Position numbers and translations under genes: made by a program
The notes under the pieces: generated by a model
Told to the model about the DNA's origin: nothing
What the model saw: the letters and a program-made list of their open reading frames with translations, nothing else
Database searches by the model: none
Source of the DNA: Diplonema papillatum
Taxonomy: Eukaryota; Euglenozoa; Diplonemea; Diplonemida; Diplonemidae
Direction of reading: 5' to 3'
NCBI GenBank assembly: GCA_030068145.1
Contig: JAPJBO010000384.1
Location: 1-64,000 of the forward strand
Length of the DNA stretch: 64,000 nt
Part shown: positions 1-64,000 of the stretch, one piece after another
How the letters are laid out: every line of letters starts with the position of its first letter
Numbering within the stretch: position 1 is the stretch's first letter

Positions 1-1200
1 CCCATCCCTCGAGACTTGCGTCCACAAACACGGTGAGCGACGGCCCGGGCCGGTCACTGCATCTTCGCTTCTCCAACACCGGGCGAACCCAGCCGTCGAG
101 TAGCCGCTGCACACAGCGAGAGGCGAACCGTCTGGTCGACGGCCTTCTCGCCCCGGTTCAGCGCATTCGTCAACCGGCGAAGAAACTTCAAGGGAAGTAG
201 AACTCGCCGACGAAAACACCCACGATGGCCGACGCGTGCAGCAACCGACCACCCAGCGTCTCCAGACCGGACGCGGACATCGCACCCTTGCGAGATCCCG
301 TGCCAATTTCTTCGACAACCTGGCCGAAATGCCGACTTTCCTGCTCTGGTGGTCCCAGTCCACCCCGATAAACTCGTACCGGGTGCTGGCGGTTCTCGTG
401 TCGGCGTCCTTCCACGTAACCTTCGAACGAGCTGCCAATTCGTCGACCTTGCGGGACGCCTCGAGCACGTCTTTCCGGGACCCCGCGTAACGCACGTTGT
501 CGACCCACGTGTGCACCGTCACAGCCGCTGGCACCGCATGCACCGTCTTAACGAAATCGGGGTGCCCGGCGATCGTCGAAGTCAACGTGTGCATCAATTC
601 CGGTGCACACGTGTGGCCCATCGGCAGGCGGGTGAGTTCCCACCAATCGCCTGCGTCGTCCTGGAAGCGAAAGGCATCCCGTGCCCCCCGCGGAACTTCT
701 ACGCCGTAAAAACCGCAGCGGAGGTCGCGTGTCGAGCCACACTCCGCGTGCACCGCGTCGAGGTACGTGCTGACGTGCTTCAGCGGTACCTGGGCCTCGT
801 AGCCATCCGCCTCGATCGCGTCGTTCGCCTCGTGCGTCCACAAAATAAAACGTTGGCGCAGAGCGCCTTCCTTTTCCTCCACCACAGTGAAGGGGACGTT
901 GACCGACCTACCCGGGCCGCTAGCCCGTTGCGCAATGCCGTTCAACTCCAGCTCCTCCGCATGCTTCGCTTGCAGCCGCGAAACCCGTCGAGAAGAAGAC
1001 GGCCGCAATTTCGCCACATCGAACGTCCGCCGCCACGTCTCATCGAACCTGGCCCGCGTCGTCTCGCTCATACGCCCACGCAACAGCCCCACGTTCATGG
1101 GTCGCACGTTGTCGACGTGCAACGGCGAAGCCTTCTCGTCCTCCGTCTTTGGTAGGCGCGTCTGTTTGCCGCGCTTGAACACCGAGTGGTGCTGCCGCAT
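1..1200 (-). pseudogene. RT-RNase H of a tyrosine-recombinase retroelement (frameshifted, runs off left edge)
   Basis: On the minus strand an open frame runs from an ATG at 1200 to about 270 and reads as a reverse transcriptase. It has a fingers region (RQRFILWTHEAND), the substrate segment ELTRLPMGHTCAPE near 640, and the catalytic loop HTWVDNVRYAG near 500, where the usual second Asp is Asn. The thumb continues in a second frame (188-280; GRLLHASAIVGVFVGEFYFP) and then a third (54-190; KFLRRLTNALNRG). A further shift leads into VFVDASLEGW at the left edge, which looks like the first strand of RNase H. At least three frame changes make this copy non-functional unless they are sequence errors. 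It follows the recombinase frame by 39 bases on the same strand, as in VIPER/TATE-type (DIRS-related) elements of protists. The long plus-strand frame over this region (349-1155) is its antisense shadow. Confidence 0.8.
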
Positions 1201-1238
1201 GAACCGTCTCGGATCATCGTGGCCCCGCTTCCGGCCCT

Positions 1239-2179
1239 TCACAGGTGTTCGGTCACCTCCGCCGTCCTCAACACGCGCGCCAGTGCCACCACATCCGATG
1301 TGTACCGCACCGTCATTTGCGCCAACGTCGGGTCGACGTTGTCGGTGGTGTGTTTCGCCAAGCGCGAAATCAGGTGCTCGGGAAACGGAGCTCCCGCCGC
1401 TTTCGCGCACACGAGGTGGTCGACCGCCCCTCGTTTGATACTGTGTGCCGAGTACCGGCACATCCGCGGTTCGCGCGCCCACATCCCGTCGAGCTGCGAC
1501 GTTGTCACCGGCGTCAGCGGGCTGAAATTCCCCGCGCCACGTACCAACGCCGCGATCTCCTCCGTCAACGCCCCGCGAATCACTGCTGTTTGCTCAGACA
1601 ATACGGGTTTCTGGAACGCCCCTTCGGAAGCGTTCCCCAGTCGATGATCACCTCCGTGGTGCTCACCAGCACAAAACACGGGCGCGTCAACAGTCTCACC
1701 TCCGCCCAGCGCGACGCCGTCTTCCACGCCACGAACGCTGCCAAACGCAGGTGCGGCACCTGCCGCCTCGCCCACGAAATCAGCGTCTCCCTCGGGATAC
1801 CCTCCGCCTGGGACAGGGGGATAGACGCCCCATCCCCACGAAGCACCGACGCCAGCACCTTCAACGGCTTGCTGTCCACCCCCATATGGCCAAAAACTGC
1901 CGAAAGGAGGCGGGAATACCCCAACATCCCCTGGGGTTCCACTGACGTTGCCACAACAAAAAGCACAGCCACATCCGGGTTGAGGCCCAGTCCACGCCCA
2001 CTGGCCCACGCCTGGAACCGGCGCCACATATTGCGCCGGTCGTCCACCGTAGAACTCGCCCATGCCCGACCAACTGCCTGCTGCAAACGGCGGTGCGCCT
2101 CCGCCACCGACACCCCATTCTCCTTGTGTCTCGCCGCAAGAGCCCGGGAAATCCCCACGCCCGCCTTCGACGCAACCAA
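1239..2179 (-). pseudogene. Tyrosine recombinase of the same retroelement (split over two frames)
   Basis: The N-terminal part (about 2179-1580) has a helical core-binding region (WASSTVDDRRNMWRRFQAW) and the first catalytic Arg in TASRWAEV, then DWGTLPKG with a candidate catalytic Lys. The catalytic C-terminal half lies in another frame (about 1620-1239). It has the HxxR box in AHSIKRGA, a second His in SRLAKH and the nucleophile Tyr in TVRYTSD. Joining the two frames near 1600 would give one ~310-residue enzyme, so this copy carries a frameshift. No ATG precedes the N-terminal frame after its upstream stop, so the true start is unknown. A very long apparent ORF continues upstream through the 71-bp satellite only because that repeat has no stops. 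In the known families the enzyme integrates a circular DNA intermediate. Its position directly upstream of the RT fits the VIPER/TATE order. Confidence 0.8.
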
Positions 2180-2279
2180 CTCGTGGATCGCTTTTGTTGT
2201 CTGATTCCTTTGAATCCGGTGCCCAACACCTTCCTAGAGAGTGGTTCGTTACGCGCTTAGCATTCCCACGATGAATCGA

Positions 2280-3640
2280 CATAACCGCTGTAACCACTTG
2301 TAACCAGCATGTAACCACTGTAACCGAGTGTGACCAGTCTGTAACCGGGATGTAACCGCTGTAACCACTTGTAACCAGCATGTAACCGCTGTAACCGAGT
2401 GTAACCAGTCTGTAACCGGGATGTAACCGCTGTAACCACTTGTAACCAGCATGTAACCACTGTAACCGAGTGTAACCAGTCTGTAACCGGGATGTAACCG
2501 CTGTAACCACTTGTAACCAGCATGTAACCACTGTAACCGAGTGTAACCAGTCTGTAACCGGGATGTAACCGCTGTAACCACTTGTAACCAGCATGTAACC
2601 ACTGTAACCGGGTGTAACCAGTCTGTAACCGGGATGTAACCGCTGTAACCACTTGTAACCAGCATGTAACCACTGTAACCGAGTGTAACCAGTCTGTAAC
2701 CGGGGTGTAACCGCTGTAACCACTTGTAACCAGCATGTAACCACTGTAACCGAGTGTAACCAGTCTGTAACCGGGATGTAACCGCTGTAACCACTTGTAA
2801 CCAGCATGTAACCACTGTAACCGAGTGTAACCAGTCTGTAACCGGGATGTAACCGCTGTAACCACTTGTAACCAGCATGTAACCACTGTAACCGGGTGTA
2901 ACCAGTCTGTAACCGGGATGTAACCGCTGTAACCACTTGTAACCAGCATGTAACCACTGTAACCGAGTGTAACCAGTCTGTAACCGGGATGTAACCGCTG
3001 TAACCACTTGTAACCAGCATGTAACCACTGTAACCGAGTGTAACCAGTCTGTAACCGGGATGTAACCGCTGTAACCACTTGTAACCAGCATGTAACCACT
3101 GTAACCGAGTGTAACCAGTCTGTAACCGGGATGTAACCGCTGTAACCACTTGTAACCAGCATGTAACCACTGTAACCGAGTGTAACCAGTCTGTAACCGG
3201 GATGTAACCGCTGTAACCACTTGTAACCAGCATGTAACCACTGTAACCGAGTGTAACCAGTCTGTAACCGGGATGTAACCGCTGTAACCACTTGTAACCA
3301 GCATGTAACCACTGTAACCGAGTGTAACCAGTCTGTAACCGGGATGTAACCGCTGTAACCACTTGTAACCAGCATGTAACCACTGTAACCGAGTGTAACC
3401 AGTCTGTAACCGGGATGTAACCGCTGTAACCACTTGTAACCAGCATGTAACCACTGTAACCGAGTGTAACCAGTCTGTAACCGGGATGTAACCGCTGTAA
3501 CCACTTGTAACCAGCATGTAACCACTGTAACCGGGTGTAACCAGTCTGTAACCGGGATGTAACCGCTGTAACCACTTGTAACCAGCATGTAACCACTGTA
3601 ACCGGGTGTAACCAGTGTGTATCCGGGATGTAGCCACTGT
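2280..3640. repeat. 71-bp tandem satellite built from TGTAACC sub-repeats (~19 copies)
   Basis: The repeat period is 71 bp (for example TGTAACCGCT at 2351 and 2422). Each unit consists of seven sub-repeats of TGTAACC plus 2-4 variable bases. Copies are nearly identical; the commonest difference is GAG versus GGG. On the minus strand all three frames are open through the array (VTxGYSGY-like peptides), which creates artificial ORFs of 443-817 codons. It lies between the minus-strand YR-RT genes and the plus-strand gene at 3665, so it could act as a divergent promoter region or be a plain satellite. Confidence 0.95.
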
Positions 3641-3664
3641 AAAAACCAGCTATAACCGTTCTCA

Positions 3665-5047
3665 ATGGAACCGTCGTCAATTCTCCATGCACACTCAGGA
3701 GTTCAAGTCGATCCTAATAAACGAGAATCAACCATGACTACCCCCCGTTGCGTGAACGTCTTTGGACTGACCCGCGCTCAGTACGTAAGTAGCGCACTGT
3801 CTGCCAAGGAGAAAACTGCCATTCTGTTGGTACTGGTGTTTGTGTTATCGTCCTCGCTGATCCGGCGAAGCAAGCCGGCTGCACACTCGTCTACAGCACA
3901 GAGCAGCATGAGCGTCAGCGACACCGACGGCGGATTCGAAGACCGGACTGGCCAGTTCGGAGAAGACAGGCTGGCCGAGACAACGGCGCTCTACCTCCGG
4001 CTCCCCTCTCGTGTAACGTCATCGGAAACCGAACCCGATTTGTATCCGAGATTCGCACCTCCGGAACAAGAACTCCTCGTTCTCGCCTGTGCCCAAGCAC
4101 CGCCCCTCGCCGCCGAAAGATTGACCCGAAGACAGCGCCGGTGGTTCCGCCAGCTTCGCCGGCAATGGATCGCCCAGTGGCACGTACGGCTTGGCAAATT
4201 GAGGGCTTGCCTCGGGGTAATACAGGAGTTCTTGTGTCAAGAGGAGGGTCCGCTGTCGGAAGTCGCCTGGGCAAACCCACTCAGGAACTCGGATCGCCAG
4301 CACTGGCAGCAGGAAGAAACTCTACAGCTGCTGATCCGCGATCCGACGGGGCGACTGCGTACAGCGACCGTCGACGGAACGTCGAAACTCTCGCAGGTCC
4401 TTAAGATACCACCGGAGGAGTCCATCTGGGCGAGTAAAAGGGGAGGGGGCCTAGCCCCGCTGTCCATGGACGCCAGGATCGAGGAACTCGGGCTGGTAGG
4501 AGGCGACGAGATTGAGCTGCACGCACGAATGAGAGGGGGGAGTGGTAGAGGCTACCAGGAGACCCGTGTCCCAAGTTGTGCATCCACACCGACTGCTCCA
4601 GCATCCGCAGCTGCACCGGCGCCACCTGCAAGTTGTGCGTATTGCAACCCTGGTGTCTTATCAAGAAACCTTCTGTGCACAACATGCTCCGCTCCTGCGA
4701 CCGAGTTCCCGATTTGTTATGTCACGCGCGTTCCAGTTGCGTTGTACGGGCAGTGGACTGCAGCGAATAAGGCTTTGCCTCGGGTACAGAAAGTGCTATG
4801 TGCCTCAACTGCGGACTACCTCCGAGATGCGTTCGGAAGTCTCACTGCAGGGCTCGCGTGGCCCATCCGGCGCATTCTCTCCGAGTTTGCTGGAAAGCCA
4901 TTCGACACATTCGACCGCATACCACTGCTGCAGGCCGCGTCGGTGTTGTTTGTCTTGTCCCAAGTGAGCGACACCGTGGATCAAACGATCCGGGCTAACA
5001 ATCAGCCAAGAGATGCTGATATCGAAGAACGGTCCATCACCGGCTGA
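3665..5047 (+). CDS. Protein with internal ubiquitin-like domain ending in Gly-Gly
   Basis: This is a 460-residue ORF; a second ATG at 3734 (CAACCATGAC) has a better context and may be the real start. Residues ~51-66 are hydrophobic (TAILLVLVFVLSSSLI) and could be a membrane segment. Residues ~218-290 look like a ubiquitin-like beta-grasp fold. They start LQLLIRDPTGRL, contain an IPPEE turn, and end GDEIELHARMRGGSGRG, matching the position of ubiquitin's LHLVLRLRGG. A Pro/Ala linker and two CxxC pairs (CAYC, CTTC) follow, which may bind zinc, then a ~130-residue C-terminal region I do not recognise. The Gly-Gly is internal, as in a precursor that is cut or a fused domain. The gene overlaps the next ORF by 35 bases and converges on the RT-USP gene at 7622. 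Assignment of the ubiquitin-like fold is by pattern only. Confidence 0.65.
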   Translation: MEPSSILHAHSGVQVDPNKRESTMTTPRCVNVFGLTRAQYVSSALSAKEKTAILLVLVFVLSSSLIRRSKPAAHSSTAQSSMSVSDTDGGFEDRTGQFGEDRLAETTALYLRLPSRVTSSETEPDLYPRFAPPEQELLVLACAQAPPLAAERLTRRQRRWFRQLRRQWIAQWHVRLGKLRACLGVIQEFLCQEEGPLSEVAWANPLRNSDRQHWQQEETLQLLIRDPTGRLRTATVDGTSKLSQVLKIPPEESIWASKRGGGLAPLSMDARIEELGLVGGDEIELHARMRGGSGRGYQETRVPSCASTPTAPASAAAPAPPASCAYCNPGVLSRNLLCTTCSAPATEFPICYVTRVPVALYGQWTAANKALPRVQKVLCASTADYLRDAFGSLTAGLAWPIRRILSEFAGKPFDTFDRIPLLQAASVLFVLSQVSDTVDQTIRANNQPRDADIEERSITG

Positions 5048-6185
5048 TGCTCACGACTTCCTGATGGATGGCATCCGGTTCTGGAACGTCAAGGACCGAA
5101 GGGATTGTGGCGGGCGCCCAAAAAAGGAGACCGACTCGGAGGCGGAGCGGAACCGGAAGACGTGGACATGGGTAGAGGCCATGCATCGCCGAGGGCAAGA
5201 CCCTGCCGTCCAGCGGACCGTCGACGAACTGCGTGAACGAGATCTCGCGCATTGGCTCGGGGTGAAGGGCCTCCTGGGTAACATCGCAATTGCCAGCATC
5301 GTTGCGGCTCTGCTGACGGCTCGCGTGGCAGGTCCGACTGGACAGCAGCCGGTGGCCCGCCCAAGCATCACTCCATCCGCGGTTTCTCGATCGCGAGTTA
5401 CCCCGACCGCCAACGCAGCTACCTCATCGCCTGGGCAGCAGCCGAAAGCTCAAAGCATCCCTTCCGCGGGTGCTCGACCACAAGTTGCCCCGGGTGCCAA
5501 AGCATCTACCGCGTCGCAGCCCATCGCCACCCTAAGAAGCACCCCTTCCGCGGGTGCTCGTTCACGAGTTGCCCCAGCCGCCAACGCAGCTACGTCGTCG
5601 CCTGCCAACACTGCTCAATCAAGACCTGCCCCTTCTCGGCCAAGAGGGTCCATATCAGCCTCTGCAGCGCCGTCTGCCGTAGCAGCTCCATCGCAGCCTG
5701 CATCTGCTTCGCCTATTCTGCTCCCTGTTGTTACGGCTTCAGCGAAAAGAAAGCCAACCCACCAACCCGATACACTGGGAACACACAAACGCCTCCGCAC
5801 GACATCGGCCACTAAACCCGCCCCGTCAACAACTGACAAGCGTTCCTCAGCAGCTGTTCCCGCAGTCCCACAAGGCAAACGCACGACACCGGCCACTAAA
5901 CCCGCCCCGTCAACAACTGACAATCGTTCCTCAGCAGCTGTTCCCGCAGTCCCACAAGGCAAACGCACGACACCGGCCACTAAACCCGCCCCGTCAACAA
6001 CTGACAATCGTTCCTCAGCAGCTGTTCCCGCAGTCCCACAAGGCAAACGAAAACGTGCCTCGTCATGCCCGCCCTCTTGTCCGCCGCCCAAGGCCATAAA
6101 GCGAAGCAACGTGTCGTCGTCATCATCATCATCATCATCAGCATCATCATCATGTTCATCGTCGTCGTCGTCATCGTCGTCTTAG
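5013..6185 (+). CDS. Repeat-rich basic protein overlapping the ubiquitin-like gene
   Basis: This is a 390-residue ORF. Its start lies 35 bases inside the previous gene in another frame, so it may be a separate cistron or a frameshift extension of that protein. Residues 1-100 look globular and helical (DAHDFLMDGIRFW, TWTWVEAMHRRGQ, LRERDLAHWLGVKGLLGN). The rest is low complexity: Ala/Pro/Ser/Thr-rich sequence, three copies of an 84-bp repeat (TTPATKPAPSTTDNRSSAAV motif), a Lys/Arg-rich stretch (PQGKRKRASSC, PPKAIKRSN) and a final poly-Ser run encoded by TCA/TCG triplets. I do not recognise the globular part. The composition resembles a disordered, nucleic-acid-binding tail as seen in structural proteins of retroelements, but that is only a guess. 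Confidence 0.55.
   Translation: MLISKNGPSPADAHDFLMDGIRFWNVKDRRDCGGRPKKETDSEAERNRKTWTWVEAMHRRGQDPAVQRTVDELRERDLAHWLGVKGLLGNIAIASIVAALLTARVAGPTGQQPVARPSITPSAVSRSRVTPTANAATSSPGQQPKAQSIPSAGARPQVAPGAKASTASQPIATLRSTPSAGARSRVAPAANAATSSPANTAQSRPAPSRPRGSISASAAPSAVAAPSQPASASPILLPVVTASAKRKPTHQPDTLGTHKRLRTTSATKPAPSTTDKRSSAAVPAVPQGKRTTPATKPAPSTTDNRSSAAVPAVPQGKRTTPATKPAPSTTDNRSSAAVPAVPQGKRKRASSCPPSCPPPKAIKRSNVSSSSSSSSSASSSCSSSSSSSSS
5796..6047 (+). repeat. 84-bp in-frame coding repeat, 3 copies
   Basis: CGCACGACAYCGGCC recurs at 5796, 5880 and 5964. The period of 84 bp (28 codons) keeps the reading frame of the surrounding ORF, and copies differ by only a few substitutions. Confidence 0.95.
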
Positions 6186-7621
6186 CCATACTGCCGTACG
6201 TACCCCGAGTCCATTGGTACATAAAATAGAACTGTTCTGTTTTTCAATGGGCCGTAAATCATTTTTGGTAAAACGAAGACGGCTTGCTTGCTAGGACTTT
6301 TCACTTTGGTTCTCACCCTGACCTGGAACTGGGGAAAATTGAAAGCACAGCTTCGGAGTTTCTTTCCTTGTCTTGCCGTTCGGGACGTTGTCCGCAAGCA
6401 TACTCTGCCTCTGATGATAGATAATGTCGAATGTTCCGGCTATCCCATACGAGTTGAAGGTTCGGAGGGGTAACTTGCGGGGAATGATTGTATTTTGATA
6501 TTCCCGCAAATACCACAAACAGTCCCGGATATGGCTAGCCATAACCCATAACGAAAGCATGCAATAAATATACAATCCGTAACCATAAAGCCCTTTCTTG
6601 CTCTAAGAGAACCCATTCATGAACGGTCACACGGAGACCCTAAAACCCCGGTATTTCAAGCGAACTTTAACTCTAAATATACGCCACATACTGTAATATT
6701 GTATAGTTTTCGGGACATCCACTAGAAGCACTGGGTTTCCGAAGATCAACGCGAAAAAACGCCGAAGGCGTACCTTGGCGTACCGTACCGTCCGGCCGGG
6801 GGGCTTGGCCCCCCGGACCCCCCATTCTTCAAACTTTCACAAAAACCGTGAGGTGGGCCTCGAATTCTTCTAAGTGCAAACGCTGATGTCCTGGACAAGC
6901 CACCCCCCCCAGGAAACATAAAACCCAAAACCCAGACCGGCCAGATTCAGTTTCCACCCCTGGGGGGGGGGGGGTCGTTGTTGTTGGTGATGGTTTTGTG
7001 GGATGAAGTAGGGGAAAGAAAATTTCTTTTTGCGGTGGTCTCCGCTGGCCTGGTAGTCCGTGCTACCTCCTTTCTTTTACACTCGTTCTCTTCTCTACTC
7101 ACTACTGTACGTACTCTTTCGCTCTTTTTCTCTCTTTGGCTAGCCAAAACAAAAGACTTCTGCGACCGACACCACGAACACATTCGCAATGAATGTGGCC
7201 CTGGGCCCCCCACGTGCATACATGTTGAGCAGGGGTTGCCATGTAGCCCGTATCGGTCTAAGTCAACACTGTTACTTTCATGGGATGTTCACCGGGGAAG
7301 GGTCCGACCTAACCGTTAGTCAACAGCAACGTCGAAAAGGGGGAGGGGGAAAGAAGATAGAAAATCGGTGGGGTTGACAAGCTCGTAAGTGGTTGTTTGT
7401 AGATCAGTACAACCTTAAACTACGCCTAGCACACGGCCAGGCGGTCTTTAACGAACCTCCAGTACATTAAACGCAAGTCGGCAGGTCGTCATCAGACGCG
7501 GCACGAAAAGCAAACGTCGCCGACGCAGCACTTCAGCAATGCGTCCTCTTATTTACAGTGGGCACCGTACCTGAACTCAGCCCCGCTAGGCCGAGATTCC
7601 GGCTGTTCCGCAGGGCATACA
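6186..7621. other. Intergenic stretch between the convergent genes; one dispersed repeat
   Basis: I see no convincing gene. It contains a G11 run at 6964-6974, a C/G-rich palindrome near 6797-6823 (CCGGGGGGC..GCCCCCCGG), and a dispersed repeat at about 7140-7330. Related copies of that repeat are at 25890-25972 and 38296-38480 (shared GCGACCGACACCACGA and TACATGTTGAGCAGG). The last ~240 bases should hold the 3' untranslated part of the RT-USP element, but I could not identify its end. Confidence 0.5.
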
Positions 7622-10600
7622 TCACTCCCCGAAGTTGACGTACGTGCAGAGACGTTCGTGCACATGCAGGCCTCTGAGGCCCCGGAACAATCGACCGTCC
7701 TTGGTGCGGTCGGTGAAGCAGCGCTTGCAGCGCAGTTCCGGGGGGTCCTTGGGCTGTTCAGGTGGCTGGTCGTGTGCTGCCAAAGCGGCGTCGGAGGGCA
7801 TGGGTTGGCAAGATTCCAGATTCGCGTCGGTACAGGGCGGACTAGAAGGTATCAGCGGGACCTGCGGTGGGACTGTTGTTGCCATCATAGTAGGTGATGG
7901 CAAGCGTTCGACCACCTCGTGGGACGCATTGGGGATTCGTACGTATGCGGCGAGGTATATGTCAGTCCAAGGAACGTTGTCGACGTGCAAGACTCGTTCG
8001 TCATCGAAAAGCGTCCATTGCATCCCTTGCAAGACGTATGTGACAAAATGGCCGCTTGTCGTATTTTGTCCCGTGTGTACAACCACCGCGGAAAGGCGTA
8101 GTGTGCCGTCCGGCAGTCGCAGGAGGAGCGGTAGGGAAGCGTCATTCCGTAGTCTCGCACCATCGCTTGCGTAAATGCCGAACTGCAACAGCAGGCACTC
8201 GGACGCCACATGCACGTTCATGGTCTCCACAACGGATCCAGCAGCTCCGCAGTCACACCTCCTCTCCGGATTCATAATTCCACGAACACAGAATGCGTCC
8301 TCCACCGGCCTTCCACGAGGGACTTGAAGACACCGTACCAGTTGATGACGGGTGGATGTGGCGCCACAGGCGATACATCGTGTTGTTGTCGTCATCGTGT
8401 TTTCCAGGCACGTCTGGAAAAGCCGCCAATCCGGACAAGCCTCCGTCGTCTCGTCCGGCCCTAGGGAGCTGTCTGTCCTATCCAGAATTGCAACCAAAGC
8501 CTCGTGCGCGTCGTGCTGTCGCGCATCGCAGAACATTGGGAGCATGGCGAGGATTGTTTCAGCCCCTATCCTTCGGCTGTCTTGGCTGAGCTGGCTCCTC
8601 CCCGAGCGCGAGCTTACCAGTAGGACGAAGTACGTCAAGAACTCCTTCAGGAACCCCCGGAAATTCAGAGGATTCTGCGCAAGACTGTAATACATGTTCT
8701 CGATCGGTTCCACACGCAACAAGAGCTGCAGTACCGCATTGAGAAAACAAGTATTCCCAAGGTTCGGGAGGCCGGCAGGTTCAAACGGTGACGGGTCGAA
8801 CATGCGGGAGGGCCGTTGGATACAAATGACAGCTTGGCGGCCGACAGCGGGTGATGATTCCAGCATGTCAGGCACTGCATGGGACACGTCGCAGCGCCGT
8901 TTCGGTCCAGGCTGAGCAGCCTCATCGTCTCTGCGCTTGCGCTTTCCTTTAGTCGTCCCATCCTGGGGCACAAGATCACGACGCTGCTTCGGAGCCGCAG
9001 TGGAAGGCCGATCGGGCGTATCTCGTTCCGTTCGTGTGCCAGGTCGAGGACGGTCCCTGTATCTCACGAAGGCCTTCTCAGCGAGCAGCCTCTCGACCGC
9101 TTGGTCGATGGACTCCAAGTCGGGCATCTGCAGAATGCGTTCCACTTCATGTACGAGCCACACGAAGTGCGCACGGATCTTCTCGCAGTGATCACCGAAC
9201 TTCGCTTCTGGGTACGTGTCTAGTAACCATTTACGAAACCCACTTTTTAAGACACTCTTGCGGTACCCCCGTCTCATGAGCTTCAGCACCGTGTTGTTCA
9301 TCTCGGTCTTAAAGTCATGGAGGTTGTTCGCAATCCTGCCGTTACGCACAAGCGCTCCGATGAGGATACTCGACCCAAAGTTCGATGGAGCCGTGGAGAG
9401 CACGGATGTGTACGCCAAGGGCTGGTATCGGTATGCCTTCGCTTTGTCGAGGACTGACAGGCGCATGTATCTCCTCCCGGACATCTCGGAGACTTCATGT
9501 CGAATCCGAATACCAAGGAAAGTGGCGTCCCCAACCTTGGCGTTTGTCTGTTTGTACCTCATGTTGTACACAGATTCCGGTGGGGGTTTTGTGCCGAAAC
9601 ACAACAGATCGTCAATGAAGCGGCGTGTCAGGCTAAGCAATGCCGCACGTTGCGTGTCCCCGTCTTCCAAGAGTCGCATCATGTATTTTCGCTCTTTCGC
9701 ATAGCAAAAGAGGTTGGCGATGTCCGGGGAAGCGTTCGCACCCATTGGGATGCCTAGCGTCTGCCTCATGAGAACCCTATTGACCAGAACATAGGTATTC
9801 ACCAGGCAGAAAGACAAGAGGGTCTTGAGCTCCTGCGCCGAATACGCTGCTTCATGTGACCGTACCTCCGTGTTTACCTTAAAGGCGAAACAGCGCTTCT
9901 TACGAGTCGGCCCGTGTTGGCTCTTCGGACGTACTAATACGAGTCTTCCCGCGTCCACGTTCAAACGTGCAGCCTCCGCCGCGAAGGCCTCATTAATCGT
10001 GTCCGCAACCGCATTAAGAAGCTCCTCAAGCTCCAGCTGGTCATACATCGTTGTAAAGTCAAATGTACCAGCGTCCAGCTGCGCGAGTTCGTCCGCGTGT
10101 GTCTTCAGGAAGAAGGCCGTGTCGTCGCTCGACTCCGTGATCCAGAAGTACCGGTACCCAGTCGCGTTGAACCGAATGTCGTCTTCCCGCCGGAGGATGC
10201 TCATGATCGCCTTCAGCAAGCCGGTCAGGTCCAGTTGCGCGTCCGTCGTAGACGAGAACGTGGTCTTAGGGCGGGCGTCCCGTCCAGCATCGGCCGCCTC
10301 GGAGTCGGAGTCGACACAGTTCTTCCGCGAAACCCCAGCGATGTACCGCATGGACGTCACTTCCTTGTGCAGCTTCAGGGTGCCATATAGGTATGGGAGG
10401 ACGTTCGATGAGTGTAATCCTTCCCGTCCGAGGTAGGCCTTGTGCCTCGCAATGACTTGTTGAGGCGTCTCTTCGCTCGGGGAGTAGTTCGTACTGTGAT
10501 TGACCTTCGCGTGTAAGTCCTGGTTGTAAAATCTTTTACACACGAAGCCGAAATCATGCGAGCTCTTGTCCACGGGCAGGATCACGAGATGTTCCTGCAA

Positions 10601-11107
10601 CTCCAACAGTTTTTTACGCGCTCCAGCCGTCAGCTCCGGATCGGCTCCCACCCGGGAGAGGTCAACCGTGGCTAGTATCTTCCTCCGTAGCATCCTTGCG
10701 AAGTGCGGAGGGGCGTCCTTGAATTGCTCCTCAACGAACTGGGTCACAGCTTTGTCGACCTCCCTGCAAACGGCTTCTTCCCCACCGTCCGGTCGGAACT
10801 TGCGACCCTTGTCAAAAAGCGAAATTAGCTCGCTCGACGTTTTGAGGAGGTGTGCCTGCCCGCACGCATGCCCTTGGATGTGGTATCCGTCTAGAAGGTA
10901 GCGTTGGCAAGGGCATTCACCAGGGGGAGGGGCCGGGGCAGCAGTTGTTTGTCGCGAAACATCCGTAAAGTTTGACAGAAGGACCCCGAGGGGAGGATTA
11001 AGCGACGTGGAAACCCTCGTGTTCACGAAGTCCGTTGAGTCCGCGAGCATTTCACGGAGTTCGGTATCGTGACGGAAAACGGCGGCTAGCTTCCTTTCAT
11101 CCATCAT
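7622..11107 (-). CDS. Reverse transcriptase fused to a ubiquitin-specific protease (Penelope-like element ORF2)
   Basis: About 1161 residues from ATG 11107. N-terminal part: a Cys/His motif (CPCQRYLL..HIQGHACGQ) and a DKG-like motif (VILPVDKSSHDFG). RT: motif A FDFTTMYDQL, motif B GIPMGANASPDIANLF, motif C RRFIDDLLCFG. After a basic linker (KGKRKRRDDE, GPKRRCD; possible nuclear signal) comes a USP-family deubiquitinase. Its Cys box is NLGNTCFLNAVLQLL (Cys codon 8747-8749, about residue 787), with QHDAHEAL, CxxC pairs (CIAC, CDCG), and a His box GHFVTYVLQGMQWTLFDDE (His near residue 1020, then the Asp pair). The catalytic set looks intact. The C-terminus has a further CxxC...HxxxxC finger. RT and USP lie in one uninterrupted frame, so this is not a shift or splice artefact. 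Known Penelope-like RTs have no protease of this kind to my knowledge. The USP could spare element proteins from degradation or process a ubiquitin-like fusion. Confidence 0.85.
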   Translation of the reverse strand: MMDERKLAAVFRHDTELREMLADSTDFVNTRVSTSLNPPLGVLLSNFTDVSRQTTAAPAPPPGECPCQRYLLDGYHIQGHACGQAHLLKTSSELISLFDKGRKFRPDGGEEAVCREVDKAVTQFVEEQFKDAPPHFARMLRRKILATVDLSRVGADPELTAGARKKLLELQEHLVILPVDKSSHDFGFVCKRFYNQDLHAKVNHSTNYSPSEETPQQVIARHKAYLGREGLHSSNVLPYLYGTLKLHKEVTSMRYIAGVSRKNCVDSDSEAADAGRDARPKTTFSSTTDAQLDLTGLLKAIMSILRREDDIRFNATGYRYFWITESSDDTAFFLKTHADELAQLDAGTFDFTTMYDQLELEELLNAVADTINEAFAAEAARLNVDAGRLVLVRPKSQHGPTRKKRCFAFKVNTEVRSHEAAYSAQELKTLLSFCLVNTYVLVNRVLMRQTLGIPMGANASPDIANLFCYAKERKYMMRLLEDGDTQRAALLSLTRRFIDDLLCFGTKPPPESVYNMRYKQTNAKVGDATFLGIRIRHEVSEMSGRRYMRLSVLDKAKAYRYQPLAYTSVLSTAPSNFGSSILIGALVRNGRIANNLHDFKTEMNNTVLKLMRRGYRKSVLKSGFRKWLLDTYPEAKFGDHCEKIRAHFVWLVHEVERILQMPDLESIDQAVERLLAEKAFVRYRDRPRPGTRTERDTPDRPSTAAPKQRRDLVPQDGTTKGKRKRRDDEAAQPGPKRRCDVSHAVPDMLESSPAVGRQAVICIQRPSRMFDPSPFEPAGLPNLGNTCFLNAVLQLLLRVEPIENMYYSLAQNPLNFRGFLKEFLTYFVLLVSSRSGRSQLSQDSRRIGAETILAMLPMFCDARQHDAHEALVAILDRTDSSLGPDETTEACPDWRLFQTCLENTMTTTTRCIACGATSTRHQLVRCLQVPRGRPVEDAFCVRGIMNPERRCDCGAAGSVVETMNVHVASECLLLQFGIYASDGARLRNDASLPLLLRLPDGTLRLSAVVVHTGQNTTSGHFVTYVLQGMQWTLFDDERVLHVDNVPWTDIYLAAYVRIPNASHEVVERLPSPTMMATTVPPQVPLIPSSPPCTDANLESCQPMPSDAALAAHDQPPEQPKDPPELRCKRCFTDRTKDGRLFRGLRGLHVHERLCTYVNFGE

Positions 11108-12311
11108 CTTGCTCACCTGCCGTATGCAGAACCAAGGCGTTCGTGCTGCACTCTTTCTTTTTCGCAAGATGGTTGATCTCACTAAGCCTCGCCGTGAGCA
11201 GCTCGTCCAGGATTGCTACCTTCGGGTGCTGCAGGTGCTCAACCATGAACATTCGCACCCAGGTACGAACTCTGTAGACGCGGCTCTTCATCCACGGGTT
11301 CACGTCGTATGCCCGTAGGGTGTCCTCATCGAGTCCGAACATGTAATGCAGCTGCTTCCGGATGCCGAAGTATCGGCCTCGACTTTGGTCCACGTGGACC
11401 TGCCCATCCTTCACATGCACCCAGGCGTCTCCGCGCTCTCGAGGATTTTCCGGGGTAGACTGCCCGCTGTCCGGTTTGCCCTTGAACGACGGAGCAGATC
11501 GCGGCTTCTTACCTCGCTTGTTAAAGCCGCTTGCAGTACTAACCATATTGAACTGCGGCTTTAGCCTCGCGATGAAAGCCATTTCTATCGGCTCGGCAAC
11601 TTTGTCGAAGTTACCCCCAGCCGCATAGAACGCTTCTGGGACGTCGTAGAGGATGAACGCGTAAGGCGGCGAGGGGAGGTTCTGCAAGTGTCGCTTGAAC
11701 CTGTCCTGCTTGGTGTTCCGGCCAGACCAATGCTTTGTAACCCGCTCCTGCATCGTCTTGCTCGTCTTGCCGATGTACAGCAGGTTGGCGTGGGCATCAA
11801 CTAGTCCGTAGATGAGACCCGTAGCGCGGTAGTTGCTCGCGTCTGTCGGGCGCTGGAGTCTCATCGTCGCGTACGTGTGGTCTAGGAGCCTGCGATACCT
11901 CTTCTGGAACCGGGCCGTAAACAGCTCGCCCTGCTCTTTCCACTTCGGCCAATCTATCTGTGTCGTCTTCTCCGTTTTGCCACGTACACAGTCAGTTTGG
12001 AAGAATGGTGCGAGAAAGGGCTTTGCGAACTCCGGGCGTCGACGCATGTCCGCGTCAGCTGGTGGCAAACGTACCATGTTGACCGCGAAGCTCTTGCGAG
12101 GATTGTGGGGCCGGGTCCGTATCGTAAAGGGTGGTGCTCTGTACAGGGATCGGGGTTGCCGGGGGTAGTAGAATGCGTCGGCTGAGGCGTTGACGGAACG
12201 TAACGGAACTGATTTGAATTGCTTGAGGGAGGCTGTGCACTGTACAAAGGGGTGGTAGCGGGATTGGGTGGTGAGCGGGTTGCTGTTCTGGATTTTGGCG
12301 GTACTCTTCAC
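11097..12311 (-). CDS. GIY-YIG endonuclease ORF upstream of the RT (Penelope-like element ORF1)
   Basis: The GIY-YIG nuclease domain is clear: GLIYGLVDAHANLLYIGKT, then a helix with the conserved Arg (QERVTKHW), and a downstream Glu in VAEPIEMAFIARLKPQFN. The open frame starts at a GTG at 12311. The first ATG in frame is near 12077, so the N-terminal ~78 residues may be untranslated or come from a spliced leader exon. The stop codon overlaps the start of the RT-USP ORF in the string ATGATGGATGA (11107-11097), which suggests termination-reinitiation coupling. A GIY-YIG placed before the RT is the permuted order described for the Chlamys/Naiad clade of Penelope-like elements; classical Penelope elements carry it after the RT. 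Here it is a separate ORF. The nuclease is expected to nick target DNA to prime reverse transcription. Confidence 0.85.
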   Translation of the reverse strand: MKSTAKIQNSNPLTTQSRYHPFVQCTASLKQFKSVPLRSVNASADAFYYPRQPRSLYRAPPFTIRTRPHNPRKSFAVNMVRLPPADADMRRRPEFAKPFLAPFFQTDCVRGKTEKTTQIDWPKWKEQGELFTARFQKRYRRLLDHTYATMRLQRPTDASNYRATGLIYGLVDAHANLLYIGKTSKTMQERVTKHWSGRNTKQDRFKRHLQNLPSPPYAFILYDVPEAFYAAGGNFDKVAEPIEMAFIARLKPQFNMVSTASGFNKRGKKPRSAPSFKGKPDSGQSTPENPRERGDAWVHVKDGQVHVDQSRGRYFGIRKQLHYMFGLDEDTLRAYDVNPWMKSRVYRVRTWVRMFMVEHLQHPKVAILDELLTARLSEINHLAKKKECSTNALVLHTAGEQDDG

Positions 12312-12459
12312 GCGACGTACACGGTGTTGCTGTTAGGGGTGTCGGTTTGTTGCTAAGCTCAAGTCTTAGCGCGCTTTGTTCGGAGGGTGCGTTTTGTGGT
12401 CTTGGTTGGGGGTTTTCCCGGTTTGTAGTAGCGAGCCGCATGCTACCAGGGGGGGGGGG

Positions 12460-12856
12460 CAGTGCTGATACTAAGCCTGAGACCCAAACGAAGTTGCTAA
12501 CCCTGGGTGGGGGGGTACCCCCCCCCTACCCCCCCCCCCCCCCCCCCCTCCTGGTGCAACCCACTGTGGACCTACTGTGGGACCCACCTTAGCTAAATTC
12601 TCTAAGGTGAAATGGTGGAAAAAGTGGGTCGAAAATTCTTTTTTTCGAGTGCTTTTTTGGGAGGATTTGGGCCAAAAAAAAATTTTTTTTTCTTGGTCGG
12701 TGCTGAGGAAACCACCTTAGAGCGGTCACCACCCTGCTGCACACAGGCCCTGCAAGGGGGGGGGGGGGGGGGAGGGGGGGGGGGGGTACCCACCCACCCC
12801 TCGTTGCCGTCCGGCTGACAACGATGCCGAGTTTAGGGGCCTTAGCATCAGCACTG
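12460..12856. mobile_element. G-tract-inserting MITE, copy 1 (397 bp)
   Basis: It begins CAGTGCTGATACTAAG and ends with the reverse complement of CAGTGCTGATGCTAAG, giving inverted repeats of about 16 bp. It is flanked on both sides by runs of G (12450-12459 and 12856 onward). The interior has a conserved TCTCTAAGGTGAAATGG block and an A-run/T-run palindrome (GGCCAAAAAAAAATTTTTTT). A second full copy is at 32070-32447. No coding potential. The CAGTG ends would suit a hAT-type element whose target duplication is itself a G run; that is inference. Confidence 0.85.
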
Positions 12857-12885
12857 GGGGGGGGGGGGGGGGGGGGGGGGCGTAC

Positions 12886-13594
12886 CATTTCTTGTGTCAA
12901 TGTTCCCAGCGGAATCGGCGGAGCCCATGAAGGTGATGGCGTCGTTCCAGTCGAGTCCTCCATTGGTGGTGTTGCGGGTTTCGGATGAGACGAAGTGCAT
13001 CCAGTCGTCGAAGGTTGTTCCGAGAAGGTCGTTGCCCACGAGGAAGTTGAACGTGCCCCCCCAGTTGTCCGGGTTTGAGTTCGGGGAGAACGGGAGAGCC
13101 TCGTATGTGATCGAACGAAGGCCGTGCGGCGCCAGCTCCTGCTGGTTGGCGGCCACGAATCTACGCATGGTTTGGTCCATCCATTCCGGGCTATTCGTGA
13201 TGTCCGGGTGGTGGTTTTGAAGGAAGTGCAACGTTGTGTCGGCGGTCCTCTCGGGAACGTCTGTGAACGACCTCAGGTTGCTCTCGGTACCTGTCAGAAT
13301 CGACTTCAGCAGCCTGCCAGTAACCTCGGCAACGTTGTCCTCACCCGCTTCGAAGCATCCTCCGACACTTTCATCGCCGGTGTCCCTCGCATCATTCGTC
13401 GAGTCGTTACCGCTCGTGATCGCAAGCGACGCCACGATGGCCCCAGTGAGCACGACGAGCGTTGCTGACAACAGCATCGTCAGGTTCTGAATTCCTGGGG
13501 ACCACATTTTTGCGCCGGAACCCCCAAACGGGTGGGTCTGTTGCGGTCTTCGCTCCGAAAGAAGAAAAAAAGGACTGAGAACAGGTGCAGCCAA
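12886..13594 (-). CDS. Orphan first exon of a second dCache receptor
   Basis: The exon encodes ~236 residues. It has a cytosolic N-terminus, a membrane helix (LLSATLVVLTGAIVASLAI), then the start of an extracellular dCache sensor (GGCFEAGEDNVAEV, LAPHGLRSITYEALPF, NWGGTFNFLVGNDLL), ending DTRN plus one base. It is a close paralogue of the exon at 50429-51131 and stops at the identical splice position: ...AAATG|GTACG with the donor GT at 12885-12884, phase 1. In transcript sense the intron opens directly into a poly-C run and the MITE at 12460-12856. I find no exon 2 between here and the left edge; that space is taken by the Penelope-like element. It is either a truncated gene copy or a gene with a very long, transposon-filled intron. 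Confidence 0.7.
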
Positions 13595-14102
13595 AGGTTG
13601 CTTGTTCCTCCTACGCTTCTTTGTTAACTGTTGTTTTTAGAGGTTCTTAATGAAAGAATTGCTTGGGCTCGCTAGTTTTCTAGTGCCTTTTTCGTGTTTT
13701 TTTTTCTCTGGTTGTTTGCGGATCAGAATTAAATGGACAGCTTTCGGTTTTATTTAGCAAGCAAAAAGCAGAAAGAATAGCAAACCTGGCGGTGTGTTGA
13801 AAAAAGAGGGGAAGAAAAGATTTAGAGCGCGAGAGAGGGGGAAGATGGGAAAACTCCCAACTCCTTCTTATTCTTGTTGTGTGTGTGTGTGCGTGTGTGT
13901 GTGTGTGTGTTTTTTCTATGCCCCTCGCGTTCTTCTGTGTTGTGAACACCAAATACCTGGACGGGTTTTCTAGACTGCTTCGTGTTTTAAAACTCGTTGT
14001 TCCAAGTCTCCCTTATACGCGCCCCCCCAGGGGTGGCCCTAAGCGGCCAGATTGCGGAGTCGTTGGCAGAATCTGACCTGACCCCCCCCCCCCTAGGGGG
14101 TA
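13595..14102. other. Presumed upstream region of the orphan exon; GT microsatellite
   Basis: No gene seen. It contains a (GT)n-like run at 13877-13910 and G/C-tracts at 14020-14100 next to the left end of the 9.3-kb element. It should include the promoter of the exon at 12886-13594 if that gene is expressed. Confidence 0.5.
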
Positions 14103-14300
14103 CACGACGCACTTGTTAGCTGTTTTTTTGGGACATAACTAGTTATATTTCTAACAAGTGATTACTTGTTATATAACAAGTGATTACTTGTTATATAACA
14201 AGTGATTGCTTGTTATATAACAAGTGTTTGGTTGCAATTTCATAAGGAACCTGGGGTTTGTACCTACCTACGAGAGAAAGTCACGTGATCTGCAAGACAC
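14103..14300 (+). repeat. Left terminal inverted repeat of the 9.3-kb element
   Basis: 198 bp. The palindromic units at 14151-14225 alternate GATTACTTG and GATTGCTTG, and the inner boundary is TGCAAGACAC at 14300. Its reverse complement is split between 22401-22506 and 23286-23411. Confidence 0.9.
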
Positions 14301-14455
14301 TAGGGTTTTGGCAAACAAACGGTTGCTGCAAGCGCGCTTGGCATTTGGACACCCGAACCGCTCATTCGGGGTTCTTCTGTGGGTCGAAGTTTCTTGTCGT
14401 GTGAAAAATCACACTTTACAGGACCTTCTCCCACAAGAAACAGAAGAACCACATT

Positions 14456-15442
14456 ATGAGCAAGCGCAGTGACAACTCGTCGAAGACCGCGGAGAAAAAG
14501 AGGAAGAAGTCGGGGGACGCCGGGCCGGACATCATCGAGGCCCAGACGGCCCAGGTGATCGTCGACTTCGTCGACGTTTACTGCGTGGCGAAAGACGACA
14601 CCGAGGTCATGCACGTGGCCTTAAAAGCTGTGGTGCAGACCCTATTTGGCTTCGAGCTCGGCGGCCGCGATGGCAGGATCAGCAAGGCCATCGGTGCGAA
14701 GTTTCCTCGCATGCTTTATGCGAAGAATCAGGCGGAGGCAACCGACACGAAGCTTTACGCGCTGAGGATCCGCCTTAACACCGATATGGTTTTCCGCGGG
14801 GTTTACCTCCGCAAGAGCCCCACGCCTGCACAAAAGGCAGGTGAACCATACACTCGTCTGCGAGCTGCCGCCGTCAAAGATATTTGCCTTGACAACGTAG
14901 ATGTGACGAGCATCTACAAAAGCAAACTCCAAGGGCAGGTTGTGGGCGCCGGTGCTGCTGTAGGAAAGCGCAACCCCAGATGGCCTTACATTACTGTCGT
15001 GGGCAAACAGCAGGGGACCGTCGGTTCGGAGTCGTTGACATATCACTGTATTGTGATAGAAAGTGGGTGTACGGTGATTCCGGAAGCTCACCCCCCGATC
15101 CTCACTGGAAACTGCCTCGCATTCACCCTGTATCGCGAACTACCATCGTCAGGAGGCGCCGCAGGCCTTTACAAGGGTAGCTACACTCTGCCTTCAGATG
15201 TCATCATTGACACCACTAAAAGCATGCTGGTTACAGAGTCAGGAGGGCTTACTGTGGTGAAGTTTCCTTTGGCTACAACCGCCAACCAGGTGATTACCGT
15301 CGAGCGGGGCAATTGGAGAAACAATCCAGAATTGTTGGGCGTGTCATTAGACCAAGTCGAAGATGACCGCGCCAGTGCAGACGACACCGACAATTCCGAT
15401 AACGCATCCGATCACGAGGTGCACTTTCAGCCTGCAAACTAG
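14456..15442 (+). CDS. Unrecognised 328-residue protein of the 9.3-kb element
   Basis: ATG at 14456 lies 156 bases inside the left inverted repeat (context CACATTATGAGC). The N-terminus is short and basic (KTAEKKRKKSG; nuclear-signal-like). A globular ~270-residue body follows with alternating hydrophobic strands (AQVIVDFVDVYCVA, LTYHCIVIESGCTVI, GLTVVKFPLA), and the C-terminus is acidic (DDRASADDTDNSDNASDHE). Codon use looks genuine and no repeat explains the frame. I recognise no catalytic motif. The basic head, beta-rich core and acidic tail would suit a DNA-binding or capsid-like protein, but nothing proves either. It is the best candidate for the element's defining gene. Confidence 0.7.
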   Translation: MSKRSDNSSKTAEKKRKKSGDAGPDIIEAQTAQVIVDFVDVYCVAKDDTEVMHVALKAVVQTLFGFELGGRDGRISKAIGAKFPRMLYAKNQAEATDTKLYALRIRLNTDMVFRGVYLRKSPTPAQKAGEPYTRLRAAAVKDICLDNVDVTSIYKSKLQGQVVGAGAAVGKRNPRWPYITVVGKQQGTVGSESLTYHCIVIESGCTVIPEAHPPILTGNCLAFTLYRELPSSGGAAGLYKGSYTLPSDVIIDTTKSMLVTESGGLTVVKFPLATTANQVITVERGNWRNNPELLGVSLDQVEDDRASADDTDNSDNASDHEVHFQPAN

Positions 15443-15892
15443 CGACGTAAAAAGTCAGCGAAAGGCTTTTTCCTTTCTGCCCTTCGTGATGACGGTAACC
15501 TCCTATCTTTTTTGACGACGACATTCATTTTGATCATGACCCAATATTTTGCGCAGCAAATCCCCTCTGTTTTCCCTCTTAATGCCCCGAACAAGAAGTT
15601 GGTGATCAATTGCAGGGGATACATGTAACTCTTGGGCAGCTTTTCTCCCTGTTTCCCGGCGTGGACGAGGGCAAGTTGAAATTGAATAAACTGAACGATG
15701 GGTCAGTGTGATGACAAACGTGGAAGTATCCGTCTTTGGTGTTCTGGCTTGTTGACCATTGTAGTACACTAATTGTAAGCTGAAGCGGACACTCAATATG
15801 TCGGTCCACGTTTCACGTTTCATATGTTGCTGATCATTGAAGTGGAAGAATCGAATTGACAGGTTGCTGCTTTTCGATCACCCAAAAGAACC

Positions 15893-16264
15893 ATGGCTAT
15901 GAAAATGGATGCACCGACCGTTCGAGCAATTGGGCAGTTGATAGCTGAGAATCGTGGTCAGCTGGGGATGTCATTGAAGGATTGCGCACGATTGGGAACC
16001 TTAGTGAAGGAGCGCACCGGTATTTGCATGGGCCTTTCACAGGGGAGTGTAGCCAAGAGTGATGAACCGTGGAAGGTTCTTTCCAATGAGGTTTTGGGGA
16101 GTGTTGCGGGATCACTCAGCTTTCTCCTGAAGACGTTTCCGGTGAAGGCAGACTCGGAGGCCCCATCAGTTCTTCTGGTTATGGATGCATACAATCCAGG
16201 GAACGCATTCCGTTCCCGGACCTCTAGACAGCGACTAGCAATCGGCCTCCTATCACCGGCCTGA
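15893..16264 (+). CDS. Small unrecognised protein of the 9.3-kb element
   Basis: A 123-residue ORF with start AACCATGGCTATG, a near-ideal eukaryotic context. The first 60 residues look helical (TVRAIGQLIAENRGQLGMSLKDCARLGTLVKE, described here only in part: AIGQLIAENRG, LKDCARLGTL). The C-terminal end is basic (RSRTSRQRLA). No known domain recognised. It is in the same orientation as the 14456 gene, 450 bases downstream. Confidence 0.45.
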   Translation: MAMKMDAPTVRAIGQLIAENRGQLGMSLKDCARLGTLVKERTGICMGLSQGSVAKSDEPWKVLSNEVLGSVAGSLSFLLKTFPVKADSEAPSVLLVMDAYNPGNAFRSRTSRQRLAIGLLSPA

Positions 16265-18179
16265 TACAAACCACCAGTCCTCACCTTAGCGGCTGCACTT
16301 GAGCTGAGCTATCTTTATGCCTTTTGTTTGTCTCTTACGTCTCTTGGCCGCAGCCAGTCCCTCGGGTACTTCATTCAGATGCCAGCAGCTTCTCTCACGT
16401 CAGCTGCAAAGACCAACAGACGAACTAACAGGTACCAGCCATTACCCACACCCAAGGAACTCCTCAACCCGCCTTGAAACAAAACATGGATCCTTAAAAC
16501 TCGAAACAGTCTAGAATATTGCAACCTCACAATAGCATAGTGATGATGGATTAGAAAAGATTGGCCCAATAGAGGCGTGCAGACGAACATGCATTTGGAA
16601 CAGGTAGGTGGCTCACTCCATGGCAGGGCCACATGCACAGACACAGCCAAAGCCGTCATTTGGAACAGGTAGGTGGCTCATTCGATTACAAAGTCAGTCT
16701 CAGCGCTCACAAACAGTCTTGCATCATCAGATAGAAGGCATCAATGAGGAGAGAACATTAAAGCAGTATCGGCATGATTACCGGTAGAAACCGATTATCA
16801 GGTTGTCGCAAAAGACTGGAAATGGAACATTCTTTTTCGGAAACAGGGGAGTGCTCAGGCCAGTGTTGGAGCTAAAAAGTGCACCGGCCCGATAACAGAG
16901 AAGTATGCTTCATGGTGAAGCTTACTTTCAGAAGCTGGAGCTACATTGGGCGCCGAGAAACACCAATATGCGGGTGTGTTTCAACCAAACCGCGTGTATA
17001 TGTACTCGAAACTTGGATGTGACACCACTTCCAAGGCAAGACTCCACTTTTTTGGCGAAGGGGGGAAAATGTTTCTTGGGTTTGAAGGGGGAGGGAGGAG
17101 ATAGGACCCTAGGTGGAAATTTCGTGATTCGGGTGTTTTGTGGTCGGTCGGTGACCGCAAGGCTAGAAGAAGTGTGTAGTTTTGTTTTAAAGGTAAGATG
17201 ACACTTTCTCTCTTCTCAGGTCAGAAATGTCATCTTCAATGTGTGTGCGAAGAAGGACCTGTTTCGTATCTTTACATGACAGGTTCCAACGCTGCCATTT
17301 CTTTTATGTACTGACATGTCCACGGTGCGGTATGTTGTTTCAAAAACCGTACACCGCGAGAGCAGGAGAAAGTAGAAGTTTTTGTTGACCGCACTACCCT
17401 GAGCCCCAATCCTGGACGTGGTTTCAGGTGGCAAATTGGCAAATGATCATGATCAGAAGGTCCTACTTGGGCGGTGCAGTTTCCTCACACATTGCATGTG
17501 GCTAATATAAAACAGGGAAGTTGCAGGCATAGGCCTATTTTTTCAAATAGACAAACATGCCATGTCAGCTTGGATTTCAGAAGCGAGCGGTCTCAGCCTT
17601 TTCTCGACAACGAGCCCAGTCGAAAACGTGGAAACAACCTGTCACACTACCGGTGCACCATCATGTTTCTGACCGCATTTCTGACCTGTAGGTCACAAAT
17701 GCTGTTCCGAACAGTATTTGTGGTAGTGTTGTGGTAGTGTTTCGTTGTTGATAAAAGGTACAAACCCCTCAAATCACGAAAATATAGGGTACCTAGGGGC
17801 TGCATCGACTCATACGTAATAGCCCCACTGTGCAATGGTCTACAGAGCTGGGGTATCCACGCTACAAAATGGCAGTTGTGTTAGTAAGGTGACCTTGGCC
17901 CGCAGGGAGCCTTTGCTGGGTGGTCCAGGCGTGGGAGAGTACCAGTATGATCGGCAGTGCTGACAGGAACGAGATAGCTAGGGCTGCATCGCAAAAGAAG
18001 CCGAGTTACTCGGCAAAAAAAAACTCTTCAATGGAGAGAGGCACAGTGAGCAAGGGATGTGTATGTGGGGAGAGTTGTGGGAAGTTGCACGTGTGCAGTT
18101 GTAAGACACTAGACCAAGAAAGGACTGCCAAGTGTGCCAGGTGAGTCATCAAACCCCTGATGGGCCGTGCGCGGCGCGG
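16265..18179. other. Non-coding interior of the 9.3-kb element with a dispersed repeat
   Basis: No convincing gene. CATTTGGAACAGGTAGGTGG recurs at about 16590 and 16658. A 43-bp segment at 16616-16658 is inverted at 19434-19476. A dispersed repeat at 17342-17507 (shared CCTGGACGTGGTTTCAGGTG and AAATGATCATGATCAGAAGG) has copies at 43499-43679 and 62159-62280, outside this element. Confidence 0.55.
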
Positions 18180-19283
18180 TTAAAAAAGAACCGCACCGAC
18201 ACATAAAACCGTAAGTCCTAAAACGCAGATCGGCGACATGCCGGGCTGCGGTGCGTGTTCTTGCACAGGGGCAAGCGAACCACCCCCCGTACTTTTCTCC
18301 TCGGGTACGGCTGGCGGCAGGGAGGGTGGTTGCGGTGTTTCTTCACGCACCAAGGCAACCCCTCCTGTTGAAGTGAGCAAACTGATACTGTCTAGCTTCG
18401 CACCGGTTTCCCGCGCTTTGATGACTAGCGTGTGACCGCCTGCCAAAACTGCTGAGTAATTGTGAACGGATAAGGATACCCAGTCTCCGGTTTGGCTGCT
18501 GGATAGTGTTTGGAAGTTTTCGTCATCGAGTTTGTAGAAGAACGATGCGCTTGTACTGGCTGGGAAGTTGACACGAGCTGTGATACTAACGGCAGAGGTC
18601 TCTGTCAAAGTGAACGCGATTTCCACTTGCCTGTCTGCTCCTTGTGTGGGGTCCAACTGGGCGGTACTACTGCTGGGCAAAACAATGCACTCCCCTCCCG
18701 TCGCATCTACATGAGACTCAATCACGAAAGGTGAGAACGAGCTCTGCGAAGAGAGGGATTCAAGCTCTATGACAAGCACTGGGCCGGCATAGAAGATCTC
18801 GCCTTCGAGTACAACAATTACGATCCTGTCCATCACCGCTTCCGTTTCTCGCGCTTTGAGCACCAGAGTGTGCTCGCCTGCTGCGAGAAACGGAAACGTG
18901 CGCCCATAGATGTCCCAATCGGCAGCAATAGCTCCGTTTTGTGTGTAGTAACTCGATGTTTCAGGATCGATGCCATAAAAAAACGAATCCCTTGTATAGT
19001 CTGGGAATAGGCCGTGAACGTAGACATTCACAGCTGCCACCTGTGTCGTGGTAAAGGGAATTACTACCTGCCGGTCATCCATTGAATTTGGGTTGAGCGA
19101 TAAAGAAACTCCGTCAGGCAGCTCAATTGCTTTGCCGCCCGATGCAGTAGCTACATCTTTTACTACAAAAGGTGCAAAGTTCGGTCGAAGGCTGAAATGC
19201 TCCAGCTCCGCGGTGATCGATGTGTAAGCAGCAAGCAGCGGTGTGGCAAGAAGGGAAAGCCCGAGTATGGTGCGCGCCGTCAT
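18180..19283 (-). CDS. Secreted, probably GPI-anchored protein with two carbohydrate-binding-like repeats
   Basis: 367 residues. There is an N-terminal signal peptide (ILGLSLLATPLLAAYT), two homologous ~130-residue domains, then a Pro/Ser linker and a hydrophobic C-terminus with no basic tail (ICVLGLTVLCVGAVLF) typical of a GPI-anchor signal. Each domain contains FAPFVV/FSPFVI, a DRQVxIxFT strand, SFFYxxD, and a final LAxGxHTLVxKARETxAxxDxI. This is the pattern of CBM6/CBM35-like beta-sandwich modules. The product is expected at the cell surface, where it may bind sugars. It lies inside the 9.3-kb element on the opposite strand to the other two genes, so it is either captured cargo or part of the element. 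The fold assignment is by motif only. Confidence 0.7.
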   Translation of the reverse strand: MTARTILGLSLLATPLLAAYTSITAELEHFSLRPNFAPFVVKDVATASGGKAIELPDGVSLSLNPNSMDDRQVVIPFTTTQVAAVNVYVHGLFPDYTRDSFFYGIDPETSSYYTQNGAIAADWDIYGRTFPFLAAGEHTLVLKARETEAVMDRIVIVVLEGEIFYAGPVLVIELESLSSQSSFSPFVIESHVDATGGECIVLPSSSTAQLDPTQGADRQVEIAFTLTETSAVSITARVNFPASTSASFFYKLDDENFQTLSSSQTGDWVSLSVHNYSAVLAGGHTLVIKARETGAKLDSISLLTSTGGVALVREETPQPPSLPPAVPEEKSTGGGSLAPVQEHAPQPGMSPICVLGLTVLCVGAVLF

Positions 19284-20576
19284 GATCGAAGGAAACCCTT
19301 TCTCTTTTGTTTGATGTTTGAGGAGATCGGGGAATTGCGTGTACCTGCGATGTGTGTCGCTGGGCAGCGAAACAAATATCAGCTCGTGCCTATCGCAAGT
19401 CTGTATCGATTCTGAACTAGGTCACCACAGTGAACGGCTTTGGCTGTGTCTGTGCATGTGGCCCTGCCATGGAGTCTTGTGCTCGAAATGAAGCCAGTGG
19501 TGTTCAACACGAAGCTCGGGCTGAAGCCCGTATACACGGAATGAGCGAGAGGTAAAGTTCGGGCGCTCTTACTAAAAAAAGGCACCTGGGCAGGATGCGA
19601 AGTTCGGCGTTCGTACTAAAAAAGGTTTGTCACACGTACTAAAAAAAGTTCCGCAAACCCGCCCGCACTCGGTGGCCCTGCGGGCCCCCTCGTGCATTTG
19701 ATGGATTCTCAGCGCTTTGATGTGGGCCTTCTTGTCCAGGTTCGGCCTCTTGTGTGAAGAGGCCGACTCGAAAGAAAACAGGATTCAGCACACACAACCC
19801 AAACAGGAACTAGCAAACCCGTGAACCCGCAAACCCGCACTCGGTGGCCCTAGCGGGCCCCCTCGTGAATCCCGAACCTTTGAAAGAAGGCGGCCGTCTT
19901 GTCCAGGAAAGGGGGCCTCTCATCTATGGGAGGCCCGACTCGAGCAAGAAGAAGTTGAAACCATTCAAATTGAAACGACAAAAAAGGTAATAAAAACAAC
20001 CGGAAGAACATGACACCAAAATAAAAGATGGCGGGGTGACGAGGTTCAATGCCGGTTGTTTTGGCGCCCACCGGAAACAATGAAGTATGCCATTTTTTTT
20101 GCGATTAAGTGAACAAGTGCAGAGAGCGGTGTGCGTGCTCAATTTGATGATGGTTTTGACCGATGCATCTGAAGAAACCCTCACAGGAATTCGAAGTACA
20201 GACGAACGACGTTCTTTCGAAGATCGGAACTTCTTCCCCATTTCGACATCAGGGGCACTCATCGCATTGTTGAGAGCTCCTTTGGCAAGGTGGCCCTGTG
20301 AACTGCAGGAAACTCTTCAAAGGGATCAAGAGTCACACAAAGGATATTCCTCATCATCCTCCGCTTCGAAGTCCAGACGATGGCTCATTGCTTGTTTTTG
20401 ACATGAGGGACAAAAATCTGACCTGCACCTCCTCGTGGTGTTCCTCGGAAACGCGCTGCAAGCGCGGCCGACGCAGGCAGTCTTTGTTGTTTATCCAACT
20501 GTCTTTGCCTGATGATTGATCAGGATTCTTTGACAGGTTTGGACAGTTTCCTGTTCAGCCAAACGATACCATTCAC
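19284..20576. other. Non-coding interior of the 9.3-kb element
   Basis: A diverged direct repeat covers about 19650-19760 and 19822-19945 (shared CCCGCACTCGGTGGCCCT and GGGCCCCCTCGTG). TACTAAAAAA recurs three times at 19570-19650. No gene recognised. Confidence 0.5.
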
Positions 20577-21960
20577 GTGTCACGCTGTTCGTTAATTCTG
20601 GTGCCGCTTGCTGGTCATTCATTGGCTGTCATTGTTGGAACGATCTCTGGCGATTGGCAGTCGTTCTGGTGCCAATCCTTGGCCATTGGCTGTCAATCTG
20701 GCACCGTTCTGCAGTCATTTGCCGTCCTTCAAACAAAGGTGCTTTGGACATTTGCAGTCGCTCTAGTACCGCTCTTTGGCGGTTCGCTGTCATTCAGGCG
20801 CGGCTCTTTGGGCATTTGTGGTCATTCTAGCTCCGTTCTTTGGTCGTCGGCAGTCATTCTGGTGCCGCTTGCTGGTCATTGGCTGTCAGTCTGGCACCGT
20901 TCTGCGGTCATTTGCCGTCCCTCAAGCAAGGTGATTTAGACATTTGCAGTCGTTCTCGTACCACTCTGTGGCTGTTCACTGTCATTCTGGTGCCGCTCTT
21001 TGGCCGACCGCCGTCATTCAGGCTCTATGGGCATTTGTAGTCGTTCTAGCGGCATTCTTTGGTCATTGGGAGTCGTTCTGGCGCCGCTCCTTGGCCATTT
21101 GCTGGCATTCTGGCACAGTCGTTCTGGTACCGCTCTATGGCCGTTCACTGTCATTCTGGTACCGCTCGTTGGTCATCATTGGCTGTCCTTCCTGGGCGAT
21201 CTCCGGCCCGTTGCAGTCGTTCTCGTTCCGCAGCTCGGCCATTGCAGTCGTTTTAGCGCCGCTCTTGGTCCGTCATTCAGGTCATGGGCATTTGTGGTCA
21301 TTTTAGCGCCGTTCGTTGGTCATAGGCAGTCATTCTAGTGCCGCTTGCTGGTCATTGGCTGTCATTCTGGGGGCGATCTCTGGCAATCTGCAGTCGTTCT
21401 GGCGCATTCCTTGGCCATTGGCTGGCATTCTGGCACAGTCGTTCTGCTACCGCTCTATGGCCGTTCGCTGTCATTCTGGTGCCGCTCGTTGGTCATTGGC
21501 TGTCCTTCCTGGGCGATCTCCGGCCAGTTGCGTCGTTCTAGCGCCGCTCTTTGCCCGTTCGCTGTCATTCTGGTGCCGCTCGTTGGTCATTGGCTGTCAT
21601 TCTTGGGGCAATCTCTGGCGATCTGCAGTCGTTCTGGCGCCGCTCCTTGGACATTGGCTGTCATTCTGGCACCGTTCTGCGGTCATCTGCTGTCCTTGAA
21701 GGAAAAAAAGACAGGTGTTATGGACATTTGCAGTCGTTCTCGTACCGCACTTTGGCCGTTTGCTGTCATTCAGGCATGGCTCTTTGGACATTTGTGGTCT
21801 AGCTCCGTTCATCTGTCATCTGTCATTGCCGCCCACAGTTGCAGTCGTTCTCGCGCCGCTGTTTGATTATCGGCCAATTTGCAGTCGTTCTTGTGCCGCT
21901 CTTTATCATTCAGACGCGACTCTTTGGGAATTTGAGGTCTTGCTATCGAGCTGTAGCGTG
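20577..21960. repeat. Degenerate minisatellite (GGTCATTGGCTGTCATTCTGG-like)
   Basis: About 1.4 kb of imperfect 30-35 bp units such as GTCATTCTGGTGCCGCT and TTGGTCATTGGCTGTC, with higher-order duplications; for example, the block around 20640-20730 recurs at 20860-20930 and 21600-21700. The 120-173-codon plus-strand ORFs across it come from the repeat. Its last ~95 bp (CTGTTTGATTATCGGCCAAT onward) are duplicated at 45763. Confidence 0.85.
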
Positions 21961-22300
21961 ATGAGCAGCAGACAGGAGGAGCAGCAGACAGAGGAGCAGC
22001 AGCCAGAAGATAAAACAGCTAGAGGGGCAGCAGATAGAGGAGCAGAATCAGGAGGAAGAGCTGCAGCGTGATGAGCAGCAGACAGAGGAGCAGCAGCCAG
22101 AAGATAAAACAGCTAGAGGGGCAGCAGATAGAGGAGCAGAATCAGGAGGAAGAGCTGCAGCGTGATGAGCAGCAGACAGAGGAGCAGCAGCCAGAAGATA
22201 AAACAGCTAGAGGGGCAGCAGATAGAGGAGCAGAATCAGGAGGAAGAGCTGCAGCAAGATGGGAAGAAGCAAGAGAGCAGGAGCAAGATGAGCAGCAACT
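21961..22300. repeat. 94-bp tandem repeat, short array (~3.5 copies)
   Basis: The unit ATGAGCAGCAGACAGAGGAG...GAAGAGCTGCAGCGTG recurs every 94 bp (22068, 22162). The same unit forms a ~20-copy array at 45855-47650. Open frames here come from the repeat. Confidence 0.92.
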
Positions 22301-22400
22301 AGAGGAGCAGCAGCAAGAGGAAGAAGCAGGATCAGCAGCAGCTAGAGGATAGAACAGCTAGAGGGGCCGCAGACAGAGGAGGAAGAGCTACAGCAAGAGG

Positions 22401-23411
22401 GTGTCTTGCAGATCACGTGACTTTCTCTCGTAGGTAGGTACAAACCCCAGGTTCCTTATGAAATTGCAACCAAACACTTGTTATATAACAAGCAATCACT
22501 TGTTATATTAAGCATTTATTCGGCAAGATAATTTCCATTTATTTTGCCGAGGTGTCGGTTTTAGTCCCGAGGGAGGCCCGAGGGGGGGTTTGCAACCCCG
22601 AGCCACGAGCGGAGCGAGTGGCGAGGGGTTGCAAACCCCCCCGAGGGCCTCCCGAGGGACTAAAACCGACACCGAGGCAAAATTGGCGGAAATTATTGCC
22701 GAATAAATGATTTTATTGGGAAAACTAAATTCCCGAGGATGGAAAGAAAACCATACTGCTTTGCAGTTATGTTGGTGTCTAGCAGAACGTTGCGTAGCAA
22801 ATGTGCACGGCAGAACGTTGTGTAAGACGTTGAGCATATTGCTTTGCAGTTACGTTGGTGTTTAGCAGACGTTGCGTAGCAAATGTGCGCGGCAGAACGT
22901 TGTGTGTCTGAGACATTGCGCAGCAGTAAGTTGTGTTGGAGTGGAGTTGTTGTAAGTGACGGGTCACAGATCAATGTGCCTGGTTGTTCTGCTGCAACTG
23001 GGGGAGTCCCGGCAGGTTGACGTTGTAGTTCACAACATACGATGCCGCTTGCATGGGCGCTTGCATGAAGGACTGCACAGGTGCTGTCGTGCTGGGTAGG
23101 ACTGTTGGATGAGCGCTGCTGACAAGTGCTGCGGTCGAGTTCTTGATATGGATCAGAAAGGATGAATTAGACTCAAAACGAGCTCAAAACACGCGATTTC
23201 ACTCACCACAGGTCAAAAAATAAACGAAATTTATCGTCACGCTCCTCAAGCCATTTCCACCAGAGGGAATTTATTTTTCCCAATAAAACAAGTGATTGCT
23301 TGTTATATAACAAGTGATCACTTGTTATATAACAAGTGACCACTTGTTACATCACTTGTTAGAAATATAACTAGTTATGTCCCAAAAAAAACAGCTAACA
23401 AGTGCGTCGTG
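22401..23411 (-). repeat. Right terminal inverted repeat, split by a nested insertion
   Basis: The inner part is 22401-22506 (GTGTCTTGCAGATCACGTGA to the palindromic units) and the outer part is 23286-23411 (palindromic units, then AACTAGTTATGTCCC and CGTCGTG). The outer part has small differences from the left copy (GATCACTTG, GACCACTTG units and a GTTACATCACTTG deletion), so the ends have begun to diverge. Confidence 0.88.
22507..23285. mobile_element. Nested ~780-bp insertion with a ~200-bp near-perfect palindrome
   Basis: It interrupts the right inverted repeat of the 9.3-kb element. 22509-22706 folds on itself: ATTTATTCGGCAA..GTGTCGGTTTTAGTCCCGAG on one arm and its complement on the other, with the centre near 22610. 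Two ~100-bp tandem units follow at 22745-22925 (GCAGAACGTTG, GTAGCAAATGTGC), and the right end carries TTTATTTTTCCCAATAAA. No coding capacity. It looks like a foldback-type non-autonomous element; the exact boundary and duplication are ambiguous within the AT-rich target. Confidence 0.65.
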
Positions 23412-23505
23412 CAGGCTATTTTCACTGTGCCCACTTTTGCCAGGGAATTTTGACCATTTCACCTTAGAGAATTCGACCACCCAGCCTCCAAGGCAACTGC
23501 ACCAC

Positions 23506-24740
23506 GTACTTGTCATGCGTATGACAAGTACGTTGTACTTGTCATATGACAAGTACAATGACAAGTACAATCCATGACAAGTAGGTACTTGTCATATGAC
23601 AAGTACATACTTGTCATATGACAAGTACCTTCTTGTCGTATGACAAGTTTTGTGAAGGAATTACTCTAGTCTCGCATACAATTGGCTGAGAAAAGTATGG
23701 TATATAACCCAATACTCGCAAAAAGTATTGATTCAAGCGACAACTGACCGATCAAGCTCTGTGGCAGAAGAAACAAAGACGGAAAGCTCTCCCAGTCCCT
23801 GCACCTAGGTCCCAAAGGGGTTTGTGCGAGATCTGCGGTGCAAATGGAAGAAAGGAATTGCGTGTCTACAGGCAAGCTTTTATCAAGGGCTAGTTCACCC
23901 GAGGATCCCATAAAGATAGTGGCACCACGAAACGAGGAAAGAACGGAAGATGTGTTTCCGTTCCCTTCGAGAACAAAAGGTTGGAGGCACAGAGGACAGG
24001 GTTTGTTATCAGCTTCTTTGGATGCACATACAGTAAGTGTTGCCTAAAGCCAAGTGTCCCGACATGCTTATTGCAGAACGGGCAGTTCTGCTTGACTCGC
24101 GTGTATGGCTCGTCTTGCGGGCTACCAAAATACTTCTGGCCCCATCCTGTCTTTTTGCCGCTGTGCTCACTAAAGCCCACGTTGCGAAGTCGAGTCCAAC
24201 TTTTGGGTGGCCTGGTCGTTAGCACGAGCAATACACTTACACAAGTGTATTGCGTCGTTCGTCAGAACTTCTGGAACTGGTGGAATAGGCGGCGGACGGA
24301 GAGGTTTCAGTTGAAAATCAACATGTTTGGTCTGGAGTTCGAAGGAGAGCATGTCGCGTCGAATGTTTGTCGGGAAATGTGGGATGCCCATCGCTTCCCA
24401 TGTCGCGGACTTCTTGTTCTCGTTTTTGTCTTGTCCAGGGCAGTTGGTCTGTCTGTGTCCAATTCCTTTCTTCCATTTTGCACCGCAGAACATATCCATC
24501 TCGCGCAAACTCCTTTGGAACCTAGGTGCAGGGACTAGGAGAGCTTTCCGTCTTTGTTTCTTCTGTCACAGAGCTTGATCCGTCAGTTGTCGCTCGAATT
24601 AATACCGTTTCCGGGTATTGGGTTGTACCATACTTTTCCCAGCCAATTGTATGCGAGAGTAGAGTAATTCCTTCACAAAACTTGTCATATGACGAGTAGG
24701 TACTTGTCATATGACAAGCATGTACTTGTCATATGTGGTG
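23506..24740. mobile_element. 1.2-kb inverted-repeat element with ACTTGTCATATGACAAGT ends
   Basis: The outer ends are tandem copies of the palindrome ACTTGTCATATGACAAGT (23510-23650 and 24683-24740). The inverted repeat continues inward for ~200 bp with a few mismatches: GAAGGAATTACTCTA, CAATTGGCTGAGAAAAGTATGG, AGAAACAAAGACGGAAAGCT and CTGCACCTAGGT at 23655-23810 match the complement of 24520-24670. The interior carries a minus-strand zinc-finger coding region. The end design (AT-rich palindromes in tandem, then unique inverted repeat) is the same as in the adjacent 9.3-kb element, although the palindromes differ. Confidence 0.8.
23890..24508 (-). CDS. Zinc-finger protein of the 1.2-kb element (two overlapping frames)
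   Basis: The upstream frame (24508-24170) has a Cys/His cluster MFCGAKWKKGIGHRQTNC, then a Pro-rich stretch. The downstream frame (24231-23890) has a C2H2 finger of form C-x2-C-x11-H-x4-H (CPFC..QHLLYVH). The two frames overlap by 62 bases, so the product is made by a frameshift or splice, or this copy is broken. DNA-binding fingers would suit a protein that recognises the element's palindromic ends. No transposase catalytic motif seen. Confidence 0.5.
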
Positions 24741-26084
24741 CGGCATGCACTGTAGAAGGGGGGGGGGGGTTGCAAGAACGTGCTTGGAATGGGTATGTGC
24801 TCAACACCGCACTGGTCCCGTCTGCGCCGTGTTTCGGTCCTTTAAGCCACGGACACATAAGGCGGACCATCATCAGCGTGGAACCTGAGTGTCTGCAGAC
24901 AGGACTGCGGTGTGAGTCTGGTTTGTCAGGCGGTGTTCGTAGCTCGTCACAGCCAGGACCACCCGCGCTACTAGAGCACAGGCGAATCCGTCACGGGGAG
25001 AAGGCCCCTACAACCGTGTCTGAGCAATCAGTTAAAAAACTCAGGGCACTCGCCCTGATTGTGACTGCGACTCGCTAGGCAGCACTGACTTGGCTTCTTT
25101 TTACGGTGGCAATCTGCGAAGTAAACTCCGCAGAGCACAGTGGACATGGGGTTGCCGTGTGCAGCACCAATGGTTGAAGTACCAAAAGGAAAAGAGTGCG
25201 AGGAAGTAATCCTGCGTGCTGAGGGCAGCAAGTCGCGTTCGCGAAGTACCCTACTGGAATGGGGGGATTGCAAGAACGTGCTTGGAATGGGTATGTGCTC
25301 AACACCGCACTGGTCCCGTCTGCGCCGTGTTTCGGTCCTTTAAGCCACGGACACATAAGGCGGACCATCATCAGCGTGGAACCTGAGTGTCTGCAGACAG
25401 GACTGCGGTGTGAGTCTGGTTGGGGGGGAGGGGGGGTCCCTTGCAAAGTCGTTGGGGGCTCTCAGGGTAGTGTCAGCACTGCGCCCCCCCCCCCCCCCCC
25501 CCGGGCAGTGATGTTGTCAAACGTTTGCAAACGTACGTTTGACAAGATTTATCAAACGCAAACGTTTGAGAGAGAGAGAGACGAGTTAGAGTGCAGGGAC
25601 CATCTCTCCGAGGAGTATCCGGTCGCCCCACTACTATCCCGTACTACTACGGCGGGCGCAAGTCGTTGCGCCGTGGGCGCGGAGCGAGCCGTGGCCCAGT
25701 CAAAGATGATTGTTGTTTGCACGTTTGGCAAACGTGCAAACGTGACGTTTGCCAATCGATGAACCGGGTCTGTACACAGTACACGACCCTTGATAGCACT
25801 TGTCCACGTGGCTGCAGGCGGACACGACGAAGATAAGGGAACAAGTCATCGATCTGGTTCTCTTTGGGCGTGCACAGGGAGATACAGGGAGATTTAGCCA
25901 AAACAGACCTCTGCGGCGCCGACACCACGAACACATTCGCAATGAATGTGGCCCTGAGCCCCCCGCGTGCTAAAGAGTACGAGGGGCGGGCTTTAAACAG
26001 CGTACGCTTTGAGGTTTTAATGCGAAGGATATGTGGCAACTAGTCTGGAGTAGCCACTCGGGGGCAATATTCTACATGCGGCAT
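24741..26084. other. Mosaic of dispersed repeats, no gene
   Basis: A ~155-bp repeat occurs at 24771-24925 and 25266-25424 (TGCAAGAACGTGCTTGGAAT .. GACTGCGGTGTGAGTCTGG), with a third copy at 37546-37679. 25563-25690 is a second family (AGAGTGCAGGGACCATCTCT) with copies at 52984-53110 and 61986-62045. 25890-25972 is a third (see 7140). Palindromes ACGTTTGCAAACGT occur at 25518-25531, with related CACGTTTGGCAAACGTG at 25718-25734. C-runs at 25483-25502. Confidence 0.6.
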
Positions 26085-26622
26085 TGTGTGAGTGCGGGTT
26101 TAGGTCTGGGCTCAGATTGAAGGTGCTGTGAGTGGCTCTCGGTTGCTACCCGCGGCTCCCGTTTTCTTCCAGGCCTTCTTGCATGTTGTGCCCGCAATGA
26201 AGTGTCAGCTTGGAACTGTTACGAACAAGAAGAATCCAACTGGCAAGAATTAACCACAGCATTTTGCTTCATCACAGCGGTGGCGAGTGAAATGTGACTT
26301 CTGCCCAGAGCCCTGCAAGTCAACGCTGAGAGATCAGGTCAAGCGCGGGTAAACGGCGGGATTAACTATGACTCTGAAGGTAGCCAAATGCCTCGTCTTC
26401 TGATTAAAGACGCGCATGAATGGACCAATGAGGTTCTTTCTGTCTCTATCTACTATCTGGTCAAGACAACGGACTTGAAACTGTCAAGGGGGACAGAAGA
26501 CCCTGTTGAGTTTGACTCTAGGTCTGGGCGCAGCTTGGGACCGTTGCGAACAAGAGGAATCCAGCTGGTTTAATCAAACCTCAGCATTTCGCTTCACCAC
26601 ACGCGGTGGCGAGTGGAATGGT
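26085..26622 (+). rRNA. 28S rRNA-derived fragment, copy 1 (rearranged)
   Basis: 26286-26525 follows eukaryotic 28S rRNA: GACTTCTGCCCAG, AAGCGCGGGTAAACGGCGGG, AACTATGACTCT, AAGGTAGCCAAATGCCTCGTC, GACGCGCATGAATGGA, TCTATCTACTATCTGG and GAAGACCCTGTTGAG. The universally conserved ACTCTCTTAAGGTAGCC reads ACTCTGAAGGTAGCC (26371), an internal loss. Upstream 26098-26285 matches the second fragment at 49210-49440. A partial duplicate of the GGAATCC..TTTAAT block follows at 26529-26620. The loss at a universally conserved site and the rearrangement argue for a relic, not a working gene. Confidence 0.8.
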
Positions 26623-27644
26623 CCAACGCGGACCCCGGAGTTCTCAAAGCGGGTCACAGGCCCAGCTGTAGTAGCGTCGGTGGTTTGTCCTATGTTTGAG
26701 TGCCTACCTTGGTCCCCCACGAGTAGGAAGCCGACATGTATCCCGCCTGAACGGCAACATGCCAGACCCCAGACCAGAGTTGTCAAAGCGGATCACAGGC
26801 CCAGCTGTAGTAGCGTCGGTGGTTTGTTCTATGTTTGAGTGCCAACCTTGGTCCCCCATGAGTAGGAAGCCGACATGTATCCCGCCTGAACGGCAACATG
26901 CCAGACCCCAGAGTTCCCAAATGTTTTCCAGACCTGTTTCGAGTTCTAAGAACCCGTTTTTAAGAGTGAAAGTTCGCTTGAACCTCCGGGTGACCTTCGC
27001 CAATATGTATGAGCTCTGAGTGTCGTAAGAGTGGTGGTTACACGAGGTAAGAGAATCGGTGGGTACCTTGGTTGTTGGTCATTGGCGGCCATTATCCACA
27101 TTTTCGTGTCTACGGTCGACAGTCAAGGTGGTTTGGGGCTCTTTCCTTGGGTGTGGCTATGGCTGGCACCTGTTAGTTCGTCTTTGTCGTTGGATTTCCC
27201 GTGCAACTAATCGCCCGGAGACGTGACACTGCGTCTGCGCTCGTTCATTCGAATCTCGTACCGCGACAGACGGCAGGCAAGCTCGACGAACGGAAAACGA
27301 AGGGGTGGTTGTAAACAAATAAAAGAAAACAGGAACCCGAATTTTCTTCTTTACTTTTTAAGACTGTTGTTTCGAGTTTTTTTACTTCCTTCGTTGGGTG
27401 GTGTCGAAACACGGCGGACGGTCTTTGGAAAATGTTCCTCTTTTTTTCTTTTCGTACGCTTCAAAAGACGAAAACAACACAACAAAACAGCAATACGACA
27501 GGAGAAGAAGCTGAAAGGCGCGTGCGAAGGCACGCTGAAGAATCGGACAGACGGGAGATAACGCATCAAACCTAGTCAAGGATGCGGGGGGTTGCGCCCG
27601 TAGCAGTCCCAGGATCTTACCCCACCCCCACCTGCATGCAAACC
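26623..27644. other. Tandem 120-bp duplication and unannotated sequence
   Basis: GCGGATCACAGGCCCAGCTG-like sequence and ACATGTATCCCGCCTGAACG recur (26645-26770, 26778-26910), a direct duplication of ~133 bp. From 26930 on I see no gene; short ORFs there have no recognisable content. Confidence 0.5.
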
Positions 27645-28185
27645 GTGGTGCGATTATCACACAGAACCAGTCCGCGGGCAGTGCACGCGTCTATGCCTTC
27701 CGACGCCTGGAGCAGCTACTAGTAGGGACGTATCTGAGACTCGACTGAGGAGGCATTAAAAGGACGCAGGGCAAGCGATGCGTTCGCGGTGCTTGCGACA
27801 TAGTGCTTTGCACTTGACCGGCGGCAATGCTTGTGCCGAGGTATATTTGCGAAGAAAACGGCACTCGGACCGTGACATCGCAATGGGGCATGTCAGAAGA
27901 GAGATACAAGATTGACGGACACCCGCACAATCGACAGTCCTCTGGTTCACTGCTTTATCGTTCGCGGCGTACCCGGCGAACCGCGATCTCGAGTTTAAAC
28001 CCGAGTGTTTTTTCTCCTGTGGCATCGTCTATCCTCTGCAGCCTTCGACTATGGAACTGTTGAACTCTAGACTGCCACCGCAACCCCTCGGACACATCAA
28101 GCTCACCACATTCATCTTTGAGCTCATCGTCCAGGAATTCCACCAACAACGGGCACAAAAGTGCCAACAGCGGACCGGCCAGTAG

Positions 28186-28465
28186 TATAGCCGGTACATA
28201 CGGTGTGAAGCGGTAGGTAGAGCCGGTACATACGGTGTGAAGCGGTAGGTAGAGCCGGTACATACGGTGTGAAGCGGTAGGTAGAGCCGGTACATACGGT
28301 GTGAAGCGGTTGGTAGAGCCGGTTCATACGGTGTGAAGCGGTAGGTAGAGCCGGTACATACGGTGTGAAGCGGTAGGTAGAGCCGGTTCATACGGTGTGA
28401 AGCGGTAGGTAGAGCCGGTACATACGGTGTGAAGCGGTGTGTAGCCGGTACATACGGTGTGACAT
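28186..28465. repeat. 32-bp tandem repeat (8-9 copies)
   Basis: CGGTGTGAAGCGGTAGGTAG recurs every 32 bp from 28201. It lies only in the first copy of the segmental duplication; in the second copy (30125-30145) one unit remains, so the array expanded or contracted after the duplication. Confidence 0.92.
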
Positions 28466-28534
28466 CCAGTAGCAGAAAGTCTTGTGGCAAAAGTTTTTTT
28501 TTTCTGAAAAGTTTTTTTTTTGCGCGCGCGCGCG

Positions 28535-28680
28535 TAAATTTCTGTGGGCCGACGGACATGGGCCAAAAAAAAAAAAAAAAAGACCGCCTACCCTTATAGC
28601 ACTTTCAAATCTTTTTATTTAGCTTAGGGTAGGCGGTTTTTTTTTTTTTTTTGGCCCATGTCCGCGCGCGCGTAAATTTT
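28535..28680. repeat. Foldback hairpin with A/T arms and CG runs
   Basis: GGACATGGGCC-A(17)-GACCGCCTACCCT (28554-28594) is followed by AGGGTAGGCGG-T(18)-GGCCCATGTCC (28625-28665), a long stem with a ~30-base AT-rich loop. Outer (CG)n runs and GTAAATTT occur on both sides. A single arm with the same CG-run, GTAAATTTCTGTGGGCCGAC and A-run recurs at 30207-30270. Confidence 0.85.
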
Positions 28681-30130
28681 TGGGAACCCCCGGAAAAAAA
28701 AAACTTTTGCCAAAAAAAAACTTTTGGGATCTGTGCATTGGAACCGGTCGTGAGAGCGACTGCAGGCGTAGTCACGAGCGTGTCCGGCTCGCGAAAAGTC
28801 GAAAACCTGTTCATCACACCGATACTTCACGGCGATGCAAATCGCGTAGACTTTGTTTACCTCAGTGTGTATTGACTTTGAAGCTGACTATGCCCGGTGC
28901 TGGGTTGGTGCGCTGGGCAAGCAATATCGTGCTACTTTGACGTTGGTGTCAATCTAAACAGCAAGATTTGCGTAGCTCCTGCTGGACGCAGTCGAAGCAC
29001 GCGGGATACAAGCACAGCCTCAGCCTCGAAAGTGTGCGTGTCGGGAGGTTTTGCCACTGTGGTGCGATTATCACACAGAACCAGTCCGGGGCAGTGCACG
29101 CGTCTATGCCTTCCGACGCCTCAAACAGCTACTAGTATCTGAGATTCGACTGAGGAGGCATGAAAAGGACGCGGGGCAAGCGATGCGTTCACGGTGCTTG
29201 CGACTTAGTGCACTTGACCGGCGGCAATGCCTTGTGCCGCGGTATATTTGCGAAGAAAACGGCACTCGTCGCCTGACAGTCTAGACCGCACATCCCTGAG
29301 CATAACTGCCTTCGTTGCACACGGCGTCTAACCAATTGCCGTGTGCTAGAAGCACCTGCCCTCCGTGCGGATGTCGAGACATCAATGGTCTCTTTCGATG
29401 TGGGTGAGGTACATCTTGTGAGTCCGGCGCCGTTTGCTACGCATCAGAAGGTGGCCACTGGCTAAAGCTTGCTGACAGGAGGGTCGGCAGAGTACCGACA
29501 AACTCCGTTTACACCAAGCAGGGCATCTTTGTGTACTCGGGTAATATTGACAAAGCCACTACACCCGAAGTGACGGTGTCGACGTCCGCCTTTGGGGGTT
29601 TCAACAGCAGACCGCCGCAGAAGCCGCGAGAGCAACCATCCTTGCACAAGGTGGAGGAAAGCAGAAGTTGAAGTTCACCATACTATCTGCGGGTAGCTGG
29701 CGCTTATTCTCGCCGATGGAAATGCCACCGACCAGCCGTCAGTAGGCTCTCGCACGGTGGTTCGGTAGGACCGTGACATCGCAATGGGGCATGTCAGAAG
29801 AGAGATAAGAGATTGACGGACACCCGCGCAATCGACAGTCCTCTGGGTCACTGCTTTATTGTTCGCAGCGTACCCAGCGAACCGCGATCTCGAGTTCAAA
29901 CCCGAGTGTTTTTTCTCCTGTGGCATCGTCTATCATCTGCGGCCTCCGACTATGGAAGGTTTTGTCGAAACGCACCCCGCGCGGCGTTCAGGACTGTTGA
30001 ACTCTAGACTGCAACCGCAACCCCTCGGACACATCAAGTTCATCTTCTCACTCACCTTTGAGCTCATCGTCCAGAAATTCTACCAACAACGGGCACAAAA
30101 GTGCCAACAGCGGACTGGCCAGTAGTATAG

Positions 30131-31110
30131 CCGGCACATATGGTGTGACATCCAGTAGCAGAAAGTCTTGTGGCAAAAGCTTTTTTTTTCTGAAAAGTTT
30201 TTTTTTTGCGCGCGCGCGCCCGTAAATTTCTGTGGGCCGACGGACATGGGCCAAAAAAAAAAAACCGCCTACCCTAAGCAATTTTGAAACATTGCTGGCC
30301 ATATAAGCAATTTTCTGAAACATTGCTGGCCATATAAGCACTTTACGCCTTAATTGTTATTACGAAATAATTGTTATTACGAAAAAAAAAAAACATGGGC
30401 GGCAGGTTTTGGAGGTTGACAGGGATTCCTAACCCGAATAAGAAACAAGGGTCAAAACAAAAAGGTAAGTCGATCAACCTACACGTACATCTCTCAAGGC
30501 GACTTCTCCCCCTAGATGCAGGATTGTTGTTCTTCTTTATGCGCGGTCGACGATTTGCGTCGTTGCTGGTGTCTGGCGACTTTGTTATATTGTTTGCTTG
30601 CTGGTTTTCCCTTTTCTTGTAATTTCTTGTTTTTTTCTTCTTCTCTTATCTCGTGTTCTTCGGCAGTGCTTGTTTTCCGTTCAGTTTACTCCCTTTCCCG
30701 CAGATCGAAACTCAGCCCACAACTGTCTCCTACATGATCCTCCAGCGTGGCGCCGGCTGACGATTTTGTTGTCCGACCGATAACTGCGATGTCTGCTGGC
30801 CCTCTGCGCAATACTGCCACCGTTTCGTACTGCCAGCACCAAGTGACGGAACCAAAAAATACTTGACGTAGCTGCTTTGACTCCGAATGGAAGGGAGGAA
30901 GTATAAGAGGTTGTTGAACGCTTACGCCCGCCACTAAACCCAGATTTACCTGTGTTTCGTGGGCTACAGCACATTTACCTCCTTTGATCTATCGCAACTG
31001 GCAGTCTCCTCGAGCACTTCCTACAAAGCAGGTGCTTATACAAAAATACAATACAAACACAATCTGATTTGTTCTTCGCTTACACCACCGTGTGTTGCTT
31101 TCTCACTCAG
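30131..31110. other. Dispersed-repeat mosaic, no gene
   Basis: It holds duplicated GAAACATTGCTGGCCATATAAGCA (30285-30340; quoted in part: ACATTGCTGGCCATATAAGC). A repeat family at 30911-31047 (CGCCCGCCACTAAACCCAGA, GGGCTACAGCACATTTACCT) has copies at 37055-37195 and 49783-49900. The start of the A-tailed SINE-like family lies at 31040-31110. Confidence 0.55.
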
Positions 31111-31470
31111 GCCTGTCCATGGTACGGACAAGCTTGTCCATGGTACGGATAGGCCTGTCCATGGTACGGATAGGCCTGCCCATGGTACGGATAGGCTTGT
31201 CCATGGTACGGATAGGCCTGTCCATGGTACGGATAAGCTTGTCCATGGTACGGATAAGCTTGTCCATGGTACGGATAAGCTTGTCCATGGTACGGATAGG
31301 CCTGTCCATGGTACGGATAAGCTTGTCCATGGTACGGATAAGCTTGTCCATGGTACGGATAAGCTTGTCCATGGTACGGATAAGCTTGTCCATGGTACGG
31401 ATAAGCCTGCCCATGGTACGGATAAGCCTGCCCATGGTACGGATAAGCCTGCCCATGGTACGGATAAGTC
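31111..31470. repeat. 21-bp tandem repeat (~17 copies)
   Basis: The unit TGTCCATGGTACGGATAAGC plus one base varies between AAGCTT, AGGCCT and AAGCCT. Seven codons per unit give VHGTDKL/MVRISLS-type peptides on both strands, so the 156-177-codon ORFs are repeat artefacts. Confidence 0.93.
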
Positions 31471-34400
31471 AGTCCATCCCTACGGCACCTAGTCAGGCTG
31501 TGGTATCAGCTGGTTCGCATGGGTGTTGGAAGTTATTGCCAACGCAACGGTTGCTACTGTGACGCAATGCTTGACCATAATGCGCCGGTTGACAATTTTC
31601 GGAAGGTAGCGGATGACACGCTGGAGACCGCTGTCCAGGGTATCAACAAGACAGAGGGTGCCCTCATCAGTGTTCATCTCGTGGAACGCGTCACGCAGAG
31701 TCTCAGAACTGTCTTCACTTCACCCGCTCGATCCACCGCGAGGTGTCGTCGCGGCTGCGCACACACATCTCCTCCGGAAGAGTCTTAGCAGGAAGTGTAC
31801 CATAACATCGTCCTTCGGTTCACATGTTCCGTTTAGTCGTTCGTATTGGCCGGGTCGCTTCCCACGGGTTTTGCTGAATATCCCCCCTACGAGCACGTGC
31901 CAGACGGGCCCACCCGATGGCAGTTGATTCCGCGAGGCAAACATCTTCTCTACCGGCAGGAGTTGCTTTGGATAGCGTGGCTTTTTTTTTCCTTTTTTTT
32001 TTGGAGGGGGGGGAAAATCTTAGTTTCGTGTTCAGGCGCTACTTGCCTCTAAGTGTTTGATGGGGGGGGCAGTGCTGATACTAAGCCTGAGACCCAAAAC
32101 GAAGTTGCTAACCCTGGGTGGGGGTGGGTACCCCCCCCCCCCCCCCTCCTGGTGCAACCCACTGTGGACCTACTGTGGGACCCACCTTAGCTAGATTCTC
32201 TAAGGTGAAATGGTGGAAAAAGTGGGTCAAAAAAAATTTTTTCGAGTGCTTTTTTGGGAGGATTTGGGCCAAAAAAAAAATTTTTTTTTTGGTCGTTGCT
32301 GAGGAAACCACCTTGGAGCGGTCACCACCCTGCTGCACACAGGCCCTGCAGGAGGGGGGGAAAGTTTCTTGGGGGGGGGACCCACCCACCCTCGTTGCCG
32401 TCCGGCTGACAACGATGCCGAGTTTAGGGGCCTTAGCATCAGCACTGGGGGGGGGGGGGGGGGTGGGGGTTGTGTTTCCGACGATCCTGTATGGGCGTAC
32501 AGATTGGTGCCTTTCGACGTGTTTTTTCCCGACGACAACTAGCAGGGTAATTTCCAAACACCAGTTGAGGGCCAAACCCGTAGTGAAAAAGGAATTTGAG
32601 TTGGCGACTTTTTTTTTCGACCGCATGTGTGTCACTTGCAGTGTGGTGTGGGCCAGTCAGATCATGCTTGTGCCTGTCTGAGCCTCGCTCCCACAACACT
32701 GGGAACCTCGAACCTACAACACTCACAGTACCCACAACCCACCGCTGCCACAAGCTCCAGAAGTCGCTGCCACAGCTCTCCCACACAAAACCCCTTTAGT
32801 AAAAAAAACTTTTTCACCAGGCCCGTTTTCAGAATTCTTTTTGTGTTTCCGACGATCCGAATGGACGTACAGATTGGTGTCTTTCGACCTTTTGGATGCT
32901 TGTGAAGTTCTTTTTTTTTTCTAGTGAAATAGCTATTATCTTATCGAATAATGGGTCATTATTCCACTCAAGTTTTTCGATTTTGGCACGAGTGCCCCCG
33001 CTGGAATAAGTCCATTTCGATAAGATAGGTAATTTTATCCCATGGAGGACCTCATTTGAGCCACTCACGCAGGCCTCATTATTCCACGAGTGGCGAGAAA
33101 CCCGATGGCAGTGTGTTTATCGAGTGGGAAATGGCTTTCTCAACTTGTGTTGTGGAAAACACCATGTCTTGATTCGACTGGCAAAAACCCGAGTGGTCGA
33201 CAAAGACAGCCGAGTACGAGGCCATGCCTTCCGTGACTTGGGCGAGAGAATCGGGGTGAAAACGTGCCCAAACCCAAGAGAAGCCCGTTAGTGCTTGGCT
33301 TTAAAGCAGATAAAGTTGCTGGTGCCGCGTCTCTGTGAAGCCTGAAGAAGGCCTTGATAGAAACCCTATCGAATCCTCTGGTATAAGGAATACATGTGGG
33401 GAAAACACCGTCAGCAAACTCGCTGTCGACGCTGCTCGGCTGCTCAACAAGTACAAGAAGGAGATATACACTAGTGCAGCAACGACGGTGACGGAGCAAC
33501 ACTGTCCCAGTTAATGCAATTATTCCACTGGTCACGGTTGTTCAGCAGTCCTTCGATACAAGCAAAAGTCTGCTCTCAAGAATGTCTCAAAAGCTGACTG
33601 GAAACCGAGGCATTCCTTCGCGTGTTCGGGTTTGCCTCGAGGGCTGTGCGAATCTCACAACTTCTTCAAATGCCCACGGGGCCGGTCTAGCCACCCCGTG
33701 AACTACATTTGCAACATTGCAGAGAATGCAACGATCTCTGTTGGGCGCACATCATGGTGTTTTAACCCATTTTGTAACACTTTCTCCCCACCTGCTCGCA
33801 TTTTGGACTGCACATTCTTCAGCCTGAACTACCACATGTGGGATAATGAGCCTCAGAATGGGACAATGAGCCTGAGTGGGATGATGAGGCCTGGAGCAAA
33901 AATGAGGTCCCCATGGGATAAAAAGATTTTTTCGATAAAGAGAAAAAACCCTGTCAACTAGTGTCAGACCAGCCTACCCGAAGGCAGTTGATTTCTTTAG
34001 GCAAGTTTACTCAACCGGCGGAAGTTGTTTGGGTTAGCGATTTGTTGTTGCTTTGTGTTGCCGAGAATCAACCGGGGTTGATGTACAGTCTCGGTTTTTT
34101 TTTTTTTTTTTTTTTTTTTTGCAGTTTTGTTGTTCGGGGCCGGAAAGAAATAATCGTCACAACTCCAAGGATCTGTTGCGTGACGACAAGAATAGATGCA
34201 TTGCATGACGGGAAAGCAGAAGGTCACAGGCAGAGGCCCATCGAACTTCGTGGAGCCCCAGAGAGACTATTTTGTCTTTCTCTGCGGCGCGCATGTCGCA
34301 AACGATCGTACGGTATACTGTGGGAATACGGCATCACCAAGCCTCCCAAGGACCAGGTGGTTGGAGGGGGAGAGGAAGGAAAGTTGTCGTTGGAGACAAG

Positions 34401-35894
34401 GTAGGTAGTGTAGACCTTGTCAGGGAACAAGCCCATGCGCTGCGCGAGTTTCTCGTATTTTCTTTTCTTTTTGGGGTGGTTCACTTTTTGTACAGGAAAT
34501 ACTTGAGAGGAGGCTGTCTTTTTGCAAAATCGCGAAGGAGGAAAATGCGGTAGCCCACACGAAACACAGATAAACCTGGGTTAGTGGCGGCGCAAGCGCA
34601 AAAGACACGACGTAGCTGCTTTGACTCCGAATGGAAGGGAGGAAAAAAGAGGTAGAGGGGCCAATCCAATACAAACACAATCTGCTTTGTTCTTCGCTTA
34701 CACCACCGTATGTTGTTTTCTCACTCAGGACTTTGACATGTTGTGTTTGTGTGATGTGTCGTGTTGGGGTAGACCCGCATGACAGGTTGTGTTTGCGTGA
34801 TGTGTCGTGTTGGGGTAGACCCGTATGACCTCACGTCCGTTCAACACGTGGTTCGGTAGTTACAGCACTTTGGATCCCTTCTGTTCTTTGTCTGGCAGTT
34901 ATTGTCGAGCATTTCCTTCCGCTGGCCCTGCTGTATTGATTCTCCCCCGTCGAAATAAGCACAAGGCAGCCGTCGAGTTTTTCTTCATTGCTCTTACGCA
35001 GGAGTGTGAGGGACGGGTGTCGCCCCTGGGATGATTTCGGCTTGTGTTTTTATCCCGTCACCATCCCCTGGAACCTCGTTCGTCCGGTCTGGCCTATTTT
35101 TTTGTATGGTGGAAAGCCGCCCACCTAGTAAGCTTGCTTGAGCTCCTTCGGCGCGTCAAGTTGGAATCCTTCCATGTCTCGCGTTATTCCTGAGCGAAAT
35201 CCTCGTGTCTACTCGCCGAAAGCAAGGTTGGAGGGGTGTGTTTGAACGTGCCAGGGTAGGTTAGCCTGTTGCGAATCTCCCCCCGCAACACGCTGCCAGC
35301 GTTCTCTTTCGAGTTTTACAATCAATTGTTGGCGCAAGCAAGAGCGCGAGCGGTTGTGTGAGGAGCGAGAGGCCCTGTTTCACAGTATATCATTAGTCGG
35401 TTAATATTAACCATCTAAGACTAGCGTCTTATACAACAAAAAAAAAACTGACAACCGCAGGCCCCACTGTTGCCCCCCACCTTTTTTTGTACACCCCAAT
35501 TCGGACTGCTGCAAAAGAAATACTCGAGGGACTGCCTTGTGCTCATTTCGAAGGAGGCTAGAGGGGGAGAAAACAATACAACTACAAAGGGAGCACAGAT
35601 TTTTTCCTGAGCGGGCCACCAGCCCACCATTTATAGGGGGGGGGGTGGGGGACCCACCTTTTCCCCCCAGGAGGGTCCGGTTTTCCAGAATTCTGGAATC
35701 ACTCCGGATTGGTGTTCTCCGCGAGTTTTTCAGAAAATTTTCAGATATCCCGCCAAAAAACATGAAAAACAGGGGGGTGCGGGGGGCTACGCCCCCCGCC
35801 CAAACGGTACGGGTTTTCCAATAAACTTTTCAACCCCATTTCAACAATCCTGTTGGTGTTCTCACTTAGAAATCTACAGCTAGACCACTTTTCA
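31471..35894. other. Repeat-rich stretch without a convincing gene (MITE at 32070 apart)
   Basis: 31900-31985 and 33962-34085 share a diverged repeat (GGCAGTTGATT, GGAGTTG/GGAAGTTG). 34086-34121 is a T-run with one family tail (AATCAACCGGGGTTGAT) that recurs at 51295. 32935-33535 contains several TCATTATTCCAC-like motifs around decayed coding-like plus-strand sequence. 34605-34925 is a copy of the SINE-like family. 35514-35606 is repeated at 49690-49770 (GGAGGCTAGAGGGGGAGAAA). ORFs here are short and contain no recognised domain. Confidence 0.5.
32070..32447. mobile_element. G-tract-inserting MITE, copy 2 (378 bp)
   Basis: It has the same ends (CAGTGCTGATACTAAG and the complement of CAGTGCTGATGCTAAG) and interior as 12460-12856, again between G runs (32062-32069 and 32447 onward). 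Related but end-divergent cores are at 38630-38770 and, as a fragment, 23440-23500 (shared TTCTCTAAGGTGAAATGG or its complement). Confidence 0.85.
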
Positions 35895-36700
35895 GACAAC
35901 AAAAGTGGGACAACCCTCAAACGTCAGTTTTAGTGATCGAAAAAAGTGGGACAACCCTCAAACGTCAGTATTGGTGATCCAAAAAAGTGGGACAACCCTC
36001 AAACGTCAGTATTGGCGATCCAAAAAAGTGGGACAACCCTCAAACGTCAGTTTTGGTGATCCAAAAAAGTGGGACAACCCTCAAACGTCAGGGTGATCCA
36101 AAAAAGTGGGACAACCCTCAAACGTCAGTTTTAGTGATCCAAAAAAGTGGGACAACCCTCAAACGTCAGTATTGGTGATCCAAAAAAGTGGGACAACCCT
36201 CAAACGTCAGTTTTAGTGATCGAAAAAAGTGGGACAACCCTCAAACGTCAGTATTGGTGATCCAAAAAAGTGGGACAACCCTCAAACGTCAGTATTGGTG
36301 ATCCAAAAAAGTGGGACAACCCTCAAACGTCAGTATTGGTGATCGAAAAAAGTGGGACAACCCTCAAACGTCAGTATTGGTGATCCAAAAAAGTGGGACA
36401 ACCCTCAAACGTCAGTTTTAGTGATCGAAAAAAGTGGGACAACCCTCAAACATCAGTATTGGTGATCCAAAAAAGTGGGACAACCCTCAAACATCAGTTT
36501 TAGTGATCGAAAAAAGTGGGACAACCCTCAAACGTCAGTATTGGTGATCCAAAAAAGTGGGACAACCCTCAAACGTCAGTATTGGTGATCCAAAAAAGTG
36601 GGACAACCCTCAAACATCAGTATTGGTGATCCAAAAAAGTGGGACAACCCTCAAACGTCAGTATTGGTGATCGAAAAAAGTGGGACAACCCTCAAACTAA
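35895..36700. repeat. 41-bp tandem repeat (~19-20 copies)
   Basis: AAAAGTGGGACAACCCTCAA recurs every 41 bp, followed by ACRTCAGT(A/T)TT(G/A)GTGATC. Variation is confined to a few positions; one unit at 36087-36100 has lost about 9 bases. Units are contiguous with no spacer, so it is not a CRISPR. Confidence 0.95.
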
Positions 36701-36784
36701 CGTTTCCGGACCGGTCACGCCCGCTACCCACCACTGTCACCGATGGCTTTAGAATTTCGATGAAAGTGCTCGAAAAAGGTGAAA

Positions 36785-36895
36785 AACATGCCGGGATTCG
36801 AACCGTCCGCCGCACTGGTGAAAAAATCGACCCTGGCGGGATTCGAACCTGTGACTCTCACCGTAGAGGTCCGCCGCACTGTCAATTCGACCACA
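36785..36895 (-). tRNA. tRNA-like relic with pol III A and B boxes
   Basis: On the minus strand an A-box-like TGGTCGAATTG (36892-36882) precedes GTGCGGCGGACC and a perfect B box GGTTCGAATCC (36849-36839). A second B box (36804-36794) follows a repeat of GTGCGGCGGA. The T-stem and acceptor stem do not pair properly, so it is not a working tRNA. It is a decayed tRNA (Leu/Ser-like outline) or the head of a tRNA-derived SINE. Confidence 0.45.
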
Positions 36896-39574
36896 TATTT
36901 ATGCTGGGGCGGGGGAAATTTTTCTCAATTCCGCTCAAGAAATATTTTTCGGATACCAAGGTGGGGGGGGTCTGGGGACCCACCTTTTCATTCTGCCAAG
37001 TCGGTGGGCAGGTGGCCCGCTCAGGAAAAAATCTGTGCTCCCAAAGCGGGTCTTTTTTGTTGAACGCCTACGCCCGCCACTAAACCCAGATTTACCTGTG
37101 TTTCGTGTGGGCTACAGCACATTTACCTCCTTTGATCTATCGCAACTGGCAGTCTCCTCAAGCATTTCCTACAAAGCAGGTGCTCATACAAAAGAAAATA
37201 AGGCACGTCACTGTAACCACGGTCGAAACCGAAAAATGATGAGGGGATGGAATTGTATTTCGTTGGAAGCTTTTCCCTGGACGTCTGTTTCTTGGTACAG
37301 GGCGCAAGGAAACGCCGTGGATGGCGTGGCGCGTTCTTATTTCCTCCAACATTGCACTGGTCCATCCATCTGGTGGCATCCCGGCACTGTCCGATCGAAC
37401 AACCGTCAGATACCAGGGACTAGAAGCAGAAGGGATGCCCCGCCCCTCGTGCGGGATAACCTCGGGTAATCGATGTTCGGTCAAGGACACAGACAACGCC
37501 AGGGTCGCTGCGTCTATGCACAACACATAGATCTGGGTGGGGGTTGCAAGAACGTGCTTGGAATGGATATGTGCTCAACGCCGCACTGGTCCCGTCTGCG
37601 CCGTGTTTCGGTCCCAGGTGGACCATCATCAGCGCGGAACCTGAGTGCCTGCGGACAAGACAGCGGTGTTAGCCTGGTTTGTCTGGCGGCTGATCGTAGC
37701 TCGTCAGCCAGGACCACCCGTGCTACCAGACGCACAGGAAGATCCGCCACGGCGTGCACAACACAGAGATCTAACTGTTAGGGGGGGTGGCGATTAGTAT
37801 TGACGGTTAATACTAATATGAGGGCACGCCGCGCAAAACCCGTCGTTTTTAGGCGTGTTTGACGATTTGCCTGGAGAAGTACCCAAGGTAATCAAAGTCG
37901 CATGACGGTTATCGGCGCGTACGTCTGCTCGGTGATGATGTGCTGCAAGCGGGCGTACATCTGTGGGGGGGGGGGGGAAAGGTTTCTTGGGTTTGAAGAG
38001 CGCGTGGTGCTTGCACCACTGAGGCCAGGCTATTTCACCGCGGATTTAGTGAAGGATTGTTTAGGAAACGGTCGCGGGGGGGGGGGTCGTTGTATAATGG
38101 TCTAGCTTGAAGGGAATTGGAGAGGTTGAAAAAGGTTTTTGGGGTCTTCGTCGGTTTGTGTTTTTTTATTTTTTCGGATTTTTTTGTTATTTTGTTATTA
38201 TTTTTTTCAGGGGTTCGCGTAACCCTTCTTTTCCGGAAGATAACGTTATCTTTTCTTTTCTCTCTGGCGCTCTTTTTCTCTCTATCTCTCTCTTTGGCTA
38301 GCAAAACGACTGTTGCGACCGACACCACGATCACACCCGTATTGAATGTGACCAAGGGCTCCCCACGTTCTACATGTTGAGCAGGAGTTGCCATGTAGCC
38401 CGTACCGGTCTAAGCCTTCATTGTAACTTCCATAAGTATCCCCGTTGGGACGGGTCCGACGGTCCGTTAGTCATCAGCGACATCGGGCGGGGGAAAAAAA
38501 AAAAAAAAAAAAATAGCGCGAGGGGGGGGGCAGCGCTCTTGTTAAGGATCAGCCACTTTGGCCGGATGGCCGGATAAACCAGACCCCCCCCCTCTACAGT
38601 GCAGTTGCCTTGGAGGCTGGGTGGTCAAATTCTCTAAGGTGAAATGGTCAAAATTTTCTGCCAAAAGTGGGCCCACAAAAATTTTTCCAAAGTGTGGTAT
38701 TTGGGGTATTTGGGGCAAAAAAAAAAATTTTTTTTTCTGACCGCCCACCGTGGTGACCACCTTTGAGTGTGACAGGTAGCGTCTCCCCCCTCCACAGTGA
38801 AAAAAGCCTGAGGGGGGGGGGGGGGGGGGGTCAGCCGGCTGATGGATGGATGGATGGATCTTAACAAGATGCCTGGGGGGGGGGGGGGGCGTTTTTTTCA
38901 TCTAGCGGGTCTAGTGCAGGGGACTTTAGCTCTTTGTCTGACCGAGCAAAAAGCCGGTTTCAGCCAAAACCCCGGTTTTGGGGCTCTGCGGTGTCTGTGG
39001 GTGTCTGAGTGCCTGGAACCGTCGCCCGCGCACGCAAACAAGGGGGCGGAGGGGGGTGGTGAGATATAAGCTTGCGGTGGTGGTGTGCACCTCTATCAAA
39101 CTACGGAGATGGTAAGTGAAAAGCTTCGAATTGCAGTGACACACCGTGACGCGCCATGTAACTGCAGTCACTGTACAGTACAGGGGCCACTTGAAATCAT
39201 AATTTATAAATTATTTTTATGTTTTTGAAAAACCGAAACCGGAAAAACCCGGTTTCTGAAACCGGGAAACCGGGTTTCCAAAGTCCCCTGGTCTAGTGCT
39301 TAAAGGGCCGGGACGAATAATAACACCTGAGTTCGTATTCTAATAAAGGCGAATAAATAGCTCTCGGACGCAGAAAAGTCGGTGGTGCGGTGGAAACCTT
39401 TCTTTTGTTTGTGCGCACTAGCGGAACTCACCTGCTTTGGTAGGTTTCATGTAGTACGCTGGCAACTACTAATTTTGAGTAGACCAACAATGCATTGTTA
39501 ACACAAAAGAAAAAGGTAGTTTTCACGCACGAGTAGTTTTCCAGTGTGCCAGGGGGGGAAGAATTGGTGCACAC
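36896..39574. other. Dispersed repeats and possible 3' part of the cyclase gene
   Basis: Contains repeat copies at 37055-37195, 37546-37679 and 38296-38480, G-runs (37964-37976, 38813-38830, 38875-38890), a MITE-like core at 38630-38770, and (GATG)n at 38840-38856. Any exon downstream of 39575 in the cyclase gene would lie here or further left; I could not identify one. The open frame that continues to 39428 past the likely donor looks like intron read-through. Confidence 0.5.
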
Positions 39575-40406
39575 GTTGTCCTTTTCGCCGGTGAAACTCT
39601 CCAAGTGCGCAGCAGCCCCGGGCCAGTCATGGGCGAAGACGGCTTCCATGGCCTTGTTCCACGTCTGCACGTGCGTCAGGCTGCCGTCGCGGATGTGGTA
39701 CATCCAGTCTTGTTCGACCTTCGATTGCAAGCCGACGACTTCATATACGCGGATGGGCTCAACCATCCGCTTAGGGTACACGACGAGGTCGATGCAGCGG
39801 AGTGTCAGCTTTGTGTCGGCGTCCTTCGCCACCCACAGGTCGCACATCCCCTCACACTCTTTTTCCTTGTTCACCCGCTCGAGCGCCGCTGCCCACGGGA
39901 CCGCCGTCGAGAACACCGAGAACTTCTTCATCCCCGCGCACCCTACGTTGCCGACCTTCGCGGCGCCGGAGCAGGCGGCAAACGACAGCTTCGGCATGCC
40001 CTTCCGCCCGGCCATCTTCGTCCGGGCGATCACCCCCGCCGTGGCGCAGCTGACCCGGTGCGAGCTCAGCGGGCGGGCTGCGTTAAAGTTGGCCCAGAGC
40101 CGGTCGCCGCTGAAGAGCTCCGCGACGCCGTTCGACTCCTGCACCGACTCGAGCAGCAGCAGCAGCAGCTCGGAGAGCGTCGCGAGGCAGGCTTCGGTGT
40201 CCCTCTCGACCATCATCCGGTGCCAGTTGCAGCAGTTGAACAGCAGGATCGATACGCTCTTCTTCCTGACGCCTTCAACCAAACTAGCAGACCCGCGGCT
40301 GTCCATGATCCCCGTCGTCATGTAGTGCATAACAGCATGCTGAAGGTGTGTGTACAACATCGGAACAGACGGTGGAAAAGTGTCAAAAGTGTCCGCATGT
40401 CTTTTG
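39575..40406 (-). CDS. Receptor cyclase gene, cyclase-domain exon (exon 5)
   Basis: 277 codons with acceptor CTCTTTTTTTAG|C (40407) and donor GACAAC|GTGTGC (39574), entering in phase 2 and leaving in phase 0. It encodes a class III nucleotide-cyclase homology domain: KKSVSILLFNCCNWHRMM at the first metal site, VAELFSGDRLWANFNAA at the GD motif, then SSHRVSCATAG, FSVFSTAVPWAAALERVNKE and later VYPKRMVEPIRVYEV. The first metal-binding Asp (FxDIxGF position) is Asn, while the Asp of the GD motif is present. Catalytic activity is therefore doubtful, or this subunit works only in a dimer. In this family the domain would make cAMP or cGMP in response to the extracellular dCache sensor encoded at 44874-51131. 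Confidence 0.75.
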
Positions 40407-40859
40407 CTAAAAAAAAGAGAGTAGGAAGGGTCGTACTACTAGTAGTGCGCTGACACTGTGTGGAGGCTTGGGAACCTTGATGAGGGAAGACTGGTCACTA
40501 GCGTGCAGAAGCTGCTCCGCAGAAGAGCTCAGCGACTCCTGCACCAACTACAGCAGCAGCAGCAGCAGCCGCAGCTTCTGCACGCGAACTGTGAAGTGCC
40601 TGTGAAGTGCCTGTGAAGTGCCTGTGAAGTGTCCTGTGGGTATCGAGCCACCTTTTCCTGGACGTGGGATCAGGAAAGAACGCGCACTGTTCAATAGGGT
40701 CCACGGAACAGTACGAGTAGGGGGCGGCCGGCACGCAACGCGGCCGCGGAGACGCGGCCCTGCGCCGGGCGCTGCGGCTGGTCAAGAGGTTCGCCACGTC
40801 TCCGGACGCTCTCGCCGACTTAGTCAAGGAGGCAGGCCCCGCGGCCGCGGAGCCGCCGC

Positions 40860-41950
40860 TGCCGACTCGCACTCAACCCTCGCGTGCCCAACCCGGCAGT
40901 GCTCGGATCCCCAACGGTCAAGTGTCCGGCGGACAGTCCTCGGGTGCACGGCGCTCCAATTTCCGGTGCTCAAACCTCCGACGCTACAACCTCTTGTGAC
41001 CCCAACGCTCAAACCCCCGGCGCTCGAATTTTCCAGTGCTGACACTCCCAGCGCTCGGATTTCCAGTGCTGACACTCCCAGCGCTCGGATTTCCAGTGCT
41101 GACACTCCCAGCGCTCGGATTTCCAGTGCTGACACTCCCAGCGCTCGGATTTCCAGTGCTGACACTCCCAGCGCTCGGATTTCCAGTGCTGACACTCCCA
41201 GCGCTCGGATTTCCAGTGCTGACACTCCCAACGCTCGGATTTCCAGTGCTGACACTCCCAGCGCTCGGATTTCCAGTGCTGACACTCCCAGCGCTCGGAT
41301 TTCCAGTGCTGACACTCCCAACGCTCGGATTTCCAGTGCTGACACTCCCAGCGCTCGGATTTCCAGTGCTGACACTCCCAGCGCTCGGATTTCCAGTGCT
41401 GACACTCCCAGCGCTCGGATTTCCAGTGCTGACACTCCCAGCGCTCGGATTTCCAGTGCTGACACTCCCAGCGCTCGGATTTCCAGTGCTGACACTCCCA
41501 GCGCTCGGATTTCCAGTGCTGACACTCCCAGCGCTCGGATTTCCAGTGCTGACACTCCCAGCGCTCGGATTTCCAGTGCTGACACTCCCAGCGCTCGGAT
41601 TTCCAGTGCTGACACTCCCAGCGCTCGGATTTCCAGTGCTGACACTCCCAACGCTCGGATTTCCAGTGCTGACACTCCCAGCGCTCGGATTTCCAGTGCT
41701 GACACTCCCAGCGCTCGGATTTCCGGTGCTGACACTCCCAGCGCTGCCGACTCGTCCTCAACCCTCGCGTGCCCAACCCGGCAGTGCTCGGATCCCCAAC
41801 GGTCAAGTGTCCGGCGGACAGTCCTCGGGTGCTGGGACCCACGGCGCTCCAATTTCCGGTGCTCAAACCTCCGACGCTACAACCTCTTGTGACCCCAACG
41901 CTCAAACCCCCGGCGCTCGGATTTCCGGTGCTGACACCCCCAGCGCTGCC
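40860..41950. repeat. 30-bp tandem array (~24 copies) with duplicated flanks, in a cyclase intron
   Basis: 41030-41745 consists of GCTGACACTCCCAGCGCTCG plus GATTTCCAGT. The flanking ~170 bp (CCCAACGGTCAAGTGTCCGG, CTCCGACGCTACAACCTCTT) is present on both sides at 40870-41020 and 41765-41930. All plus and minus frames are open; the most protein-like reading is plus-strand SADTPSARIS, preceded at 40745-40870 by ALRRALRLVKRFATSPDALA. A decayed plus-strand repeat-protein gene is possible, but frames do not join across the flanks. Confidence 0.85.
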
Positions 41951-42094
41951 GACGAAACCGGAAGCCCCGGCCGCCAACCCGGCGCGAACGCCGACCTTCA
42001 CGCGGAGCTCGGCGGATCCTGTTTCACGGACAACCCCATCGCGAATGTGACAGCACACCACCGAAGAAATTCCGCAATGTCGGGTGCTTCGTAC

Positions 42095-42362
42095 GAGATA
42101 CTCCCTTTCCCTGCAGATGATCTGGGTGACCACCAGGTCGGTGAACATGCATCTGAAGATGCCAGTGGGAGAGAAATCCTCGTCAAGGACGGATTCGGTC
42201 CGGTCTTCTTGGCGTTTGAACGGGAATTCGGGGTTGGGCTCGACCTTGCTGCCCCACGACGACTTGGCCGCTGCACCTGCTGCCTTGACTGCCGCGCTCT
42301 CAGTACCCGGTGGGCGGCCTCGCGGTGCTGGGTTCGCGGCGGGCTTCTGCGCCTGGGGCTCT
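42095..42362 (-). CDS. Candidate exon with AT-hook-like motif, in a cyclase intron
   Basis: It opens after CTTGGCCCAG (acceptor) and can end at CTC|GTACGA. The reading is protein-like: KPAANPAPRGRPPGTE (AT-hook core RGRP), a Lys/Glu-rich stretch, then DEDFSPTGIFRCMFTDLVV. Other protein-like minus-strand reading lies at 42533-42863 (PSTDPFASGEEDSKEREP, FLPDVMDTSVAGSPYVSRET, donor ATT|GTGAGC), but the phases do not join. These may be pieces of a transposon gene inserted in the intron. Function unknown. Confidence 0.35.
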
Positions 42363-42998
42363 CTGGGCCAAGATGTGCATCATATAAGGTTCATAATCAA
42401 AAACCCACAGATGAACTGAGTCCGAATTTCAAATCTGGGCTCATTTGGTATGTGGGTTTCTGGTGTGGGACCAAAAAATGGCCCGGCAGGTGTTAAGGAC
42501 CCTGGTGCTCACAATGGCTCGGTACACTGTGGTCTCGCGGCTTACGTACGGAGAACCCGCCACCGAGGTATCCATCACATCCGGGAGGAAAAGGGCGGGA
42601 GGATGCTCGCGCGCTGCACGCTGACGAGGGGGCCGCAAGACGGGCACCGTGGGGTGGCTTTCAAAAGCCGGCTCCCGTTCCTTCGAGTCCTCCTCACCCG
42701 ACGCGAACGGATCCGTCGATGGACCAGGAAGCGCCGCCCGCTGCTGGGCGTCGTGGTTGTTGTGGTGACTCGAGCTAAACGGCTCGTTGGCCAGACTGCC
42801 CTGCACGAACAGCGACGGAGAAGCGGGCTGCGGAGGCGAGCCGCCAGTCGCGTTCCTCTGCACTTGCCTCTGGTGCAGCTCCCGCGCGGAGGCGAGCCGC
42901 CAGTCGCGTTCCTCTGCACTTGCCTCTGGTGCAGCTCCCGCGCGGCGTGTGGTTCAGCATGGCTTGGATTTCTGCTTGGAAGGCCCTCGTCCTCTTAC

Positions 42999-43105
42999 GT
43001 GGCGTGGTGGCTGGGATGTTCTTCTTCAGGATCTTGGTCATGTACTTGGCCGAGTCGTACACATGTTTTATCCGAGCGGCTCGTTGGTGAACCCGGCCTT
43101 GCTTC
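42999..43105 (-). CDS. Receptor cyclase gene, candidate linker exon (exon 4)
   Basis: A strong acceptor (GCTTTTCGTTGTTCAG|G at 43106) and donor (GCCAC|GTAAGA at 42998) enclose 107 bases. Phase 0 in and phase 2 out would join exon 3 and exon 5 exactly. The encoded linker is acidic and Ser-rich (QVHDQDPEEEHPSHHAT). Against it, another frame over the same bases (IKHVYDSAKYMTKILKKNIP) also looks coding, so the splice model is uncertain. Confidence 0.35.
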
Positions 43106-44873
43106 CTGAACAACGAAAAGCAAGCAAGCGGATGTGCAGCCCACAGCAATCAGGAATGAGTACCCGCACCTCGTCGCCAGTCTTCCGAACATGCCGAAAT
43201 GTCTCGCTCTCTGTGGCGTAGTGCCGAAACAGGCGCAACACGACCAAGCAATGCGGACATGGCAGGGACGATTCAGCTAATGTGTGCGCGCATTCTGCTC
43301 GACCGACAGAAGGTGGATGGATTAGTTGTGAAGAGGCGTGCCGCCAGTTTGCCGCGGGTCTCGCCGGGCTGATGGGCTGGCCGGCCGGCGTCGAGGCTTC
43401 CATCGCAGGAGCCACCGGGTGGGGCTCAGTCCTTTTGGCGGTCGGCCGGGGCAGGCTTTGCGGAGGACTTTGGCGCCTGTTCTTTTGGGTGGTTCGCCAA
43501 AAACCGTACACCGCGAGAGTAGGAGAAAGTAGAAAGGGAAACTAGAGTTTTCGTTGACTGCACTACCCTGAGCCCAAATCCTGGACGTGGTTTCAGGTGG
43601 CAAATTTGGCAAATGATCATGATCAGAAGGTCCTACTTGGGAGGTTCAGTTTCCTCACACATTGCATGTGGCTAAAAATACTGACGACTTTTTTGACGTT
43701 CGAGGGCGGCAATGAAAAGATATGCTCAAAAAGGGGTCCAATTCCATAATCTTGCGAATTTTTGGCGCCCCCTGAGCCACCAAAGAAATTCCAGATTAAA
43801 CCGAGCTTTTATGTCCGATTGGTCGGAGTTGGGTTAATTGCTGTTACCCGAATGTACCCCCGTAATCCCGGCGCGGCTGACGAAGGCCGCTCTACTCCTC
43901 CCGAGGGGCGGCTCTCGTTGAGGCACAACAGGACCCCTGGCTTCTCTGCAGTGCCAAGGGCCTCCCTGAAAGAAGTATACTTGACACACTGGCAAGGCAG
44001 GCGCCGGCCGCCACACCTTTCAGCAGCGAAGACCACGACTTTGCCCGGCAAACCTTCGGGCGCCTCCGGGTGGCGCAGGGGGAAAAGTCTTAGTTCAATG
44101 TTTAGGCAGGACACTGCCTCTCATGCAACGGGCGGGACCAGACCGACCCCCTCAAATGTAGGCGTCTGCATCACTTGCCTTGTGTCTTGGACACCGTCCA
44201 CTGTCCTTATCGCTCGCAGGCTGGAGGCCCCCAGGAGCGGTGCTCCCCTAGCAGCTGCAGGGCCCGACACGAATACGCGCCTACCGTCCAAACTCAGCAG
44301 TCGTGAGACTCGCGCTCGAGCCCCCTTGCGGACCGTACCGACGTGCCCACGTGAGGCCTCTGTACACGACCAGGAGGATCGAGAGGACGTACAGGTCGAG
44401 TCAGGCACGTGGTCCACAGGGAGTGGTGCGAGCGGGCATCCGCCGTATCCGATGACAGCTCGGAGGCTGGAGGCGTTCGCGGGGTACATTAATTATAGCG
44501 CTTGGAGGGAGCGAGGTGCATATCTCGCGCATGGAGGGAGCGCTTTAGCGTGCAGCCGTCCGTTCCTTCGGAGACGATACCGAACCCGTGCCTCGGAAGG
44601 CGCTCGCATAGCGTGCCGCTGGGAACGCGTGCTCCCGAAGGCCCACAACATACCTTTACCTCGCGACTCGTTGGCCGAGAAGGAACCCTCAAGTGGGCTA
44701 CCCCCCGTCTATTTTCTGGGGCGGGCGGGTGGGAAGAAAATGCGTGTCCTGTTCGGTGGTTTCGTTCTCTGCCGGCGCTTTGCACGAAATTAGCTGGCAT
44801 TAAATTCCCAATTATTCGGGAGGGGGGAGAGCTTGCCGATTGTCGTCACTCCGAGGGGGCGATGAACGCATAC
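43106..44873. other. Intron-like region of the cyclase gene
   Basis: It holds a dispersed repeat copy at 43499-43679 (see 17342 and 62159). The 343-codon plus-strand ORF at 43762-44793 has no recognisable domain and a composition like its antisense frames, so I do not call it. Confidence 0.45.
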
Positions 44874-45713
44874 CGAATGCCTTGAAGCGTTCGATCCGAG
44901 CTCCGACGGGTGCGAAGCCGCCAGCTTCGAGCTGGCGTTGCTGACGTCGTCGTCGTCGTCGTCGTCGCCGCTGTCGGTGGTGACGAGCGCTGCTTGCGGG
45001 AGGTAGTTCCGGTACTCCGCCAGGTTCGTAACCATTTGCTTGAAGGAGCTCTGCATTCTGCGGACCTCGTGCAGGTAAGACAGGGGCTTGCGCAGGTTCA
45101 CCATGTCGAGACGCATGAGGGCAACGTTTGACATGTCGCGCTCGAGATCGAGAAGCGGCGTGATGATCTTCTTCGACATGTAAAACGACCCGAGCAAGAG
45201 CACTACCGCGCTCGTGACGATGACGACCATCAGGATCACGAAGTTGTTCCGCCGCTTGTCGTCCGCTTCGCGCCGCGCGGCATCCGTCTCCGCTTTGATC
45301 ACCCGCGTCTTCGCGTCGATGTTGCGCATGATCTCCGCCCGCGGGATCAGCAGCACCACGTACCAGCCCAGGTCCCCGTCGTTCGAGAGCAGCGAAACCT
45401 GCCACCAGTACGTCGTTCCATTCACCCCTGTGTACGTCAGAAACCTCTCCCGGTTCACCGCCTGCTGATAGCCCCCGTTTGCGAAGACATGCAGCCCGTG
45501 GTTTCTGACCTCGTCGTGTTTCGGGTACTCCGTGACGTTGTAGAAGCTGATTTTGTGGAGGTTCGTCGTGTTCTGGATGATGCCCGCGTTGAACCCGATC
45601 AACGTGCCGACCTCTTTCGTCCACGGGTTCCTCTCGATGATGTACAGCAGTGAGTCGGCCGGGAGAACCTGCTGCTCAACAATGGCGCGGATGCCTTCAG
45701 TGGACAGCGAAAA
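44874..45713 (-). CDS. Receptor cyclase gene, dCache C-terminal half, second TM and HAMP-like exon (exon 3)
   Basis: 280 codons, phase 0 at both ends; acceptor CCCCCCTGCAG|TTTTCG (45714), donor GCATTCG|GTATGC (44873). Order: end of the dCache sensor (EQQVLPADSLLYIIERNPWT, TYTGVNGTTYWWQVSLL, DLGWYVVLLIPRAEIM), a membrane helix (FVILMVVIVTSAVVLLLGSF), then a HAMP-like region (SKKIITPLLDLERDMSNVAL) and YRNYLPQA, a motif common just after HAMP in protist cyclases. An acidic DDDDDD tail follows. The protein thus spans the membrane twice with the sensor outside and the cyclase inside. The intron upstream holds the 94-bp array. Confidence 0.85.
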
Positions 45714-45762
45714 CTGCAGGGGGGGGGGGGGGGTTTTTTTTTTGAACTTCTAAAAAAAGCTG

Positions 45763-47650
45763 TTTGATTATCGGCCAATTTGCAGTCGTTCTTGTGCCGC
45801 TCTTTATCATTCAGACGCGACTCTTTGGGAATTTGAGGTCTTGCTATCGAGCTGTAGCGTGATGAGCAGCAGACAGAGGAGCAGCAGACAGAGGAGCAGC
45901 AGACAGAGGAGCAGCAGCCAGAAGATAAAACAGCTAGAGGGGCAGCAGCCAGAAGATAAAACAGCTAGAGGGGCAGCAGATAGAGGAGCAGAAGCAGGAG
46001 GAAGAGCTGCAGCGTGATGAGCAGCAGACAGAGGAGCAGCAGCCAGAAGATAAAACAGCTAGAGGGGCAGCAGCTAGAAGATAAAACAGCTAGAGGGGCA
46101 GCAGATAGAGGAGCAGAAGCAGGAGGAAGAGCTGCAGCGTGATGAGCAGCAGACAGAGGAGCAGCAGCCAGAAGATAAAACAGCTAGAGGGGCAGCAGCT
46201 AGAAGATAAAACAGCTAGAGGGGCAGCAGATAGAGGAGCAGAAGCAGGAGGAAGAGCTGCAGCGTGATGAGCAGCAGACAGAGGAGCAGCAGCCAGAAGA
46301 TAAAACAGCTAGAGGGGCAGCAGCTAGAAGATAAAACAGCTAGAGGGGCAGCAGATAGAGGAGCAGAAGCAGGAGGAAGAGCTGCAGCGTGATGAGCAGC
46401 AGACAGAGGAGCAGCAGCCAGAAGATAAAACAGCTAGAGGGGCAGCAGCTAGAAGATAAAACAGCTAGAGGGGCAGCAGATAGAGGAGCAGAAGCAGGAG
46501 GAAGAGCTGCAGCGTGATGAGCAGCAGACAGAGGAGCAGCAGCCAGAAGATAAAACAGCTAGAGGGGCAGCAGATAGAGGAGCAGAAGCAGGAGGAAGAG
46601 CTGCAGCGTGATGAGCAGCAGACAGAGGAGCAGCAGCCAGAAGATAAAACAGCTAGAGGGGCAGCAGATAGAGGAGCAGAAGCAGGAGGAAGAGCTGCAG
46701 CGTGATGAGCAGCAGACAGAGGAGCAGCAGCCAGAAGATAAAACAGCTAGAGGGGCAGCAGATAGAGGAGCAGAATCAGGAGGAAGAGCTGCAGCGTGAT
46801 GAGCAGCAGACAGAGGAGCAGCAGCCAGAAGATAAAACAGCTAGAGGGGCAGCAGATAGAGGAGCAGAAGCAGGAGGAAGAGCTGCAGCGTGATGAGCAG
46901 CAGACAGAGGAGCAGCAGCCAGAAGATAAAACAGCTAGAGGGGCAGCAGATAGAGGAGCAGAATCAGGAGGAAGAGCTGCAGCGTGATGAGCAGCAGACA
47001 GAGGAGCAGCAGCCAGAAGATAAAACAGCTAGAGGGGCAGCAGATAGAGGAGCAGAAGCAGGAGGAAGAGCTGCAGCGTGATGAGCAGCAGACAGAGGAG
47101 CAGCAGCCAGAAGATAAAACAGCTAGAGGGGCAGCAGATAGAGGAGCAGAAGCAGGAGGAAGAGCTGCAGCGTGATGAGCAGCAGACAGAGGAGCAGCAG
47201 CCAGAAGATAAAACAGCTAGAGGGGCAGCAGATAGAGGAGCAGAATCAGGAGGAAGAGCTGCAGCGTGATGAGCAGCAGACAGAGGAGCAGCAGCCAGAA
47301 GATAAAACAGCTAGAGGGGCAGCAGATAGAGGAGCAGAAGCAGGAGGAAGAGCTGCAGCGTGATGAGCAGCAGACAGAGGAGCAGCAGCCAGAAGATAAA
47401 ACAGCTAGAGGGGCAGCAGATAGAGGAGCAGAAGCAGGAGGAAGAGCTGCAGCGTGATGAGCAGCAGACAGAGGAGCAGCAGCCAGAAGATAAAACAGCT
47501 AGAGGGGCAGCAGATAGAGGAGCAGAAGCAGGAGGAAGAGCTGCAGCGTGATGAGCAGCAGACAGCGGAGCAGCAGCCAGAAGATAAAACAGCTAGAGGG
47601 GCAGCAGATAGAGGAGCAGAAGCAGGAGGAAGAGCTGCAGCAAGAGGGGA
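45763..47650. repeat. 94-bp tandem array (~20 copies) inside a cyclase intron
   Basis: 45763-45860 is near-identical to 21868-21965 (CTGTTTGATTATCGGCCAAT, TTTGGGAATTTGAGGTCTTG), then the GAGCAGCAGACAGAGGAG unit repeats every 94 bp, first with a 28-bp internal expansion (46050-46480, ~122-bp units), later regular. It is therefore a displaced and expanded piece of the 9.3-kb element. The many 63-codon ORFs come from the unit. The 3' end runs into a SINE-like copy at 47668. Confidence 0.95.
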
Positions 47651-47667
47651 AGAAGCAAGATCAGCAC

Positions 47668-48487
47668 CCGTTCTTCGCTTACACCACCGTGTGTTGCTTT
47701 CTCACTCAGGACTTAGACCTGTTGTGTTTGTGTGATTTGTCGTGTAGGGGTAGACCCGCATGACCTCACGTCCGGTTCGGGAGTTACAGCACTTGGGATC
47801 CCTTCTCGTTCTTTGTCGGGAAGCATCGTTGAGCATTTCCTTTCAAGCTGGTGCTTGTGTAATAATATTAGCTTGACCCTTCTTCCGACGGGGCAACTTC
47901 GGCGCTGAACCGGCCACCATCGGCGCAAATCTTGGCCTTGTGGCTTCATGCCGTGTCGCCGTGTGAACACGGCACATGTTGAGTCCCAATAAAATCCTGG
48001 AAATGCCACAAATGCTGCATGCGTCGCGAAAAATGGCCGGAGCCAAACTGCGCGTGTTCAGCGGTACTGCAGAGCCGAGTGGCTACTGATTTTTCGATAC
48101 CGGCGCTGAACAAACCGGTTGCTGAGGCCAAGCTATTTAACCGCGGATTTAGTGAAGGATTGTTCAGGAAACGGTCGTGAGCGAAACCCGACCAGGTAAC
48201 GACCATTTCACTGTCTTCTTTGTTTTGTGATGCGAACATCACGAGGTGCTGTCCGAAAACACCGCCCACGTGAGCACTGTGAAGCAGGGGTGGGGGGGGT
48301 GTCCATTTTTTATTTTCGGCGGCTTGCGTTTAGACACTGCCTCGCATGCATGGTTCAAGTCTTCTTCGAAGGAAGAAGTGCGCAATTTTGCCTTATTATT
48401 TCAGAGCTAAATAGAACGGAGTGTAAGACTCCGCGTGGGATAGGGCCTTTTAGTACGACTGGGAGGTGGCGGTGGGGAATCGCATAC
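47668..48487. other. SINE-like copy and intron sequence
   Basis: 47668-47870 matches the A-tailed family at 55907 (CTTACACCACCGTGTG, TTTCTCACTCAGGACTT, GGGTAGACCCGCATGACCTC). 48100-48180 (GCCAAGCTATTTAACCGCGG, TTTAGTGAAGGATTGTT) recurs at 38025-38080. No exon seen before 48488. Confidence 0.55.
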
Positions 48488-48789
48488 CTTGACGTAGCCG
48501 ACTCTGTTTCCTTGGCGGGGTCCCCACACGTTGGGCATCTCTGGATGCGTCCAAGACGCGTAAACGTGGACCCACGAGTACTCTACAGACCCCTGGATGG
48601 GTGACCACCACTTTTTGTCTGCCTCCAGCAGCAGCGAGCCGTCGTCGTGCTCAGCATTGTACAATATGCGGTTCTCGAGCTCGTACCAGTCGGCGTCCTT
48701 CACAGCTTGCCACGAGATTTTACACAGGCCGATTACGTTGTCTCCCTGAGGATGACGAAGCACGGTTGTATTGCACCCCAACTCGGTTC
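48488..48789 (-). CDS. Receptor cyclase gene, mid dCache exon (exon 2)
   Basis: 302 bases. Acceptor ACCTGCCGCAG|GAACCG (48790) takes up the single base left by exon 1 to give DTRNGTELGCNTTV, a smooth continuation. The donor GTCAAG|GTATGC (48487) leaves phase 0, matching exon 3. It encodes ~100 residues of the sensor (VIGLCKISWQAVKDADWYEL, KKWWSPIQGSVEYSWVHVYA, VWGPRQGNRVGYVK), including the Trp/Tyr-rich ligand-pocket type sequence usual in dCache domains. Confidence 0.8.
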
Positions 48790-49135
48790 CTGCGGCAGGT
48801 TTTTAGAGTTTCTTGTAGTAATTGGTCGGTTTTTTGAAGTCTCCATTTGACTTGTGGGGTTTTTAGCGTTTATTGTGGTTTAGAGGTTCGGTGTTTTAGG
48901 GTCTCCGGTTGACCATAGAGGCTGGGAGTCGGGTAGCGTGGGGTTTTAGCGTTATTTTGTGGATTGGAAGGTCGGTATTTCAGAGTCTCCGGTTTGACCG
49001 TAGAGGCTCGAGTAGGGAGGAGGAGGGTTGAAGGAGTTGAAAACAATGAAAAGGTGCAGCTCGTCTCGGGCGGTGTGTCCCTCCGTTTGTGAGGCCCCCT
49101 GACGCGTTTTGGAGGGTGCTTCGTCTGCCGACAGA

Positions 49136-49442
49136 ACAATGTAGGTAAGGGAAGTCGGCAAACTGGATCCGTAACTTCGGGAAAAGGGTCGGCTCTGAGG
49201 ACACATGCGGGATTGTCAGTGCGAGTTTAGGTCTGGCCTCAGATTGAAGGTGCTCTGAGTGGCGCTCTCGGGTGCTACCCGCGGCTCCTGATTTCTTCCA
49301 GGCCTTCTTGCATGTTGTGCCCGCAATGAAGTGTCAGCTTGGAACTGTTACGAACACGAGGAATCCAACTGGTTTAATTAAACCACAGCATTTCGCTTCA
49401 TCACAGCGGTGGCGAGTGGAATGAGACTTCTGCCCAGTGCCT
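49136..49442 (+). rRNA. 28S rRNA-derived fragment, copy 2
   Basis: 49136-49200 follows 28S closely: AATGTAGGTAAGGGAAGTCG, GGATCCGTAACTTCGGGA, GGCTCTGAGGAC. A divergent segment then leads to GGAATCCAACTGGTTTAATT and GACTTCTGCCCAGTGCCTGC, where homology stops. 49210-49440 is ~85-90% like 26098-26320 by eye. It is in the plus sense inside the first intron of the minus-strand cyclase gene. It is a truncated relic, not a full rRNA gene. Confidence 0.8.
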
Positions 49443-50428
49443 GCGAGAGAGAGAGAGAAATACGGGGTGAAAATGTTTCTTGGGTTTGAAGAGCGCGTGG
49501 TGCTTGCACCACTGAGGCCAGAGGGGTGGGGTATGAAACCTTCGCCCTGTATTTTTTCACGCCGGTGTTGTGTGCACTCGTCTTCTCAGGTTTCGCTCTT
49601 GAACGCAGACCAATCTAAGGCCAGAGCTCATCAGTGGGTCCTTTGGATGGAGATTTTCAGTCCTGTTCCGGTGCGAGCACAACGCTTGTAGTGTAAAAAT
49701 ACTCGAGGGGCTGCCTTGTGGCTTACTTTGAAGGAGGCTAGAGGGGGAGAAACAAATACAACTACAAAGTGGGTCTTTTTTTGTTGAACGCCTACGCCCG
49801 CCACTGAACCCAGATTCACCTGTGTTTCGTGTGGGCTACAGCACATTTACCTGACCCTTTGCAGCTGGCAGCCTCCTCAAGTATTTCCTACAAAGCACAC
49901 GGTGAAGTCCAGCCTCAGAAGCTGGAGTTATTGCATATTGTGGTTGAGGTGTCATTCAGATGTAGATCTAAAGCCGCCCACGTCAAATTTTGTTAAGCAT
50001 TGAGTTTTTTAAGTACATGAACCACATGGATTAGCATGCACTCCACGTCAAATTTTGTTAAGCATTGAGTTTTTTAAGTACATGAACCACATGGATTAGC
50101 ATGCACTCCACGTCAAATTTTGTTAAGCAGCGGCTGCCAAAACTTGCCGTGACACCAATTTAATGCAAGGTAAAGGAGAAAGTTGGAAGTAATTGGGAAC
50201 TTGATATTTTTTTGAGACCCTCGTAGCTCGCTGGGTCAGGCGCGCCAGGTATGTGCTGGGCTAATTCCTGTCTGGGCTCGGACTGTGAAGTCCTCTTGGG
50301 TTTCCGTCGCAAGTTCTCTCGTGTATGCCTACACCGAACCAGTTTGCGAACGTGTTTCCGGACCTTGTTGTCGTTATACATAGAGAATAGAAGGTTGTCT
50401 AAAAGAAAAAGGGGGGAGGGAGGCCCAC
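49443..50428. other. Intron 1 remainder: repeats
   Basis: Contains a 65-bp direct repeat (CCACGTCAAATTTTGTTAAG at 49978, 50043 and a partial at 50108) and copies of dispersed families at 49690-49770 and 49783-49900. GGTTTCTTGGGTTTGAAGAG-like sequence (TTTCTTGGGTTTGAAGAGCG at 49472) is shared with 37981. No exon seen. Confidence 0.6.
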
Positions 50429-51131
50429 CGTTTCTTGTGTCGATGAACCCGCGAGAGTCTGCCGTGCCCATGTGGGCAAACCCGGTGTTGTAATCGAGGA
50501 GCCCGGTGATGTCGTTGCGGGTCTCCGCTGCGACGAAGTGCATCTCGTCGTCGGGGACGCCGTCCATGAGCTCGTTGCCCACCAGCAGGTAGAACGTGCC
50601 ACCCCAGTGGTCGGAGTCGGCGTTCGCCGCGAACGGCAGAGCCTCGTAAGCGACCGACCGCAGGCCGTGCGGTGCCAGCTCCTGCTGGTACCCAGCCAGC
50701 AACCCCCGCAGTGTGTCGTTCATCCAAGCGGGGCTGTTGGTCAAATCTGGAGGGTGGTTACGCAAGAAGTGCATCACCGAATCAGCCGCCATATCCGGCA
50801 CGTCTGTGTACGACTTCAAGCTGCTCTCGGTGCCCGTCAAAATCGACCGCAGGAGCCTGTTGGCGACCTCCCCGACGTTGTCTTCCCCCGCTTCGAAGCA
50901 CCCTTCGACGCTTTCGTCGCCGGTGTCCCTCGCGTCGTTCGTTGAGTCGTTCCCGCTCGCGATCGCTAGCGACGCCACGATGGCGCCCGTCAGCACGACA
51001 AGCGCGGCCGACAGCAGCAGGGTCAGGTTCTGAATCCCCGGCGACATCGGGATCTTCTTCGCGGGGTTTCCGACCGCCTGCCTCCCGTCTGCACCCGGCA
51101 TTTTCACTTGCGTGCTATCCTTCCTGGGCAT
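50429..51131 (-). CDS. Receptor cyclase gene, first exon: TM1 and start of dCache
   Basis: ATG 51131 gives 234 codons plus one base before the donor AAACG|GTGGGC (50428). The N-terminus is short and basic (MPRKDSTQVKMPG), then TM1 (LTLLLSAALVVLTGAIVASL), then the extracellular sensor (GGT-like NADSDHWGGTFYLLVGNELM, GLLDYNTGFAHMGTADSRGF). Paralogous to the orphan exon at 12886-13594, with the same splice position. Conserved Cys (GCFEAGEDN) may form a disulfide. Spliced to 48488-48789, 44874-45713, probably 42999-43105, and 39575-40406, it gives a protein of at least ~930 residues, a one-component membrane sensor cyclase. Confidence 0.85.
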
Positions 51132-53570
51132 TGGTCAACCCCCTCCGACGCGTACACACCTGTCGTCCCTTCTCAAGGCCGCTCGGCGTCTTTTTCCTGC
51201 GCAGCGTTCAGACGCTTACTCAGCAACCCCACGAACCAAGTCAACGAACAGCGAAAGAACTATAAAAAAAAAACACGCTAGGTTTTGTGTTGCCGACAAT
51301 CAACCGGGGTTGATGGTACAGTCTGGTGTCTTTTCGACGTTTCTTGTTGTTGTCGTTGCTCTTGTTGTTGTTTTGTGTTGACGCACACGTCTGGTATCTT
51401 TCGACGTTTCTTTTTGTGTGTCCGACGATCCCGTATGGTATGGGCGTAATTTAATTTCTTCTTTTTTCGTTTCGTTTACTTTTTTTTTTTTTCTTTCTTT
51501 TTGGCGCCCAGCCGGTTCGGTCTTCTTTGTTGCAGAGGGGGGGGCGCCGGCGGCAGTCGTTCGGACACGTTGGAACACACAGAGGGGAAGAGGTGGAGGA
51601 TCGAGGGGGAGCAAAGGTTGCCGTTTTTCCGCAAAAGCGTGAACAGCGCCCAACTGGAAAAAAAAGGTCTTATTCAGCTATTCCCCGCGGTACTTGCATA
51701 CTCGGAAAAAAAATAAAATGAGAAACGAAACAAGCCAAGGTGGACGGAAGGAGCCGGGCTGGGCGAGAGGCAGAACACGGATGGAGAACTTGTCGTCACA
51801 CAGAGCAAGGGGCGGTTGTTTCGGCGTCGGGATCTTTCTGCGTGGCGACGCTAGAGCCTTTTCGTTGAGTGTTTTGTCGACACACGCGGAGGCTGGGAGA
51901 GGGGGTGGGTGGATAGACGAAGGCTCGAGCCTTCTAAATCGACGTTCCGCTTCCCGTTTCAATTAATTTGAGATTTTGTTGCGACTTTTTTTCCTTTTGC
52001 TTCGTTCGTGCTTTTGTGCTTAAGTGCCAAGAATAACTTCTTCTTCTTTTTTGTTTGATTGAATTTCTCCACCCCCCGAGTAACGCGCGATCTGTGACGG
52101 CGGTCGTTTCTTCGAGACCAAGAGGTTCCAACGCGGCGTAAAAAGAGGCGACGCGGAGCGGCAAGAAGGGGGGGGCGGTGGCGTGCGGAACTGTGAGGGT
52201 ATGTTTTCTTGTCTTCTCTTGTGTTGCGGTTGACGATTCGCGTCGTTCTAATGTTCCGACGTCTTCTGCTTTACGTTTGCTTGTTTCTTTTTCAGAGTCT
52301 TTCTGTTGCGAGCCTTTTTTTTTCTCTTTCTTGTTTCCTTTCCACTCGCGAGTTCCTCAACTGAGCGCGTATGTTGGTGTTCCTTGTTTTTTTTTTTTTT
52401 GTTCCTGGGTGGTGTGTCAGGTACCAGGGAAAGCCTGCTACACGGGATCCAAGCTTCACGTGTTCGGCGGTACTGCAGAGCCACGGGCCTACGGGCCAAG
52501 TGGCTACCGATTTCTCAAACTAAAGCAACAAGGCGTGGCGCTTGGCGCTCGCGCTGAACACAAGCTCGTCGAGACGGTCGGCCACAGGGCAGAGCGGACG
52601 GGGTTGTGGCACTGTGCTGCCTCCGACTCAAGCTTTGCAAGCTGTGGTTGACAGTCACGTTCCTGGACCAGGAGCGGCCTTTTTCTCTTTTCTTCTGGGT
52701 GGTGTGCAAGCGTTATTTTAATCTCCGAAATCCCCGAAACTCGGGAAAATCAAAGTTTTGTTCTTCGCTTACACCACCGTGTGTTGTTTCTCACTCAGGA
52801 CGTTGACCTGTTGTGTTTGTGTGCTTCTAGTGTAAGAGCAAACCCCCCCGATCTCCCTACAGGGTCATGTTTTTCTGCCAGGAAGGCCCTCATCCAGATA
52901 CTAGCGAACACACGTGAAGGAGGTGTGGCTCCATAGTGCATAGCCGGTCATTCGCGTGTAGGCCCCTATTCGGTAGGTATAACACGAGAGAGAGAGAGAG
53001 AGACGAGTTAGAGTGCAGGGACCATCTCTCCGGGGAGTTTCCGGTCTCCTCACTTCTCTTCGTGCCGCTGCGGCGGGCGTAAGTCGCTCCGGAGGCGCGC
53101 TGCTGCAGGTCGCGGCTCTGCTACAGTGAGTGGCGGCGCCGGAGTTCGTCTCGCGGGGGATCGCCGCCTTGTAGCGCTGCGGGCCTCCTTCTTGCTCGCA
53201 ACTGCGCGGCCTACGGCGGCGGCTAACGCTTTGATGGGAAGACTTCAGCTTCCATTGACGTCGTTCCAGTCGGTCTTTGGAGCAAACTGCTTCTATGCCG
53301 TTTAACCACATACGGACGAACTACGCCGCATGGCGCGAGTTAATTCATTAACTCGCGGGTATCTGCAAGACGCCACGGGTGCCCGTCCTGGGTCACTTCC
53401 ATGTGTAGTCATTTAGCGTCGAGATGCGCATTTGAAAGATCTGCCACGAAATCTTTCAAATGCGCCCCTCGGTTCCCATTTTTGACCTACGAAACCCACC
53501 CAAGGTTTGCCTTGAAAAGTCCATTTTCCCAAGAATTACACCATCCTTCGTCCGTGTGTGGTTAACATCT
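51132..53570. other. Upstream of the cyclase gene; no gene recognised
   Basis: Holds T-rich and repeat sequence: AATCAACCGGGGTTGAT at 51298, SINE-like fragment at 52755-52832 (TTCGCTTACACCACCGTGTG), and a copy of the GTGCAGGGACCATCTCTCCG family at 52984-53110. An inverted pair GAAAGATCTGCCACGAAATC / ATTTCTTTC-like lies at 53428-53462 (GCGCATTTGAAAGAT .. ATCTTTCAAATGCGC), a perfect hairpin. Promoter elements for the cyclase gene should be at 51132-51400 but are not evident. Confidence 0.5.
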
Positions 53571-53663
53571 GTCGATTCATCGTGGGAATGCTAAGCGCGT
53601 AACGAACCACTCTCTAGGAAGGTGTTGGGCACCGGATTCAAAGGAATCGGACAACAAAAAGTT
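53571..53663 (+). repeat. Isolated terminal fragment of the YR retroelement
   Basis: GTCGATTCATCGTGGGAATG .. GGAATCGGACAACAAAAAG is the reverse complement of 2188-2282 with about one mismatch. It ends exactly where the 71-bp satellite starts at the other copy, and diverges after ACAACAAAA, inside the recombinase N-terminus. It marks one element boundary and shows a second insertion in the window. Confidence 0.88.
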
Positions 53664-54990
53664 CCCACCCACCCACACCGGTTTGCTTGTCTTGTTTTTC
53701 ATGTCCGCGTTCAGCGCGAGGTCCAGGGGACCTGGGTTCCCGCCCTCCGTCCCCCGTGACCTCCTGGGCTAGCCTGTTTCTCTCACCATTCAGCGGCTAT
53801 CTCGGGGGGTTACCCCATCGTAAGTGCAATTCGTTTAGTTTTCTTACTTTCACGTTCAATTCATTGTCAGTCAAGATCGTCACCGAGTGAAGCGCAAAAA
53901 GCATTCCCACACGATATGCTGCCGACCGTCTCTTTTTCGCCGATGGGCAAACGCGTTTGGTGCCGTGAAAACAAAGAGCGCGAACATGGAAAAGGGTTCC
54001 AAAATGCCGCGATTTTGGTGAGAAACACGTTCAGATAACGTGGAAGCGCGCGAGACCGCGGCAGAGAGGAGGGACAGGACATGCGCCTGCCAACGTGTAC
54101 CCATCGAACGCACTTATTAGAGCGCCCCAGCTAGAAATGTTGGTTTCGTGCTGCGACAACCAACACACGGGTCGATGCGCAGTCTGGTGTCTGATTGACG
54201 TTTCTTTGGTACCCTTCCTTTTGGGCGGTGGCTTCTGCTAGCAACCCTTTCTCTGTTTTGACTTCTCAGACTGTTTCGAGTTTTACGGATCCGTCTTTTG
54301 CGCGTGTTCTGCGGTCTCTGGATTGCCTTCATGCAGGATGACCAGTTCCCTTACGCTGTTGGCCGCCTGTGTCTTCCAAAACGCTGTGCCCACTAGAGCT
54401 AAAGAGCATCTAAAAGGCATCTAGCCGCAAATGAGGCCTATCCTGTCTGGATTGTCTTCATGCAGGATGACAATTCTCGAGCGTTGTTGACCGGCTATGT
54501 CTTCCAAACGCTGTGCCTAATAGAGCTGAAGAGCATGTAGAAAGCCTTCAGTCGCAAATGAGACGCAACGCCCTGGCTATCCGGTCTGGGTTGCCTGCAT
54601 GCAAGACGACCAAGTCTCGAACAATATCTTCGTCGAGAGTCGGGTACTGCCGCTGGAAATGTTTGACGGCTTGCCCAAGCCCAACATTTGCCCGTGAGGA
54701 CGTCGTCTGCGGGGTGTGTGAACGGTTGGTACTAACAATCTTGCGGGTTGCCCTTCAACGTGCTAAAGAAGACGTAGGCAACGTGTTTTGGTGGCTGATC
54801 AAAACTATGTACCAAGAGATGGCACAGAAAAAGTACAACTAGGAAACCGACCAATTGGCACGCACAAACGAACCAACATGTTTGCATGGTATCTCGATAT
54901 CTCGAAAACGCTTCCAAATAGCGTTGCCATCAACGCCATTCAGAGCTAAGGTTCGCTTGCGATTCCGGGATTTCGAAGGGTGGCGCACTA
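53664..54990. other. Unassigned; ~130-bp direct duplication
   Basis: 54305-54620 has 2.4 diverged copies of a ~130-bp unit (CTGGATTGYCTTCATGCAGG, TGTCTTCCAAAACGCTGTGC, GAGCTRAAGAGCAT). A 109-codon plus ORF at 54513-54842 continues from it but I recognise no domain. Confidence 0.5.
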
Positions 54991-55215
54991 GAAGTGAGGG
55001 GATGACTCGTATCCGAAGGTGAGGTGCGCTTGAAGTGAGGGGATGACTCGTATCCGAAGGTGAGGTGCGCTTGAAGTGAGGGGATGACTCGTATCCGAAG
55101 GTGAGGTGCGCTTGAAGTGAGGGGATGACTCGTATCCGAAGGTGAGGTGCGCTTGAAGTGAGGGGATGACTCGTATCCGAAGGTGAGGTGCGCTTGAAGT
55201 GAGGGGATGACTCGT
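54991..55215. repeat. 41-bp tandem repeat (6 copies)
   Basis: GAAGTGAGGGGATGACTCGT starts at 54991, 55032, 55073, 55114, 55155 and 55196, exactly every 41 bp. It is unrelated in sequence to the 41-bp array at 35895. All minus frames read SSPHFKRTSPSDTSHPLT-like peptides, an artefact. Confidence 0.95.
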
Positions 55216-55906
55216 AAAGACACGCTGGGGTGTGCGGTCGGGGAAACATCTGCCGGTGGCAGAATAGACTCTTGTCATAGGTGACAAGTTAGCCTGCTCG
55301 TGAGTGACGGACGATTGTTAGGTTAATCTCCTCCCAAACACGCTGCCAGCGTTCTTTCGAGTTTAGAAACAATTGTTATTTGGTGTGATCAGTGTCAGGG
55401 TTTGCCAAGATTGTGCCACAGCTGAAGTGCACACACGACTGCATCAAGTTCTGGTTCGGGACGAGACGCGCCGTCTTGGCCTCTGCGAACCGCTACGGGT
55501 CGCACGACGATCGCGCACCCGTATTAAGTAGGTGAGCTGATCCGTATGCAATAGATGAGCCGATGCGCATTCAGTGGTTGCGCTGATCCGTATAGATAGA
55601 CTGATTCGATAGGTGAGCTGGCCCGTATTTGAGCTGGCCCGTATTCAGTGGGTGAGCCGATGCGTATTATGTTGTTGCGCTGATCCGTATTTTGTAGATG
55701 AGCTAAAGTGAATTTGAGCTGACTCGACTCAGCTCGCCCTGTATCTACACACACACTGCGTAGTGGTGACCATACATACTACCTACTGTGTTTGTTTGTG
55801 GAGGACTCGCCTGCTAGTGAATGGTATAGTGAGCGAAGATGATCGTCAGGCCAATCTTCTCCCAAACTCGCTGCCAGCGTTCACTTTTGTGTTTACAAAA
55901 TGAAAT

Positions 55907-56197
55907 ACTCGACGTTGCTGCTTCGACTCCGAATGGAAGGGAGGAATTATAGAGGTTGAGGGGCAAATACAATACAAACACAATCTGCTTTGTTCTTCGC
56001 TTACACCACCGTGTGCTGTTTTCTCACTCAGGACTTTGACCTGTTGTGTTTGCGTGATTTGTCGTGTAGGGGTAGACCCGCATGACCTCACGTCCGTTCA
56101 ACACGTGGTTCGGTAGATACAGCACTTGGGATCCCTTCTGTTCTTTGTCGGTCGAGCATTTCCTTTCAAGCTGGCGTTCATGTAAAAAAAAAAAAAA
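55907..56197 (+). mobile_element. SINE-like retroposon with A-tail
   Basis: It starts GCTGCTTCGACTCCGAATGG and ends TTTCAAGCTGGCGTTCATGT followed by A(15). Related copies or parts lie at 30865-31110, 34605-34925, 47668-47870 and 52755-52832. All contain TTCGCTTACACCACCGTGTG followed by TTTTCTCACTCAG|GACTTTG, which resembles a 3' splice site. No pol III boxes recognised, so it may be a processed-transcript-like family. Confidence 0.6.
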
Positions 56198-58203
56198 GAG
56201 ATACACACCCTGTTCGTCCGCGCGCTCCCCGACGAAGCGTGCGACCGGCAGTCGGAGTCGTCGACTCGCTCGCCGGCCCCCGGCCTCGCACTGCCGGCGC
56301 GGCCGGTCGCCCCCGGCACCGACGACGAAAGACCCGCCTCCTCACCGCAGCCACGCGCCGGCCCCGGCGCGCCGCCTCCCCAGCTAGAACCAGGCCTCGG
56401 CTGCGGAGCCCCACCTTGCAGCGACCCTCCACGCGCGGGTTCACCCTCGGCCGGCGAGCCACCACAGCCAGAACCGAGCCTCGGCTGCGAAGCCCCGGCT
56501 TGCAGCGACCCTCCGCGCGCGGGACCACCCTCGGCCGGCGAGCCCCCGCCGCCGCCCCACGGTTGGTTGGCCGCGCTTTTTTCGCTACCCGCCCGCCCCG
56601 TGCCGCTGGTGGCGTCCAAACTCACCCGCACATCCCCGGGCGGCGGCCGCGGCGGTGGCGATGGCCTCGTGCCTTCCCACGGGGAAGGCGCTGGGGTGGT
56701 CCCGGTGGGAGGGGCTGCGGAGGCTTGCCGCAGGTCTCCTGAACGACGCCTGCGATCCGACAGCGGCGGGGACTCGCCTTTGCTGGACGCAGCGCCCCAG
56801 GGCGTGTCCGGCGCGTCGCCCGGCCCGGGGACAGCGGGGGGGTGTCCCGATTTCCCGGCCTTGCCGCCCTTGCCGGAGCCGGCGGGCAGCACGACCAGCA
56901 CCCCCGGCGTGCTGCGAGCCCTGTGCGCCGCGGCCCAATCGTCCGGGCGGGCAGCGGTGGGCGCAGTACCAGGGGCCGCGGAGAGGAAGTGCACGGGGGG
57001 CGGCGCCTGCGGCACGCTTCCGTGGCTGTCCGGCGTCGGGACGACACCCGCAACCGGGGGTCCGCCATCGCCGACGGCAGCTGCTGCGTGCTTCGCCTGG
57101 CTCGGGCCTTCCCCACCCACAGGGCTTGCTCGGACTGGATCCGAAACCGGGTGCCAACTCTCGTGCGGAGAGCTGGCGGCAACTGCCGCTTGTTTGGCCT
57201 GGCTCGAGCCAGAAGGGTGTGCTCGAACCGGATCTGTAGCCTGGGGCCAACTCTCGTGCGGAGAGCCAGTGGCAGCTGCCGCGTGTTTAGCTTGGCTCGG
57301 GTCTTCCCCGCCATAAGGTCGGTGTGCTCGAACTGGATCCGAAGAACTCTCGTGAGAGCCGACGGCAACTGCCGCGTGTTTAGCCTGGCTCGGGCCAGGA
57401 GGGTGCGCTCGAACCTGATCCGAAGCCTGGGGCCACCTCTCGTGCGCAGAGTCGGCGGCAACTGTCGCGTGTTTAGCTTGGCTCGGGCCTTCCCCACCAG
57501 ACGGGCGCGCCCGAGGGCCGCTGCCTTCCTGCCACCCCTCGGGCTCCGAGCGGATCTCGGCGGTGCCGCCCGCACCCGCCGGCGGCGCGAGCTGGCCCGC
57601 CGCCTGGGCGGCGATAGCCAGGCCCGACGCGACCAGGGCCGCGGCCGCGCGCTCGCTGGCCTCGCGGAAAGGACGCGTGCCGTCGTCGTCCGGAAGGCCA
57701 GACGGGCGGAGCGACGGGGGGAAAAGTGCATCCAGCCGGTTTGAGGTTGGATCAGGCTGGTTCGTGGTCGAATCAGGCTGGTTTGGGGTTGAAACGGACT
57801 GGTTTGTGGTCAAATCGAGCTGTCCGCCACTGCGATCCGGCCCCGGTGCAGCCGGCTCCGGGCGACGGCCGCCCCTCGAGACGCACCTGCGGACGAGCGC
57901 CTCGAGGTCGGCAGCGGCCCTGCGCAGCGACGCTTCGGTGACACACAGCGCGAAGGTCGGCTCCGCCTTGCGGGGGGTGCCACCTTTTTCCGCGGGTCCG
58001 GCCCCAACTTCAGCGTCTGTGCGAAGGAGAGTTGTTTGCTCGGCTACGTGAGACCGACGCCAAAAAGGGGAGGGAGAAGATCTTTGCTGTACACCCCTTA
58101 AAGACGAACGAAGCACATATGCGTCCGTCGTTTGATACAAGGATTTTTCACGCAGCAACTTCAAGCGAAAGTGGTCGTTGTTTATTGGAAAGATATGACA
58201 CAA
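56098..58203 (-). CDS. Pro/Ala/Gly-rich repeat protein, exon(s) of an unidentified gene
   Basis: The open frame is 701 codons. A probable acceptor CTCCTTCGCACAG|ACG at 58017 and a possible donor AACAGG|GTGTGT near 56213 would leave ~600 codons; beyond these the frame runs into SINE-like and A/T-rich sequence. A helical segment (FALCVTEASLRRAAADLEAL) is followed by an Asn/Thr/Pro stretch. Then come about six diverged ~35-residue repeats built on GEGPSQAKHAAVA and PHESWPQATDPVRAHP, and a Gly/Pro/Arg-rich end (GGSPAEGEPARGGSLQGGAP). Strong GC-rich third positions on this strand support coding. Its layout (short helix, then disordered repeats) parallels the tail of the polymerase gene at 62327, but no shared domain proves a link. 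Function unknown. Confidence 0.5.
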   Translation of the reverse strand: MCHIFPINNDHFRLKLLREKSLYQTTDAYVLRSSLRGVQQRSSPSPFWRRSHVAEQTTLLRTDAEVGAGPAEKGGTPRKAEPTFALCVTEASLRRAAADLEALVRRCVSRGGRRPEPAAPGPDRSGGQLDLTTNQSVSTPNQPDSTTNQPDPTSNRLDALFPPSLRPSGLPDDDGTRPFREASERAAAALVASGLAIAAQAAGQLAPPAGAGGTAEIRSEPEGWQEGSGPRARPSGGEGPSQAKHATVAADSAHERWPQASDQVRAHPPGPSQAKHAAVAVGSHESSSDPVRAHRPYGGEDPSQAKHAAAATGSPHESWPQATDPVRAHPSGSSQAKQAAVAASSPHESWHPVSDPVRASPVGGEGPSQAKHAAAAVGDGGPPVAGVVPTPDSHGSVPQAPPPVHFLSAAPGTAPTAARPDDWAAAHRARSTPGVLVVLPAGSGKGGKAGKSGHPPAVPGPGDAPDTPWGAASSKGESPPLSDRRRRSGDLRQASAAPPTGTTPAPSPWEGTRPSPPPRPPPGDVRVSLDATSGTGRAGSEKSAANQPWGGGGGSPAEGGPARGGSLQAGASQPRLGSGCGGSPAEGEPARGGSLQGGAPQPRPGSSWGGGAPGPARGCGEEAGLSSSVPGATGRAGSARPGAGERVDDSDCRSHASSGSARTNRVCISFFFFYMNASLKGNARPTKNRRDPKCCIYRTTC

Positions 58204-58279
58204 ATCTTTGAAATGTGTCCTTCATGATGCCCGATGAGAAGTTCATCGGGCAAAAAACCCTGCTCCGAGTTCTAAAACG

Positions 58280-58480
58280 GATACCTGACGGGAAAGCAAA
58301 GATTCCGATTCCTTTTCGGACTATGAACTCGTGAGTAACTTACAACAACAGTTGCAACCGATAAGGGTTGCACCACGACGAAAGCGCGGCAAAAGTGCCC
58401 CTTCTGGAGTCACGTAGCGAAAAGCTAGCATAGTGTGGTACTCATTTGCTTGCAAATGACTCCCCACTAACACCGACGGA
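58280..58480 (+). repeat. Inverted partial duplicate of the polymerase exon B-intron
   Basis: 58280-58480 matches the reverse complement of 60230-60425: AAAGCRAAGAYTCCGATTC, TATGAACTCGT, TTCTGGAGTCACGTAGCG, TGGTACTCATTTGCTTGCAA. It includes the exon end plus the splice donor (CTC|GTGAGT here, CTC|GTAAGC there) and the intron up to the branch-like CCACTAAC, then diverges. A third short piece is at 61785-61830. Confidence 0.85.
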
Positions 58481-58599
58481 TACCTGCCGTGAACGGTTTT
58501 TCCAAAGTAACCCCAATCCGCCCCTCCGTCCTGCAGTGCCTCTCAGGCATGATCGATGCTAGTTAAATGGAAAAGAAGACGCGATTCCTCATGCACGGG

Positions 58600-58760
58600 C
58601 GAGGCCATTGTGCTCTGCCGGTTCCAGTCTGTCTCTCCGTAGGGCGCAGGCCCAGATCCGGCGCTGACAGAACACATAGCTCGTCGGCGCGCCGGGCGAC
58701 AGCCCGTCCAGCGTCGCCCGGGCGGGAATCCCAGCCGCCCCTCAATAGTAAAGCTTTTAC
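58600..58760 (-). pseudogene. Fragment related to the tail of the polymerase exon at 62327
   Basis: The minus-strand peptide (WDSRPGDAGRAVARRAD .. SAPDLGLRPTE) resembles the exon A tail near 62640-62750 (LGLAPGTEEADAERAIARR .. AAPDPGLRPAE). It sits next to the (GAT)n tract and no continuous gene is visible around it. Confidence 0.5.
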
Positions 58761-58816
58761 TGCAAAAATAAGAAAGAGCTCATCACTCGCACAACCGCGG
58801 CTGATACAAAACTTAT

Positions 58817-59677
<861 letters not shown>

Positions 59678-59685
59678 GGAAGAGA

Positions 59686-59735
59686 GAGAGTTGTTTTTCG
59701 TTGAACGCACTGCGTTCAACGAAAAACAGCTCTCT
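59686..59735. repeat. Perfect hairpin next to the (GAT)n tract
   Basis: The 24-base arm GAGAGTTGTTTTTCGTTGAA.. is followed by its complement ..TTCAACGAAAAACAGCTCTC with a one-base centre and one mismatch. A further half copy (CTTTTCGTTGAACGCAG) follows at 59734-59750. Confidence 0.9.
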
Positions 59736-60025
59736 TTTCGTTGAACGCAGTGTCTTGGGGTGGCCGGCTACATTGGACGAGCACACTTTTCCACAAGACT
59801 TCCCAGAAACGTTCTCTTTCACGCTTGTTCACGCTTTTTCGTCTTCTTGTTGCGTTAGTGGTATGGTCCTTTGACAGAGTGAGCCGATGCCTCTCATCTC
59901 ACCTTTAAAACACGGCTGAGTCACGCATGCTCTTGACAGACGCTAGCGTCCGACATTTCGCACGCGCTTCGCAGTCGTTGGGTGGTATTGACAAAGGGTT
60001 TCATCGGACACTCGGATGAGCTTCG

Positions 60026-60223
60026 TTACTTCACTACCGCAGGTTCCCCCCTGCCCTGGGAGGTCCGCTTGGCTGCCTTCGAGTTGCGTTTCCGCGTTGG
60101 TGTTGTTGCTTCGCTTTTGGACTCCTTCTTCGGCTTCGCACGGTCCCAACGTCCTGGTCTGCCCTTGGTGCACGTCTTGCGCTCAGTCTGCGCAGTTCGT
60201 CTCTCCTGCTTGTCTTCGTGCTT
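60026..60223 (-). CDS. Nucleotidyltransferase gene, last exon (exon C, basic tail)
   Basis: The acceptor is AACGCAACAAG|AAG (60224) after a branch-like CCACTAAC; a TAA stop ends at 60026. It encodes ~65 residues, very rich in Lys/Arg (TERKTCTKGRPGRWDRAKPK, RKRNSKAAKRTSQGRGEP), an RNA-binding or nuclear-localising type tail. Phase 0 joins exon B. Sequence copies of the acceptor region (CACTAACGCAACAAGAAGAC) recur at 59845-59865 and 61775-61795, so this exon has been partly duplicated locally. Confidence 0.55.
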   Translation of the reverse strand, partial: KHEDKQERRTAQTERKTCTKGRPGRWDRAKPKKESKSEATTPTRKRNSKAAKRTSQGRGEPAVVK

Positions 60224-60372
60224 CTTGTTGCGTTAGTGGGGAGTCATTTGCAAGCAAATGAGTACCACACTAAGCCAGCTTTTCGCTACGTGACTCCAGA
60301 AGGGTCACCTTTTCCGCGCTTTCGGCGCGGCGCAACTCTAGTCGGTTGCTACTGTTGTTGGCAGTTGCTTAC

Positions 60373-60521
60373 GAGTTCATAATCCGAAAAAGAATCGGAG
60401 TCTTCGCTTTCTCGCTTGCCAATAGGCACGCCGCGATGCGGAAGACGCGAGAAGCCGGGAAGAGCCGGCGGGAGGGCGCAGTGGGCGCGAGTCAAGTCCG
60501 AGTTCACCGGAGTGCGAAAAA
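60373..60521 (-). CDS. Nucleotidyltransferase gene, short acidic exon (exon B)
   Basis: Acceptor ATTCTGCTAG|TTTTTC (60522), donor GAACTC|GTAAGC (60372). Length 149 bases: two bases complete the phase-1 codon left by exon A, then 49 codons. It encodes RTPVNSDLTRAHCALPPAL and an acidic Ser-rich end GKRESEDSDSFSDYEL, a likely casein-kinase-2-type phosphorylation region. The phase agreement with exons A and C supports the model; no transcript evidence. Confidence 0.5.
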
Positions 60522-60734
60522 CTAGCAGAATCATGGCCCGAGTCAGGCATTTTCACGGTTTTTTCACATCGTTTCACACTGGTTCAGGTCTTTTCGCAAG
60601 CCTTCTCAGTCTTACACAGACGTTCATACCGGGTTGGGTGACAGTTTTCTACGATGTGCTGCATGGATTTGCTCCAAAATCGTCCCCTTTAACACATGTG
60701 ACCGCCAAGGTGTAGGCACTTGATTGACCGATGA

Positions 60735-61240
60735 ATGGCCGAAAAAAAACGAAAAGGGGAAACGGTCGTGCCCCTCGAGCTCGGGAACTTGTCACTCCCG
60801 CTTCCCTTTTCGGTCTTCCGGTTTAGCACGTTCACCACCAGCACCTGTCCAAGCACCTGTACCAGCACCTGCAGCCGTGTGCGTGTTCTCCATTCGGGCC
60901 GCGTTGTTCGGGCGGACGTCCTTGAATTCGCCAAACGCAACCCTGATTTCTTCACCAACGAAGTCCTCCCCCACCGCACCTGGACCCAATGGAAGAGGGG
61001 TTTGAATTTGGTCGGAACTTCCGAAGGGTGGGGTGACCTCACGTCATTCCAGGTCGCTAACGTAGTCTACCAGCGGCCGATAGCTCTCTTCATCCTCACC
61101 CGGACCGGCAGCCATACGTACGTTGCGGATCGGAAGTGATCAACAAGACGAATCGGCAATTATGCCCGCTCACGACGGCGAGACGCACTACGACTACGTC
61201 CCTGGGGTTTTTCGAGCAAGCTGCGCGGAGCAGTGGTGTC
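60735..61240 (+). pseudogene. OTU-type cysteine protease relic, in an intron on the opposite strand
   Basis: Frame 1 (60735-61137) carries VVRADVLEFAKRNPDFF, a Trp-rich helix (HRTWTQWKRGLNLVG), GWGDLTSFQVANVVYQRPIA and a strand ending HTYVADRK-stop. This is the usual order of the second half of an OTU domain (..WGdxxxlxAlaxxxxxPI..). Frame 2 (61123 onward) then gives MPAHDGETHYDYVPG, matching the catalytic-His strand (HYD). The change of frame near 61120-61137 breaks the gene. The N-terminal Cys loop (DGxC) is not seen upstream. OTU domains are deubiquitinases and are often carried by protist and plant transposons; this may be such cargo. Confidence 0.5.
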
Positions 61241-62326
61241 AAGGGCTCGGTAGCCCGGCTGATAGCCCAGCGCGAGACGAAGGTGACCACCTGGAGGTAC
61301 GAACCTCACCGGAACCTCAGCGCCAGCACAGCGACCTCACCGACTCGTCTTCAACCGCATCCGCAACCACATCCACGTCCAATCATACCACATCCACGGC
61401 CGAACGAGGAGCTTCTTCATCTCAAAGAGTGTCAACGCCACTCTTTCTATAACGTACACATACATACAAAAGGTGTCAAGGGAAAAGCCGGCAGCCGCTG
61501 CTTAACGGCTTATCCTGAGATTACCCCCTCAGGTGACGCCATACTTCAACCTTCTTTTCGTTTCAAAATGAAGACTGGAGTCTTCTGAAATGAAGACGGG
61601 GCTTGGTCAAATCTCGCTCAGATGTTGGATGGTGTCCTGTCACGTTTCGGGTGAAGCTACGGGCCTACTACGAGAAAGCCGTCAGCGACGTGGTTTTCCC
61701 TGGCAGAAAACTTCCAAGATCTTCCCAGAATTTCCCAGGACTTCCCAGAATTTCGGTCCCTTTCACGCTTTTTCGTCGTCTTGTTGCGTTAGTGGGGAGC
61801 CATTTGCATGCAAATGAGTACCACACTATACGCTTTTTCACGCTCTTTCACATTTCATGTTTGGTAAGAAACAATTTGGGCCCGTGGGTACATGAGTATG
61901 CAATACCTCGCCGCAAGATTGTGAGCAAAGCCCTGATTTCAAAAATATTTTGGGCCTGTCTTGCAACCCCGCGTAGTAGAAAATATACTGTGAGAGAGAA
62001 AGACGAGGTAGGGACCTTCTCTCCGGGAGTATCCGGTTACTTTCAAAGAAGGGTAAGGTGCCTTAGGGGACTAGTCCCTGTCGGAAATTGTTTTCCTCGA
62101 TTCAGGAAAATATGGGTCCAAAATCTGGGGTCCAAATTCTGGGTCCAAAATGTGGCGCGCTATTTCGTTGACATCACTACCCTGAGCCCAAATCCTGGAC
62201 GTGGTTTCAGGTGGCAAATTTGGCAAATGATCATGATCAGAAGGTCTGTTCAGTTTCCTCACACATTGCATGTGGCTAAAAAAAAAGGTGGGCTCATGGG
62301 TACGGGCACACAAGCATGCAGAATAC
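61241..62326. other. Intron of the nucleotidyltransferase gene: repeats
   Basis: Contains the third piece of the exon-B/intron duplication (61785-61830), the AGAGAGAAAGACGAGGTAGG family at 61986-62045 and the ACCCTGAGCCCAAATCCTGG family at 62159-62280, which abuts the donor of exon A. The short ORFs here are not convincing. Confidence 0.55.
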
Positions 62327-64000
62327 CTTCGTCGGTATCGGAGCCGCAGGACGTCCGGTCGGACTGCGTGTCGGAGTCTTGCTCTGCGTGGCCCGGGCCG
62401 CGGCCTCCTTCGGCTTCGATCCCGTCGGGCATGTCTTCTTGGCCCGGTTGCCCATCGTCCGACTCTCTTCCCTTTTCCCGGGCCACCGGGGCGAGCCGGA
62501 ACGCGGTCGTCTCGTGCGCGAGGGCGTGCGCCAGCTGCATGGCGAGCGCCTGCCTTTCGGACCAAGACGCGGGCCTCTCCCAGCTGCCCGCCGCCAGCCG
62601 GTTCGAGAAGTACAGGTCTCCCCCGCTCTCCGCGGGGCGCAGGCCAGGATCCGGCGCCGCGAGGTGCCGCAGCGGCGCTTCGGCGCGTCGGGCAATCGCC
62701 CGCTCCGCGTCGGCTTCCTCCGTGCCGGGCGCGAGTCCCAGCCGCCGTTCGCTGTCCGCCTTTTCCTGCTTCGCCGCGTCGCGCTTGTACAGGCACAGGG
62801 CCGGTTTAATCCCCCGGTCTGCCTGCGTCGCAGGATCGGCAGGCGCGTTCAGTGCCAGTTTCTTGCTGGCTGCCGCCTCGTCGTTGTCGTCCGGAGATGT
62901 GTGTTGCTGCTGTTCTTGTTCTTGCTGTGTGCCTGCCGCATGGCTACTGCCAGAACATGCGTTCGATGCTGGCTTTTTGCTGTCGTCGTCGTCGTCGTCC
63001 GGAGATGTGTGTTGCTGTGGTTGTTCTTGCTGTGTGCCTGCCGCAGGGCTACTGCCAGCACGTGCGTTCGATGCTGGCTTTTTGCTGGCTGCTGCCTCGT
63101 CGTCGTCGTCGTCCGGAGATGTGTGTTGTTGTTGTTGTTCTTGCTGTGTGCCTGCTGCAGGGCTACTGCCAGCACGTGCGTTCGATGCTGGCTTCTTGCT
63201 GGCCGCCGTCTCGTCGTTGTCGTCCGGAGATGCGTATTGTTGTTGTTGTTCTTGTTGCGTGCCTGCCGCTGGTTTCTCGCTGCCCGCCACCCCACCACCG
63301 TTTTCTGCCGACGTGCGTTTCGGGCTTCCTGACGCCTGGCTACCGCCCGCAGCAGCGTCCTCCAGCACGACGGACACCTCGCCCCCGGCTGCTTCTCCGC
63401 TGCGGCCGAGTGCCTGCGGGAGGCGGGAGGAGACGACCTGCGCGGATGCGTCGACCAGGGACTCGAACGCGTCTCGGAACAGGACGACGAGCTGCTGGAG
63501 CTTCCTGCCGTCGATCCAGCGGGCGAGGTTGGTCACGCCCTCCATGGGATCCGCCACCACCAGCGCCGTGTGCCACCGAGCGCTCTCCTGGTTCCACTTC
63601 CACGCGGGCGCGTGGTCCTTCTTAACGTACCGCCAGGAGCCCGCCCGCGAAAACCGCGTTTCGTACGCGATCCTCTGCTTCGCGATCTTCGCGCTCGGGA
63701 ACACGACGGCGTCGGTCTCGTGCCGGAAGTCCCACCCGTAGTGCCGGAAGAACGCCAGGAGCGCCTCTCCCGTATGCGGCGACCGGTGCTCCGCGGCTAG
63801 ATAGTCCACCTGAGGGACACCGTCGGATCCGCTTTGGAAGGCGTCGTACTTGACGAGCAACGGGTCGATGTATTCGTACGGCAAGTGCTTGCTCCTGCAC
63901 CACCGACCAATAAAGTCGATCGCGAGCACGAGGAGGGCGTACGACGACAGCAACGCGTCTCGCCCCGACGACCGCACCGCGCCGGACTGCTTACCCCAGT
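62327..64000 (-). CDS. Cid1/TRF4-like non-canonical poly(A)/(U) polymerase, C-terminal part (exon A, partial)
   Basis: The gene enters at the right edge, so the nucleotidyltransferase half with the catalytic Asp triad lies outside. Visible: the central-domain helix DALLSSYALLVLAIDFIGR, then the PAP-associated domain (GEALLAFFRHYGWDF, VVFPSAKIAKQR, VADPMEGVTNLARWIDGRKL, LVVLFRDAFESL). A long low-complexity tail follows with four copies of a ~38-residue repeat (SKKPASNARAGSSPAAGTQQ with QEQQQQHTSPDDDDDEAAA) at about 62850-63290, then a charged region. Donor GACGAAG|GTATTC at 62326 leaves phase 1; beyond it the frame enters a dispersed repeat. Such enzymes add A or U tails to RNA 3' ends in the nucleus, cytoplasm or mitochondrion. 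Two further exons are proposed at 60373 and 60026. Confidence 0.8.

Follow-up and report, generated by a model that had tools for sequence, protein, structure and literature searches.

A Penelope-like retroelement of Diplonema papillatum encodes a probably competent ubiquitin-specific protease on its endonuclease-reverse transcriptase protein

Structure of the element and its genomic copies

In the window, by which we mean the whole 64,000-nucleotide stretch of DNA analyzed here from the marine protist Diplonema papillatum, a 5'-truncated element copy occupies positions 6962..12440 on the minus strand. Homology to 20 fetched copies, with the main pieces 99.5-99.9% identical, extends from 12440 or later to approximately 6962, where a C run follows, and other copies reach at least 2.1 kb further upstream. 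The uninterrupted frame of about 1161 codons that had been predicted to fuse a reverse transcriptase (RT) to a ubiquitin-specific protease (USP) was confirmed on the minus strand (11107..7625, 1,161 codons), the plus strand at 7622-11107 having many stops. This RT-USP-finger frame shares 99.5% identity with residues 304-1485 of protein P0001, and a GIY-YIG endonuclease frame upstream of it (12077..11100, minus strand) shares 99.0% identity with residues 1-309 of the same protein; in intact copies the endonuclease forms the N-terminus of the complete protein. The window copy is interrupted between the two frames. In the intact copy L016, endonuclease, RT and USP are joined in a single 1,485-aa frame in the order GIY-YIG endonuclease, reverse transcriptase, USP deubiquitinase and CxxC...HxxxC finger. 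The window copy is a slightly broken member of a recently active multi-copy retroelement.

The RT-USP frame was recovered at about 100% identity over its whole length in at least 24 other places of the assembly, showing that it is not a product of chance. A long copy has part of the 3' UTR (approximately 6968..7562 in the window, minus strand) a second time on its 5' side, as a pseudo-LTR of 594 bp, 99.8% identical between both ends of the copy (L009+L029 versus L016+L030); the repeat is uninterrupted in one of the two long copies that were extended, and is shorter and broken by other sequence in the other. Tandem copies are present in contigs C510 (three, 5,726 bp apart), C2819 (two, 5,850 bp apart) and C230 (two, 7,901 bp apart). 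5'-truncated copies were also observed, and six of eight truncated 5' ends have a run of at least eight C within 20 bases, against a background of 15 in 8,000 random 20-mers drawn from the first 1,500 bases of 20 loci. The hammerhead ribozyme motif is common, though not universal, in Penelope-like elements; none was found at the Rfam gathering score in the window, L016 or L024, among the 24 weak Rfam matches in window 5500-14500, or by a crude core-motif scan of two long copies. Pseudo-LTR, tandem copies, 5' truncations and a GIY-YIG domain in the intact frame support the Penelope-like nature originally proposed, and it is by this anatomy and its endonuclease that the element is called Penelope-like.

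A deleted copy of another multi-copy element lies nearby at window 3596-6122. It contains a ubiquitin-like stretch ending in GG (window 3665-5047), recognized by eye and giving no significant Pfam or PDB match, and this element has its own UCH domain. The ubiquitin-like ORF was considered as a part of the RT-USP element and rejected because it belongs to this different element.

Domains of the encoded protein

The HMM search proposed for the frame placed UCH, and GIY-YIG in the preceding frame, above their Pfam cut-offs, but not RVT_1, whose match to the RT (E 0.1) is below cut-off. GIY-YIG in the 12077..11100 frame scored 25.6 bits (E 1.5e-5; cut-off 22.6), and this domain shares one ORF with the RT in the L016 frame. 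In a Pfam scan covering subfamilies f1, f2a, f3a, f3b and f3c, GIY-YIG scored 23.0 in f1, 22.6 in f2a (equal to the cut-off), above or at the cut-off in f3b and f3c, and just under it in f3a (21.4 versus 22.6). The RT core (9137..10639, minus strand) was delimited from motifs read by eye, namely motif A at frame residue 350 (Asp, 10058-10060), motif B at 452 (from 9754) and motif C at 499-500 (Asp pair, 9608-9613). A profile search with the RT finds related proteins; against PDB chains it gave no match at E 10.

The USP (UCH) domain (7976..8773, minus strand) matches Pfam UCH at frame residues 779-1044 with an E value of 2.8e-23 (83.3 bits; cut-off 23.9), and UCH is likewise above cut-off in f1, f2a, f3a, f3b and f3c. 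The catalytic residues predicted for this domain are in place: Cys 787 (8747-8749), Gln 864 (8516-8518), His 1020 (8048-8050) and Asp 1035 (8003-8005), together with finger Cys 911/914/951/953. Although f1, f2a, f3a and P0042 have diverged greatly, all four retain the catalytic boxes, and a QDAxE-type box is present, the QDAHE of this box varying to DVHE in f3c. Structure prediction also returned the expected USP fold (pLDDT 79.6, pTM 0.82), which matches the solved USPs USP1, USP46 and USP12 in the PDB by Foldseek with E values of about 1e-20. Judged from its residues and predicted model, the domain is probably a competent deubiquitinase.

Between the RT core and the USP lies a fast-evolving linker with a basic, NLS-like stretch seen in the sequence (8795..8989, minus strand), only 22% identical in amino acids between f1 and f2a. 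A finger-like CxxC...HxxxC motif found by pattern search lies near the C-terminus (7646..7729, minus strand); the pattern is present near the C-terminus of P0001, P0002, P0010, P0038 and P0040, and was sought and not found in P0039, P0041, P0042 and P0043.

Selection and distribution of the USP

According to the original prediction, copies lacking the USP would point to a one-off fusion with a host gene. None was found among the scored copies of the window family (40 of 1,308 candidates scored) or among the matches listed for the P0002 families, and the USP is damaged in two of 53 rows among the matches listed for the P0039 families. The whole query including the USP is covered in 25 of 43, 24 of 34 and 43 of 53 of the listed rows for the window, P0002 and P0039 families, respectively. 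To some extent the USP is bound to be present in every copy, because truncation at the 5' end never removes 3' sequence. The USP is also found in five further subfamilies, each with one copy whose frame is open over 1,428 to 1,499 aa. Gene model P0003 was considered as a USP-less copy and rejected: six genomic copies with 86% identity to P0002 span residues 1-1498, and the USP is present in C94 (L032), the copy among these that was read. Judged on these related copies rather than on P0003's own locus, the missing USP is probably due to a mis-called intron.

Neutral evolution of the USP, another outcome considered at the outset, was not what was found. The dN/dS of the USP is 0.243 (bootstrap 0.181-0.349; dS 0.54) for f2a/f2b, the only pair with unsaturated synonymous sites. 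It is 0.112 (0.062-0.169) for f3a/f3b, 0.155 for f3a/f3c and 0.173 for f3b/f3c, values that are rough with dS at 1.3-1.6. Overall, the more diverged pairs give 0.11-0.20 for the USP. Across the f2 and f3 pairs together, the RT gives 0.07-0.10 and the linker 0.22-0.46, with 0.46 in f2a/f2b. Identity between P0001 and P0002 is 58% in the USP and 75% in the RT. On these substitution rates, the USP appears to be under purifying selection that is weaker than that on the RT, suggesting that the element uses the USP to move or survive.

Beyond these families, the metagenome protein P0042 is also an RT-USP protein, with 25% RT identity. The related proteins P0010, P0038 and P0040 are without the USP, so the USP is not indispensable to such elements; they also suggest more than one gain or loss. 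The USP lies between the RT and the finger in f1/f2 and is terminal in f3 and P0042. A single clade of USP bearers is rejected in the RT tree, which has nine rows, two of them partial, and long branches (AU p 0.017 with four rows, 0.03 with three); one clade is not rejected in the USP tree, which has 28 rows and very long branches (AU p 0.371 with five rows, 0.459 with four). Relatives were also sought in viral contigs, and none was found there. A broader reading, somewhat less likely than not, is that endonuclease-first Penelope-like elements captured deubiquitinases repeatedly; control of ubiquitin by the element itself would then generally belong to retrotransposition in these protists and be under selection. 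The same reading draws on the unrelated element with a ubiquitin-like stretch and USP and on a possible Josephin domain in P0041. The latter is weak (E 2.5e-4, 21.3 bits versus a cut-off of 26, in a fragment chosen by eye); the whole of P0041 gave no Josephin match at E 0.5, and a PDB search gave nothing relevant.

Proposed function and comparison with known systems

The reading we prefer, with about an even chance of being right, is that of a Penelope-like retroelement that has its GIY-YIG at the N-terminus and encodes a single protein, in which a probably competent USP between the RT thumb and the C-terminal finger would act in cis. Insertion would proceed via target-primed reverse transcription, in many cases at C/G homopolymer tracts, and the USP tethered to the RT protein would remove ubiquitin in cis. 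Its target would most likely be the element's own protein or RNP, which could thereby escape host turnover, or alternatively chromatin or repair proteins that carry ubiquitin where the element inserts. What maintains the activity would be selection acting on the lineage of the element rather than on a host gene.

The weaker constraint on the USP than on the RT and the variant DVHE box of f3c would also fit a USP kept for binding ubiquitin or for a structural role, perhaps to bring the element to ubiquitinated chromatin, with catalysis irrelevant; yet Cys, His and Asp are kept even in the very divergent f1, f2a, f3a and P0042, and we consider this explanation unlikely. Less likely still is that the USP processes a polyprotein or a ubiquitin-like fusion from the element or its neighbor. 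The idea draws on the GG-ending stretch encoded by the other multi-copy element of the same genome, but that stretch was called by eye without a significant Pfam or PDB match, and its element brings its own UCH domain. The element-encoded ubiquitin-like fusion originally suggested as a substrate was not supported, as the endonuclease-RT-USP frame shows no ubiquitin-like domain. The database name 'putative ubiquitin carboxyl-terminal hydrolase 16' and the chimeric look of several gene models speak for an artefact of gene modelling, or for a host USP gene that became joined just once to a dead retroelement. This is nevertheless extremely improbable, since the copies contradict it: six subfamilies and numerous genomic copies with a single frame were found in the DNA itself, without recourse to gene models, and purifying selection appears to act on the USP.

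Our preferred reading, a cis-acting USP on a Penelope-like protein, can be set against several known systems. Penelope-like elements with a permuted, N-terminal GIY-YIG, Chlamys/Naiad, were reportedly described by Craig et al. 2021. The Diplonema element resembles them in having GIY-YIG and RT in one frame with the endonuclease first, and shares the pseudo-LTR, tandem copies and 5' truncation of Penelope-like elements in general; it differs from Chlamys/Naiad in adding a USP, and no hammerhead was found in it by the Rfam gathering search or the crude core-motif scan. The USP resembles the cellular USP1, USP12, USP46 and USP36 in predicted fold, catalytic triad and finger cysteines, but is fused to an RT and shares 17-24% identity with cellular USPs among the fold alignments listed. 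With canonical Penelope/Poseidon elements, the Diplonema element shares RT plus GIY-YIG, pseudo-LTRs and partial tandems (PMC11167929, PMC3846280). In the Penelope/Poseidon clade, however, the endonuclease is C-terminal (PMC11167929) rather than N-terminal as here, and the relevant passages of these papers mention no ubiquitin protease (PMC11167929, PMC3846280).

In the deubiquitinase-related literature searched, no USP on a Penelope-like element was found. Here an apparently competent deubiquitinase forms part of the same protein that performs copying and insertion, an arrangement present across several lineages and in many copies with a single frame. The manipulation of host ubiquitin by mobile elements, a long-discussed proposal (e.g. 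PMC2836005), thus becomes directly testable through a change of one catalytic residue, and D. papillatum is described as a genetically tractable protist (PMC8611851). OTU or Ulp1 proteases are described on Ginger1, Mutator and Helitron elements, as is a Trichomonas vaginalis protein combining transposase_11 with peptidase C19, and such ubiquitin/SUMO-type proteases were proposed to help in transposition or repair (PMC2836005). The Diplonema element is like these in being a mobile element that carries a ubiquitin/SUMO-type protease, but those are DNA transposons with mostly OTU or Ulp1 proteases (PMC2836005), whereas here the protease is joined to a Penelope-like RT.

The RT-USP frame and its genomic copies

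The long uninterrupted frame joining RT and USP in the original prediction was borne out: it comprises 1,161 codons on the minus strand (11107..7625), and Pfam places a UCH domain at its residues 779-1044 (E 2.8e-23). Before it on the same strand, Pfam identified a GIY-YIG endonuclease frame (12077..11100). Near-identical named proteins point to Diplonema papillatum as the source. The best match of the window frames is P0001, a single database protein of 1,485 aa that unites both, with residues 1-309 matched at 99.0% and residues 304-1485 at 99.5%; the window copy is therefore broken between endonuclease and RT. It differs from the intact copy L016 by two gap positions within the ORF, and uninterrupted endonuclease-RT-USP frames are present at other genomic places.

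The assembly containing the window (271,365,524 bases) was searched with the RT-USP frame, the best 40 of 1,308 candidates being scored and all counts being lower bounds. At least 43 rows were returned, of which at least 25, window included, span residues 1-1161 at about 100% and at least 14 start at residue 56 to 300 and extend to 1161 (one with a stop). The matches listed also include one split copy (two rows, one stop) and two short rows at 48% identity. On contig C97, two 5'-truncated copies (318341-321457 and 380453-383569) are each closely preceded by a short USP match at 48% identity, with an open frame of 1,459 listed for all four rows; chimerism or nesting with another subfamily may explain this arrangement.

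Twenty of the at least 24 other full-coverage copies were fetched for comparison with the window, and no stop codons were found in the L016 frame at aligned codons of these and the window. All but one of the 21 copies, window counted, share a 3' end followed by at least four C's; the exception, L019, ends earlier. Homology extends to window position 12440 in 13 of the 20 and starts later in seven; of the 13, eight run upstream to the edge of the fetched DNA and five stop before it. Two of these eight long copies, when extended, have 8,172 bp in common at 99.9%. In one, 594 bp of the 3' UTR recurs at 99.8% upstream of the leader, forming a pseudo-LTR; the second long copy has a shorter upstream repeat, broken up by other sequence. 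In the leader, a 222-bp unit is repeated 3.4 times in tandem. Eight 5' ends, those of the seven later-starting copies and the window, all lie inside the window's stretch, and six have a C run of at least 8 within 20 bases upstream; such runs occur in 15 of 8,000 random 20-mers (first 1,500 bases of 20 loci, both strands). Insertion would be target-primed, often into C/G tracts.

Subfamilies and selection on the USP

Further subfamilies were found with two database proteins. P0002 (best 31 of 1,336 candidates scored) gave at least 34 rows in the assembly; the matches listed include at least 18 with full coverage at about 100% (f2a), at least six with full coverage at 86% (f2b) and at least 10 truncated or split, two of those rows with a stop. 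P0039, named 'Ubiquitin carboxyl-terminal hydrolase 26' in the database, gave at least 53 rows (best 52 of 1,502 candidates scored), at least 43 spanning the whole protein: at least four at about 100% (f3a), at least 13 at 80% (f3b) and at least 26 at 72-75% (f3c; one with two stops). Among its at least 10 partial rows, one stops 40 residues short of the C-terminus, and one copy, spread over two rows, is missing part of its USP. RT and USP share a single open frame in all five subfamilies (one copy read each). A Pfam scan covering f2a, f3a, f3b and f3c found UCH and endonuclease in each, but the f3a endonuclease fell just below the cut-off. Tandem copies occur in contigs C510, C2819 and C230.

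Because 5' truncation always preserves the 3' part, presence of the USP in every copy is weak evidence alone, and dN/dS between subfamilies is a better test of its maintenance. Nei-Gojobori estimates were made domain by domain with one copy per subfamily. Only the f2a/f2b pair has unsaturated synonymous sites (USP dS 0.54); there, USP dN/dS is 0.243 (bootstrap 0.181-0.349), with 0.070 for the RT, 0.127 for the endonuclease and 0.462 for the linker. USP dS is 1.3-1.9 in the other pairs, so their USP values are rough: 0.112, 0.155 and 0.173 within f3, and 0.169 and 0.202 for f1, the window family, against f2a and f2b. Elsewhere in the f3 pairs, dN/dS is 0.070-0.104 for the RT, 0.221-0.390 for the linker and 0.425-0.444 for the N-terminal extension. 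Judged from these substitution patterns, the USP is under constraint, weaker than that on the RT; the check for neutral USP evolution raised with the original prediction thus found constraint instead. Within the window family, the USP codons of the 20 copies plus the window together show 3 synonymous and 2 non-synonymous differences from L016. The corresponding totals are 11 and 0 for the RT and 17 and 15 for the endonuclease part; these sums are no test of selection, since shared differences are counted repeatedly.

Predicted fold, relatives and possible function

Structure prediction of the USP part, proposed originally as a check, used a 16-row alignment (window plus 15 of 23 USP homologues found) and gave a USP fold (pLDDT 79.6, pTM 0.82) matching 374 PDB chains at E <= 0.001, with USP1, USP46 and USP12 at the top. 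Neither the Cys, His and Asp residues nor the Gln-Asp-Glu box vary anywhere in the alignment, and the catalytic boxes were found again in f1, f2a, f3a and P0042.

At least 14 proteins match an RT-only profile at E <= 0.01 among 8,000 candidates scored. P0042, encoded on a 3,334-base JGI metagenome contig, combines RT and USP (Pfam UCH 2.5e-26; RVT_1 9e-6, 26.0 bits, under the 29.6 cut-off). P0010, P0038 and P0040 carry RT, a low-complexity linker and a C-terminal finger without USP, and P0043 has neither USP nor finger. P0041 may contain a Josephin-like domain, a weak match; the whole protein hit no Pfam family at E 0.5. The USP tree is compatible with either one or several USP origins. The RT tree rejects the USP bearers as a single clade, suggesting that the USP was gained or lost at least twice. 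Several D. papillatum gene models (P0003, P0004 and P0006-P0009) fuse parts of the element with sequence from the host or elsewhere, in some cases at one shared position in the RT; false introns are the likely cause, and real splicing into the element may be another.

Beyond the architecture, copy structure, selection and predicted fold established in this analysis, a putatively active deubiquitinase would work in cis during the element's cycle. Taking together self-protection of the RT protein or RNP and activity towards ubiquitinated chromatin or repair proteins, we consider the chances about even. A binding-only role for the USP seems unlikely, and processing of a ubiquitin-like fusion more unlikely still.

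Other window features and known elements with ubiquitin-related domains

At 3596-6122 (plus strand) lies an internally deleted copy of another, distinct multi-copy element; its full form (L036:70-8445) has a 2,791-aa frame with Pfam UCH at 28.2 bits (cut-off 23.9). By eye, this frame has hAT-transposase-like motifs and a ubiquitin-like stretch whose last residues are RMRGG, neither of which gave a significant match in Pfam or the PDB. A perfect inverted repeat of 108 nt, its arms separated by 8.1 kb (14193-14300 and 22401-22508), perhaps marks a DNA transposon around ORFs 14456-15442 and 18180-19283. A eukaryotic large-subunit rRNA fragment at 26025-26447 (plus strand) fits the published description of 28S pieces scattered in the D. 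papillatum genome (PMC10161547).

The main text of that genome paper contains neither 'Penelope' nor 'ubiquitin' (PMC10161547), and literature searches on deubiquitinases or OTU, with the main endonuclease-first study outside their reach, turned up no USP on a Penelope-like element. Ubiquitin-related domains are known from other mobile elements. Planarian Burro LTR elements bear ubiquitination-linked domains (PMC6431247), and a Helitron with deubiquitinase-like domains is known by a title cited in PMC7599744. Ginger1 and other DNA transposons bear OTU or Ulp1 proteases, and a peptidase C19 is joined to one T. vaginalis transposase; roles in repair have been proposed (PMC2836005).
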